The notes below the pieces were generated by a model. The model did no database searches. It had not been told where the DNA came from and saw only the letters and a program-made list of their open reading frames with translations. From positions 15,505,218 to 15,569,217 of the forward strand of contig OZ020514.1 in NCBI GenBank assembly GCA_963971425.1: 64,000 bases of DNA, in the 5' to 3' direction. Position numbers and translations under genes: made by a program. Position 1 is the first letter of the stretch. Each line of letters starts with the position of its first letter. The DNA comes from Bryoerythrophyllum caledonicum. Its lineage: Eukaryota; Streptophyta; Bryopsida; Pottiales; Pottiaceae. Shown here piece by piece: positions 1 to 64,000 of this stretch.

Positions 1-550
1 TGATCCGGGAGGCCACTTTGAAAGCCTCAGAGTCTGGATCTGAAACTGATCCCAACGCTGCAACTTCAACGATAGTTTCTTCAGCGCTCTCGTGGTCTTT
101 GAGGTTCACCTCGCTCCGGGACCGGAAAACCTCCAGAACTGGCTCCTCCATGTCCGAGAATTGCAGAGAGGACTTCGGCGAGCTCACCTCGCTGAGGAAA
201 TCCGACTGCTTCGGAGATCCGCCCACAAACCGCCCCTTGTACTTCAGGTTGCTGATGGACCGGAACAACATCAACTCCACGGAAGCGGTGCTGCTTTCCT
301 TGTCACTGGGCTTCACGGGTGGTGTCACAACGATGCCGGACATGGCTTCTTCCTTTGAAAGTGGCTCGTTCACCTCGAGAAGGAAGACGGCAGGGCCGTG
401 GAAGGGCGGGTGCTTGAAGAGGAGCTCGTTCAACTTCGTTTCAGTGGATGTGCAGCTGGAGGTGGTGCCTTCCACCCGTGCGAGCTCGTGCACCATTTTG
501 TTTATGATGGGGACGTCGAGCCGAGTCGCCAGTCGGACGGTCGCAGCCAT
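1..550 (-). CDS. GNAT-family N-acetyltransferase, NATA1-like (5' part)
   Basis: Open frame read leftwards from an ATG at 550-548 to the window edge with no stop (183 codons), so the C-terminal half lies outside. The first 25 residues (MAATVRLATRLDVPIINKMV onward) and a following FHGPAVFLLEV segment match the start of plant NATA1-like acetyltransferases, which acetylate ornithine or other amines in the cytosol. In the family the Ser/Glu-rich loop after VFLLEV is variable; here it is long, with Ser/Glu-rich repeats. The acetyl-CoA binding motif is not in the window. The family name rests on the N-terminus only; another GNAT amine acetyltransferase is possible. Codons mostly end in C or G, as in the neighbouring host genes. 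Confidence 0.7.
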   Translation of the reverse strand, partial: MAATVRLATRLDVPIINKMVHELARVEGTTSSCTSTETKLNELLFKHPPFHGPAVFLLEVNEPLSKEEAMSGIVVTPPVKPSDKESSTASVELMLFRSISNLKYKGRFVGGSPKQSDFLSEVSSPKSSLQFSDMEEPVLEVFRSRSEVNLKDHESAEETIVEVAALGSVSDPDSEAFKVASRI

Positions 551-1010
551 TCGATTCCAAGTTTCTGTCACAAAGAATTCTAGATCAAAACCAATAGATA
601 CACACCCTCAAATTCTTAGTTGAGAATTTGCACAAGGAAATCTCTCTACACATGTTTCTCGTTCTGGAAAGACATGTCATGAGCGCAACCAGCATCACAG
701 ATAAGTCGTCTTTGCATGCTACTGCACAAAAAGACCGATCTAGATCCAAACTTAACGCTACATGCTTTCACGCTGAAAAGGTCCGTATCTCACGCTACAA
801 ACTGAAGATCGCCGTTAAATGATCAAACAAGAGCGCCTCACATGCGCAAATCGGTGCAAACCCTTGTCTAAGAACGCACCTCTCCAAATCACACAAGTGC
901 ACCTCCAGTTGATCACATTCACAACCTAGAAGACAATCCAGAACGAGAACTAGCAATCGAGACGAGGGAACTAACCCTAGACGCGGAGAGATGGAGATGA
1001 TGGCGCCAAT
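551..1010. other. Intergenic region upstream of the acetyltransferase gene
   Basis: No convincing coding frame. It holds the 5' leader and promoter of the minus-strand acetyltransferase gene and the 3' end of the next minus-strand gene. An AACCCTAG telo-box-like site lies near 973-980. I see no clear TATA box. Confidence 0.5.
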
Positions 1011-1259
1011 CTAGCGCGCACCATCAGCAGATCTAGAGAAGTCCTTGTTGCGAGAGATCTCTAGACGGTGCTGCACCTCCGCTTGCTCGCTGGCCGATGG
1101 CGTCCAGAACCACTTCTTCACGCCTCTCACGGACTCCGAGATCGACGAGAGCGCGTGCGGGTTAGGCCCGTAGTCCGCCGACAGCAGAAGCGCGGCGCTC
1201 ACCGCCGTCGCCGCAATAGTGATATAGCGCAGCAACCGATCCTTGCTCCCCTTATCCAT
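1011..1259 (-). CDS. Small one-helix membrane protein, plant type
   Basis: 82-residue frame from ATG 1259-1257 to TAG 1013-1011. The protein starts MDKGSKDRLLRYITIAATAV, has one hydrophobic stretch at about residues 10-26, then an ADYGPNPHALSSI segment and a charged, possibly helical C-terminus with a tryptophan pair. The basic N-terminus followed by one helix suggests a single-pass membrane protein. I do not recognise the family well enough to name it. The frame extends upstream only through a TTG codon, so this ATG is the natural start. Codons are GC-rich at third positions, which supports real coding. The gene is divergent from RAD54. Confidence 0.6.
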   Translation of the reverse strand: MDKGSKDRLLRYITIAATAVSAALLLSADYGPNPHALSSISESVRGVKKWFWTPSASEQAEVQHRLEISRNKDFSRSADGAR

Positions 1260-1850
1260 CACAACCCACACAAACGAATCATTCCTAAAACCCTCCAAAC
1301 CTAAAAACCTCGCAAATCATAAACCTCAAACCTCACAAACTCAATGCTCGCAACCTCAAACCTCGATCTCAAACCTCTCAATCTCGATTCTCGCAACCTC
1401 TCAACCTGGAACTCGTGCCTCTGAAGCAGGAACGAAAGCAGATCTGATCGGATGGAAGTAAGTTGAGACGCTGCTTCCAGGATCCTCGACCTGGAGGTGA
1501 AGCGTAACCGTGAAGCTTGTGTCGTCACCGGTTGATATTCCGCCCATGATCGTGACGGTGGCGATTTTCCTCCGGATGTAGACCAATCGAGGATAGCGCA
1601 CATCTCACCCCCAAGATTTTTCACATCTCCAGGGACAAAAGCGCAATCGTGGCCCGGAATCTAAGGTCGTGTGGTTTGAATGCGTCGTTTTGGCACGTAT
1701 CGCTCTCATTCGAGCCTGAGCGTGTCGCATCGTCTGATTGTTCGTGAACTCTGTTTAATTCGGAGCTCTTGAAGCTTTGGTCCGTGAATCCTGTCCGATT
1801 AGAAGCTCTGGTTTGAGAGATGAGGAGTTAGGGTTTTGGGTTTTTCTGAA
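1260..1850. promoter_or_regulatory. Divergent promoter region between the small membrane protein gene and RAD54
   Basis: About 590 bp with no supported gene. 1290-1410 is a cytosine/adenine-rich stretch of loosely repeated AACCTC and CTCGCAA words. RAD54 is preceded by a short GT-rich leader just before its ATG at 1851, with a TTAGGGTTTTGGG telo-box-like motif at 1828-1840. No TATA box is obvious on either strand. Confidence 0.5.
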
Positions 1851-4800
1851 ATGGGGAAGGGATCGGACGAGAGTGTGAGTGAATACAGGGAAATATTGAG
1901 AGACGAGGCCAGCGAAATAGAAGAAGAGAAAGGGGTAGTAATAGAGGAAGAAGAATTGCAAGAGGTGCAGGAGGTGCAGGAGGTTGTGAATTCTACTCAA
2001 GACAACGATGAAGCGGAGTCGCAGAAAGCGCAGAATGTTGCCGCGTTGTTGAGGTTAGAGATTTTGCGAAATTGGAGTTTCCGGTGTTTGGGTTGCGATC
2101 GTCTGTCGTTGCCGCGTTGGTGAGGTGCGAGAATCGAAGTTGGGTTTCTCGTCGGATGCGCATTTTGGAGTGTTGTTGTTGGAGTGTGTGTGTGTGTGCT
2201 CCTCCTGCACGAGCGCGAGAGGGAGCGGCACATTGGTGATGGGCGTGAAGGGCGAGCGCGTGTACCCGCATGTGTTGGTTGACGATGTGTGTATTGGTTT
2301 GGAGGTTGCTGTTGATTGCGTGTTGGTTGTTTTTTGGAAATTTGGAGGCTGTTGGTGTGTGGATTGTTTGGAGGTTGTAGTTGTGTGTGTTGGTTGTTGA
2401 TGTGTTTTTTGTTGGGTTTGCAGGGGTGATGTGCAGGTGTGCAGGCAATCGCTGCTCCCGCGAGTGCTGACCGTTTCCGACGCAGCAGTGGTGATCAGGC
2501 GGCCCTTCAAGTCTCCCTGCTTGAAGCCGTCGCCCGCCTCGCAGTCTGAGCTCGTCCGCCGACTGCAAGCGCGCAAGCGCTTCGTCCCATGGGGGTGCAC
2601 GCGCTCGCCCTTTACGCCCATCACCAACGTGCCGCTCCCTCTCGCGCTCGTGCAGGAGGAGCCGCAGAAGGTCGAGCTTTCTCCCGGAATCGAGCCTTTC
2701 GTGCTGTGGCAGCCTGAAGTTAGCGATGGCGAGCCCGAAGAGGGCCAACCGGAGTGCCAGCCTATCATCGTGGACCCTCACCTCGTCAAATTCCTGCGCC
2801 AACATCAAAGGTAGTGCTCTTATTTTGGATGCAGCGAAGGCAGCAGCACTGCACTTGTATTGGATGCATCAATGGATCTGACAATCGTCTTTGTAGATTT
2901 TTGAACTTCGTTGTGGTGATGTCCTGGTGCAGGGAAGGTGTGCAGTTCATGTTCGAGTGTGTTGCAGGACTCCGCGGCATGGCGATATCTGGAAACGCCA
3001 ACACCACATCTGGCGGTTGCATTCTCGCAGACGACATGGGTTTGGGCAAAACGCTGCAGTCCATTACTCTCATGTGGACGCTTCTGAAGCAAGGGTTCGA
3101 TGGAATGCCGATGGCGAAGCGCGTCGTGATCATCACGCCCACGAGTTTGGTGAGCAATTGGGAGCAGGAGATCACCAAGTGGTTGAGTCACAGCACCGTG
3201 AACGTGCTGGCGATGTGCGAGTCGACTAGGGCGGATGTTCTTCAGGGAATCTCCAACTTCTTATCGCCACAGAACTTCTACCAGGTGAGTCTGGTTGCAT
3301 CTTGTATTTTGCAGTTTGCAGTACATCATGTGAGTGATTCCTTCTAAGAATTTTGGTTCCAGGTGCTTATCATTTCGTATGAGACGTTCCGGTTGCACGC
3401 ACAGCGGTTCGGGAAAGAGGGCAGTTGCGACCTCCTTATTTGTGATGAAGCTCACAGGCTTAAGAACGACAAGACACTCACTAACCAGGTCTGTGATCTT
3501 GTGCTTTGTATTGTGAATTTACCATAAAAACTAGCTCAATAAACATGATGCTACATGGTAGTGTTCGGTTGTTGTTTCGGAGATCTCTGACGGTTGGATT
3601 TGGGGTGACATTTGCAGGCTCTCGCTTCACTGCCATGTTTCAGGCGTGTATTGTTGTCTGGCACTCCGATGCAGGTATTGCTATTAAGAATCCATGACTC
3701 ACTTTGTAGGAAAAGATTATCACATTTTTTGTGTTATTTTTGAGGCTGCCAAAGTTTTCATGCTTTAGTTTTCGTGCAACTGCAGAATGACCTGGAGGAG
3801 TTTTTCGCAATGGTCAATTTTACGAATCCTGGAGTGCTTGGAGATGCAAGCAAATTTCGTAAATATTATGAAGTACGTGGTACTGTGCTTTTCTGTTATT
3901 ATATTTCTTAAATTATGTATAAGTAGGTCTGACTCGGATCTTTTGGTTGTCAGAACCCAATTCTGACCGGGCGGGAGCCTGATGCCACTAATGACGCAAG
4001 AGCGTTGAGCATTGAACGATCAGCAGAGCTCAGTGAGAAAGTCAATCAGGTATGTCTACTTCCGGAGTCATTATTTATTCATGTTTCATCAGGGAGACAC
4101 AATTCTGACGTAAATATCTATGGCAGTTTATTTTGCGGCGGACAAACGCTATACTCTCAAATCATCTGCCACCCAAGGTATGATAAGTTTGTAGTTTTTG
4201 TGCAGCTTTACATTTTTGTGAGAAAATAGATGCAATCCATACATTATTGCTTGGAGCTTGACCAATATCTCTCCTTTCTTTACAGATTGTGGAGGTTGTT
4301 TGCTGTAAAATGACGGAGCTTCAAATGAACTTGTATCGACATTTTATACGATCGAAGAATGTGAGTCTCTTTAGCCAAAGTTTTGATATGAGCATGTTAC
4401 CCTACGTAGTTGTGGCAAACGAAATTATTCTGATTGTAGAAGGGTTCAGGTCCTTGTTTGTTGGGCTCGATTATAGTTTGAAGGAAAACATCCAGATATT
4501 TTTGCCGATTTGTGCCGAATTTAACAGATTCGTCAAGCTTTGGAAGACCAGACAAAGCGTGCAAAAGTATTAGCATCAATCACTGCGTTGAAGAAGCTGT
4601 GCAACCATCCCAAGGTAGGACAAAACGATCATAAGCTTTCAGTAACTTGTTCTGATCATTTGTCTATTTTGGTTTCAGTTTGTATTATGGATTTTAACGA
4701 CGTTTTGTTCATTTTCTCATGAAATTTATGTCCGCAGCTTATCTACGACACAATTCGTGCTGGTGGATCCGAAGCGGCAGGATTCGGTGACTGTCTGAAA

Positions 4801-7386
4801 TTGTTCCCACAACACTTGGTCGCTAGCAGGTATGTACATAAATTTTTTATGTTGTCAGAGATCCTCCTTGCCGTTGACCATTATGACCAACTTTATCTTG
4901 TTTTGCAGGAGCGGCTCATGGCCAGGTTGGACTGAGCTGTCCGGGAAAATGGCAGTTCTAGCGCGGTTACTCTCGGAGCTGCGCTGCAAGACTGATGATC
5001 GCATTGTCCTTGTCTCCAATTATACCCAGGTTTGGACACCAACATGAGTAGTTCCATGGAGAATTTTCACTTGGTCTGCTTACTAACTACTTTTCTGGTT
5101 CAGACATTGGATTTGTTCGCTCAAATATGCCGGGAGAGAAACTACCCTTTCGTCAGGCTTGACGGAACTACTTCCATTGGCAAACGGCAGAAGCTGGTTT
5201 CGAGGTTCAATGATCCGAATCAGGTAAGCTATATTGACATATAACAATTGATTGCAATCTGTGTCTGACGTTTTTCTTCATTTTCTGACCAATGTTAATT
5301 CGCAGAATGAATTTGCTTTTCTGCTCAGTAGCAAAGCTGGAGGGTGTGGCTTGAATTTGATTGGAGGTAATCGCTTGGTGCTCTTTGATCCAGACTGGAA
5401 CCCTGCCACTGATAAACAGGTAAGCAGCACTTGTCAAAGAATTCATGCTTTTTAGTGATCACCTTTTATGTGGCTGGCTTGCCTAAGTAAAACTTCTTTC
5501 TGATGTTATTGTAGGCAGCAGCTCGAGTTTGGAGAGATGGACAGAAGAAAAGGGTATATGTCTACCGGTTTCTGGCCAGCGGTAGTATTGAGGAGAAGGC
5601 AAGGACACAATCAACTAAACAATGCTGCAAAAACTTGCATTCCTGCAAATTATCTCACGCAATTTGTGTCTTTTGATTATCACAGGTGTTTCAACGCCAG
5701 ATATCCAAAGAGGGGCTTCAGAAGGTGGTCGACAAGGAACAATCATCGGATGCGAAAGCTCAGGTGTGTGACATTTGGAAAATGAAGGTGATTTGGAAAA
5801 TCACCCGAAGGTGTGACATTTGGAAAATGAAGGTGATTTGGAAAATCACCCAAAGGTGTGTGATATTTGGAAAATCACCCAAAGGTCACGTTGTACCATG
5901 AATCTTAGCCACCTTTTTCCTTTTTGAGCCGATTATAGCTATTTAGGGCTGATTTTAAATGAGGAAAAAGGTCAATACTAATGGAACCCTTACCTCACCT
6001 CACAAATAACATATTTGCTTCTTCTTAAATGATTGCAAAATTATTAACTTGCAGTTTCTATCATATCATCTGCAGGTGAACATGCTATCTACAGACGATC
6101 TCAGAGACTTGTTCACACTCCGTGAGGACATCAAGTCTGACACTCACGACTCGATAACGTGCGAGCGCTGTGACGTGGACGCGAACTCTGAGGAAGTGAT
6201 CGGCACTTCAGACACTTCTGCTGGCAATGTTGAAGACATTGGCGAGTTTGCCAAAATCGCTGGGTGTGCAGGCAAACTAAGATCGTGGGAGAGACAGGTG
6301 TGAACCATTCTCTCCTTCCATGCATAGATTTTTTTTCTCTTCATCACCAGTAACATAACTGGATTCTGTCTGCACAGGTCGGAATTCCTGCCGAAGAAGA
6401 CTTACTGAGCTGGGCTCACCACGGCGATTCGTCCACCGTGCCTGATGCCATACTACAGGCCGCTTCTGCAGATCAGGTACCCCTAGGTACCCACTTCAGA
6501 CAAAACTAGAAACAATTTATGTGTACTTAAACTACCTTGTTGGTTGTAGGGTGAACTTTCTTCTTTCCATTGGTACGCCATTTAGTCTCTACTTGGAAGC
6601 CTCTAGTGATTTGTTTAAGGTTTAATCATCCATGACAAAGGACCCTTTCATCCTCATAGGCGTAGCCACAAAGACAAAACCATCTATTGTCAAAAACCAT
6701 CAAACCTTGAACGAATCACTAGAGGCTTCCCAGAAGGGGCTGAATTGTACACTAACGGAAAGAAGAAAGTTCAATCTACAACCAACGGGGTAATTTGGAT
6801 ACACATGAAAAAACGTTTCTATTTTTTGACCTGAAGTATAACTCCTGCATTTAGCTCCAAGCTTAACCCGCTCTGATACTTTTTCTCATCGTTGCCTGTC
6901 ACCACGCAGGTCTCCTTCACGTTCACCTGCCAGATTGACGGTAAGCTCGCCCCCATCGACTCCTTCCCACGCCCCGCCTCGCTCTTCACCACGCTCTCCC
7001 TCACCGCCAGAGCGTTCGCCGCGCCTGTCACCCGGGAGCTCCGCGCTCCCAAACCTTCCCTCAACGCTTGCACCACCGGCTTCACCAAACCTGGCACCAG
7101 CGCTGGTGTCACTCCATCCAAGCCAGGACATGGTGCTGCCACTCTACCAGCCAAGCCCACTTTGCGAGGGTTCCCTCCCTCATCACGGAAGTCGCCTGCG
7201 GCGGTGCTACCGAGGATGCCCAAGGCGGCGCCGCCCAAGAAGCGCCCCAAGATCACCATCACGCACAAGGCGAGCAAGCATGTGGCGGCGTCCAAGCACT
7301 CCCTGGACGATGCAAGCAGCGCCTCTGAGTATGTGTCTGAGGATGAGGAGGACGAGGACGAGGATGGCGATGATGACTTCGCTTGA
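1851..7386 (+). CDS. RAD54: DNA repair ATPase RAD54 (SWI2/SNF2 family), 19 exons
   Basis: Ortholog of plant RAD54, the nuclear dsDNA translocase that works with RAD51 in homologous recombination. Exons: 1851-2053, 2424-2810, 2933-3284, 3363-3488, 3618-3674, 3786-3872, 3954-4049, 4127-4177, 4286-4360, 4528-4614, 4738-4829, 4909-5029, 5104-5223, 5306-5419, 5515-5598, 5686-5763, 6076-6297, 6378-6476, 6910-7386. They join in frame to 976 codons including TGA. Visible motifs: acidic N-terminus, Walker [10 protein letters not shown] near residue 229, DEAH at 342-345, SGTP at about 370, [10 protein letters not shown] near 626 and [10 protein letters not shown] near 659. The C-terminus has a low-complexity Pro/Lys region and ends in an acidic Glu/Asp tail. 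Length is close to Arabidopsis RAD54. Intron 15 is GC-AG. The gene looks intact. Exon borders were set by eye from splice consensus and family sequence. Confidence 0.95.
2198..2662. repeat. Inverted duplication of RAD54 exon 2 inside RAD54 intron 1
   Basis: Intron 1 positions 2198-2272 are the reverse complement of exon 2 positions 2588-2662 with about four mismatches over 75 bases. The two arms are about 315 bases apart and would form a long hairpin in the unspliced transcript. A GT-dinucleotide run immediately precedes the intronic arm. Confidence 0.9.
5764..5886 (+). repeat. Tandem repeat at the 5' end of RAD54 intron 16
   Basis: Nearly three copies of a roughly 45-bp unit beginning GTGTGACATTTGGAAAATGA, the last copy shortened. 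The array starts exactly at the 5' splice site, so each copy carries a GTGTG donor-like start after AAG or CAG. Confidence 0.85.
6539..6786. mobile_element. Foldback MITE in RAD54 intron 18
   Basis: Inverted arms of about 85 bp at 6539-6623 and 6702-6786, with outer ends reading GTTGGTTGTAG, separated by a 78-bp spacer. Similarity of the arms is high but not perfect. There is no coding capacity. It accounts for most of the unusual 433-bp length of this intron. Confidence 0.8.
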
Positions 7387-7720
7387 TAGGTTACTCTTCC
7401 TTCACTAATTTGTAGCAGCAGGTTTCTAGTGCTGGTCTTCGATTGATCAGGTGTACAGTTAGAGTAAGCGACACCAAAGCCGTGCTTCTGCTTCGTTTTT
7501 TATTAGAGCATTGAAGCCCATTTTTTTACCACTTTTGCAGGTTGTATCATGATGGTTGTTTTCTGAGTATCGTATTTCTTATCTGAATTTTCATAATTTT
7601 GTAGCAACATCTCCATCTACCTTAGGTAAAGTATGTAGTGCTGGTCTGTTTTTTCAGAAGATATACTAAGCGTTACTAATTTCATGCTTTTGCTTCGTTT
7701 TTTATGAGAGCACTAGCAAT
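7387..7720 (+). other. RAD54 3' UTR and downstream DNA
   Basis: AT-rich, no coding frame. Two short stretches resemble each other (GTGCTTCTGCTTCGTTTTTTAT near 7481 and TGCTTTTGCTTCGTTTTTTATG near 7687), so part of it may be duplicated. No clear polyadenylation signal stands out. Confidence 0.4.
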
Positions 7721-8870
7721 TGGCGCTTGCTTTGCAACGCATTAGTCCAACCATTTCAACATAGTTTTTATGTTACAAACTATATTAAAAAAAAGGTGAC
7801 ATGATTCACTGTGCGGTTGGCTGTGCAATTAACTGCGTGGTTTACTGCACCGTTCCTATAATTCACTGTACCGTTGACTGCACGATTGATCATTGTGTGG
7901 TTCATTGTGTGGATTATGATTTTAGTAGTATGATAGTATGACTAGTAGTTGGCGCTTGCTTTGCAACGCATTAGTTCAACCATTTTAATGTAGTTTTTAT
8001 ATCACAAAATATTAAAAAGAAAGGTAACAATAATCTACATAAAATATAAATATGTCTTTGAAACCTATGCATGAATTTTGATAATGTAATAGAATCGAAT
8101 AGAAAAAAATTAATTAGGTTTTAGATTTTTTGCATTTTAACATGGAATTTCAAAAATGTTATGAATGTCAAATTTGTAATCAAGAGTTTCAAATTTATTT
8201 TGGATAAGCACAAATTGCAACACACAAATGCAAATTTCACACACCTAACAATTCAACTTGCAATTACAATCTCAAATTCACACACCCACAAACTTAATTT
8301 GCAATTACAATCTCAAATTCACACACCCACAAACTTAATTTGCAATTACAATCTCAAATTCACACACCCACAAACTCAATTTGCAATTACAATCTCAAAA
8401 CTTGCAATCTCACCTCAAAACTTGTAATTTCAATCTCCACAACTCGAATATGCAATTTTGCAACTCTAACTTTGTATGCCAACCTCCAAGATCACAACTC
8501 CAACTTCACAACTTTTTCACTCCAAGTTTACAACTCATAATTTACAATTCAATCTTTTAGTGCTTAACTCAAAAAATATTTTGAATGTCAAATTTGTAAT
8601 CAAGAGCACAAATTGCAACACACATGCAAATTTGTCACACCCAAAAACTCAAGCTAATGCTTTGCAACGCATTAGTCCAACCATTTTAATGTAGTTTTTA
8701 TATTACAAACTATATTAAAAAAAAAAGGTAACATGATTCACTGCGCAGTTGGTTGTGCAATTAACTGCGCGGTTGACTGCGCCGTTCCTATAGTTCATTG
8801 CACGGTAGACTACGCGATTGATTGCTGCATGGTTCACTACGCGGAGTATGATTATAGTAGTATGAGTGGA
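7721..8870. repeat. Non-coding repeat cluster with direct repeats
   Basis: A segment starting TTGGCGCTTGCTTTGCAACG occurs at about 7727-7940, again partly at about 7948-8030, and a shorter form starting at GCTTTGCAACGCATTAG at about 8656-8860. The first and third copies carry a run of short TGCGCGGTTGACT-like words of about 12-14 bp. A TCAAATTTGTAATCAAGAG word is also duplicated (8168 and 8588). No protein is supported; this looks like a composite non-autonomous element. Confidence 0.65.
8258..8396 (+). repeat. 41-bp tandem repeat, about 3.4 copies
   Basis: The unit starts TTGCAATTACAATCTCAAAT and includes CACACACCCACAAACT. Unit starts fall at about 8258, 8299, 8340 and 8381, a constant 41-bp period with very few differences, so it is recent or homogenised. 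Confidence 0.9.
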
Positions 8871-10140
8871 GCCCTTTTTTTCCACTTGTCTTCTGGGAAT
8901 CAGTTTATTTTCTTGAGATGGATGATAATAGTAATTTTAGTACATTTTCTAGAGTATTTTGCAAAAAAGATGAATGTCAAAAGGACTTGCACAAGAAACC
9001 ACACCAAAGTTTCGATGTAAGAGCTAGATAAAGAAGAGAAAGTGATTGCAAATGATAAACAATAATATATACTCCCTCTTCTCTTGTCTCAACTAACTTC
9101 TTATCTCTCCAAGTTATATAACAAAATCCGCTACTCTTCACATTGTGGAATCCTCAAACAAAGAGCAAGGAGCAAGGAGACAAAACTATCGGACCAAACT
9201 GGCAATCTTCAAACTTTCTCCTACGTGGAGTCAATTTCTTTCTCCCACAGGAATCAATTTCTTTCTCCCACAAGACTACCGAGAACATAACAATCTCAAA
9301 CTTCGTGTCTATGATAAGGCCCAAATGCAAATTCCTGAAAGTACAAGTCGAGTGCCACATACATAAGAACCACTCCTACTCTTCAAATTCCTTCCACTTA
9401 GCACGTCTAACTTTTTCAAACATGAAGTTCTACCACATGCTCAATTGCCGAGAGATCATGGAAATTGCTAACAAGTGCGTTGTTGGTACCCTAATTTTGT
9501 TGGTCCAACATGTGGATTGGTAGAAAGGATAGGGTCTTGAGCTGAGACAAGGTCTAGGGGGACTGCCTTTGCCCCGTTACCGTTGGGGACAATGGAATTT
9601 CTACTCTTTTAACCATACACATTGGTCTGTTTTGGACAATCGTACACAAACCAATTTTTTTCTCAAAATGTAGTGGTTTTGACACAATGGCAATCACCGG
9701 ATCTCCTTATAGTGTGTAAACAGAAGGCACGGGATCCGGTTTGCAGGCCACGTTTCTCGGCTGGCAGCTTCGAAGTTCAAAACCGACGATCTCTCGCTAC
9801 CCCTTGACACTAGCCAGCCTCAAATTCGAGTACTAGTTGTGGCCAATCATCGCCATCGATCTCATTTGAGAAGATCCTCGTCCTTGAATTCAATCACCAC
9901 GGTATACGCGATACATCCAAAGGAAATGAGTGAACCCATATCAGGGTGGGAGACCATTAGACAATTGATTCATCAACCCTAAGCACCCTCCGGGTGCAGG
10001 TGGCTAGTTGGCCTACCGGACAAGGGATAGGCCCTAGGCACCCAGATCAACGGCCCACAATCGGTGCAGGAGATCGGCAGTCGCGATTGGTCCGAGCTAG
10101 TCCTCGATTTTGAGGCTGGCTAGTCACTTGGCTCGCTACC
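8871..10140. other. No gene seen; includes a short B-box-like segment
   Basis: No supported coding frame. 9751-9785 contains GGCAGCTTCGAAGTTCAAAA followed by CCGACGATCTC, which recurs in inverted orientation near 30,210-30,242. The AGTTCAAAACC core resembles a Pol III B box, so both may be SINE remnants. Confidence 0.35.
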
Positions 10141-12170
10141 CGCGACCGCTGCTCTCGTCTCCGTCGCAACCAACTTTGTTGCTCTCGTCTTCATTGTCCT
10201 GAACTTCCCTCCCGTAGCCACGGCCGGAAATTCCTAAACCGCAAATCATTCTCAACCAGTGCAGCGCCGCAGGTAAGCTCTCTCCTCGAGCGGTCCAGGT
10301 GAGTCACGGCCTGACAACCCTGGCCCGCAGCCATTCCGAAACCAGCGTAGCGCTACGGGTGAAAGTAGCGCCGGAAGTGAGCTCCTCTCAAGCGCCGCAG
10401 GTGAAGGTGACCACAGCGACCTGAGCTTCTAGTTTCCACTTTTCTACGTCCTATGGTCTTCGTGAGGCTCAGGTCCCGCAGAACAATAGATGAGAGGAAG
10501 CGAGGTGAGAGTTCAGTTTTGCGGCGTCGCAACCAGTTCTGTCGCCCTTGGCGCGGCACTTGGCGAGAGGAGAGTTCAGTTTTGCTGTCACCTTTACCTA
10601 CGACGCAACCAGCCCCGTCGCCCTCTGCACGATGCCTGGTGAGAAGAGAGTTTTGTTCACCTCTGGTGAGATGAGAGTTAGGTCACCTTCACTTGTGACG
10701 CATGAGTTATTATAACTGCATTGCTTGATTGAAATGTCCAAGCAGTTTCCTCAGCTCCATAATTCCATCTGTAAGTCTATTTTGTTGGACACTACTATCA
10801 CGGAATTGCATTGCTGCTTCAAATAAAATTGTTCTCACTTCTGTTGTGGAGTATTTTAACTTGGCAGATATAATCATTCATAAGAAAAGAGCAGTACTTT
10901 TCTAAGCCCAACACCTGCACTTTCAATTGATGTAGCTTGTCCTTGTCGGATCCATTTCAAATATTGCAAAGTGTAGGGCAAAATTTGTAACATGCAATTT
11001 CCTGCCACATGGTAGAGATATCTGCAAAGTAGCTTGGAATTTGGTTGTGAATTCAATTAAGGTAAATTCCCCTATAAGTGACAAGTCAAGCAGTCAAGCA
11101 ATGTGCATATTATGTATGGAGAAAACAAATAATAATATTAGGACCAAAATAATGATCAATTATGACATGATCAAAAATTACATTTGAACTCTAGTGCAAT
11201 GAATAAGGTAACAAAACCTTTTATTTCTATTTTCAGTTATAGGATCTCAATTATGACTTGTTATGTAACATACTCACAAAATTTCATAAACTTTGATAAC
11301 ACAGATTGAAAGTTGTAGAGCTCAAGGTAAAGAGAATACTTCATTTCTTCCCTCCATTGAGTGGATCAGCAGACTTTAAGTTCATTTGATGTCAATTGAT
11401 TGCACTAGAAAAGGCTAAATGTATTACCATCGTAAAGAGGCTCTCCATAATCAAGGTCTTGTCACCCTCCGCAGTCAAATAAACATTTGGTTCTTGTAGG
11501 GACAAGGAAGAGCCACCTTCAGTAGCAAGTACAAAGTGCAACCACATCATAGAGAGGACCCACCAGGTCTGCATGTTCCAACCAAATACAAATCCGATCT
11601 ATTGTGAGCACTGTGAAAGAATTGAAGGGTTACAACCAGGTCTAGATGAGCTCACAATAGTCAGCAGAAGGAACATCTCACTAGGGCAAGTTTAACAAGG
11701 ATTGAAAGATTCCCTTCGCCGAATGTGGAAAGAAGCACACGAACGCAGATTGTGGGAAAAAGCACACGAGCAAAGCTGCTAGTAACGCATATACAAAGTA
11801 TACAAGGTGACCGGTGGAAACTGAAAGCTCACCTTCAGGTTGTTGCGGTCACCTTAACCTGTGGCGCTTGATAAGAGAGCTCACCTACCGTGCCCTAGAG
11901 GAGCACACTTGCGGCGCATGAGAGGAGCTTACTTCCGACGCTGCTTTCATGTACGGCGCTGCGTTGTTTTTGGAATGGCTACGGGTTAGGATTTCCACCG
12001 TGTCTCACCTACGGCGCTTGAGAAGAGAGCTCATTTGCGGCGCTGCGCTGGTTTCGGAATGGTTTTAGGGTTAAGGTTTTGAGGCCGTGGCTGCAGACGA
12101 GAGGTTCAGGTCGACGGACACGAGAACAACGGAGTTGGTTGCGACCAGAAGAGGGCAACAAGCAGCCGCT
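10141..12170. mobile_element. Foldback element with long imperfect inverted arms
   Basis: About 10,150-10,445 is similar to the reverse complement of about 11,800-12,150. Shared words include GTCGCAACCAACT, CCATTCCGAAACCAGCG and AAGCGCCGCAGGTGAAGGTGAC. The arms are about 300 bp, GC-rich and internally repetitive (AGCGCCGCAGGTGA words). The 1.35-kb interior (10,446-11,799) has no convincing frame. The right arm abuts a broken Harbinger transposase, suggesting insertion into it. Exact ends and target duplication were not found. Confidence 0.7.
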
Positions 12171-12515
12171 CATGGCAGCCATACGACTGCCATGCGGCCC
12201 CTATCTGGCCCTGGGTTTCCTGGGTTGGGGCCTGGCTGACCATATGGGGCAAGCATGCTTATGAACCTACTGAACAACTTGTTCTTATCACAGAGGATGT
12301 TTGAAACGATGTCTACATACTTGCGTATTGTGGAGGCTCCAACATGGAAGCAATCAGCAATATGTTCAATGGAGTAACCATGGGCAAATTTGTAGAGTAC
12401 TATAGCGACAATCTTCCTCATCTCCAACTAAAGCCTAACAAGGTCTATGATATGGGATTGCACATAGGGTGTTAATACCTCAACCAATTCACGAAATGCG
12501 GCGGGTACGAAATGC
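12170..12515 (-). pseudogene. PIF/Harbinger (ALP1-like) transposase fragment
   Basis: On the minus strand one frame reads FRELVEVLTPYVQS, then an in-frame TAG, then MRKIVAIVLYKFAHGYSIEH followed by a helix-turn-helix stretch (IADCFHVGASTIRKYVDIV). This is the N-terminal helical and HTH region typical of plant ALP1-like/HARBI1 transposases. The catalytic DDE part is absent: after SRFIS the sequence becomes Gly/Pro-rich and unrelated, next to the foldback arm. It is a fragment with no likely function. Confidence 0.6.
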
Positions 12516-12922
12516 GGCAGGGCTCATTCTTTAAAAATACATGAATTTATTGTACTTACTTTCTTCAGAGGCTCTCCAAACAATAGGTTCTACGAAATTT
12601 CCAATGCGTGTGTTGCCTTAACTCCACCCAAAACATCCGTGGAAGATGAGTCTTCCTATCTGCAAATAATGAAATCATAGAAAGGTAATGGAACTTGGAA
12701 GTTGTAGTCTTGTAAGACCACGTTGCCCATGATTCTAGACTTTTCACGTTAGGGAGTAGCATTGGAGGATGACAAGGCATTGTGGATTTGTATAATGTGA
12801 TTAACAAAAGCAACTACAGAAAAGGATCTATATTGTCTAGAATATGATCCATTGTTGCTTAGAGTCGCCTACAAAATAAAAATAACAATACAACCCTGAA
12901 GAAATATGATATAAACAACAAT
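12516..12922. other. Left flank of the large element
   Basis: AT-rich sequence with no supported gene; a short minus-strand frame at 12,565-12,813 has no recognisable domain and may be decayed Harbinger sequence. The CAAT at 12,919-12,922 is the candidate target-site duplication of the large element. Confidence 0.4.
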
Positions 12923-12950
12923 AACGGATATTTAACTAAATATGGACAAA
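12923..12950 (+). repeat. Left terminal inverted repeat
   Basis: 28 bases starting AACGGATATT and ending TGGACAAA; exact reverse complement of 29,639-29,666. Inside it ATATTTA-AC-TAAATAT is itself palindromic. Preceded directly by CAAT. Confidence 0.9.
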
Positions 12951-13206
12951 TCGATCAATTATGGACCAAAAAACAACTTAGACTCGGATTTCATTTCCTA
13001 TATCATACAAAAAAACAAGAAAATATGGGCTAAATCCTAAACATATACATTCGAAATTGCGTGCCACCAAACATTGTCCCACACAAAACTATAATAATTG
13101 TCTCATATCATAATAAAGTCTCTTCAAAACCACTAGAATCCTTAACTTTAAGCGTTGGCTGTCAATCCACAAAATCTAAAGATTCTCCAAAAACCTACAG
13201 ATTCTC

Positions 13207-13300
13207 CGTAGACCCTAAATACTCTCCCAGACCCTAAATATTCTCTCAGACCCTAAATATTCCCCTTGAACCCTAAAAAATCTCCATATGCCCTAAGGAT
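13207..13300 (+). repeat. Telo-box-like tandem repeat in the left subterminal region
   Basis: CCCTAAA occurs at about 13,213, 13,232, 13,251 and 13,271, with CCCTAAG at 13,291. The words are 19-20 bp apart and embedded in a CTCTCAGACCCTAAATATT-like unit. CCCTAAA is the plant telomere unit and telo-box core. Confidence 0.75.
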
Positions 13301-13742
13301 TCTTGAAGACAGAATTAAAGGTCGGGGGCCAGCCGACAAAGAAAGAGGAGGAATCAGAATCACCGAATATTTTTATAGAAGAAATCTCATGATTAAAAAA
13401 GGTGAGTAAAAAAACTCCAATGATTAAACAAATTATTCGAAAAATGGGATGAAAAATAAGGTGATAATTTGGAAATTAAACCAAAAATATGAAGCAATGA
13501 GAGGTGGTCAACATGAAAACGAAGTACGTGGTTTGTCCTACGAGTCCAGACATCGGCCGGCAGCCGACGGACAACAGAGACTTTAGAGGACAACAAACAA
13601 AGAAGGCTCCCGGAAGGCAGCTCGCAAAAATAGTAGCAGTTGGCAGAATGATCTCCTGAACAATTATGGAAACACTAAGAGAGTAAAGGCAAGAGTAAGA
13701 AGGGCAAACAGATGATCTCCAAACTCGAAATAAAAAAAGGTT

Positions 13743-13759
13743 GTCGGCTGGCAGCCGAC
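13743..13759. repeat. Perfect 17-bp palindrome, left subterminal
   Basis: Exact consensus; one of four copies clustered within 610 bp in the left subterminal region. Confidence 0.9.
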
Positions 13760-14209
13760 AAGAAGAACTTCAATGATAAAGAATGAAATCCTGCCAACAG
13801 AATGTTGTGAAAAAAGCATCCATCAAGTAAGTCCGGCAAAGTGGGTAAAACAATACAAGTGATCAATCTGAAGACAGAAACAAAGAAGAGGAAGTGGGTT
13901 TCATAAATAGATGACTGCCCATTGGCAGCACGTAAAATACTGAACATACATAAACAACCATCAAGAGAATACATTGATAACAAAATTCTATTATACACAG
14001 CATTCTACAAAGCACAACATTAAAACAGAAAGGTAAAACAAGCTTGACTAAAATAAAGTACATCAAGGATAAGATTCGAATAGAGCACGATATTTTAGTC
14101 CAAATAAATGTTACATTTGGAGGTGCCCCATAGATGGCAGCAGTCTGGAAAATCGATTAGAGAAAAGCAACTGCAGAGGACTATTTACAAGTTGAACTAC
14201 ACTTGACAT

Positions 14210-14644
14210 CTACCAGTTCTTGCGCCATGCAGGAGCGTACATATCGGAGTCCACGTCCGAACCGGTGTCGCATCCAGTTTCAAATGGATTACCCGAAAAG
14301 CTTGAAAACGAATCGCTGTCAAAGTTTCCGGTAGCCCACAAGTCCACCTCGTCCGATCCATTGCAGTGGAGGTCATCTTCATCAGAGCATCCTAACTGTG
14401 CAACGACATGCTGACCGCCATCGTCGTCTGAATCGACATCGTGGTTGGACTCCTCTTCGTCATCTTCCTCGTTCCAATTCTCCTCATGAACGTCAGTTGA
14501 TGGAACAGTGCTATCCACAGAGTTTTCAGACATTATACTATTCTGAGACTCTGCCTCCCTGGTAACTCTGGCCTCATTTGCCTCCCTCTCCTCCCTTTCC
14601 TCTCTCGCTCTCCTGACAAGCGCCATACTACGAGTCTCAACCAT
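14210..14644 (-). CDS. Small acidic protein with charged coiled-coil start
   Basis: 144 residues from ATG 14,644-14,642 to a stop at 14,210. It starts MVETRSMALVRRAREEREER, an Arg/Glu-rich probable coiled coil, and continues into a Ser/Asp/Glu-rich acidic tail with several Asp/Glu runs and a final AWRKNW. I recognise no family. A decayed counterpart with the same MVETR start and a CDTG.D.DS segment lies at 47.9-48.3 kb beyond the second transposase-like copy, so the gene belongs to the element. The frame extends upstream of the ATG across an acceptor-like TTTCCAG, so it may instead be a last exon. A regulatory or accessory role is only a guess. Confidence 0.55.
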   Translation of the reverse strand: MVETRSMALVRRAREEREEREANEARVTREAESQNSIMSENSVDSTVPSTDVHEENWNEEDDEEESNHDVDSDDDGGQHVVAQLGCSDEDDLHCNGSDEVDLWATGNFDSDSFSSFSGNPFETGCDTGSDVDSDMYAPAWRKNW

Positions 14645-15119
14645 GTCGTCGGCTGGAAACAGAATCAGACTAAGAAAAGAAGAAATCACTCCAACCTGTG
14701 GCAAATATAAACCAAGATACACAAAAACAACTGAACACAATGAGATACTTCACATACAGTGAATCCGTGAATTTATAATTCACTTGCCGCAAATTGTGCA
14801 CCAACAATAATTACTCATTGACAACTACCCATCTACTCGTCATAATGATACCGAGCAACACACGTGCCACAGATTTAAGTCTTTCCTTCACACGCACGAA
14901 GACTTTGACCACGAAAAATGGATCGAACTGCATATGCAAAATACAGAGGTTGTCGGGTGGCAGCCGACAAAAATAACACCAACTACTCAGACTGAGATCA
15001 TGACAGATGAGTTACTTGAAAAATGTATCAATGGCCGAATGACCGGCAGATACTACTGTTCCAGGCAGCATTCAAATTAAAATATGATGAACTAATTACA
15101 TTGCAGAAAACATCAACCC

Positions 15120-15136
15120 GTCGGCTGGCAGCCGAC
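15120..15136. repeat. Perfect 17-bp palindrome after the transposase-like stop codon
   Basis: Exact consensus, 13 nt downstream (minus strand) of the TGA at 15,152-15,150. The second element has a degenerate copy 11 nt after the matching stop (47,360). Confidence 0.9.
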
Positions 15137-15149
15137 CAAGAAAATGATA

Positions 15150-18100
15150 TCATTCGCTACTGCCATGAACAGAGATGCCACCAGCCTCCAAACAAGCCAT
15201 TGCAGCGCTCGTTGCTTCACGTGGGATACGATGGGTCTTTGGAGGCCCACGCTTATTATGAGATGGGTAGCGATGCGAGAAGAGAACGATTCTACAGTTC
15301 TGAACATCTGGATCCCTGTGCTCACGCTCCGACCGCCTATTCCAGCACTCCTTCCCGATGATCTTCTTAGAATCTTTCTTGGTCGTGAGTGGAACCCACC
15401 ATTCAACTTTAAAGTTTCCGTAGGAATCCCGAGGACTGTGGTGGACGCACTCCAGTACCCGGCCCATCCACACAGGAAGGTAATGCCCAGTGCAAGGTCG
15501 GCAGAGAACAAAATCACCAAGGAGAACATCACGAAATGGATTGAAGGATAATTTCGGACGGCTCATTTCGGGGCCGCAGAAAGGGTAAGCGTCAGGTTCA
15601 TCTTCTGGTGTGACATCCAAGCCGGAAATAATTGCATCCGGCTGTGACGCAGCGTGAGCATGATCACGCATCCAGTCCGATTTCGGCTAGAATCCTTCTA
15701 GCAGACAGTCGGGGTTTGGTGGGAGAGGACCGGATATTAGTTGTAAAAGACGCTCCCAATAATCAATCAAAGGTTCCATATCCGCGGCATATCGTTTGTC
15801 TCGAGCCATGCCCGTCCTCCAGAACTCAATATACTTTGGAATACCGTTCTTGATAAAGGACTGCTTCTCGCTGTTTCCAGTCGCTCTTGCAACCTCCTTC
15901 TCCTTGTTTCGCTTCGATTCGTTGACATGAACGTCACCCCAAAGCGGCTTGAAGGGTACTGATTTTGGATCACCAATCGGAAGGTTTGGATTCCCGAATT
16001 GATCCGCCGTCCACATCTTCACAGGCTTATCTGAATGCAATATACAAGAAAGTTAGACAGAGACAAGAATGCAATGAAATGGAAGGAATGAAGGACAAAA
16101 GAAGCACAAAGGTAAAATCCATCGGCTGGCAGCCGACATATAAGTAACAAGAAAATCAACAGAAAATAAATGCAAACATAACAATGACAAAAACAAATGA
16201 GCCTCACCTGGAGGGAGCCATGATGAATTCGTCGCACTTCTCTTGTATCTCATGACCGGCCATCCCGCATCTTCACCTTCCTCTTCAACGTAAAATTTGA
16301 AAAGGTGCATCTCACCAAGGCCAACAAGCTTATTCTTGCCTTCGTGATGGTAATCAGCAATGTAACTTTTGAAATCAGCAACCTCTTGAACAAGTTCAGG
16401 AATAAAGGCTACTATCTTCTGAGAGTCCATGAAAAATTTCATGAGGTCAGCTAAGCAGTAAATGTTTTTCCGTTTGATGAATTTTGAAAGGTAACTAAAA
16501 TGCGCGTCAATGTCTTCATGAGTGTGGCCGACAATCAAGAATCCCACAGTCACTTCCTTAAAAATTCGTCTGGCTGTGAGAAGCAAACAGAAGGCCATGA
16601 CGAACCTGTTCTTGTTATCCTTTGCAGAGTTATCAAGTTGGAGATACAGTTTCCGAGGAAGCTTAACTTCCGGTTGAGCGAGCGAAGAAACTGGAAGCGG
16701 ATCGCCCCTAGCTTCTGGAATCGACGAACTACATCTAGATTTACCGCGGAGTAAAGATTCAAAGAACGAATTCTGAGGTGGACATGTAAAAAGCTGCTTT
16801 GACTCACACACAGGTCGGCGCTCCAGTGCCCGAAGAACACGGCAAATGGACGAAATTGTGAAATTGGAGTCCCCAGGCCATAAGGACGTGGAGTAATGCG
16901 CATACGCATCGTCGCCGTGACCGTGAGTAAGCATGCCAGTACATGAAATAGGAATCTGTCCAAGACCTGCGGTCGCTTTCGTAATCCGCTGCATTCTTGG
17001 AATGGCCGTCTTTGAAGTATCCATCTTGTCGTGAATAATGCAGAGAAACTCAGACGGGTAATTAATGGACTGAGATGTCCATCCGGAGTACACATTATGG
17101 CAAGCACTTTGGTAGTTGAGATGTCGCGCCCGATCATCATGCAGTGCTTGCCACTTGTCGGACCCGCGAGGATATTTGGCTAGAAACTCAACCAGATAGT
17201 CACACTCGGTACATCTCGAAAAGTTGCTACCCACGGCCTTCACTTCAACGTTCCGAAAAAACTTCCGTTTCAATCGACTAACAGCAGATTGCGAAATCGG
17301 CTTGACACAACATTCAGAGTTCACCTGGAATCGAAAGAGATAGCGATCAAGACTAATGAAGTAGAATTAATGAGATGCAAAAATAGACATGCATCGGCTG
17401 TCAGCCGACACAATGGGATATATGAGCAAGTCAAATGTACAAGTAGTAATAATGTTAAACCATACCAGGTTGGACATATCACGGAGATGATTCCAGTCCA
17501 TCGCAGCAGGAAGAACCATCAGAGATGCAACCCTCTTGTTGCCGATGACTCGAAACTCATTTGGCATGTGGTCTGCATTATCGTTGATGATTCTGGAAAT
17601 GGTCCCTTGAGCCTGAATTGTCTGAGACCTAGGGCGCAAAATTCCCGCATTTCCATGACCGCCATTTACACGTCCGTTCAATGAATCCGATTTATACTTG
17701 TAGTATGCAGACTTGGAGACGCCATGAATGCGAAACCACGCAACTTCGCAAACATCGACACCATGCAGAGTTATGAAGGGTTTCCGGAAGCTAGGAACAT
17801 CGTGGAGTTGGCCCTGAACAGCGTACGCAGTTTCACGCCGTTGCTCAAAGCTTGAGGAGTAGAACTGCTGGCGGATTCTACAAGTGTCCGCCCAAAGAAA
17901 AATCTGACAGCATCGTCTCGAACAACACTTTTTCGAACTAACAAGTTGACAAGAATCTTTGGACTGGAGGCGTCGAAAGTTGGTAACAGAAACATCGCAC
18001 TTCTGCTTAAGCTTCCGTTTCATACCTCTGTATGGATCCTTGACCACCCCCTCAAGCCCGTCATCTCTACATGTGGCTTGATTGTGCTCAGAGCAGTAGA

Positions 18101-19226
18101 TGAGGCACTCTGACAGCAGTGGACCACCTTCAAGGCGCGTGTGCGAAATCTTCCAGCGCAGCGTCATCATCTAAAGATCCTCATGCTCAGAAACAAAGAA
18201 TACGCCAACGTCTGTGTCACCCAAAACGTCCGCATCACATGTTTCATGCGGGAGACAAACTTGAATCATCGCCCGCCCAACTAAAGCGAGATTATTGTCG
18301 AGCAAATGGCAGTACTTGTTCCTCCATTGTGGTCTATCCGGATACTGAAATTGATCACAATTGACCCCTGAAGGGAAGGTTGCTTCAATCGGTGGTTGAT
18401 CAGTTGAACGTCGGCTGCCAGCCGACGGAACGTCCTCATATCGCTCTCGACATGCTTCGGAGTCGCTTCCCGAATCCACATTGAATCCTGTGGACACTTG
18501 AAAAGTGTTGTCATCATAGATCCTGTCCCTGCGATCGTCGTCATCCAAAGCGCCTGACATCTCACTCACTGAATATTCATCAGATGAGGAGTATCCAGTG
18601 TCGTCACCGACACGCATGGGGCGAACTCGATAGCCACTCCAGAGAACAAGGTTATCCATCGTGTCACCAAGCGAGATCACCTCATGGAGCTCGCAGTATG
18701 CGGTATGAGTGAGGAACTTAACATTTACTGTCTGGACTCGGACAACCAGGAAAAAGCTCTGAGGAATTAGGAACCCTTCCCACGATCCCTTTGGTGAGCA
18801 CTCATTGATAACTCCAACGCCTGCACAACAGCTGTGACCCATGACATCAACAAGGAGGGCAACCTTCATTCCGTCACGAAGGTTCAGAAACGACAGAACT
18901 GGTTTGATATCCTCGACGGGTTGCAATATGGATTCCGGTTGATCCTCATTGAGTTCGTCGATGAAAGCGAATGGACGCAGGTCAGCCGCATCCCAATCGA
19001 TTGACCGGCCAGAGCATTCGCGAAGCATGGATAGTCCATCAATTGGGACCGGGATGGGCATTTCCATCGAATTGGAAACATCGATTACCTTGACACGAAT
19101 AATCCATGGATCCCTCAGAATGATTTTTTGAACAACTGCGCGTCCAGCATAATAGAGACCTGAGTAAGTTAGGGCGACTTGAACACCTTTGCGTGGCTTC
19201 CATCAACCTGATTTTCCGTTCTTCAT
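15150..19226 (-). pseudogene. DDE-type transposase-like protein (DUF7869-like), 3 exons, three in-frame stops
   Basis: Exons 19226-17466, 17324-16208 and 16030-15150 join in frame to 1,253 codons. N-terminal half: Cys-rich segment (CCSRRCCQIFLWADTCRIRQ) and a KSAYYKYKS region. Second exon: IIHDKMDTSKTA, THGHGDDAYAHY, LYLQLDNSAKDNKNRF and VGHTHEDIDAHFS. This Asp...Asp-Asn...His-Glu-Asp order is the RNase H/DDE-like pattern of eukaryotic DUF7869 proteins. The last exon has a GDFVLCRP...VEWWVP module resembling a BAH or Tudor-like fold. In-frame stops: TGA 19,205-19,203 just after the putative start, TAG 18,173-18,171 and TAG 15,689-15,687. All else is open, so decay is slight. Both introns carry the palindrome. 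Transposase role is inferred from family and from its place in a TIR element; DUF7869 assignment is from memory. Confidence 0.75.
18410..18426. repeat. Perfect 17-bp palindrome inside a coding exon
   Basis: Exact consensus lying in the open frame of the transposase-like gene, unless a small unrecognised intron covers it. The matching place in the second element (44,607) has a degenerate copy. Confidence 0.9.
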
Positions 19227-20983
19227 AAACGATAAAATGGGTCCGCAGTCCAAGATCTAGAATGCCAACTGGGCTTCATCCGCTGGGAGCCGACAAAATT
19301 TGTCGAAGATATCAACCTATGGATCCAGCTCGAGAACGGCTCACAAATAGGGAGTGTGTGAATGCATGCGTCACATAGTCAAAACTGATGCATTAGGTTT
19401 TTGGATTAGGGTTCAAGATTAGGGTTTCGAGTTTTGGGTGAACTTCCAAAGGATTTCAGTGCTTTTGCATGAGACTTGGGAATCTGTGATTCGGAAAGAG
19501 CATGTGCGTGATTTCTTGGAATAAAGATACAAACTGAGAAGGTGCACTTTTGTACACACATTTGGTTCCAGTGTTTAGGGTATCAAGACTTCAGGTAGTC
19601 AGGTGATCAACGCAGAATCAGCGTTAAGGTGAGGCAACAAGGTCGACTTACATAGTATCAAATTGCATCTCAAAATCTAGAAAGCTGCAGGACAATACAC
19701 TGATTTTACTGAACATGGAATCTGAGCTCTAACCGGAGAAAGCATTGAACTTAATTGAACCAGACATGATCGCCTAAACCATAAATGAACGCCTACTTCC
19801 GGTAAGTGCTTGTCAACGCGCAACAGGTAGAATGCTTGAATGCTAAATACAGCCAGTGCACAAAAGTGCAAAGCGGATGATCTAAGCTGAGACAATAACT
19901 ATACTACACGAAAGCGTGTGAGAGCAGGTGTAATAAAGAGAAGCAGACGAGAAATGACAGAGGATACGGAGTAGATGCGTTGATATCCCTCTCTCAGCTG
20001 AACAATATGCGCGAAAGTCGATTTTGAAATTTCGCGCCAGAAACACCTTCGTGGATTCGCGCCCAGAAATTCGAGCGCATTCATTCTTGGATTTCAAATT
20101 CAAATTTGAACAAAATCGAATGTGAAATTTCAACACGAAACTTCCTTGCGAAATTCGAAAAGATTTTTTCAGAGAATCAAAAACAAAATATAAATGACGA
20201 GGAAGAATGAGTCGAATCCGAAAGCCAAACTAAAAAGAAATTTCAAAAAATCAAAGAATATATAAAAGAGACATTTAAGAAAATCTAAATTAGAATATTA
20301 AAAAGAAAGTTACATCAGATCAAAAAAACGACAAGTAAATATTAATATTGGAAAATTATAAAATAAATTTAAATGAAATTGAAAATGCCAACTATAAATC
20401 CAGCCGGTTGGATGAAAACTGACAGACTACCGAGACTATCAAACAATCAGACTACTGAGACGCTTCGATGGCCTTTCGATTAAGGACGAAAATTGATCGA
20501 ACGGTCGCGGCGTTCAGATTTGAGGACGAATAAAAGGTCAGGCTTCCACCAAACCGGGTCATTTGCAATCTACTCTTCCTGGTTTAGTTAAGCAGCTTCA
20601 GGAATAGGTTGTAAGACTTTTCCTTGTTTAGGACTGAATCCGTCCGCGGCCACCTGATGTAGTGTTTCCGGAAGTTGAAGAAAGTAGTGGAGGAGCACCT
20701 AGCAGGCAGAACGAGGCGGAGGAGCTCAAGCGCTAGAGTCAAAGTGACCAGCCGACGGGTTTTTTCCAGCAGCCGACAAAATGACGTCAGTCGATAGGTA
20801 TAATTCTCTTTCACCGTCGGCTGCCAGCCAACGGCAAGCTGTATATATTTTGGATTTTTTCAATTCTTAGTTCCATTGAATGAAGTAATGCTATATATTG
20901 TAGCAATTGTGCTCTGTTCCAATGGTAATCTTTAGTGTCGGCTGCCAGCCGATGACGTTCTACTCAGATGTGGCTCACGAGCA
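19227..20983. promoter_or_regulatory. Central divergent promoter of the large element
   Basis: About 1.75 kb between the two divergent blocks with no supported gene. It holds palindromes at 19278, 20816 and 20937 and half sites near 20,750-20,777. ATTAGGGTT telo-box-like words occur at about 19,405 and 19,419. A plus-strand TATATAAAAG at about 20,259 and TGTATATATT near 20,840 are candidate core promoter elements. 20,200-20,400 is strongly AT-rich. The palindrome at 20937 is followed by CTACTCAG, a possible 5' UTR splice acceptor. Confidence 0.6.
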
Positions 20984-23900
20984 ATGCTCGCTATTTTGTT
21001 GCGCAGGTTGAGTAAGTTGAAGTGGCTATTTGGGCCTTGTATTAGTGAGGACGAGGCAGTCTGGCTCGATAATCGGGTACCGAATGCCACATTCGAGGCT
21101 CGTCCTGAATTGACCGAATGGGGCATTACCTGGAGGCTAGGGGAGGTGATTGAAATGGGAATCAACGGGAAGCACTTGGGCAAGAGTTTTCTTGGTGGAA
21201 ACCTTGTCGCCGTGATGGATATTATGGAAGATCCTGAGGACGACAACTGTATTCGACTCCTACTGAAGGTGAAGGTTCGAGTTGCCGACGACGACTCGGA
21301 GTCCTATGTTGTTCGAATTCGCTGGGCCCTCTGCTCACAGGAGCTCTGCACGTCAGCACAGGAGGTGGGCATGCAATTTACCGACTTGCACCTAGAGAGC
21401 CGCGCGGAATTGGTCGAATGCTTTATGCAGGCGAAGGACCAAAGAGTGGCACTCAATGGCGGATCTGAGGGAAATGGCAGACGTAAAGTTGCAAAGAAGC
21501 CTAGGGCCTCAAAAAAGGCTAGCAGTTCTGCGCTGACTGTTGTTGTTGTGGCACCTGATCCGGCTATGAAGAAGCGGGCGTCGAAGAAAACTGCGAAGGA
21601 GAAGACGGTGGCCGAAGCGTTGGTATGTCTGAACAACCTCTCATCCAATACCAACAGTAAGGAGGTCGAAGAGATGAACAACACGGTCGAGTAAGGATTA
21701 GGGCGTTGTTATCCGTTTGGGCAACAGGTTCTGCCAGTAAAGATTCATTCGTCAAAGATCCACCTTGCGCCCCATGGAATGGTCCATCGTGAACTCGTCG
21801 AAAGGCGCCTTGACCAGCTTCGAATCATCTACAAAGCTGTTGGTCCTTGGTGGGCAAAACCGCCACTATACTGCGTTCCTCTGCGTGCTCCACCAGGTTC
21901 TGCTCAAGATGGCAAGGAGTTAAAGGATATGGAACTTCTTCGCAGGAGCGTGCCGAAAATGATGGAGGACCAAGTTCATTTCGGCGGTCAAACGTACAAG
22001 TAGTATGATGAACCAAATTATCATTGGTTCATCATTGGTGGGCAGCACACATATACTGTGTGTAAGGAGCTCGGAGTGATGGAGGACCCCAAATCGTCGA
22101 AAGCTAAGTATTTCATGGAGTGGGACATTATCGTTCTCTGGTCGAATACTCAAGACGACCTGGTGAAAATTTCGAACCTCCTGAATGTTGATGTTGCCGA
22201 GAAGAAAGCGGAAGAGACCTACGTTCCCCAGCTTCGTAGAATGAGGGAGAGGTGGATTGAGCTTGGTCGCGTTGACAAGCTTCAAGACCATGCTGCCTGG
22301 AAGGTACTTTTAGTGCTCACTTGTTTGTTCATGCTCATCTTGTTGTTTGGCTTCAGTGTATCTGACCGTCGGCTGGCAGCCAACGGCCTTACATGTGTTG
22401 GAACCTGACTCTATTCATCGTGATTGTTGCAGGATTTTTGCAAGAATCACCTCACTGTGATTATGAGTAAGGCTAAAGACGTGGAGACCGAGAAGCTACC
22501 CCTTGTTTTCGTTCTTGATGATCTCTACAACAAGTGGCAAGTGGTTTTCACCGCTTGGCAGATGGGTCAATTAATTGGGGAGAACGGTCAACCTCCTCTT
22601 CAGATTCCACGAATGCCGCAGCGGGAGATCACGTACACGGACCTTTCGTACCTCGTCAACCTACGTGATGAGGACTCCATAAAGCTGGCTGAGGCGTTTC
22701 TGGATAAGAAGGTGTATATTAAGGTGAACGCAGGAAAGGAGAAGGGGGCTATTGGTGTGTCGATGAAGTCGTGGGTGAAAGATGTAAAGATGAACTACAT
22801 CATCAAAAACGAATTGATGCTGAAGTAACACGAGTATCCACTGAAGAAGCCTGGAGAGTCCGCATATGCCCCTTGGGCGTATGAGCAGTTTTCGTTGCTT
22901 GCCGCTAAGAAGGGTATCAACAATGAAACCCTTGATAACATCCGATGCGAATTGGAGCAGTCTGATGTTGGCTCAGCATTCCTGAAGGGGAGGAACAACG
23001 GGATTACTCCAACGACCAATGAGGCCCCGCCCAAGTTCTGGTCGGCAGTAAAGAAGTACGCCGTTCTTTGTGATGAGGATCTGGTTGATGAATTTGCTAT
23101 TCGCTTTGATGTTTGTGTTGCGAAGGGGCTTGTCAAACTGGTGAAGAAGATTGACGACAAAGGAGACGTGCAACTCGAGAAGGGAGCTCGCGAGATGATC
23201 GTTGTGTTTGGATTCGACGAAGCCGGGGAATCGATCTTTATAGGCAAAGACGGGCTCAAAGCAATTGTGCAGAGGGTGCTGCGAGTGAGTGATGATGAAC
23301 AGTCTCAGATTTTCGCTCCTACAATTCTTATTACCGATGACAACTCCAGTTTCCAAATCGAGTCGGAATGTCGCAGTTCGACAGGAATATGTGCCGTCCA
23401 CACAATTCGCTACCTCCTTGACAGTAGCCGGAAGTTCAAGTTGTCGGCCATGCACAACAGACCTCTGGCTAACGTCGGAATCCTCTACAACAAACCTAGT
23501 GATGAGCGTGAAAGATTCACCCAGTTCAAGAAGGTGACGGGACTGATGGAGCCTCTAAATCCTACCTATGACGACGCTGCTTCGCCCTCGTCCGAGAGCT
23601 GGTGTGGAGATGTGTGCAATCCATGCATGGGTTTGCTCACCGCAATATTGAGTCCCACCTTAGCGGTGAAGGAATCAAACCCGACTGTCTTCAATGCCTG
23701 GCGTGGTGGGAATGTCACAGCCTTGGCCTTGGTTGGTTTCCTTTACCCTTGTCGTGCTTGCTCTTTTTTTTTTGTCCTGCATTTTCTAGTTCTTGCCATT
23801 GCATGTCGTCGGCTGATAGCCAACAGTTTTCTGCAGCGGGTTTCTGACTTATCTTCTCGTATTTTTTCTCAGCGAGCGAAAGCAACTGTGATTGAGTTTG

Positions 23901-25960
23901 TGCGCGAGGAAGCTGACATTGCTATCGCGAAGGAGCGCGTTAAGAATATGTCGTTTCTCCCACAGCCGTCTGGTGTTTCTAATCGAATCACCTGGCCTCA
24001 GCCGTCGGATTCGACATTTGTTGCTACCCAGCTTGCACAGACTTCTGGGCCACCGCCAAAGGTTGTGGAAGACGATGAATTTTCTCGTCTTGCTCGGAAG
24101 GTTGTGGATGAGTTTGTGGTTCAATCTACCCAAGCATCCATGTCACGGAATTCGTTGGATGTGTATGATTTATCGGACGACCAGACATCTGATCATGATT
24201 ATGGGATAAATGAAGAGAAGACCAATCTTGACCATCTGATTACCCATATCGTCCAAGGACCTCAGTCATCCATGCCGGATGTTTTGCCTACAATAGTGGA
24301 AGAGGCGATGCGTTCCGGGTCTGTGGTCATCAATTTGACCGAGCAACCGCAAGTCGAAACAGTTGTCCGGACTGGCGTCTCATTTGTAGCGGGTACTAAT
24401 GCAAAGACTGTCCACCCGCCGAATCTCGCAACGGACCCTGCTGCCCGAAGATCGATTACTTGAGATTCTCGAGTGGTCCCGCCGGGACCTAAGAATGAAG
24501 TTCCCGTAATTTCAACGGGTACTGGCGTCTCTCTTGGAAGCCCAAAAGCAAAGAAGGCAAAGACTTCCAGCAAAACTTCATGGAAGAAGCGGGCGACGTC
24601 TCCATCGGCAAAGACGAAGGGTTCTGCTGCAAAGCGTGGTTCAAGAAGCAATTCTTCTTCCAGACCGAACACCCCAATGACCCCCGAAGGCAAAGATCTC
24701 CCAAACGAGTCCATGTCTCATGTCGTGGATCGCGCAGGCAATCCATCTGGAGGTTAGTTTTATAGTTAGCTTACTGTAGGTTCAGAATTTAGTGACCTAG
24801 CGTGCAACTAATTTTCTGAAATATTTATAAACCCATCATGATTCTGTGCTGGGATACCCTGCTAATTTTATATTTGATTTTCTGAATTATTCTCTGACCT
24901 TGTCTAATCTTCTGAGTCGGTTCGTCGGCTGGCAGCCGATAAGGGATCTAATGTCCTTTAATGGTCTTTCTTTAAATCAGCTGATCGGGGGACTAGTACT
25001 CATGTACTTGCTGCTTCTGGTGCAGTCGAGCAGGTTGGTGCAGATCGAGAATCCGAAGCGTTTGAGCACATGGTTCAGGTGGGTTTGACACCCCTTAAAG
25101 ATTACGTCCTTGTACTTGAATTGAATGGTTTGGTTCTCACGCATGGCGCTGACCGTGTTACAAAGTTCCGGCCTCACACCCAAGAATTTCTCAAGTACTG
25201 TGTTGATAATTTTACTGTCGTGATTTGGAGTTCCGAAAGTCCGGCTGGAGTGGGGATTCTTCTTAACGACCTGCAAGATCAGTTCAAATTCATTCTTCAA
25301 AGAATCAAACACGTCTTCGATAATACCCTTTGCGACGTAGCTCGGTATTCTATTGATGGCAAGAAGTTCTACCTGAAGAGGCTATCAACATTATTTCTTA
25401 GTTATGGGGATTTGATAGGGAAAGGAGCCAATAGCGCCAACACCCTCTTGATTGACGTTCATCCGTACTCGAACGTCAAGAATTCTCCATATAACGCCAT
25501 TCATCCCATACCCTACATTCTCACTTCAACTGAGACTGCCAAAGAGAGTAGGCAAGCCCTCTCGGTGATAACTTCCTTTCTGAGTGCGATGAAGGAAGTG
25601 GGCTGGACTGTACCCTTGTACACCTCAACTGTGGACCACCTTATCCTGGTGAAGAAGTTCGCCTTGCCCTTTCAAAGTGACAAGCATCGTCATCCTCGTC
25701 CTCAAGTTGCAAATCCGGAGTTGAATGATGGGCTCTCAGCGAGTGTAGACGTGGTCTTACCTGATGCTGCCGTCGTCTCTGATGTGCCTTCCGGCCGTAG
25801 GGTGACCTTTCTTGAACCTAAGCCTGTCGACCCTTATAAGACTCGGCTGGTAGCCGTCCCGGGGAACCCTCGGTTGCTTCCTGGAGAACCCGAATGGGAG
25901 CAGTTTCTTTGGTCCTTTCCAAGCGAGAAGCGTCGAAGGTCACTTCCAAGTAGACGTTAG
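20984..25960 (+). pseudogene. ParB-like GGQH protein with C-terminal FCP1-like domain (unit I), 4 exons, four in-frame stops
   Basis: Exons 20984-22303, 22433-23731, 23873-24752 and 24981-25960 join in frame to 1,493 codons. Order: unknown N-terminal domain with VRIRWALCSQELC; Lys/Arg-rich likely nuclear signals; a ParB/Srx-like region with VKIHSSKIHLAPHGMVHREL and, 130 residues on, WFIIGGQHTYTVCKELG; a long central region with no recognised domain; a Ser/Lys-rich linker; and an FCP1/NLI-like domain (VLVLELNGLVL, VVIWSS, KRLSTLF, LLIDVHP). GGQH is also kept in the second element. The HAD motif I aspartates are replaced (ELN for DxD). In-frame stops: TAA 21692, TAG 22001, TAA 22826, TGA 24461; otherwise open. 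The final TAG is matched by a stop at the same place in the second element, so it is genuine. All three introns contain the palindrome. Start codon uncertain. Confidence 0.7.
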
Positions 25961-25968
25961 ATCAATCC

Positions 25969-25985
25969 GTCGGCTGCCAGCCGAC
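25969..25985. repeat. Perfect 17-bp palindrome after the first FCP1-like stop
   Basis: Exact consensus, 8 nt after the TAG at 25,958-25,960. Confidence 0.9.
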
Positions 25986-26171
25986 GCTTAAATTCATTAC
26001 ATTTCTTTTCATGACATTCGTCATGACTATGGAATTATATTTTTTGTTCGCACATAGATATTATCTTTGTGTGAATGTTTACCCCTAATAAATATCGATT
26101 GTAATTATCTCAAGTTCCTATGCACTTCATGGGTTCTTAATTCATGCATCGTCATCCATTCATTTTTTCAG

Positions 26172-26885
26172 GTTGACTCTGGAGTTGGCGACGCAAGTGA
26201 GTGGTCTTTATCGCTCCGCGCCGGACCATCTGAGAAGGTCAATAAGTACTTCCTTGTCTTATCCTTGAACGATCTCTTAATGGCGCAAGGTGTTGGAGCC
26301 GACAGGAAATGGCATACCATCTTTCGGCCGATGCTGAAAGAGTTTCTCGAGTTCTGTGTTTCCAACTTCACTATGGCAGTTTGGAGTGACCAATCCAGCT
26401 CTTTTTTGAAGTTACAAATGATAGCTCTCGAGGGACAGTGTAGCATTGTTAGAGAAATTATACATCGTTTCCACAACAGTTTCTGCGACACAGCGGCGAC
26501 ATCGTTCAACGGTCAAACTCTATATATTCGAAGGCTTTCTACTCTGTTTTTGCATCCGTCCGGCCTGTTAGGCACTGGAGCGAATAGCCTAAACACTCTT
26601 CTTCTCGACTGCTGTCGTTTTGCTAATGTCCGGAACAGTCCCCTCAATGTCATGCATCCCCTGACGTTCGATCTGACTTCGAAGGAGACCCTGAAGAATG
26701 TCGTTCTTCCTACTGTTGTTCAGTTCCTTTCCGGTTTGGTTTCTTCGGGATTGCCTGTTCCTGAGTATGTTTGTGAGAAAATCGATTCGACCGGATATCC
26801 TAGACTCTGGCCCGATGACCCAAAGTGGGCGGAATACGTCGAAGCTTATCCCAGCTTGATGCGTCTTAGTATTTCTTCCTCTTAG
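26172..26885 (+). CDS. FCP1/NLI-like pseudophosphatase unit II
   Basis: Open frame beginning after a clear acceptor (TTTTTTCAG, 26,163-26,171) and ending TAG 26,883-26,885. Contains FLVLSLNDLLMAQ (motif I with both Asp replaced), RPMLKEFLEFC, MAVWSDQ, RRLSTLF and LLLDCCRFANVRNSPLNVMH, the same order as unit I. It has no start codon of its own near the domain, so it is probably a terminal exon of a longer transcript. The matching unit in the second element (37.9-38.4 kb) also ends in a stop followed 9 nt later by the palindrome. Catalytic phosphatase activity is unlikely; peptide or CTD binding is a possible role. Confidence 0.6.
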   Translation, partial: VDSGVGDASEWSLSLRAGPSEKVNKYFLVLSLNDLLMAQGVGADRKWHTIFRPMLKEFLEFCVSNFTMAVWSDQSSSFLKLQMIALEGQCSIVREIIHRFHNSFCDTAATSFNGQTLYIRRLSTLFLHPSGLLGTGANSLNTLLLDCCRFANVRNSPLNVMHPLTFDLTSKETLKNVVLPTVVQFLSGLVSSGLPVPEYVCEKIDSTGYPRLWPDDPKWAEYVEAYPSLMRLSISSS

Positions 26886-26894
26886 GATTGTAGC

Positions 26895-26911
26895 GTCGGC
26901 TGGCAGCCGAC
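26895..26911. repeat. Perfect 17-bp palindrome after the second FCP1-like stop
   Basis: Exact consensus, 9 nt after the TAG at 26,883-26,885. Its counterpart at 37,765 is also 9 nt after the matching stop. Confidence 0.9.
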
Positions 26912-27053
26912 GCCCTCGAATGTTCATTTTGTCAGACCTTTCTTGACTTGCTGTAAATACAATTTTTGGGTAATAAAGCTCTTTTGTTTTTTGAACAATT
27001 ATTTGTGATTGGTGCCTCACTGAATCTATGCATGTCTGCTTTATTGACTTCAG

Positions 27054-28253
27054 ATGCAAAATTTATTCCTTGAAGTCGGAGTTCCTGGGGATATTTCGCA
27101 CCAATTTGCAGTTGCGACTGATCTAAGAGACGTTGACTTGACGGATATCTCCCCGCGCTTCAGCTGCTTTCACTCATTGTTGGGAGATTATGAGAGACTA
27201 GAGCATCAAGAATTACCTGTTGCGGCAAGCGGTCTTGGATTTCATGTCGATTCTGGCCAATGTTCACTTCAGCGTGTCGGAGAGCCTGTTGTTGTAATCA
27301 AACCTGTTGTCGTAGTTGAGATCGTGTCACCGATGCATCCTGGGAATATCGCTGTCGCTTCTGGCTCCACCCGCTGTCACATTGAGGTGGTAGACACCGA
27401 CGATTTAGTTTCTGATGGTGCTTGTCCTATCGATGTCAATGTTGTCGGCTCCAAGCCGACACTTTCGTCTGCTTCAGATCCAACTGCCGACCTCAACTCC
27501 GATTTGGTTCACAGGAACATTCAGGTGGGTCCTTCAAGCTACTACCTCGTCCTTGAACTAAGGGGGCTTCTCTTCGCCGAAAGTTTTGTTTGTCGTGGCA
27601 ATGCTAAGAAGAAGAGCTTTTATCAGAAATCCAGGCCTGGGCTTCGAGAGTTCCTTGCTTTCTGCCAGTCGTCCTTTTCGTTGGCCTTTTGGTCAACCGA
27701 TAATTCCAGAGCGATCCATCGACACATGGATCACTTGTTTGAAGTTTTCCCTCACTTGCGAAAGAACACAAAAGTGTTGGGCACTACGTACTGTGATTCC
27801 TCTGCGGCCAAGAATCCCTCGACTTTAGCTGCGCCGCTGCTGAAGAGGTTAGCCCGAATGTTTTCTGATAGACGCATTTTAATCGGGCCTGATGCAAATG
27901 AGCGGAACACGCTTCTCGTTGATCCCTTTCCTCTCCAGAATATCCTCAATAGCCCCAATAATACTGTTCATCCTTCTCTATTTAAGTATAATATTCCGGA
28001 GATCTCAGTTCCCGGGATGGAGCCTTATCTATTGAGTGCGTTAGTTCCCTTTCTCTCGGGACTTTTGAAGTCTCGAGTCAATGTTCAGGAGTATTGCCAT
28101 GCAAATTGGGAATTTGGAACTTCTCAACTTTACCCTGGGTCGTTTCAACATCAAAAGTACAGGGAGGTCATCTATCCCCAGGCCTTGGGTTTCGACGCTC
28201 CATACTGTCCCGATGAATTGGAATCGAAGCTGTTAATAACCTACTCGATCTAA
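27054..28253 (+). CDS. FCP1/NLI-like pseudophosphatase unit III
   Basis: Frame of 399 residues from ATG 27,054, which directly follows an acceptor-like TGACTTCAG, to TAA 28,253. About 155 residues of unrecognised sequence precede the domain: YYLVLELRGLLFAE, RPGLREFLAFC, LAFWSTD, KRLARMF and NTLLVDPFPLQN. Motif I is ELR instead of DxD. The palindrome at 27444 lies in the frame, just before HRNIQ-GTGGGT, where a splice site is possible, so the first part could include an intron. The second element has the matching unit at 37.1-37.4 kb with a palindrome at the equivalent place (37,293). Confidence 0.6.
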   Translation: MQNLFLEVGVPGDISHQFAVATDLRDVDLTDISPRFSCFHSLLGDYERLEHQELPVAASGLGFHVDSGQCSLQRVGEPVVVIKPVVVVEIVSPMHPGNIAVASGSTRCHIEVVDTDDLVSDGACPIDVNVVGSKPTLSSASDPTADLNSDLVHRNIQVGPSSYYLVLELRGLLFAESFVCRGNAKKKSFYQKSRPGLREFLAFCQSSFSLAFWSTDNSRAIHRHMDHLFEVFPHLRKNTKVLGTTYCDSSAAKNPSTLAAPLLKRLARMFSDRRILIGPDANERNTLLVDPFPLQNILNSPNNTVHPSLFKYNIPEISVPGMEPYLLSALVPFLSGLLKSRVNVQEYCHANWEFGTSQLYPGSFQHQKYREVIYPQALGFDAPYCPDELESKLLITYSI

Positions 28254-28465
28254 GTATTCATCTATTCTAGAATGGGCTTTTTCGAGTTTCTATTCCTCTT
28301 TATTGCTACAAACAATCAGAAACTGATCCTTCTTTCCTTGTAATTTCTTAAGTTTTGTGATTTTATGATATATTTTCAAATTCCAGCTTTCCTGTGTGTA
28401 TGTATTGCCTTTATCACATGTCTGTGCGTCATCTCTGATGATGGTCATGTGCTTTGTTATGCCCC

Positions 28466-28482
28466 GTCGGCTGGCAGCCGAC
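28466..28482. repeat. Perfect 17-bp palindrome between FCP1-like units III and IV
   Basis: Exact consensus, about 67 nt before the acceptor of the fourth FCP1-like exon. Confidence 0.9.
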
Positions 28483-28549
28483 GGTACAGTGTTTTCATCT
28501 TTCCGTAATATTCGGCATCATGACGATTGTCTTCTTTTTGATTTTCCAG

Positions 28550-29227
28550 GGGTCATCCTTTTATTTCAAATGCTTATATGGAACCCCTTCACCGTATCGA
28601 AAGTGTGTTGTCCTCTGTGTCAATGGGCTCCTTTGCTTTGTAAAACCGCGTGTGCCAATTTTTGGTTCTTGCACTTGTAAGAATATTGTTCGCCGGCCGG
28701 GCCTGAAGAAACTTTTTGATATGTTGCTCCCTTGCTATAACGTCGCGCTTAGGTCAACGTTGCCGATGGAGGAGTTACAACTTGTCTTGCGGCATATTCT
28801 TCCGGTTGGTGTTATAGATAGGCTGTCATTTGTCTATAGCAGACGTGACTTAGCGCAGAACAAAAATTTTCCTTGGAGTTACAAAACGATGTCTATTCTT
28901 TCTAAGAAGAATCATTCGCGTTCTGTCTGCCTGCCTCATCAAGTTCTGTTCGTGGATGTGAACCCAAGGTCTCTCAGGAAAAATCCCGACAACATTTGTT
29001 ATATTCCCTGGCCGTTTCAGGGTCATTTGAGCCTTCGAGACAATGACCATGTTATTCCTAATGTGGTGACTGACATCCTTCCCTTCATCCATTCGCTCCA
29101 CAGATTTTCAAGCGTGCCTGAATATTTGGAGCAAGCACATCGACCTAGTCAGTCTCATTGGGCGGTTTCAAAGGCGCGTGAGTGTGGGCGCACAGTTGTC
29201 CGATGGGACGAAATCGAATGGTACTAG
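28550..29227 (+). CDS. FCP1/NLI-like pseudophosphatase unit IV
   Basis: Frame begins after the acceptor ATTTTCCAG (28,541-28,549) and ends TAG 29,225-29,227. Contains CVVLCVNGLLCFV (motif I with C and N in place of the Asp residues), RRPGLKKLFDML, ALRSTL and VLFVDVNPRSLRKN, and lacks a nearby start codon. It is the most divergent of the four units. A palindrome (TTCGGCTGCCAGCCAAT) starts 9 nt after the stop. The second element retains about 70 codons of it at 36.24-36.45 kb. Probably another terminal exon or the last gene of the block. Confidence 0.55.
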   Translation, partial: GSSFYFKCLYGTPSPYRKCVVLCVNGLLCFVKPRVPIFGSCTCKNIVRRPGLKKLFDMLLPCYNVALRSTLPMEELQLVLRHILPVGVIDRLSFVYSRRDLAQNKNFPWSYKTMSILSKKNHSRSVCLPHQVLFVDVNPRSLRKNPDNICYIPWPFQGHLSLRDNDHVIPNVVTDILPFIHSLHRFSSVPEYLEQAHRPSQSHWAVSKARECGRTVVRWDEIEWY

Positions 29228-29638
29228 GTCTTCTCCTTCGGCTGCCAGCCAATGGTCTTCAAATTAGTTTTTGTCCGTGAGTTTAAGGATGCATTTTGTA
29301 AAGTTCATGAAAGTGAACATTTGTGTTGTATAATTTGATTTTGAAGGTTCATGTACTAGTCATTAGTTTCTGTTCAACTTTATTACAGGATGGTTTCTTC
29401 TAGGAAGTTGTATTTGTTTGTTCTCGAGATGTTCACCTTATCCTGGTTGGCTGCCAGCCGACACTGTAATTTGTTCTGATCAATAAACCTCTCTTTTTTG
29501 CAACTGGTATATGTTATTTTGGGACATCGGATTTGTCGATTGTGTTTTTCTTGCTTTATTACTTTTGGCCTCTGCTGCCCGCCGACTAAGTTTTTTCTCA
29601 GTGACTTGTTTTTGACTCTTTTTATTTCTGGACTTTGT

Positions 29639-29666
29639 TTTGTCCATATTTAGTTAAATATCCGTT
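29639..29666 (-). repeat. Right terminal inverted repeat
   Basis: Exact reverse complement of 12,923-12,950, followed directly by CAAT (29,667-29,670). Outside the repeats the two flanks differ, as expected for element ends. Confidence 0.9.
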
Positions 29667-29670
29667 CAAT

Positions 29671-30640
29671 ACAATATTTTGTTCCTGTAATAACTATTAC
29701 AAAGGAAGAAAAGATATAGAAATTACAATTAATAACAGTGAATAAAATACCTTACAGAAGATTTAACTTGTAAGCGATGCCTTGCAAAAGAGAATTATTG
29801 AAGACAAAATATTTGAAGAGAAGGAGGGGGTGGGCTAAACAATGCTTGCTAGACACCCTGTATGAGTTTTTGCAATTGAATTTCGATTTGTTTTATTCCA
29901 AAATTAAAAAAATTAAAAAGAAACAAAACGAAGAAAAAAAAGATAAAAAACTCTAATTATGATGGCCACTACAATCAACAGGGGCGGGGTCACCTAGAAG
30001 GGGCTGGAATTAGTAGTAGATCTACAAAAAAAAAGGAATCGGGGTAGAGGGGGGAAATTTTGTAACTAGCCCTGAGGGCATGTGCATGCACAAATTCACA
30101 ATTTGGGCCTTGTCGGGTGAGTCCTGCCGCGGGTTGACACAACCTGGCGAGCACCCCTATCTAAATCAAGTGCGCGTGCTTAACGCCAGGTAATATTAAG
30201 CGAGTGGCCGGAGGTCGTTGGTTTTGAACTTCGAAGCTGCCCGCCTAGCCTCGCCAGTAAGTGCGAGTCGAAATAGGGGGAGCGCGTGTCTGCTCGCCTA
30301 CTCTGCTGCCCGGCGAGCCTTTTCTGCAGGAGCCTCACATCTCCGCCCGATACTCTGCCTAGTACCCTAATGGCGGGTTGGAGGTGTAGAGTCGGGACGT
30401 AGACGAGTCAATCGACAGAAGTTCATTAAAACGAAATGGAGTTTCTCATTATATTAGCAATTTCATGCAAGTTTGCAACTCTAATTCAGCAGGCTCTTCA
30501 TAAATTGCATTTTAAATTTCATTTCGACTTGCAGAACACCGCCAAAGTAATGAATTTATTCATGAAATGAAAATTTTCAATGAGCCTACAATGGAACAAG
30601 CCCCCGGAACTATACAAAACTCTCACTTTTTTCTGACTGA
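29671..30640. other. Right flank of the large element; no gene
   Basis: No supported frame. 30,210-30,242 is the inverted match to 9751-9785 (GAACTTCGAAGCTGCC core). 29,880-30,060 is A-rich with weak G-rich stretches. Confidence 0.4.
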
Positions 30641-30667
30641 GAAGACATCGTACACAATCTGCAAACT

Positions 30668-31200
30668 CTACACCATCATTCTCATGTTCGCCTTCAAAGG
30701 ATTGCCTTGAGTTGACCCTCCATTTGCCAAAATCTGAAAGACGCCATCTCCGCCCGCATCGAAGATAAGGACCTTCTCCGCCCCATTTTGCAGACTGGGC
30801 ATTGACTCCTTTGCCTTCTCAGCAGCAGCATTCGCGCCGTGCTGACCTTTCTCTGAAATCTTCAACATTCGTTTATTAGGTGTGCTCTCAACATCAAGCT
30901 TCTTCTCTAACTGCGCTCCAATTGTGGGTTTCATCGCGTTTATCTCCTCCCACGTCGCGTTTGTGTACTGCAAAAACGCACTCTAGCAAAACAAAGTAGT
31001 CTCACATGTTGGGAAATCAGGGTGGCCTTTGGAAATCCAGTCCTTGTTGTTGTCGACTCTCTCCTGCAGCGTTGTGTCATGGCCTCTGTAGTCCAAAGCT
31101 ATGTCCGTGATCTTCTCGTTCGTTGTGGTCGCCCTCCCAAATACCTCGCCCTACTTGAAGAGCTTGTGGTCTGGAATTTTACGATCCGCCATCATCACTC
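30668..31200 (-). pseudogene. Unrecognised broken gene
   Basis: On the minus strand two stretches look coding: an upstream one (about 31,195-31,015) reading DRKIPDHKLFK, an in-frame TAG, GEVFGRATTTNEKITDIALD, and a downstream one (30,973-30,668) reading TWEEINAMKPTIGAQLEKKL to AEKVLIFDAGGDGVFQILAN and a stop. A short intron at about 31,000-30,975 is possible. Amino acid composition and internal consistency suggest a real protein. I do not recognise the family and cannot tell whether it is functional. Confidence 0.35.
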
Positions 31201-32038
31201 ACTTCTATATCCAAATCGTCCTTCCTCTGGCTGTTTCTTTCACGATACTATTCACGTTTACATCACAAGATGTGTTATCATATGTAAGCTATTCCACAGA
31301 GATGAAATAGAAATAGTTACAAGTACGCACACTTTACGAGCAACAACAAACCAACATAAAGCCACACCGTACTCATACAAAACTCATTATACAAACAACA
31401 AATGAATGTGAAGCAAAATGCTACGTTCACACATGTACCCTGTGGCATCATCATTGAATTCGTTAACAATTAGGTTGGCTGGGTTGGAAAATACGTGAAA
31501 TCCAGGGGTATTATTGGAAATGCCTTGAAACTCAATGAGCCAGTTCTCACCTTGCAAGCAGGTGAGCGTAGCCTTTTTCCCGCGATAGTTTTTGCAACGG
31601 ACGTTCACACCAACGTGACGACATTAACGTCCCAACTCTACACCTTCGATCGCGCCGGCTGGTCGAGAGGGTATCTGGTAGAGGCGGGTAGAGGGCGGGG
31701 GTGGAAGGCTTCGGTAGGAATGGGACGCTGGGAAGGAGAGTGGGACGGGCAGACATACACTCCACCTGTTTCGACCCGCCCTTAGTAGCAAGGCTCGCCC
31801 AGAGACGCGAATCGAGTACCGGATCTCGCACCATCCGCTCACACGGAATAAAGAGATTCGGTATCACCTAGGTGTTTCATGAATATTGCCTATGAATTAC
31901 AAGGGTATGACCTTGGCATAACATGGGTATCACCTAAGACAAGTATTTCATAATTTCCATATTTTTTGGACACCCTCCATTTTGAATCATGTACGAACCC
32001 GACCAACACGTAGGGTAATAAAAAACGATTTCTTACCC
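31201..32038. other. Unassigned region between two weak gene candidates
   Basis: A minus-strand stretch at 31,390-31,610 (EFQGISNNTPGFHVFSNPAN) could be a further exon of the broken gene at 30.7-31.2 kb but has no recognisable domain. Nothing else is supported. Confidence 0.25.
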
Positions 32039-32246
32039 GATGACTCCGAGATTCGGGTTGATCCCAAACTTGAAAGATAATTGGAGGGGATGGGAAGTAA
32101 AACACTCCCTTCTCCCTTTCGTCACTCCCTGCATCGCAATTGCCGTCACGGACCTGAACCAGTTCGGGAAGGTGGTGAAGCTGCTGGCGTTCAACCCTTC
32201 CACGTCTGCCCTGGAGCAATGCAACTCCGTCACCGAGGGTAAGTCT
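32039..32246 (+). CDS. Possible exon of an unknown protein
   Basis: A plus-strand frame reading SLLPFVTPCIAIAVTDLNQF then GKVVKLLAFNP, rich in C/G-ending codons like RAD54, and ending at a good donor (GAGG/GTAAGT, about 32,239). No following exon could be linked by eye. It may be a captured or decayed host exon. No family is recognised. Confidence 0.3.
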
Positions 32247-35200
32247 TCTTTGTAATCAATGGTGATGCTCGGTCATATGTGAATGAAGTTCTGTGTGTTT
32301 GTGTATCCGGTATCGATTTCAACAAGGAGGTGCTCGCCCTGCTTCAAGAAAGGTGTGATCATGTTCTGTAGGTTTTGTGAAGGTGCTGTGGTGTGGCCTC
32401 AGAATCCAATCTTCTCAGAAAACTTCACCAGAGTCCATTTCCGCAGTGACAGAGTCAAGCTAGTTACGAAATCCTAATGATTGAGACGGTCTCCGATATT
32501 TTGCAATCGCAGGTGGAGGATTCTTGGCCTCCCTGATCGCCGAAGGAAACTGCACCAACTTCCATTTCCGTAGAGTCAGATTTTTAGCTAAGCACGAAAC
32601 CCTAATGATTGACGCGGTCTCCGAATTTCTGATTGCAGAAAGAGTGGAGATTGCCATTTCAAAGCGCTTAAATTCTGCAGTGGTTTTTTGGGGTAATCAG
32701 TGGATAGTAGGGTGGTTTTGAAATAGAATTCATGAATGATTGCTTGGAAACTGAATATGCTCGACAGGTATGCTCAAAAGTATGGATCATTTTTTGCATA
32801 TCAATTTATGAACATACGTTGGATTATAGATACTCAAATGTGATCTCCTTACTTTTCATTGAAGATCTGAGGTTTTGAGGATTTGGTGTGCAGGTGATCT
32901 AACGGATTGTTTGAATGGGCGCACTTCTTCGCATTTTGCGGCAGTCAGCGGGCATGCACGGTGCTACGCTTGATTGTGGCGGATTATGTTTCCAGCATCC
33001 CCCAAGAGTGGAATACATTGAATGCGGATGAAGCTAAAGGTTACCCAGATCAAACGAGTATTTTGTACGAGCAATATGTAGTTCATCCTTCACGTATGTA
33101 TATATGAGAAATTATATTGTAAATAACACCTTTAATTTTTCGTAGCATATAACAGTTCCTTCTTAGAGTCAAGCAGATCGTTGTTTTTCGGCAACATCAC
33201 TTAAGAATCTCTTCTCTATACAACTAGAAACGAAGCCGAAATCCGGATTGGTACCCGTTAGGGTTTCCAGGGGACGGAAGCCATGGCTGAGGGACGGAGC
33301 GGTGTGCAAACAACCTGGAGTTTCCCCGTTTATCAACGCCGAGTAGTTGTGGAAATTGTGAGGAGATGTTGCGAGGAGACGTTGCGAGGAGAGTTGTGGA
33401 CATTGTGGCAAGATTTGGAGCTGGGGAGGGGCAAGTGATCGTTGTGCACAGTGTGGAAGAGCTGTGGAGAAGTGGCAGGGATGGGATCATTGACACGGAG
33501 TCACTCACACAAAAGTCGCGACGAAGATGATCAAGGTTGTGAAGGTCACTTGACACTGAGACGCAGACGTGTAGGAGAAAAGACGAAAAGGGCTTTTGTT
33601 TCTAGCGTGTGTCCTGTTCGACTCCGGATGTGCCATATGGCAACAATTTTTTGGTGGAGCAATTCTATGGTGGATGCTCCACCAACATCAGAGCGCTGCC
33701 TTTGGTTTCGAAGCGGTATGTGAGAGTTCTTATGATCTTTTCGTGAAATTAGGGTTTTTGATGTCGTCTTTTGGACAATTGAGGCAAGGTTTTTTGGGGA
33801 TTTTATGTCATGTGTATGATATGATAATGGGAAGTCTTTGTTAGTTAGGGTGACGTGAGTAATCTAGGAAGTTGGTTAATTTTAGAATTGTGGCTGATTT
33901 TGAAACGAATTTGCTCATGTTTGACTGTTTTTATGGTTAGTGATGGTGCCATGCAACCGATCATGTAGATTAGATGGATTGGTAAGTAATGGATTGAATT
34001 GTATTTTCGTTTTTTAGCTGTTGAAAACGATTGAGGGTCTTTTAAGCGCTATGATTCTTCATTTTCACATTTTTTAAACAGAATTGTGCATGAATGTATG
34101 TTAGTGGAACTTTGAGAACTGAGGAACTCTTTTGCAATGCTGTAGGTGATGGATAAGCACTTGCTGGAGCTTATTAAGCAACACTTGGAAACAATTCGAA
34201 AATAAATATGATCTTGAGTATGTGACGCAATCGCTTCATGAATTGGTGAGTGTCATTGGGGACGAGGTGCAAGAAGGTACGTTGCTGGATCGTTGGATTA
34301 TGTTTGATTAGGTTTCTAGTTTTTTATGTGTCGGGAGTTGTTTATTTATATGCACATAGTTCACTGTTGTCTTTTTGAGGTTATGACACCGCTTGGAGAG
34401 TAGAGCAGAAGCTGCGGCGGAGCACGCGGAAGAGCAAGTGACTTCACTTCACGAAGCTTATGTTGGATGGGCTGCACTTCTAGGTCGAAGGTCACGCGCC
34501 ATGTGATCGAACAACTAATTGTACACGATGACCTGACATTTTTTGAGTTTGTTCTGACATTTTTGTTCATTGTTGTTCTGCATTTCGTTTGGTAACCAAC
34601 TTGCTTCACCTTGATTTTGTTTCTGGGGTCTGAGTTTTGATGGTTTTTGGACGTTTTAGATGGTTTTTTTAATGTTTTGGATGGTTCTTATTTGCGAGGC
34701 TCTAGAGAGGGATTAGGGTTTAGTTTTGGGTTTCAATTGTGTTGAAGGTTTGCGAGGTCAATGTGGAGTTGCACCATTGATTGTCTTAATTGTAATTTGT
34801 ATATTGTTGGGTATTGAGGCTATGAATTGAGTAAGTTAGATAAGTGGCCCTATGACCTAGTTAAGTTTTTTGAGAAAATTTAACCTATGATAATTTCAAA
34901 AAAGATCTTAAAAAGCATAAGAAGCATAAAAAGCATAAGAATTCCAAGTCTCAATCAATTTTCAACATGTAATCTTATGTAGCTTTTATAGGTTGACTTG
35001 CTAAGAGTGGATTAATAGTACTTGTGTGAATTAACCCTAATTCACAAAAGCTGCTCAATAAATGATTTTTCCAAGTCTCACCTAATCACTGACAATTGAC
35101 ACCAAATCTTACAATGTTTAGATACACAAAACCTTGAACCTAAGGAAAGCTTCCCAAGGCTTGGTACATAACAATATGGTAAAAATCACAATTATAATTT

Positions 35201-35882
35201 TTAAAATCAATACTAAATAGTATGTACCTAAAACTTGTGTGGAAAAGTATATGTATGATAAATTTATATCAACCTATATAAAAGGCGTCAATCTATCCGA
35301 CGCTCCTGGTTACGTGACCTTTGGATTTGCCATTTCAATCAAATGTGCCCTTTTGAATTGAATGTGAACTTTGAAAAAATCCTCCATATGTGCCCTTTGG
35401 AGGAATCTTTTATAGTACCTTTTGGAAGAATCCTTTATACTACCCTTTTATTCAAATTTGGTTTATTGAGTTTTTAAATTGTATTATGTATCAAAAATAG
35501 AAAAATAAAACCATAATTTCCAACATATTGAAACTACACAATATACTACCTCGGGTTCATAAAATAAATGATAGTTATCTAAAGACAATAACATGTATAT
35601 GAAATAAATAATGGGTATTTAAAGTTAATAATAGGTATATATATAGTACATAATGCATATATAATGGGTAAATTTGATTTTTGCATTTACATATGTTTAT
35701 TTAACTTGGGATTGCCCCGGCCAATTGATGACAACGGGGGATGTACTAGTATATATATAATAAGTTATAAATTTGGTATAAGTTATGTTATACCATTCTA
35801 CTTTTAGTCATCTAATTTTAGGGGCTTAGAACTAGCACATAAATACATAGAGTGCTTGAAAATATAAACATGATTTGTTTAT
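32247..35882. other. Non-coding region between the two large elements
   Basis: No supported gene over 3.6 kb. It includes a short GTTGCGAGGAGA duplication at about 33,366-33,390, an AAGCATAAAAAGCATAAG stretch near 34,914-34,940, and an AT-rich tract at 35,200-35,880. Two similar words (CAGGTGGAGGATTCTTGGCC region and CCATTTCCG...GTCAGA) occur near 32,430-32,590, so that part may be locally duplicated. Confidence 0.45.
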
Positions 35883-35910
35883 ATAGGATATTTAATTAAA
35901 TTTGGACAAA
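35883..35910 (+). repeat. Terminal repeat of the second large element
   Basis: Matches 12,923-12,950 at 24 of 28 bases (core GGATATTTAA, ending TGGACAAA). It corresponds to the right end of copy 1 because copy 2 is inverted. Confidence 0.75.
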
Positions 35911-36240
35911 CTGAAGTCTTAAATTAAAAATCTCCCTTCCTCGGCAATTGGTAGCTCGTTGAAAAAGAATAACCACTCCTTAAAACATGTGAACATGAGT
36001 ATGAATTTCAAATGACATTTGGATGTTGCAAACAAGGAGAAAAGAAGAATATACTGTAAACAAAAATATATTGATGTAATAGGAATAAATGTCGACAGCT
36101 AGCCAAGAATAATTTAGTAGAGTACCCGCTAAACTTCACAAAGATGCTTCTTTTTATGAAGTACATGCATTGTTTTATAACTCCAAGGGAAATTTAAACG
36201 ATCAGCTAAGTCACTTCTACTATAAACAAATGACAATCTG

Positions 36241-36450
36241 TCAATGACGCCTTTCGGAAGAATGTGAAGCTAGAGTGGTTATAACTTGCCCATTGGCATT
36301 GTCAACTAGAGTCCAACAATAAAAGTGAGGGAGTGTCATTTTCAAAAGTTTTTTTGGGCCCGGCCTACGGATAATATTCGCATGAGAGCTAGCAAAGGAT
36401 GTTGAAATGCAAGGGTCCACAAAGCAAAGAAGCCCATCGACGCAAAGCAC
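36241..36450 (-). pseudogene. FCP1-like unit IV remnant (copy 2)
   Basis: Reads MLCVDGLLCFVDPC, ANIIRRPGPKKLLKMTLP, matching unit IV of copy 1. About 70 codons survive; the rest is lost or frameshifted. Motif I here reads CVDG, so one aspartate is present that copy 1 lacks. Confidence 0.65.
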
Positions 36451-37144
36451 AATACATTTTCAAATTGGTGATGGAGGAGCATGCATGCATTTGAAATAAA
36501 AGGATGTTCCCTGGAAAATGGTACAATAAACTCGTCATCATGCGGAATATGGATGCAACTGAGACAATAGGCTTTGTTGGCTACTAGTAGATGGAGAAAG
36601 ACTACAATGAGGACAACGAGAACATCCTAGACATTGGCCCTGATAAGAATTAAGCCTGATATAATCCTAGATGTTGAGTTTGGACTCTAGAAGTCCATTG
36701 AGCCATGAATTATCAAATTAACAAGATACGGCTGTAATCCATTTGATGTATTTTTTGGGGGAGTATATGTATATATGGATGGATGAATTCATTAAAGAAG
36801 TCATTGAGGATATTCTCGAGGGAGATAATCAATGAGATGGGTGTTCTTCTCATTAACATATGGCCTGATAAGAAGGCACTTATCTTTGAACATGCGAGTA
36901 TGTCTCTTGAGCAATGTGTTGCACTTCATTGTTTTGAGATTCAACCATAGAAAGGTATCACAACACGGAGGCCCAACTCTCGGATGTCATCGTAAAGGTC
37001 GAGGTACACCTGGCACCGTTGAGCCATGTGTCTCATCGTGGATTCAAATTTCTTGGTAGATCAGAATGCCAATGAAAAGTTAGATTGGTAGAATGTGAGG
37101 AAGTCTAGAAGCCTCGACCTAGATTTGTGATGAAATTGGGCCTT

Positions 37145-37480
37145 CTAATCTTTTCTACAATCGCCCTGACATTTAGCCATCAAGAGCCTTCTAACTTCAA
37201 AGACAAGGTAGTATCTTGACGGACCTACGTGGATGTTCTTTGGAACAATTTCGGAGCTCATGTTGGCAACTGGTAATGGAGTTGATGAAGTAGTCGGTTG
37301 GCAGGCGACCAGATAGACTGCTTGAGGCAAAGTCACATTGGAGACCATCGCTCGGTTGTCGACTACTTCCTTGAAAAGACGGTCGATGTTGTAAACAACA
37401 AACACATTTCTGGACACTCGGATGTTGCGCGGTCACAGACAATAGGAGGAGCAATAAGAGACATTTGCAGTAGGAGTGGG
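37145..37480 (-). pseudogene. FCP1-like unit III remnant (copy 2)
   Basis: Contains SEIVPKNIHVGPSRYYLVFE then VRRLLMA, aligned with HRNIQVGPSSYYLVLELRGL of copy 1, then ends early. A degenerate palindrome (37,293-37,309) sits upstream of it as in copy 1. Confidence 0.65.
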
Positions 37481-37790
37481 CTTTCTCTCCCGTAACAAGT
37501 AATGAACACCGAGATCATAATCCTCCCCACCTATGTTGTCTGTTGGTAGAATGAAGTACGATTCTTTTGCATTTAGGTGCTTCTGCGTGAATCCACCCAT
37601 ATCTCTAATATCCACAACACAACTGTCAGCCAAATACCGTCATGCAAATGAAATACAAGTAGCTAAATGCATGGGACATCGTGATTACTAAAAGATATTT
37701 TATTTAGAAGTTATGAGTGATTACAATAAGTCTTTACAGGGCTGTCAAAATGAGCAGAGATGGCGTCCGTTGCCAGCTGACTCCAAATTC

Positions 37791-38402
37791 CTATGCAACA
37801 GTAAGAATTTGACGCCTATGGTTGGAATACACTAAAACGTATTGATTTCACTTTGGATCATTGGATCAGAGTTAAGGATACCTAGACAAAGGGTTCATAC
37901 GAATATATTCGAGTACAAGCAAATATGACCCAACCAAACCGGAAAGGAACTTTATAACCCTGAGAAGAATAATGTTCAATTTAGACTTTTTTGATCCTAG
38001 GTTGAATGTCAGTGGATGCAAAGCATTTAATGGAATATTTTTGGCCTTTATGTAAGGATAGTCGTCAAGCAAAAGAATGTTGCAGCTATTTATGCTATTA
38101 CCATACAAGGCCTCTCAATCCAAAACAAGAGTAGAAAGCCTGCGGAGGTAATAGTCTTTGACTTTTTTGTGAACTCAAAGATATCACTGAAGAAATTATC
38201 ATATTTGTATCTGACTAGAAATTACATTTTTGCATTGACATTTAAGGGCTAACAACTTTGCGGAGAGCCTGGTTTGGCTTGTCACTTCAAAGTACAATAG
38301 TAAAGTGGTCAACATAGTAGTCGAGGAAGTCTTTAAGCTTGTGCCAAAAGATGGTATGCCATTTTTTGTCCTTGCGTGTGTCAGGTGCCATTTACAGACC
38401 AT
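37791..38402 (-). pseudogene. FCP1-like unit II remnant (copy 2)
   Basis: Best preserved part reads NILLLDDYPYIKAKNIPLNA and FNLGSKKSKLNIILLRVIKF. Note LLLDDYP: the motif IV Asp pair is intact here, unlike copy 1 (LLLDCCR). Several stops interrupt the frame. The end-of-domain stop (37,793-37,791) is at the same place as in copy 1 and the palindrome follows 9 nt later. Confidence 0.65.
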
Positions 38403-38705
38403 TTAGAGAAAGAACAAGGAAGTATTAATTGACCTTTTAAAATGACCCCACTTGATGTTGTTGAAGAGGTCTACCTTTGCCTCCAATTCGATTCCAAACT
38501 TGGACGCATGAATGTCAGACAATGCATATTAGAAGTAACAAACAAGCGCACAACAAATTGAGATTATTATAACGGACTTTATTATGAAGAAAGATTTACA
38601 ACAAGTCCTAATCATTATATGAAGATATAGTCATGATTATAAAGTTATGGATACAAATTGAATGAATGTTAGCGTTGATTGGAAACCAACGCCAAAACTT
38701 AGGTA

Positions 38706-39620
38706 CTACTGAGAGATGTCTATGGACGCATTTTGCTTGGGTAGGACCATAAAAACTTTGTTCTAGTTAGAGTCACCCCGTAGTAGGCAAGGGACCCTAG
38801 GGGCGACGACCAATATAGTGTTGCTGCGGATAACCGGCTCCATTTCAAAGTCCGGCTCCTTTGAGTAGTCAGGCTCGTCAAGGTCCGCGGGCGCCTAAAA
38901 AAAGACAGGCTCCGCAGAGACGGCACACATTCTCTCTTTTTTGGCAAAAATATATAGGTCTATCATTTCTGAAGAACACGGTTGACTTCTTCAAGTAAAT
39001 AAGGTGGTTTACATGCATGTATAAAGGGTCATAGTCATATCCGATGCTTTCATTGTTTTGAGAAATGATTTTACCTCCTCTACAATTTGTCTATTATATT
39101 TTTCCGTCTCCGATGAATTTATGGTAAAGGCCACTAGATGGATGGCACTATAAGGAGTATTTTTGACGTTTAGGTACGGGGATACTTCGATTAAGACGGA
39201 GTTGCCGCTATTTGCTCCAGTTCGACAAAGCTTGGCTAGACTTAGAAAAAACGTTGATAGTCCGTTGAGGTAGAACTTCTAATCATCGACAGAATACCAC
39301 GCTGCTTTGCAGAACCTATGATTGAATGTATAAATTAGCCTATTATATATCCTTGAGAATTCCACTTCTACGGTCATGTTTTGATTCAAAAGCCCCATAG
39401 GACTATCAAAACTCCACATTGCTACAATGAAGTTATTTATGTAGAACTAGAGGAAATTCCACACAGAAGACCGGATCTTAGCATACCACTTCCCTTCCAC
39501 GTTTACGTCTTGCATGCAAATTAGATCGTTTATTTCTAAGACCAAAAATGATTTTTGAGTAATTTTATGCCCACTTGATTTATATGCTCCAATGCTTTGG
39601 TCTTCCAATCAACTCCATCC
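38706..39620 (-). pseudogene. FCP1-like unit I remnant (copy 2)
   Basis: Reading through 39,290-39,080 gives FYLNGLSTFFLSLAKL, TGANSGNSVLIEVSPYLNVK, NTPYSAIHL, aligned with FYLKRLSTLFLS and NTLLIDVHPYSNVKNSPYNA of copy 1. The terminal stop (38,708-38,706) matches the stop of copy 1, and a diverged but still self-complementary palindrome follows at 38,672-38,690. Confidence 0.65.
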
Positions 39621-40397
39621 TCATCATTAGCAAGAGTTGCTGCAACTGCAAGAGTATTACCGTCCAAAACTATTGAATGAGAAGAAGACTATATTGACAA
39701 AATTAGATTATAGGTCGGTTGATAGCCAATAGGTTGAGAGGAACATTGATACAAACTTTGATTAAACATTGCAAAAAGAAAAATAAGCAAGGCAATTGAG
39801 CACAATATTCAGAAAGGTTAATCTATTTTGAAAAATATATTGTGTGCTAAAGGGGTACAAATTTACGCTAAGGTGCACTAACTAGCAAATTGACCTTCGG
39901 AAGGGTGGCCACTACCCTCCGCAATAGAGAAAAGTGGATGGTTTGGTTGATCTTCAAGGTTGGGGGACATTCACGTCCCATGTCTTCGTGTAGTATTGGC
40001 TCTGCTTCTCTTCTTTGAAGGCTTACTCTTGTTCTTCATAGAAGGAGATTTGGACCGCTTTCGAGTGTCAACGCCTTCTTTCGTGGGTACGATATTACTC
40101 GACTACCCCTTGTCTTTCATTGATAATAGAATTACCTAGGCACCACTAAAGTAGCCTTATATGGAGTATCAAAGGTGACATTTTCCACAACCATGGCGAG
40201 ACAACTAATTTCACCGATATCAAGCTCGACACTTCCGCCATCATGTTGCTCATCATCTCCGCTCTCCAACTTCTATTGAGGCAAGTGGATTAAAACAACT
40301 TCAACCTCAGCATGTGAGACCTATGGAATATGTCTATTTGGGGCAGTCATTGTAAGCGCAAGTGATGGTGATTGCTCGGGAAGGAAGGATTTAGCAT

Positions 40398-42345
40398 TCA
40401 CGCGGTCATTTCGCGACGGCAACCTACGATCATTGTGCATAAACTCAATGATTGTTGCTTTGGCTTGTTGTTGTACAAAATGATCCTGTTAGTCAAATCT
40501 GGGTTAATAAAGCCCGTCGGCTGGCAGCCAATGGAGTGAAAGTAAAAAGGAAATGGATGACAACAAGCAAGAGTGAGAAAAATGTGGCAAACCAAGGCCA
40601 TTGCATAGACGTGCCCTTCGCCACAAGTGTTGAAGATGGTCACATTCAAATCAGTCTTCTTGACTATGGGATCCAAAATCATACAGAGCAATCCAATACT
40701 GAGATGACACACATCACCTGACGAGTTCTCGGGCAAGGGTGAGGCAATATTGTCAAAGACTAGACAGAGAATCTTTGCCAACGGGGTTACTTTTAGGAAC
40801 TGGCCAAATCGATCTCTTGAATTACTAGGCTAGTTGAAGAGGATGCCGACATGCAAAACAAGTCTCTTGTCCATGGCGGATGATGACTTTCCTACTGGTG
40901 TCTGGGAGGTAGCAGATTTTGTGGACAAGACACTCCTCCTTATTATTGTAACACTTTGACTCAATCACAAAATTGGAGTCGTTGTCTATAATAAATGTTG
41001 TTGGAGCATACCACTCCTAATCCTTTTGTGGCTCTCCTTGCACCACCTTCTAAACAATTGCTTTAAGACCGTCTTTGTTGCAAAATATTGGAGCCCGAGA
41101 TAGGTCAAAGACGAATACAACAAACATCTTGCACGCACCCTTCTTGAGTCTAAACTCTTCTGGTTTGTCGATCTTCTTCATGACATTATCGAGCTCCTTT
41201 GCCACTCAAACTTAGTAGAAGACGGTATACACAACGACATTATCACCGCAGTTACGAGCGTACTTCTTTAAGGCTGTTCAAAATTCTAGTGGGCATTCAT
41301 TTCCAGATGGAGTTGTTCCGTTGTTACAATGCTTAAAAAAGAACTTCCTCGCATTGCAATTCTCCAGCTCACGTCTAATATTGACAATTCTGTCGTTGTT
41401 GATGCCCATCTCATGCGCTAGCAACTTCTATTCCTTGATTGGCCAAAGGAGAGAGGTTGTATCTCATGCATTCATTAGCAGATACTTACGATTCTTGAGC
41501 ATGAGCTTGTTCTTGATGATGAATGTCATCTTGTTATCATGACACCAAGATCTCATCAACACACCAACAACATCATTTTCTTTTCTTGCATTGACCTTGA
41601 TGTACACCTTCTTTAGATGGATTTCCTTAGCAAGCTTCAAAGATTCATGATCCCGGAGGGTGAGGATATATTAGAAGGTAGTGAATGTGACGTTGAGTTG
41701 AGGGGATTGTGGTATCTTTTCAAAATCTGTCTATTTTCCCCAATGAGAACACCCCTTTGCCATGCTTTAATGACATTTTGCAATTTGTTGAACAGATCAT
41801 GAAGAGCGTTGACAAGAAGTAGCTTCATATTGTGAGCTTTTGGATCCCTACTTATTATGATAGAGAGGTGCTCCTTGCGGAAGTCTTGCACAATGCTATT
41901 GATCAAAATTGATTGAGATGAATTGAAATACATCTGTCTGGGTGCTGACAATTTGAAGGCGTCCACTGCTAGCCGACAGAAATTTTATGCAAAATCATTG
42001 TCTAGGCTGCCATGCAAATGGATGGAAAACAACAAGTAGAATCGTGAAGTTTAACTATACTTTGAAATCTTGTGGTTTAGGATCTTGTTTGGCCAACCAT
42101 GCGCTTTCTACTTTGCCCCCATCTTTTGAATTTGGTGAACAAACATCTCCTCCGCCTTCTTGTCTACTACATAAATGTTGAAGAGCTTGGAGATTTTTAG
42201 GGGTTGTCTTGTTTTTACGTCCACAGAACAATGATGTTTTACTCTAGGAAATAACGTGCCCTCTCCTCACTCGAAACGGATTTTGCTTCCCCCAGTATCG
42301 TACACACTTTACACAAGTGTTGGCCACCAATGACGTACCACTGTC
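40398..42345 (-). pseudogene. ParB-like gene remnant (copy 2)
   Basis: Preserved segments: WYVIGGQHLCKVC near 42,320, ISKLFNIYVVDKKAEEM, DFRKEHLSIIISRDP, KLLLVNALHDLFNKLQNVIK, FIIKNKLMLK and, at the 3' end, SSGDVCHLSIGLLCMILDPI. They follow the same order as copy 1 exons 1-2, and introns occur at the same two places, each with a palindrome (41,961 and 40,516). Frame has many stops and shifts. The stop positions of copy 1 at 22001 and 22826 are sense or unaligned here. Confidence 0.7.
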
Positions 42346-43823
42346 ATGTTGGAGCTGCCGACCACTTGCAAATTGTTTCTTCCTTGCATCGATTGATTTA
42401 CATTGATCCTTCACATTAGCTCTTTACACTTTGACTGATTTCAATCCTGTGAGAAATGGTGGAATAAAGTCAGTCTCTCGGTGCGGGTCTTTGTTCAAGA
42501 TTTTGGCGCGCGATTTGAATTTGAAGTTTGTGTGCATTCATTAAACAAGGGTGTGGATTTGACCTCATCCCTTGGAAATCCTCCGTCATTTGTGATCTCA
42601 ATTCTCCTTTTCAATTCTATTGCTCTTTCAGGCTTGAAGCTAGTGTTGTTTTTGTACAAGTCCATTAGTCACCAGTCTTGCTTGTTCCACTGATCTAGCA
42701 TAATCAAGATCGTTTATTGTCTTTTCTTTTTGGGTCTCCATTATTTACCCTCGTTTTGAGTCAGTCTTAAATTCTTGCATACTTTTTCACAATATTTGAA
42801 TATTCCATTATGGTGACCATTACTCACCATGATTTTGAGTCAGTCTTAAATTCCTACATATTTTTGCTCTGTATTGGCACAATCTATAAAATTTCCCATT
42901 ACTTTCGCTAATTCTGCGTTTGTTCTAAATTTGTGCATTCTCTTGCACAATTACTGGACAATTCGTTATGTTGTTGCTTACAATCTCAGAAACTATGTCA
43001 AACCTCTTGTATTCTAGCATACTTGTGCGCAACTAGTGTTCTATACATTCGGTTGCCTAATACTTTCCCTAATTCGGAAACAGTCTGAAACTCTTCCACT
43101 ACTTTTCCGGATTCTAAGTTACTATGAAATTCATGCATTACTTCCAAGATTTTGCGTCTGTCTAAAATCCTTGCATTTCCTTCTGAGATTTTATGTTAGT
43201 CTGAAATTTTTGTATTGCATTCTGGATTCCGTGACACTCTGAATTTCTTGCCTACTCTTGGATGATAACTGTACATTCCGTATTTGGTTGTCCATTCCTA
43301 TCTCTCCGATTATACGTCATTCTACACGTCTTGCATTGTTCCACAATTTTTGCACATTCATTAAAGATGTCCAGTACTCTAACCTTTCCTACGTTAGTTG
43401 ATAATTTGTTGAAATTCTACATTGATTTTGGAACTATCCATTCTGATCTTGTCAATCAAACAATCAATCCTAAATTCATTTCCGAGTCATGCTTGCACAA
43501 CTCCTTATCTTTGGTTCATTATTTCGTCATCTGATGGTAAATCGATCTTTGGCGGATGTCTCACGCATTCAACTGTCAAATTCCTTTTAATTGCACCTTT
43601 TTGCTGTCGGCAAACAGCCGATGAAGTTGATCAAGTAGTCAGTTTTGGCGGAAGAAGGTTTTGGGCGGACAAAGGTCATTCTATCATCTGTGGGCATAAA
43701 CGATTATATTAGTCGAAAGGAAGCCAAAGAAATCACTGTATCTGTCCAATCTCCTATTGCTGAAATGATTTCAAAAAACATTCCAATAAGACCATCATGG
43801 ACTATGAACCAATTCCATTGGTT
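42346..43823. other. Central region of the second large element
   Basis: Corresponds to the divergent promoter and N-terminus of the ParB-like gene in copy 1. 42,740-43,540 is made of loosely repeated TTCTGAAATTCTTGCATT-like words. A palindrome relative (GTCGGCAAACAGCCGAT) lies at 43,606. No coding frame is supported. Confidence 0.5.
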
Positions 43824-46800
43824 ATGAAGATAAAAAAATTAAGGGGTCATAGCCTTGCGAAGGCGTAGTTACTTTCACACATTCGGGCCTCTACTTTGCA
43901 GGTCAAACAATCGAAAGAATCATCCTTAGTGATCCATGGATTATTTGTGTGAAAGTGATTGAAGTGTTAGATGCAATAGAGATGCACATTCCTTTTCCAG
44001 TGAAAAGTTTATCAATGCTTTGTGTGCATAGGCCGTTTGATCAATTGGGAGGCAGCTAACCAAAGGCCATACATTGTAATGGACAAACTCACTAACGAGC
44101 CACTTCAAACCTTTTGTTTGCCAATTGTGGACATCAAATCTATCTAGGAGTTCAAGGACCTACGAAATGGCTTGCAGGTCGCCCTCCTTGTTGATAGTAA
44201 TGATTTGAGAGGTTGTGTGAGAGTTGGAGTCATCGACGAGTGCTTACTGAAGGGTACTTGAGAGGGATTTCTCATTCCACATAGCTTCTTTCTGGTTGTC
44301 CGAGTCAACACTGTCAATATGAAGTTTGTCAATCTCCCCACATATTGCAAGATTTTAGATGTGGCCGCCCTTGCCAATTTTGTGGGCCACCTTTTCCTTT
44401 GGAGTGGCTATTTGGTTCATCCCTTATCATTTGATATCGGCTTAGGAGATTCTATGGAAGATAAATGTCATTTAAGTGACACCTCTGGAGCTTCTAATAA
44501 CAACAACCATGGTTTATGATGACAATCATGATTTTGGACAACATAGTTATTGCAGAGGATCTAACGCAGACATTGAAATTTAGAATGGATGTAATAAAGA
44601 CAACTCGTCGGCTTGGAGCCAACGGTAGAATGATCTTCCACTTAATGCTGCCACCGCTTTCCGTAAAGTCTTATATGATCTTGACTATTATCCGGATGGA
44701 CCACAAAGGAGGCACCAATTTTGCCATCTTTGGATTGCAGATTTGCAATAGTTGGGCTTGCAATGATCCAAGTGTGCTTATTGCAAGAGGCTTGTGATTT
44801 GAACATTCTTGGAAATAATGATGTAGAGGTTCTCTTTGTTTTTGAGGTCAAAGATCTCCAATTGACGACGATGCATTCAAAGTTAACTCACACACGACTT
44901 GAAGGTGGTCTGCTTCTGTGACTGCCTTACATTCTACACAGAGCACAATCATGCACAAGGGAGTGGCAAAGGATCCTTATACAGGTGTTAGGCGTATAAA
45001 AAAGCAGAAAGACGACATCACGGTCTCCAAGTTTTGCCGCTTTTAGGACCCAATAGCGTGCTATCTCGTTCATTTAAAAGGTGATGTTCTAGACAATGCT
45101 ATCGATTATTTCTCTAGACGGACACCTGCAGGATCCGCCTGAAGTACTACGCCTCAAGCTTTGAGTAATGACATGAATCAACGCATGTGGTTTAGAGCGT
45201 GCTTCATGTTGTTCCTGGATTCCACAAGCCCTACATTACCCTCCATGGTATCGAATGTGTGCAAAGGTGTCTAGTACCGCATTCACGGAGTCTCCAAATC
45301 TACTTACTATAAGTACAAATTCGATTCCAAGAAGGGTCGCTTGAATGGTGGCTACGAAAACGCAAGCATTATGTGCCATAGGGTTCACACAATTCAAGCG
45401 CGTGGGACCATATCTTGTATTTTCAACCACAATGCTGATCACATGCCAAATCAATTTTGTGTCATAGGCAAGAAGAGGGTGTACTTACTAATGGTTTTTC
45501 CAGCTGCAAAGAATTCAAATCATTTGTGTGACATGTCCAACTTTGTAAGTATTGTCTATTCTTTTTTATATCCATTGCATGTTTTCTCCATAGCCGTCTA
45601 CCTAATGCGTTGGTTGGTCACTGACGTTGTACTCCTTCATTGGTATTAATCCCTAATTTTGTCTCATCTAGGTAAATGGCAAATGCAATGCCAAGCCAAT
45701 TTCACGATCTCCGGTGAGTTGTTGGAAGAAGAGGTTCTCTAGGAATGTTGACATTAATGCTTTAGATAACAACTTCTCTAGGTGCACAAAGTGCATCTTT
45801 CTCGTCAAGTTTCTTGCAAAATATCTATGCAAGTCGGACGAATGCACTCTATGATGACCGACATAGACACCTAAGACAGTGATTCCAAGGATGTAGAAGA
45901 TAACCAAGGCCACCGCTCGCCTCGGGCGAATCCCGATTCCATGTACCAACATGCTTACTCACGGGCACAACGAATGTATCTATGCACATTACTCCACGTT
46001 GTTATGGCGAGAGGATTGAAGTTTTACCATCTCCTCACTGTGTCGAGTTTTTAGAGCATTGAAGCGGCACCCTATACATGAGTCTAACGAGCTTTTCTCA
46101 TGTCTACCCCATAATCCATTCTTTGAAGTTCTACTTCATAGCAAGTCGAGATGTAGTTCCTTGATCCCCAAATCTAAGAAGATTTTGTTATCAAATGCTC
46201 TTTCATAAAGAGCAGATGTCCGACTTTGCTGAAAGTTATATCTCCAGCTAGATAACTCTGATAAGGATAACAAGAATCGGTTTGTCATATTATTTTGCTT
46301 GCTTCTCATAGCTAGGCAAGTTTTCAAGGAAGTGATAGTGGAATTTTTGATTGACAGCCGCACTCATAAACACATTGATGCATATTTTAATTACCTTTCA
46401 AAATTCATCAATCAAAAGAACATTAATTGTTTAGCTCATATAAGATTTAAGAAATGGTAGAAGACTATTGCGTTCATACTTGAAATTGTGCAGGAGGTTG
46501 CCAATTTTAAGAATTACATTTCTGACTTCGATGATGCGGGTAGTATCAAGATTGTTGGTCTTGTAGAGATGCACCTCTTCAAATTTTACGTTGAAGAAGA
46601 AGGTGAAGACATTGGATGGCATGTCATGATATACAAGAGGTGTACGACCAATTCTACTTGGCTTCCTCTTGGTAAGCCACTTATGATCAACAATCTTCTG
46701 TGCATCTCCCGACTTCCTCTACCTTTGCTCAAGGTCCTTCATTTTCCTTTCCTAGACGACAAATCCCCTTCAAGCCCCTCCAGGGTGACATTTGATTGAT

Positions 46801-47348
46801 TTATGCTCTCATTCTATTTAACCATTAGTGTCTCCTAGAAGGATTTCGCTTTAAGTTAGACTAAATCTAGAATCAAGCACGTGGCTCTGCATTGCCAAAT
46901 GACGTAAATGCCAATCTAGATGTTATTCAAGAGAATGACCCCAACTCGCATTCATATCGTGGTCCTCAATTTAGCCGTCCAAAGTTGTCATTTAATCCCT
47001 TTTTAGATGTCGTGTTTAATGTTGTTGTTTGTTGCCATCCCTTGCAAATGGCCGAGTTTTTGAGTGCGCTGACCTAACTCTCAGGGAGTGCTTCAGAAAT
47101 TTTAAGTTCAAATGGTGGTTACCCATGATACAAAAGAAGGATACCAAGCATCTCGTCCCAAAGAAGTGCTCGAAAAAGATATGGGATCGGACAAACAAAA
47201 CTACAAAATCGTTTTGTACTTGTATCGCTATTTGTCTCACAATAAGAGCGGCCCTCCTAAGTCCGACGATATCCGGCTAGCGATAGCAAGCGCTGCAATT
47301 TCTTATTTGGAGGCTAGGGGAATTTCAATCCATTTCAATGACAACTAG
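43824..47348 (+). pseudogene. DUF7869-type transposase-like gene remnant (copy 2)
   Basis: Same order as copy 1: SGLYFAG, IILSDPWIICVKVIEV, FLIPHSFFLVVRVNTVNMKF, VGLAMIQVCLLQEACDLN, NHNADHMPNQFCVIGKKRV, then intron, then LQLDNSDKDNKNRFV, THKHIDAYFNYLSKF, EMHLFKFYVEEEGEDIGW, and the C-terminal PKLSFNPF and FKWWLP. The VGHTHEDID motif of copy 1 is DSRTHKHID here, so the acidic residue pair is lost and the protein would be inactive even without its stops and frameshifts. At the place of the copy 1 TAG 18,173 this copy has CAA. The final TAG (47,346) matches the copy 1 stop. Confidence 0.75.
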
Positions 47349-47937
47349 TTGTTTTTGTAGGCGGCTCCCTGCCAACGGATTGGTGCTTCATTGATGACAA
47401 AACCTCAATCTGATTGCATTGTTGATTTAATTCTGTTGAAGATTTCTTCTTAGGTACCACTTCTGATGGTAACCAAGTCTAATGATCAAATATTATAACA
47501 TTGAAGATTTATTTGTTGGCTGTCAGCGGACATCCTTGTCATTTTGTAGCAGGAGGTCAGTAGAGCAGTGGTGGTCAAAGTCTTCGAGCATGTGGAGGTA
47601 CAAATTCAAACAATTGCACGTGAGTTGGTCAAAAGACATTATGATGTTAGAGTTGCAGTGTCATTGACACAATTTACGCTTCATTCACACGTTACAATAG
47701 GATAATCATTGTATATATCAAAGAATGTGAGTAAATACTACTAGGTGTGGTATGTTTAGAGTTAATTGAATATCTTTCAATGATCTTTATCCAATGATGA
47801 CAATCTTATGCAATATGTACAATCAACCGCTCATATTAATGTTCAAGTAGGAGAAAAATCAATATAGAAGGGGTGTGAGTTGCACGTATTTTATCTCCTT
47901 CATTGTATGATTTTGTTGTCACTATATAGTGGAGAGT

Positions 47938-48335
47938 CATGGTAGAGACACGATGAATAACCATTGTTTGAAGAGAGAGAGGCAAGGGAGGAAGAGAAAC
48001 ATAATGAAGATAATCGGGTGACGAGTGTGGAGAGTAGTATTTCTTTAAGTGAAGCAATTGATGTTGAGCTAGTGTCGGTTGTTAGTAGGGCAAAGTTGAT
48101 GTATTACGGGTGCGACTTCATTGTCATTGCTGAGGTGGTCAACGACAATAGTCTTCACGATATCAGGGATTCTGAAAGAGAAGACGTCAAGGTCGAGGTC
48201 AAGGACAAAGTAGATGAAGGAAGGAGGACGAGGAGGACCCTTGGTTTAAAGACGACATGGACACAACTTCAAGCAACTACGGCGGTGCTTTTGAAATTGG
48301 ATGTGACACCGGATTGGACATGGACTCCAATGTAG
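47938..48335 (+). pseudogene. Acidic small protein remnant (copy 2)
   Basis: An ATG at about 47,939 starts MVETR as in copy 1, then a TGA. A shifted frame continues with Arg/Glu-rich then acidic sequence and ends with a CDTGLDMDSNVD segment aligned with CDTGSDVDSDMY. Frameshifts separate the parts. Confidence 0.6.
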
Positions 48336-48400
48336 ACTAGATAGAAGATCTTAAGTGTGTTTATGGAAGAATCCGTCGTGGAAAAGTACTTACAAAGGAT

Positions 48401-48846
48401 TGAAGAAGCGATGAGGACGTTGTCTTATGATGAAGATGAGCTATCTTTGGCTCGAGATAGAAAGTGCTGCCCAGAAGAAGGAGACGAGTTCTCGTAAGAA
48501 ACGCGACGGTAGATGCAACATATAGACAACAAAGAGGCCAACAAAGTGGAGGCTTGTCCTTGTCGCAGCTCCTGCAATTGGCTATTCAGACCGGCAACCA
48601 ATGTTGCTGAGGACGCATGGCATGAGGCTCCTTGGACAAGCTCCGAGACTTTGGATGATAGTTAAAGCCATTTTTGAATCCGAAACAACCAAAATTATTG
48701 ATGTTGTTGCTTAAAGAGTCATTGAATTGCGTAGTTTTAATTGCCGTGCATTCTAGGTGGTTTGAACTTAAAGATGTTGTATGAGAAGTTATAAATGTTT
48801 GCCAAAGAATCCTCTGTATCCATGTTAACCGAGGATTTAGGCTTAT
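48401..48846. other. Junction between the second large element and the Gypsy element
   Basis: No homology to the copy 1 left terminus and no terminal repeat found. Weak frames (LLQLAIQTGNQC-like) are suggestive of another decayed transposon but too broken to name. Confidence 0.35.
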
Positions 48847-48904
48847 TGTAAGGTCCCGGTTGTTATTTTTTGAAGTTACTGAAGTAGTTATGGATAAAAA
48901 GTAG

Positions 48905-49015
48905 ACTATGGATGAATCCGGACAATGGATGAAACTGTCTAGAAATGACAGTGGATGAAACTGTCTGGACTTTGGATGAAATTGTCCGGACATGGATGTC
49001 ATCCGTCCGGACATC
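48905..49015 (+). repeat. Short tandem repeats in the putative 5' LTR
   Basis: GGATGAAACTGTCTGGAC-like words repeat four to five times, with CCGGACA spacers. Possibly an LTR promoter repeat. Confidence 0.55.
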
Positions 49016-49894
49016 TCCATCCATTGTGGAGGATTAGGGTTTGGAGGGGGTAGAGAGTCACCCCCTTGGACTCTGGGACTCTCTCTTGTTTTTGAGGTGT
49101 TGATCTCTCTTGTGGTGTTGCAACTAGAGTGTAGAATTGAGATTAGAGAGCTAGGAAGTGGAGGTATCATGTGAATCTCGAGTTATCGTGTGTATGGGTG
49201 TGGTGTATGGATGTTTTGAGGAAGTAAAGCAAGACTTACTACTTTCTATTGTGTGTTTGTCTTGTGTTTTGAAGTTGTGAGTAGATCTTGTTGTTAAGGA
49301 AGCATTATGGAAGGATTTGGTTGTGGGCATAGTAGATTCGGCTTGAATGCACTAGATCTGATATAGATCTAGCCCGATCTGCAAAACCCTACACACTCTA
49401 ATAGTTTAGAGTTAGAAACAAGTCCGAATTTGTTGTGGGTATGGTCTGATTTGCTGTAATCGAGTACGGCAACTTCAGATCTGTGGATTAAACCTAAAAA
49501 AACAACAGAACCAGAGTGCCAACTAACCCTCAATTTAGATCTAGATTCAGATCTAGGTCGAATCTAGGGTTTTAGACTCAGTAAAAGTCTTGTTCTGGAC
49601 TTTTTGTCTATTGTCCTCAAACATCAGTTTGATTGAGCGTAGAATGGATAGTCTCTCCTGGAACTTGAGGTGAAATCCCCCCTTTAACATTGGCGACCAT
49701 GCATAAGTTCAAATCAAATGGCTCTTGTTGACCCGCAACGCAAGACAACAGCCTTCTAGAGGGTAGTAGGCAGTGTCTGATCAAGGAGCTGCAGACAGCC
49801 ACAGATAGACATCGACAACTGCAGACACACACAGACACAGACAACCACAGATTGCTGCAGACAGACACGGACAAACGAAGTCCGACAGATACCA

Positions 49895-50255
49895 GCGTCA
49901 TACCCTGCTGGGATGAAGTCCGGAAGATACCCTGGCGATATCCTACTGGAGTGAAGTCCGGACAATACCCAGGTGATACCTTGCTGGAGTGAAGTCCGGA
50001 AGATACCCTGGCGATACCTTGTAGCAATGACGTCCAGAAGAGATCCTCAGGATACCCTGCAGTAGTAACGACCAACAGCGATCCTACTGCGACCCTATTG
50101 GAGTGAAGTCCAGCAGAGACCGTGGAGATACCCGGCTGCAGTGACGTCCCACAAGAGCTCCTGACGATACCCTGTAGTAGTGAAGACCAACAGAGCTTCT
50201 GGAAAGACCCTACTCAAGTGAAGTCCGGCGGATACCTTGAGGATATTCTGCTGTA
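49895..50255 (+). repeat. Degenerate minisatellite in the Gypsy leader
   Basis: About eight units of roughly 42-46 bp built on GGAGTGAAGTCCGGAAGATA followed by CCCTGGCGATACCTTGCT. It is preceded at 49,795-49,870 by CAGACA/CACAGA low-complexity sequence. No coding role is apparent. Confidence 0.75.
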
Positions 50256-52129
50256 CAGTCCAGTCCAGAGATGGATTGGGTTTTCCAACACTTGTGACGT
50301 CTCTGCAATATCTGTAGCAGCCTCAAAAGATTGACCAATTCAAGGTGGATGGGGTGAGGGACGAACAAAGAGCTCAACAGTGAGGCGCAGCTCCCGTTGG
50401 AACAACCCATTGCAGACTTTGACCATTACGTCGGTAATCAATACTACTGGGGCTTTGAAGAGGAGCACGACTTCTACAGTGCCCCAAACAGCCCTTCCGG
50501 CTGTGACCATCTCACACCTGAAGAATTTTATAGGGGCATCTTGCGGCATCTGGAGTGTCCAGACTCATATCACCCTAATCAGAGTCTTGCCTGACCTACC
50601 CCACGGTATAGGGAGACATCCAGGATTACAATTCAGGACCTAGCGTAGCACAACTCCCGAAGACTGCCTTTGGACTTTCCACAAGCAGGTATAGTATTTG
50701 CAGCAGCAGAAAGTGACACAAGGGCAGACAACAACGAACAGTCATTCTCCAGTTTGCTGTCATCCGTGTCTATACGTGGACCTCATCGAAAGACCAACAA
50801 TGACGCCCCCAACACCTCTGACTACGACCCCCGGACACCTATAGTGACTTGGGTACTGGCATTGGAACCTTGGAGCAGTGGTCTGGGAGACGCTACGCTG
50901 GAGGAGGCATCGAGAGGCCAACACATGTCAAGCTCTAGATCCGAGGACTGATCCTACGTCAAAAGGGGGATAGTCTAGTGTTAATGAGGTAAGTTCCAAA
51001 TCCAAATTTCCAAAGTTGGGTTGAATGGAATGGAGATGTTGTTTGGTCAAATGTCATCCATGTATGTTAAACAAATATCAGTAACTGAACATAGACAATA
51101 ACTAGACGTTAACAAGAAATCTAGACAATTATTGGATATATCAGTAAAGAATCCAAACAAAGCTAGACATGAACTGGATATAACCCTAGATCTTTATCTG
51201 ACATCTGGATATTCACAAAAATTAAGATGAAAACATAAAAACCATAAAAAAGGAAGAGCAAACAACAAAGTAACAAATGTGTATGGAGGGAAGAAAAACA
51301 AGAGAAGAGAACCTAAACCAGTTGAGAACAGTTAGGGCAAAACTGAGACCTAAGACTCAAAGGAATTAGGTAAGGAAAAAGGGTGTTGGTGGAAATCGGA
51401 TCCAGACATCCAGTGGGAAATGAACAAAAGAGGAAGCAGTGGCTCAACCGGTGTTATCCCAGAGAGAATGTTGGCAACGAATATTTGACGGCAAAACAAA
51501 TGATCTAGAACCAGGAAAGGGCCTAACCTGAATGACGAGCATGTACTACTGACAACTAGTATGAGTGGGATGATCTGGGTGTAGAAACGGGACAGTGTGA
51601 AAGACCAAAACATGTGCAGGTGAAGAAAACAGTACCGAAGGAGGTAACTGACTGGAGGACTCTACACTGGAGTACTGGGAAGCATACTACCGGAGTCATA
51701 CAATGGAGCAATCACAACATATAGTGGCAGCACCTGCTCAAGATGGAGGGAGGCTATGAAGGACTGGGCATGGAGCTCGCAGCAAGATTCCATGCACATC
51801 AAGAGAAGAGAAGAACAACACATAGGATCCAGGAGCAGAAAGCAGAAGCATAGGATACTACAGGGCATCAAAACCCGAGCTCAGAGGAGAGTACAACAAA
51901 CCGGCGACATCCAGTCGACATGGAGGTTCCTGGCAAAAATTCATCATAGGAGGCATACAATTTGCCCCACAAAAGGCTAGACGGACTCGGAGATCCAGGA
52001 GAGCCCCCGATCCGGACGAGGCAGGACAACAGAGAAGTAGAGGGAGCACCAGAGATGAACCGGAGGGAGTTTGGAGTTTGAGAAGGCATACTCCATCACC
52101 GATGGGAGCCGGTTCAAACAAATATCAAC

Positions 52130-54015
52130 ATGCAGATCCATGATCCAGACCCAGAGGATAGGACGGATTTCCGGGCATGGGAAAGACCACCAATTCCAAG
52201 GTATGAAGCTCAAACTTCGGACAATCTACGTGCTAGTTTGGATGAAATGAGCCAGAGATTGGGACAAGGATACCTTAGGAGGTATGGTCCAGAGATGGGA
52301 CGTAGAGGACCAGACCAGCACAGGAGCAATCAAGGATTACCACCTGTACGAAGGACATCAACAGTCCACTTCAGAGAGGAGGAGGATTTTGACCATGATC
52401 CAGAGTTCATTTCTAAACAAAGGCGCATACTAGAAGAGTTTAAGGCTCAACAAAGGGCAGAGAAGGAAGCAAGACGCCAAAGGACACAATGAGGCTCAGT
52501 ACAACAAAATCGGAGGAAGTAGGGCTACCAGACAAGGTCTGGACTTGAACTTCCGGAAGCTATGAGGTTACTGCTAGAGCACACCCAACGTCAAGAGGTA
52601 GAGAAGGCCTGGCAGGAAGAGCAACAATGTTTGGAGGACCAGAGGACCGAAGACATCCAATGGCAGAAGGACGAAGCCAGACATAAGACTTTCCAGTGGT
52701 GGGAAGCGTGGCAGAGCGCGACAGAGCCATCAACAGCAGCACCAAAACCAGACCCGTTGGGAAGATGGAGACATTTTCAAGAAACCGACGCTCTAGAGCA
52801 GTTGAGAGACTCATCTCGACCACCAGGTCCAGAGGAATGGGAATACATGGATTGGCGGCCGTCCAAGATAATGGGAGCCACACCAAATCCCAGACCCGAC
52901 GGCATAGGAGCAAGCCCAGGAGGTCCAGTCCATCCGACTGGAACATTACGAAGGGCACCAGAACCGGCAAACTATATGGAGCAGCCATATGTGGATATGT
53001 ATCCTACGGCCTATCCACCTCAGGTCATTCGACTAGAATCTAGACCCACAACATCAAAATTTGTCAGAATGGGTCCACCTCCAGGTTCGGCTCCGAAACC
53101 AAACCCCAGCTATCCACAAAATTATCAATGGTGGATAACAGACTATTAAACATTGGAGAAGAAGACTACCGAGGGCCTATCCGGGCATAGCTGGAGCCAA
53201 CGCATCCTCCACCACGTTACTTGGCTGGACCTCCAGCTGCAATTCCAATCTGAAGAACTGCAGCACCCCCGGTGGTGGTACCAAGCAGGAAACCCCTACC
53301 ATATACCAAGAACAAGGAAGGGAACAACCCAGATGCTCACATACTCCAGTTTGAGCGAACATTATGGCACAATGGAAAAACCGACGAACAAGTTATCATC
53401 AACTTGTTCGGAACCACATTGGGAGACAAGGTTGGGGCCTGGTATGAGACATATCTAGAGAATCACCTTTATTGTTCATGGGCTGACATCAAGGTGGCAT
53501 TTCGGAAAGGCTATCGGAGCTAAACCACTGACGAAGCAGTATTCCGGGAATTGAAGTCCTTTGTCCAGCAGGTTGGAGAAAAAGTCCAAGATTACTATGA
53601 CCGGTTCACGACGTTGATCAAATGTCTGCAGTCAGATCCAGGAGAGGGCTTCCGGATTACTTACTTTAGAGCTGGACTTTTGGAGTACATCAAGTTTACC
53701 ACCAGTATTGCTCCAGCCCGGACTTTGACAGAGTTGTTGGATGCAGCACTTCGATGCGAGGAGAACTATACGGACCTAAATGGTAAAACAACAGGCATCG
53801 AGATCCAAAGAAACGACTCCAGCGGCAAGGGTGGAAGTACCACAAGTAAGGCGGCCACTCCGGAAGTGCCTAAGAAATTCTGCACTCGTTGCAAACGTCC
53901 GGGACATCTGAAGCCCGATTGCTGGTTTAATCCAGATAATCCACAAGGACTATCTCACAGAACCACGGAAGGGGCATCAGTGAATGTCAATGAAGTCTGG
54001 ATCGAGCCAGAGTAA
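52130..54015 (+). pseudogene. Gypsy gag region
   Basis: Charged Gln/Glu/Arg-rich frame at 52,130-53,149, then after a frame change a Pro-rich linker and a capsid-like domain at 53,300-53,800 (NLFGTTLGDKVGAWYETYL, YYDRFTTLIK). A first zinc knuckle C-x2-C-x4-H-x4-C (CTRCKRPGHLKPDC) lies at about 53,880. In-frame TGA 53,251 and TAA 53,521 interrupt; TAA 54,013 closes the frame, which then continues. Plant Gypsy gag binds element RNA in cytoplasmic particles. Confidence 0.75.
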
Positions 54016-55308
54016 AACCCAGGCGCACAACAAAATTCTGCCAGAAGCTACTCCAGACGAGTGTATTTGCGCACATGCGATGGAGACTCCAATTAGAATA
54101 GACTGAAGGTGTGCCACTTATGCGGTCAACCGGGGCACAAGAGATACCACTGCCCATGCAAGAAAGAGTGGGAAGAGTTCCTTGCCACGACGGCTAAGAG
54201 CAAAGCTAATCCAGCCCATCACGTGAGCAACGTGGAAATCCATCTCCTAGAGGACAACGACCCAGTTGCAGTCGCGAGTTTAACTAGAGCTCAGCGGCTG
54301 AAGGCAGGACTAGTAGCACTAGACAGGGAGAACCGAGCAGCTGAACCTCGGAGTGCCTGGATCCAAGAAGATTGGAAAGAAGAAGAAAGATTGAGAAACG
54401 CGATGATGGATATTATCAAGGAGATGCAAGAGCGGGAGCAGGCCGATCAAGGAACGAACTCCACCCAGCCAACTCTAGACCCAAACAAGGAAGTTGTACC
54501 TTCCTCCTCTGAAGACTGGTTGGAATTTCCAAACTCTGATGTCTTGGAAAGCCCACTCCGGACCACACCAAGCGAGTTATCAAGGTCTGGAGATCCAGCG
54601 GACATCATTCCTGTGGTGGGACGGAAGATCCTACAAAGTCTAGTGACGGTAACTTTGGGGCAATTACTACACATGGCACCCAACCTCAGTAACTTTATGA
54701 AGACTCACTTGTTTCCGTCTCCAGAATCAAGAGGAACTTCAGATTCGAGAACCATTCCGAAAACCAGTCCCGATACCTCCACGGTACCGAGTCCAGTTTC
54801 CAGTGCTGTAGTGGATGTAGACCGGAATTTACCTATCCTGCGAGTACAAATTGGTATTAGAACTTTAGACAATGTGTTGTTGGACGGAGGGTCTGGAGTC
54901 AATCTCATCACAGATGAAGAGCGGAAGCGGTTGGGTCTTAGGGATCCACAATCGGCACCATACAGATTCCGTATGGCAGATCAGACAGTCTTGGAACCGG
55001 TGGGTTTCACACGAAATGTCAAGATTTTCATTCACGGTATTCCATACTTGATCAGCGTCACGGTGATCAAGAACAAGGAGGTTAACGAAGCCTATAGCAT
55101 GTTGCTCGGGAGACCGTGGCTGATAGATGCCAAAGTCCAGCATGATTGGGGCAACAACCTTGTGACAATTCGGGGGGGTGGCATGGTAAAGACCATTCCG
55201 GTAAATCAACGCATAGGCCCCAGACCTAAGCTCCCGAAGGTGGTAGTAGCTTACAGCTTTGAAGTTGGGCAGATTGAAGAAGAGGAGGCTCAATGGCTGG
55301 GCACATAA
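54016..55308 (+). pseudogene. Second zinc knuckle and aspartic protease of the Gypsy element
   Basis: After TAG 54,094 a second knuckle (CHLCGQPGHKRYHC) appears at 54,112-54,153. An acidic linker follows, then a retropepsin-like domain with VLLDGGSGVNLI at about 54,870 and LLGRPWL near 55,105. The usual DSGA/DTGA reads DGGS, a variant common in plant Gypsy proteases. Closes with TAA 55,306, in frame with what follows. Confidence 0.7.
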
Positions 55309-55569
55309 TCGGATGTATTGGTCGTCGGAACAGTAACCTTACCCAATTTTGGTGTAGGTTCAGATTCGGACCCCGTACTAGATACTCCGACAGTACGCGA
55401 GTTAGTGCCGGACGTGCAGACCTCTTGAGAGAGCCAAGAGAGTCCACATGCCACGTACCCGGATCACTTCTACACATTTACGGAAGGTGACGTTGATGTG
55501 GACGAGACTCCAGCAAGGATCAAGGTCCAAGACATGAAGGTGGCGGCCTGGACACTTCCCGAGTGAGAA

Positions 55570-56574
55570 CAACGGCGGAAGGTCAATGTCGGGACAGTAG
55601 AGGACCCACAATATTTACGGCTAAATGCTGATCTGGACCCAGAATTGGCAACACAGGCCGAAGTACTCTTTCGGGAGTATAAAGATGTCTTTGCCTAGAC
55701 ATACAAGGATTTGAAGGGAATTCCCCCTTCAATCGCCTAGCATCAAGTTGAGTTGGAGGACTACCCTCCAACCCATCAAGCCAGATACATGATGAATCCG
55801 AACTAGGCCAACATTGTCAAGCGTGATCTGGACAAGTTGTTCCAGGCGGGATTCATCACACCGGTGGAAGATGCCACATGGCTATCACCCATCGTCATCG
55901 TACCCAAGAAAAATGGCAAGTTGCGCATATGCATAGACTTCTGGAAGCTGAATGCAGCAACCAAAAAAGATCCGTATCCGTTGCCTTTCACAGAAAAAGG
56001 TTTGGATATTGTCGCCGGTTATGAGATGTACTCGTTCCTAGATGGATACTCTGGATATCATCAAATTCAGATTGCCTCGGAGGATCGATACAAGACTGCT
56101 TTTGTTACGGATTGGGGTGCTTTTGTCTGGATAGTTATGCCATTTGGACTCAAGATCGCTCCGCCCACCTACCAGAGGGCCGTGAACAGAGCATTTCGGG
56201 AGTATATTGATAGCTTTATGAAGCTGTTTCTAGACGATTTCAGTGTTTATAGTGATATTTTCACTCATCTGGAAAAACTCCGGCTTTATTTCATCAAGTG
56301 GCGGGAGTATGGCATTAGCCTTAACCCGGAAAAATGCGCCCTCCTGGTATATTCGGGCATTATTTTGGGCCATGTCGTGTCTAGAGACAACAAATGTTCA
56401 GACCCGAAGAAGATTGAGGTCATTGCCAACATGCTCAGACCAACAAAACCCGGAGACATCCAAGTGTTTAACGGCTTCGCACAATTCAACCGGTGTTATA
56501 TCCGGTCCTATGCACACATCATAGAGCCCATTACAAAGCTCATATCGCAAGACGGAAGAATTCATCTGGATTGA
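55570..56574 (+). pseudogene. Gypsy reverse transcriptase
   Basis: Motifs IDFWKLNAATKKDPYPLPF, FLDGYSGYHQI, PFGLKIAPPTYQR and the catalytic FLDDF (about 56,228). Upstream TAG codons at 55,696, 55,738 and 55,804 lie where Trp or Gln is expected. TGA 56,572 follows. The catalytic core itself is intact. Confidence 0.8.
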
Positions 56575-57060
56575 ATAATGCGAGAAAGCTTGGTTGGACA
56601 TTAAGGAACAGTACCAAAATGTCTCAATTCTCATTGTACCACACTGGGATCTAGAGTTCCACATACACACGAATACATCCAACAGTGCAGTGGGAGTCAT
56701 ATTTGCCTAGAATCCAAGTGGAAAATGTGACCAACCCATCTCTTATGCTTCTCGGTTGTTAAACTCAGCCGAGAAGAACTACACTACTACTAACCGGAAG
56801 CTCTGGCGATGGTGTATGCTCTGAGTAAGTACAGACACTATTTATTGGGCAACAAAATTGTTTTTTATATTGACCATATGGCTCTAGTGTACCTGGTTAA
56901 TAAACCATAGGTATCCGAGAGAATCGCGTGGTGGCTCTTACTCTTCCAGGAGTACGATTTTATTGTGGTTTATAAACCACGCAAGACCCATGGCATCGCA
57001 GATGCATTGTTCAGATTACCCAACGGTGAACCCCCAACTAGAGTTGAAGATCAAACTAGA
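56575..57060 (+). pseudogene. Gypsy RNase H region, broken
   Basis: Reads EKAWLDIKEQY, HTNTSNSAVGVI, QPISYASRLLNSAEKNY with a TAG at 56,707, then a frame break in the middle and VYKPRKTHGIADAL near 56,970. Confidence 0.65.
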
Positions 57061-57700
57061 GATGTGGGCCTGTTTTATGTGAATCCAGAGTGGTTAGAAG
57101 ACGTGGCGGCCTACCTCCGTACGGGACATTTGCGACCCAAATTGACCAAAGACGAACAACAAAAGCTCATCCTCAAATCCCTTCCATTCACCTTCATGTC
57201 TGGAGTGCTGCACAAGCGGGGGCAGGATCTTGTTATCCGTTGAGTTCTAGACCCACTCCAAGCAGAATTGGTGATGCGGGAATTACACATGGGAGTTGGA
57301 GGCGGTCATTTTTCTCTAGACATTACAGCACGGAAGATTCTGAATGCTCGATACTGGTGGCCAGCCATATAGAGGGACGTATCGAAATATTGTCGGGCCT
57401 GTGACAAGTGTCAACGTGTGGGGGGAATGACCAACACTGGACTGGCCCATCTGGTTACCAACATGTCAGCGGAGCCCTTCATGAAGTGGGGTCTGGACTT
57501 TATTGGGCCCATTAAACCCATGGCGTCCAGATCAAGGTGTCGGTACATTCTCGTAGCTCCAGACTACGCTACCAAGTGGGTCGAAGCCGGGCCTTGAAAA
57601 TCAACTCAGCTGCAATCACTGCACGGTTTCTGTATGAACAGATACTATCCAGCTACGGGTGTCCTTCGACACTCGTTAGTGACCAGGGTTCCGGAGGTGT
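57061..57700 (+). pseudogene. Gypsy integrase, truncated
   Basis: HHCC zinc domain (ELHMGVGGGHFS ... CRACDKCQR, about 57,280-57,417), then [10 protein letters not shown] with the first catalytic Asp and, after a frame shift near 57,595, LVSDQG with the second. The DDE glutamate and C-terminus are missing. Confidence 0.7.
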
Positions 57701-58324
57701 CTTGTATGTGAGCGGTGAGCGGAGAGCAGAAAATTATGTCGTAGAGAGCAGAAAATATTCGAATATTCTCTGAATAATCTAATAATAGTGTAATATTCTT
57801 TGAATATCCAAAGTTATTTTTAGGGGGTTTTCAATTTTCACCCAAATGTATTTTTGGGACCTAAGACCATGGAACCATTTTTCGTTGGAATTATAAAGTT
57901 TCCAGTACTTCTTCCCCTTTATGTCTTAAATGTAAATTTTTTTAGGCATATGTAACTACTTTTTTAAAATTTGAAAACTCATAATGATTTTCTCAGTCTC
58001 TCAAAATAGTAGTTTTGGTTTTAGATAATCGCGTTGATGATGTACCCTCTTGGAACTGAGAGAGTACATCACACCAATTCCTAGAAAACTAGTATTTTGT
58101 ACGACGCAAAAGGTAAAAATGAGCAACTACCCTCTCAGACACCGCAAGGGTATATTTCTAATAATAGGTATCTTGCAATGTCGAAACAAAATATGAAGGT
58201 AACGATTATAGATCTTCCGCATTTAAAATAAATTCAGTATAGTGTATCTGAAAATGACAATCATGTACCCTCTCGAAAACGAGAGGGTACGCATTACAAA
58301 AATAATAGAAGTAGGTTTTCTATT
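57701..58324. other. Junction region between Gypsy and MULE elements
   Basis: AT-rich, no gene. Includes AGAAAATATTCGAATATTCTC near 57,750 and the three hairpins described separately. Confidence 0.5.
58039..58290. repeat. Three hairpins with shared TACCCT arms
   Basis: 58,265-58,290 is a perfect 11-bp stem (GTACCCTCTCG) closed by AAAA. 58,039-58,070 has a 12-bp stem (GATGTACCCTCT) with one mismatch and an 8-nt loop. 58,128-58,152 has a 6-bp stem TACCCT/AGGGTA. They lie just beyond the 3' end of the MULE-type gene. Confidence 0.8.
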
Positions 58325-61300
58325 CTAAACTCCAGAATGTGCCAGAATGCCACTTTCAAGGACTAGTTTCACCTCGTTGAAGCTGAAAGAGGGTGCATGA
58401 ATGAAGAAGTGGACGCCGGGTTGAAGTTTACAAATCTTCAAGAAAATGAAGTACACATGCTTGCAATATGTGAATGGACTCCGTTCCCGAAATTCGTTCA
58501 TGGTCTTCGTAAAGGCTGGACATGTACAGTGGGGAAACGTGCTCACCGTGATAGTATATGATGTCTCTTGAGGGAGGCTATATGAGTTTAGTGTGATGAT
58601 GCATCCTAAGCCAGGCTGAGGAACCATGGGCACCGAAGTAATTGATGCAGTGAGGAGTTCCGCTGATTCCATTGACCGTCTTTGATTCGTATTGGGCTTG
58701 GCGGAAGAGCACTTCAAATTCTTTCCACTCCTTTTCGCAGGATACTTGTCAGGATGGTCAGGGACGGAAACGGAGTTGAGGTCCAATGGTAGACTACCTA
58801 TTGAAAAGAGGCGCCTCGGGGATATTTGTTCCTTTTGAGGGAGTTGAAATCTGGCTAGTTATAAATCCACAATCTCACCGGGGGTGAGATTCGTGCCAAT
58901 CATAACAAGCCAAACTTCTCGGATAGGAGGCTTTTCCCCGCAGACCCATGGGCGTCTTAGACCATTCACACAATGGTGGATGCCATCGTTGCAGAAGTAG
59001 AAGTCAGTGTCTTCGTAGGTGCTCTTTGCTCTACATTCGAATTTGCCAGTGTAGGTAGGAGTAGGAGTTGGCTTTCCTCGTCTCACAATTTTCTCCGTGC
59101 ATTTCTTTCTAATTCCCCCACGTTGCACCCAACACTTCTTAGCGGAGTTCGCCGGCACACGAGCAATATGCCACTGGGTTAGATTGGCATGGGTCTCTTG
59201 AACTGCCGTAATAGGGCGAATTCCAACCCTGCATACTAGAGACGCAGCCGGGATTGGATGCGGCGGTTGTGATGGTGTAACCACGTCATGGGGAACAACA
59301 TCATCTTCGTCAATAATGGGCAAAGGAATTGATAATGACCGAAGTCGTCTAGAGGAGTACCGAGGATGGGAATAGTTTATCCTATCGGGACGATGTGATT
59401 TGTCATCGGCTCCAAGAGGTAATTTCGCTTTGCGCTTGTGTGTGCCAAACACCTCCGCACCTTGCATATAAGAATCATGCGTGCAGAATTCATCTGCCCT
59501 CGGCATATCCATTATAGGATCTCCTAGAACGCGTGGATCGCCCGTCTTTTGGGCTCTTCGTTCGGCAACACAAAGCTTCAACTCTTTTTTGCTCGGACAT
59601 GTCCCTCCAGAACTACCTTTCAGAAATTGATAATAATTAACCACCTGAAGAAAGGCCCGGACATAATCGTCTACGATTGCGACGTACAAATATCTACCGT
59701 TATTGCCCGAAGCTTGCTTCCACTTGTTGTGGATGGATTCAACAAGATTACAAGAGGACATTTCCGCGAGTTCATCTTCAGACATGCTCTGTTTCAAACA
59801 AGCAAGTTTACTGGGAGGATTTTAAATGAAACGGGCAAAATTGTACATAAACGATGAATAAATACCTGAGTCATGAATCCACCCTACTGTCGATAACGGA
59901 AGTGCCAGAATGCCAACCATAGATTAAGGTGTTGAAACCCGCTTTCCGAGACTGCTCCCGACGAAGCCCACCATGCACGAATAGATTGGTATAATTTATC
60001 CATTGTGTTTGCCTTCCTGTATTGGTGGCACAATGCCTTGTGTTGCTCTCGTAAAGGTCCTTCCGTGACGAACTTGTCAGAATGCTTCACCATCGATTGT
60101 GCCCAGTGGAATTGGCACGTGCGCTCTCTATCCACCATCACTTCGTCCTTGTTGCCGCTACCATAAATAATCCGAACATCATTCCAATTAGCTTGGGCAC
60201 TGTCTGCCATGAAACCTTTGAATTGAGGTGACGAAAGTCCATGTCGAGCCATCACAGCGTTCAAATTCTTTTTAAATAACATTTACGCTGCGGCATCCTC
60301 TGACTGCATATCACAGCATGCAATGCTCATGACATGACAGTAAGTGGCGTCATACACATGGCATGCCATAGTTGTCCACTGCTTCACACGTTTAACATGA
60401 TCAAACATCAACCAGGCGTGTTCCTGGTCACCGCCTTTTTGCATACGCTTCACCAAATCCACGCCAGAACCCATTGCAACTTCGGACATCTTGAAGACAA
60501 ATACCTTTTCTGAATCATCACCTTGGCCTGGAAACATGTTTTTCTGAACAAACGCCCAATTGCTAAGTCCCCGTTACCTCGTGATGTTGTCTAATACGCC
60601 ATACTTCTTAAGGTATCGAAATGAGACCACTTTGTTACGAATACTTGGAGATTCCATGTCCTTGCACTTATCTAACATTGGAACTAATTCCTCAAAACTA
60701 AGCAGTCTCTCGGGATCGTCCTCTTTGCGCAACAAGAACTCTCCCACGAGGTCATTACTTGCGTCTAAAACTATTGAACTTTTAGTGGCAAGAGGGGTTC
60801 TTTGAATTTGATAACTAATTAAGGAGTTGATACGCTCCCTGACATCCCAATAATCCCCTACTCAAACGGGATGGTCGTGTGACCCTAGATGAATACAAGC
60901 ACGTGTGATATTGTGCTTGCTCAAAACATAATAAACTATAGCAGGGCATGATGCAAGACATGAGGGAGGCATGCAACATATTTTGCAGACCAATGTCGAG
61001 CCCAGGGGAGGTACCTGACCTGGGATGAATGGATGCGGCGTAACTCCCTCGAATTCTGTTGCATTAAACGGTGCCATTCGATGGTCTCTTCGAAGGAATT
61101 CACAATCAGGATTCTTGCATCGTAGGTGCCCGACACACTTGGAAGTCCGAAAATGTAGTCCATCGTCATTGATGATATTTGTTGTGATAGTCTTCGTCCA
61201 CACCTGTCCATCGTATCTTTTGTCCATGCCATGCATGAACTTTGCTTGAATAGATGATGCCGACGGTTGCACAGGAGGAAGCTCAAAAATGACACCGCCA

Positions 61301-62026
61301 TTAAATTGGTGGGGAAGATAGTCCACTTTCACATGGCACATTCTATCGTAGTCTAGAAGTTTCAAGGGATTCTTACAACCGGGACGTTGACGCAGCTGTC
61401 TCAAGCACAAAAGAACACTAAGTACAGAGGAGCCTATTGAATGATTAGGAGGGCATGATAGTGGTGTACGAGATGTAGGAGAATTCGATGTCGGTGTGGT
61501 AGTCCTAGGTGGGCACGACATGGGAGTGGTAATCGGAGGGGGACAAGACGAAGGTGTAGAAAACTGAGGCTGACAATTTGTCTGAGAGGGAGACTCATAA
61601 TCCGAGGATAGTATTACTATGCTCTCCGTACGAGGTTCTACCTTCATTCTAACTCCAGCTGCGAGTAGAGTGTGCATGCTGCATGACGAGGATCTATGAG
61701 GAGTATGGACATGGGTTGGGGTAGAGATTGCAGAATCTATGAGTCCATATACCGGATACTATCCTGGGGAAAGTTTCCACTCTCTACGATCCCACGTCCA
61801 CAACATACTGCATAGCGATAGTATGAGTGAGCTCCGAGGTTACCTCGACGTAGACTTCTTTCTCAATGTAAATACTGTCGTGCACGAATGAGAAACTGAG
61901 ACTCAATAACAAGGAAGTCACCGATGCAACGTCGTCACTATCTAAACGACAAGTAAGTGGCACGTCTATGCCTCTAGCACGAAGAAAAACAAGTGAAGAC
62001 ACTGGAGCTTGGGAAGAAAAAGCCAT
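58325..62026 (-). pseudogene. MULE-type transposase with SWIM zinc finger, several in-frame stops
   Basis: Likely start MAFSSQAPVSS at 62,026, an intron or break near 61,785-61,680, then a Ser/Pro/Thr-rich linker. A DNA-binding region with Cys residues follows (HLRCKNPDCEFLRRDHR and VCKICCMPPSCLASC). Next comes a MULE core: AWLMFDHVKRVKQWTTMACH, KGFMADSAQANWNDVR, ERTCQFHWAQSM and WLAFWHFRYRQ. After an intron (about 59,865-59,783) there is MSSCNLVESIHNKWKQASG and a SWIM finger (HCTCPAF ... YCKHVYF). In-frame stops: TGA 60,864-60,862, TAA 60,576-60,574, TAA 60,285-60,283, TAG 59,886-59,884, TAA 58,861-58,859. Otherwise open over 1,100 codons, so inactivation is recent or repaired. Terminal inverted repeats were not found. 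Confidence 0.75.
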
Positions 62027-62221
62027 GACGTGGGAAGACGAGGGGTGAGTGTGTATGATGCAAGCAAAATTGGTTGGCTCAAATACTGACCTTGGCAGTG
62101 TCGTGACAAGATTAAACTAATAGAGAGTGGATCTAGAGAACGGCGCACGCATAAAATTAGAGAGAACTTTAAATACAATTTTGGAGAATAGTCATTCTAA
62201 AGCAATGGAATAAGCAGACGG

Positions 62222-62225
<4 letters not shown>

Positions 62226-62252
<27 letters not shown>
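62226..62252. repeat. (TA)n microsatellite
   Basis: About 13 TA units upstream of the MULE-type gene start; (TA)n tracts are common insertion sites and breakpoints. Confidence 0.9.
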
Positions 62253-62260
<8 letters not shown>

Positions 62261-63779
62261 TAGAGTATAGCAACGAAGCATGGCCTAAATAATGCACGAT
62301 TCAGATTGTTTAATAGAAGTGTTAGGTGAAAGTTGTTGAGAAGTGTCAGATAATGTAACATCATTATAGATTAGAGTCCTTATAAAGGAGGCCGCCATCT
62401 TGATGTAAATATGACGATCCCAGTGTATAGAGCGTTGTGCTGTTAAAAGCAGGTAGGTCCTCTTGGGTGTACGATATCTCCACACGAAGCGAGGAGAAAG
62501 GCAGTAAATCGCCAGCCAAGAGTTTGGAAGTCTACATTATTTAGTTGATGCTAGGAACGAGTTGTGTAGCAAAGTCCACTTAGATCAGATGCCAAAGAGA
62601 AAGAAGTGGGCGGCCCAATTCTCTACCTCGAAACAACTGAAGGCGTCACAGGAGTCGCGAATGCGAAGGTACGCGGGCATAGAGGGTACAGCTAGAAAAA
62701 TTAGGTCCAGAGTTTGCGAAGCTGGACGTAGTGACAACGTCGAGGCGGAGAGGTAAAGCAGTGGCTGACAAGGAGCAGGAGGTTCAAGTTTCGATGGACC
62801 ATGCGTGTGTTTCAGAAACGCAGGTACACGCTTGTTTTGTAGCGAGGAACGGTGATTGAAAATGTATCTCCTAGGAGGGTCATACGTGTCTCGTGAGTTT
62901 TACTTAGACGTTGTTTTTCGGAAAAAAGAATGAAGGATGATAGTGCTATTTAATGTTGACCTTGTGGCAGAATTTGATGATTGAAAGCTTCCTTATGAAA
63001 CGATGCATTTGATAGAGGGTGACTTGGATGGATTGCAAAGAGTCCTCTGGATGGGGAGAGGGGATTAGACTTTGATGGCTTAAGTAGCGGACAATTATGA
63101 TGTATGATGGAATACAATGTCGATGCGATTAGTAATGAGTAATATGATGGTAAGGTGAGGAAGGTGGTAAAGTTTGATTAAGGGCAAGTTGGGTAGTGGC
63201 CGAAATGATGTTGAAGTGGTAAGGTAAGTCGATTGTTTAACTTGTAAGCGAAGTCAAAATGATGAGTATTAGACATAAAAGAGACATGTGTACTCAATAT
63301 TGACGGCTTAGATTGCGGCCGATGCTGACGGCTCTCGCATGTTATGTCAAATCAAGGCCTTAAGAAATGACGGTTGTGGATGAGATGGGTTGTAGACATA
63401 ATTATTGGGTTGTTGATGGAAGGGTAGTGGTCATAATGAGTTCTTGAATTGGACGGGTTGGGTAGAGGCGGAGGTTGACGGCTCACCGCGACCAAAGTTA
63501 TAAGTAGAGCAATCTCTATTGTTTATCTTCTTTCATTTGTACAACCTTTGAAGTCTTAGGTTTTGTAGTCGATAGTTTTGGTTTGCAAGCTAAAGCGTTC
63601 TAGTGCAGAGCGATGCCGAGAAATTCTATGTTAGATGGGGCTCCAGAGCGTTCTTTGCACGTAATTATAGACAAGCTTTGGTGACGAAATGCTTAGGGTT
63701 TGGAGTGAACTGAGAGTCAAGGTATTGCGAGGTGTTTTGGAGGGAACTCTTGTAAAGACGGTACGATATGTAGCTAACA
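62253..63779. other. Intergenic region, no clear gene
   Basis: A short plus-strand frame at 62,589-62,756 (MPKRKKWAAQFSTSKQLKAS, basic) is possible but unsupported. The remainder has GATGA/GGTTG-rich sequence without coding character. 63,300-63,490 has two similar GACGGCT-containing stretches. Confidence 0.4.
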
Positions 63780-64000
63780 TCAAAATTGAAGGAATCGCAG
63801 ATGGATGAAGAGGAAGCTCTCAGCGATCCGGTTTTGCGCACGGCTAGAGGCCGCGAGAAGGTGCCTGTCGGTAGAGAGGACGCGCGTGAATTCGGTGTGG
63901 AGGTCGCGAACGAAGGTGGAGGCAAGGGTTTGGCGATGGCCATGGTCGACGAGGAAGAAGTCCGAGACAAAGGCGAAGGAGACGAGGCGGGACCTGGAGG
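63780..64000 (-). CDS. 3' end of an unidentified host-like gene
   Basis: Minus-strand frame open from the window edge to TGA 63,782-63,780. It reads VSDFFLVDHGHRQTLASTFV, LHTEFTRVLSTDRHLL, RIAESFLFIHLRFLQF. Third codon positions are strongly C-biased, as in RAD54, while the opposite-strand frame (acidic, starting at 63,800) has no such bias and looks like its shadow. The sequence looks helical. I do not recognise the family. The window edge cuts it. Confidence 0.5.
   Translation of the reverse strand, partial: SRSRLVSFAFVSDFFLVDHGHRQTLASTFVRDLHTEFTRVLSTDRHLLAASSRAQNRIAESFLFIHLRFLQF

Follow-up and report, generated by a model that had tools for sequence, protein, structure and literature searches.

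A 17-bp palindrome with a family-specific preferred letter is dispersed along a DUF7869-carrying DNA transposon of a moss

What is the role of a 17-bp palindrome that recurs about once per kilobase along a single mobile element? The palindrome lies in a 64-kb window (the whole stretch of moss DNA that was analysed), where the original prediction assigned it to a span, 13154-29586, that proves too short: the whole DNA transposon, 16.7 kb in length, extends over 12923-29666. Its ends were located by matching TIRs. The left 28-bp TIR, AACGGATATTTAACTAAATATGGACAAA (12923-12950, plus strand), has its inverse at the right end (29639-29666, minus strand), with no mismatch between left and right, and the pair is flanked by the TSD CAAT (12919-12922 and 29667-29670), whose 4-bp length is also found in the mini-elements described below. 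The minus strand carries a multi-exon gene with a DUF7869 domain (15150-19202), in which the ORF at 16053-17366 matches PF25273 with an E value of 7.5e-44. The plus strand carries a second gene without known domain (20984-24460), which has a conserved HWYIIGGQHTY stretch and is interrupted by stop codons in this copy; in the relative, HTH_36 is matched weakly (15.3 bits against a cut-off of 25, E 0.017). Four tandem plus-strand ORFs with degenerate NIF/FCP1-like phosphatase domains follow at 24962-29227 (PF03031, each above the curated cut-off). DxDx is the catalytic motif of such phosphatases, and by eye it looks lost in these four domains. With a PF25273 domain, TIRs and a TSD of fixed length, the element is thus a DUF7869-carrying DNA transposon.

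At least 97 genomic rows match the DUF7869 ORF. Another group of DUF7869 matches is very numerous: it comprises at least 150 rows, many of which lie in one uninterrupted long frame of about 1075 aa, and it is absent from all 14 control genomes. Searches of the DUF7869 ORF against the PDB gave no relatives at E 1, a search of the window against Rfam gave no match, and no relatives were confirmed in viral contigs. Outside the element, the window also holds direct repeats at 8233-8437 (41-bp spacing) and 49877-50257 (mostly 38 bp).

At up to three mismatches, the 17-mer matches 22 positions in the element, of which six (13743, 15120, 18410, 25969, 26895 and 28466) are exact on one strand; these are the numbers originally predicted. 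Copy 2, an inverted, decayed relative on the minus strand at 35884-48331, holds six sites at the same threshold, and the predicted total of about ten is reached only if more decayed sites are admitted. The remainder of the window holds none, in agreement with the claim that RAD54, the Gypsy element and the MULE are free of the palindrome. That chance cannot explain this density is borne out by two controls. The 64 kb contain 49 strand-matches at up to three mismatches against a mean of 0.04 in shuffled sequence (largest value 2), and 200 control palindromes, whose arms were scrambled at unchanged composition, averaged 0.055 matches in the element, with a maximum of 4. Restriction of the palindrome to the element, as first described, holds within the window; genome-wide (437.4 Mb), there are 428 exact sites of the type found in the element, and so sites beyond these two copies, while the reversed control has none.

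The symmetry of the palindrome is that of two 8-bp arms flanking one central base, GTCGGCTG-S-CAGCCGAC, rather than the 7-bp stem and 3-nt loop initially described: positions 8 and 10 are also complementary. At position 8, G occupies 38 of the 42 half-sites in the window element (21 sites; the weak site 25842, with three mismatches, was excluded from half-site and spacing statistics) and 37 of 40 in a relative, C2. At the centre of the window-element sites, G (10 sites) and C (9 sites) are about equally frequent, with one T and one A, as expected if the site has no strand.

Where do the sites lie? Coding blocks were told apart from gaps by comparing the window element with C2, whose alignable blocks are 65-75% identical. 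Three left subterminal palindromes (13321, 13552 and 13743; together 13321-13759) are accompanied by a weaker one at 13154. Two more lie at 14952-15136, the second of which (15120-15136) begins 13 nt past the stop codon of the minus-strand DUF7869 gene, and two occupy apparent introns of that gene (16121-16137 and 17393-17409). The palindrome at 18410-18426 is within coding sequence, where the same frame reads DVPSAGSRR in the window and DVPSAGRRQ in the related family. A weak palindrome separates the divergent genes (19278-19294), and a pair at 20816 and 20937 (20816-20953) is upstream of the plus-strand genes. Within the second gene, one site is in an apparent intron (22368-22384) and another (23808-23824) stands between the conserved blocks 23733 and 23879, where the frame is open and the sequence is either intron or coding. 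The NIF region has a palindrome upstream of its first ORF and just upstream of a conserved block (24924-24940), the weak site within that ORF (25842-25858), one 8 nt past a stop codon (25969-25985), one 9 nt past a stop codon in a layout shared by the related family (26895-26911), one in an open frame that is probably coding (27444-27460), and one just upstream of the last NIF-domain block (28466-28482). The right subterminal palindromes are 29237, which is 9 nt past a stop codon, 29446 and 29570 (29237-29586).

Site spacing is more even than chance. The predicted frequency of about one site per kilobase agrees with a dispersed arrangement at intervals of about 1 kb, within which some local pairs are 120-230 bp apart. 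The largest gap among the 21 window-element sites, 1538 bp, was reached by 0.2% of uniform placements (P 0.002), and that among 20 sites of C2, 1491 bp, has P 0.0075, under a model that ignores exclusion of sites from coding sequence and with the right end of C2 set at 17600, its right TIR not having been found in the stretch fetched. The evenness of site clusters gave P 0.002 for the window element and 0.036 for C2; cluster number itself is unremarkable (P 0.20 and 0.18, respectively).

The well-sampled sites keep fixed orthologous positions. Five sites between 14952 and 18410 could be followed through homologous loci, some of which overlap: 14952 in 29, 15120 in 30, 16121 in 29, 17393 in 29 and 18410 in 25; sites outside this stretch are covered in zero to two loci only. 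The five occur at the same positions across these loci, with scattered changes, and the copies that have them in orthologous places are 87-97% alike. Many copies show decay, and site 16121 is partly deleted in one copy (L033) and badly changed in another (L038). In copy 2, which is older and has 63-86% nucleotide identity to the element by aligned block, block coordinates identify sites 47515, 37293 and 37765 as counterparts of 14952, 27444 and 26895, respectively.

Comparison with C2 reveals constraint on the arms of the palindrome and a preferred half-site letter that is specific to the family. Thirteen of the 21 window sites were paired with C2 sites. With positions 7, 9 and 11 set aside, the 14 arm positions that remain are identical in 168 of 182 comparisons (92%), as against 210 of 520 (40%) in the 20-bp flanks; the alignments used for pairing contained the sites, which raises site identity. 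Position 7 agrees in two of the 13 pairs and differs in 11, position 11 agrees in five, and the two often change together. Over half-sites, position 7 of the window element is T in 39, G in 2 and C in 1 of 42 (T-type), and that of C2 is G in 28, T in 10 and C in 2 of 40, giving a half-site that is mostly GTCGGCGG (G-type). By site, nine of the 20 in C2 have G in both halves, eight are mixed G/T, one has T in both, and two contain a C; thus at least one half is changed in 19 of the 20 sites examined. Mixed sites, for example 8939 and 7880, recur in near copies of C2. A blastn alignment covers the site at C2 positions 3533, 4518, 8939 and 14408, and at 18410 the family difference consists of two point differences inside an aligned coding stretch.

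Genome-wide, the 428 exact T-type sites are accompanied by 197 exact G-type sites and by an A-variant at one place. The 100 T-type places listed first, all of them in the initial 36.5 Mb of contig C1, include 84 with a T-type neighbour within 20 kb, where 11 would be expected under uniform placement, and none with an exact G-type site within 20 kb, with 40 G-type sites in the same 36.5 Mb. Copy 2 and locus L045 look T-type and locus L044 mostly G-type, each from few readable sites. In the best tree, built from 16 of the 38 DUF7869 rows available, the type has to change twice; an independent double origin of the G-type motif was set aside, one origin not being rejected (p-AU 0.244).

The palindromes are also retained in mini-elements. 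Three isolated exact T-type sites (L001-L003) lie inside short elements, some 330 bp long, whose TIRs are related, and a search with one such mini-element returned at least 40 candidates that span 281 or more of its 333 bases. Ten were fetched, representing five insertion contexts (two of them shared by four and three loci), and all ten have both palindromes near their ends, the right one exact in eight. The 4-bp duplications of the five contexts, read by eye, are ATGT, ATTT, TTAA, ACAA and CTCT. Five more were fetched from a second subgroup; four of them pass the filter for both sites, and by eye four of five have a perfect 4-bp duplication, the fifth matching in three of four letters. The mini-elements are non-coding, their homology to the large elements is confined to end pieces and palindromes, and all 15 fetched are T-type. 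A T-type site together with the TIR core TTTGTCCA within 10-40 bp occurs in 44 matches against one for the G-type pattern, although at least one of the 44 (C2:5696297) is an internal intron site of a large element, not a TIR. Several mini-elements (L049-L058) sit in one larger repeat, itself multi-copy.

Do the sites remain within the family elsewhere in the genome? Thirteen further isolated exact sites, eight G-type (L064-L069, L071 and L072) and five T-type (L074-L078), were fetched together with some 400 bp of flank to either side; with L001-L003, these cover 8 of the 16 T-type singletons. Twelve of the 13 lie in homologues of the matching family at E 1e-6; in this sample, restriction to the family holds. 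Two shorter stretches, L070 and L073, also match, L073 being the same place as L078. The thirteenth, L068 (C1:17647570-17648390), has no homology to the reference elements at this threshold. Its 820 bp contain four sites that are G-type or mixed, and it may represent the diverged end of an element or else a different family. Contig C1 may be a special chromosome: it makes up 65.2 of 437.4 Mb and holds 52 of the best 97 DUF7869 rows and 97 of the 197 exact G-type sites. Of the 40 mini-element rows scored, only five are on C1, the rest being on ten other contigs.

We propose that the palindromes are recognition sites in duplex DNA for a putative dimeric protein encoded by the element, with a role in anti-silencing, in end recognition, or in both; we hold this to be about as probable as all else taken together. 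Each palindrome would comprise two 8-bp half-sites in inverted orientation, separated by a single base pair and bound together by a dimer. The protein would cover the element at intervals of about 1 kb, through introns, UTRs, intergenic and terminal DNA and one clear coding case. Most likely, the sites would keep the element accessible through anti-silencing of the sequence-specific kind that VANC provides for VANDAL elements, and those adjacent to the TIRs would help the mobility machinery to recognize the ends. We infer a duplex-binding dimer encoded by the element from the constraint on a symmetric word, the differing preferred letters of the families and the retention of the sites in non-coding derivatives; in particular, because two families in one genome prefer different letters, the reader is more plausibly the element's own than the host's. 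More tentatively, and with somewhat less than even confidence, we suggest that this is an independently evolved self-recognition code, in which the dimer reads a palindrome about every kilobase, coding sequence included, and families split by one half-site letter each address mainly themselves and their own mini-elements. Several observations pull against the proposal. The letter switch in C2 is not uniform, with mixed, T-only and C-containing sites among its 20; the mini-elements could simply have inherited palindromes along with their ends; site 16121 is lost or badly changed in two copies; the sites 8-13 nt after four stop codons could be explained by a role in RNA; and the weak HTH_36 match is the sole hint of DNA binding among the element's proteins.

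How do other explanations fare against the same evidence? That mini-elements keep one site near each TIR would also suit a TnpA-like transposition accessory factor, whose sites would pair and cut the ends, the internal copies being spare or regulatory, and the pairing of T-type sites with the TIR core (44 matches, of which one or more are internal, against one G-type) points the same way. However, most sites are internal and evenly spread, and end pairing needs neither; moreover, the nearest good sites of the window element are about 200-800 bp from its ends. We regard such a factor as rather unlikely to be the main reason for the sites. An RNA hairpin of 6-7 bp in introns and 3'UTRs, bound by an element protein or guiding processing or export, would account for the sites that closely follow four stop codons (three at 8-9 nt, one at 13 nt), for others in apparent introns, and for the frequent joint change of positions 7 and 11. 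The sites, mixed ones included, fold at -9.4 to -10.7 kcal/mol; mixed half-sites, once considered as proof against RNA, are weakened as an argument, since the mixed folds are of similar stability to the pure ones. Yet sites are also found towards the element's ends, between genes and within the roughly 330-bp non-coding mini-elements (though these may be transcribed), G-N-C is kept as the central triplet even though it would be loop, and the central base has no strand preference. An RNA-hairpin role is therefore less likely, and we consider it doubtful.

Two further possibilities, both touched on in the original prediction, concern the origin of the array and the nature of its reader. Dimer-type palindromes spread along the element call to mind a ParB/parS-like system, in which a ParB-type protein would load and spread for the segregation or condensation of an extrachromosomal form, and the short HWYIIGGQHTY stretch of the second gene resembles ParB. 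Against this, Pfam, NCBIfam, PHROGs and PDB sequences gave no ParB match: the pieces of the second gene and the profiles searched were negative in all four, PDB rows at E 0.014-5 being taken as chance, and ParB identity of the gene found no support there. We judge this explanation highly improbable. The many near-identical 17-mers inside one element would likewise follow if a mini-element or simple repeat had spread within the larger one by insertion or gene conversion, but the sites are at orthologous places in copies 87-97% alike and in relatives, and the families differ at 18410 by single letters. Such spreading is scarcely credible. Among the three ideas first put forward, a protein-binding site is thus the best supported, while its ParB-like form found no backing in the databases. 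Literature searches, with most subscription journals outside their coverage, returned no paper for DUF7869, and none of the papers listed contained either full 17-mer.

Finally, how does the proposed protein-DNA recognition compare with known systems? CACTA/Spm elements have subterminal repeats that bind TnpA and are kept in non-autonomous derivatives, and they have CACTA-type termini and a 3-bp TSD. The moss element is similar in having multiple short sites for an element-encoded protein, putative here, that are kept in non-autonomous derivatives. In contrast to the subterminal sites of CACTA/Spm, most of its sites are internal, and its TIR begins AACGGATATTT and its TSD is 4 bp, so that membership of CACTA is ruled out by termini and TSD length. 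ParB/parS systems also use a palindrome for a dimer, with several sites per replicon. The likeness lies in the dimer-type palindrome and the several sites per unit; the moss case, however, is a eukaryotic transposon in which sequence searches found no ParB homology.

The closest resemblance is to the VANDAL elements of Arabidopsis and their VANC-target motifs (Hosaka et al. 2017, PMC5735166; Sasaki et al. 2023, PMC10398659). For VANDAL, it is proven that a transposon can counter silencing in a sequence-specific way (PMC5735166), and for the moss element we infer it. In both systems a short, family-restricted motif recurs across the non-coding stretches of a DNA transposon, in the moss element with 18410 (coding) and 27444 (probably coding) as exceptions in the sample fetched, and related families have variant letters, C2 also holding mixed sites. 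The reader is the element's own protein, as has been demonstrated for VANDAL and as would be the case in the moss. The VANDAL motif is nine bases, YAGTATTAY, in dense same-orientation arrays that are often fast-turnover tandem repeats, and the domains of VANC proteins are named as DUF1985/DUF287 (PMC5735166). The moss sites, by contrast, are 17-bp palindromes that are dispersed about 1 kb apart, evenly spaced and conserved in position, and that occur in coding sequence and mini-elements as well; DUF1985 and DUF287 are absent from the Pfam matches of the 10 window ORFs and 9 ORFs of the relative that were scanned. Since the scanned ORFs contain no VANC domain and the sites do not form dense arrays, the element is not a member of the VANC system, which it resembles in site layout and variation. 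If our proposal is correct, it would be a second, unrelated system, whose palindromic sites are fixed and countable, implying that sequence-specific anti-silencing codes arise repeatedly, and it would offer a clean case of co-evolution between one protein and about 20 separate sites, with two specificities resident in the same genome.
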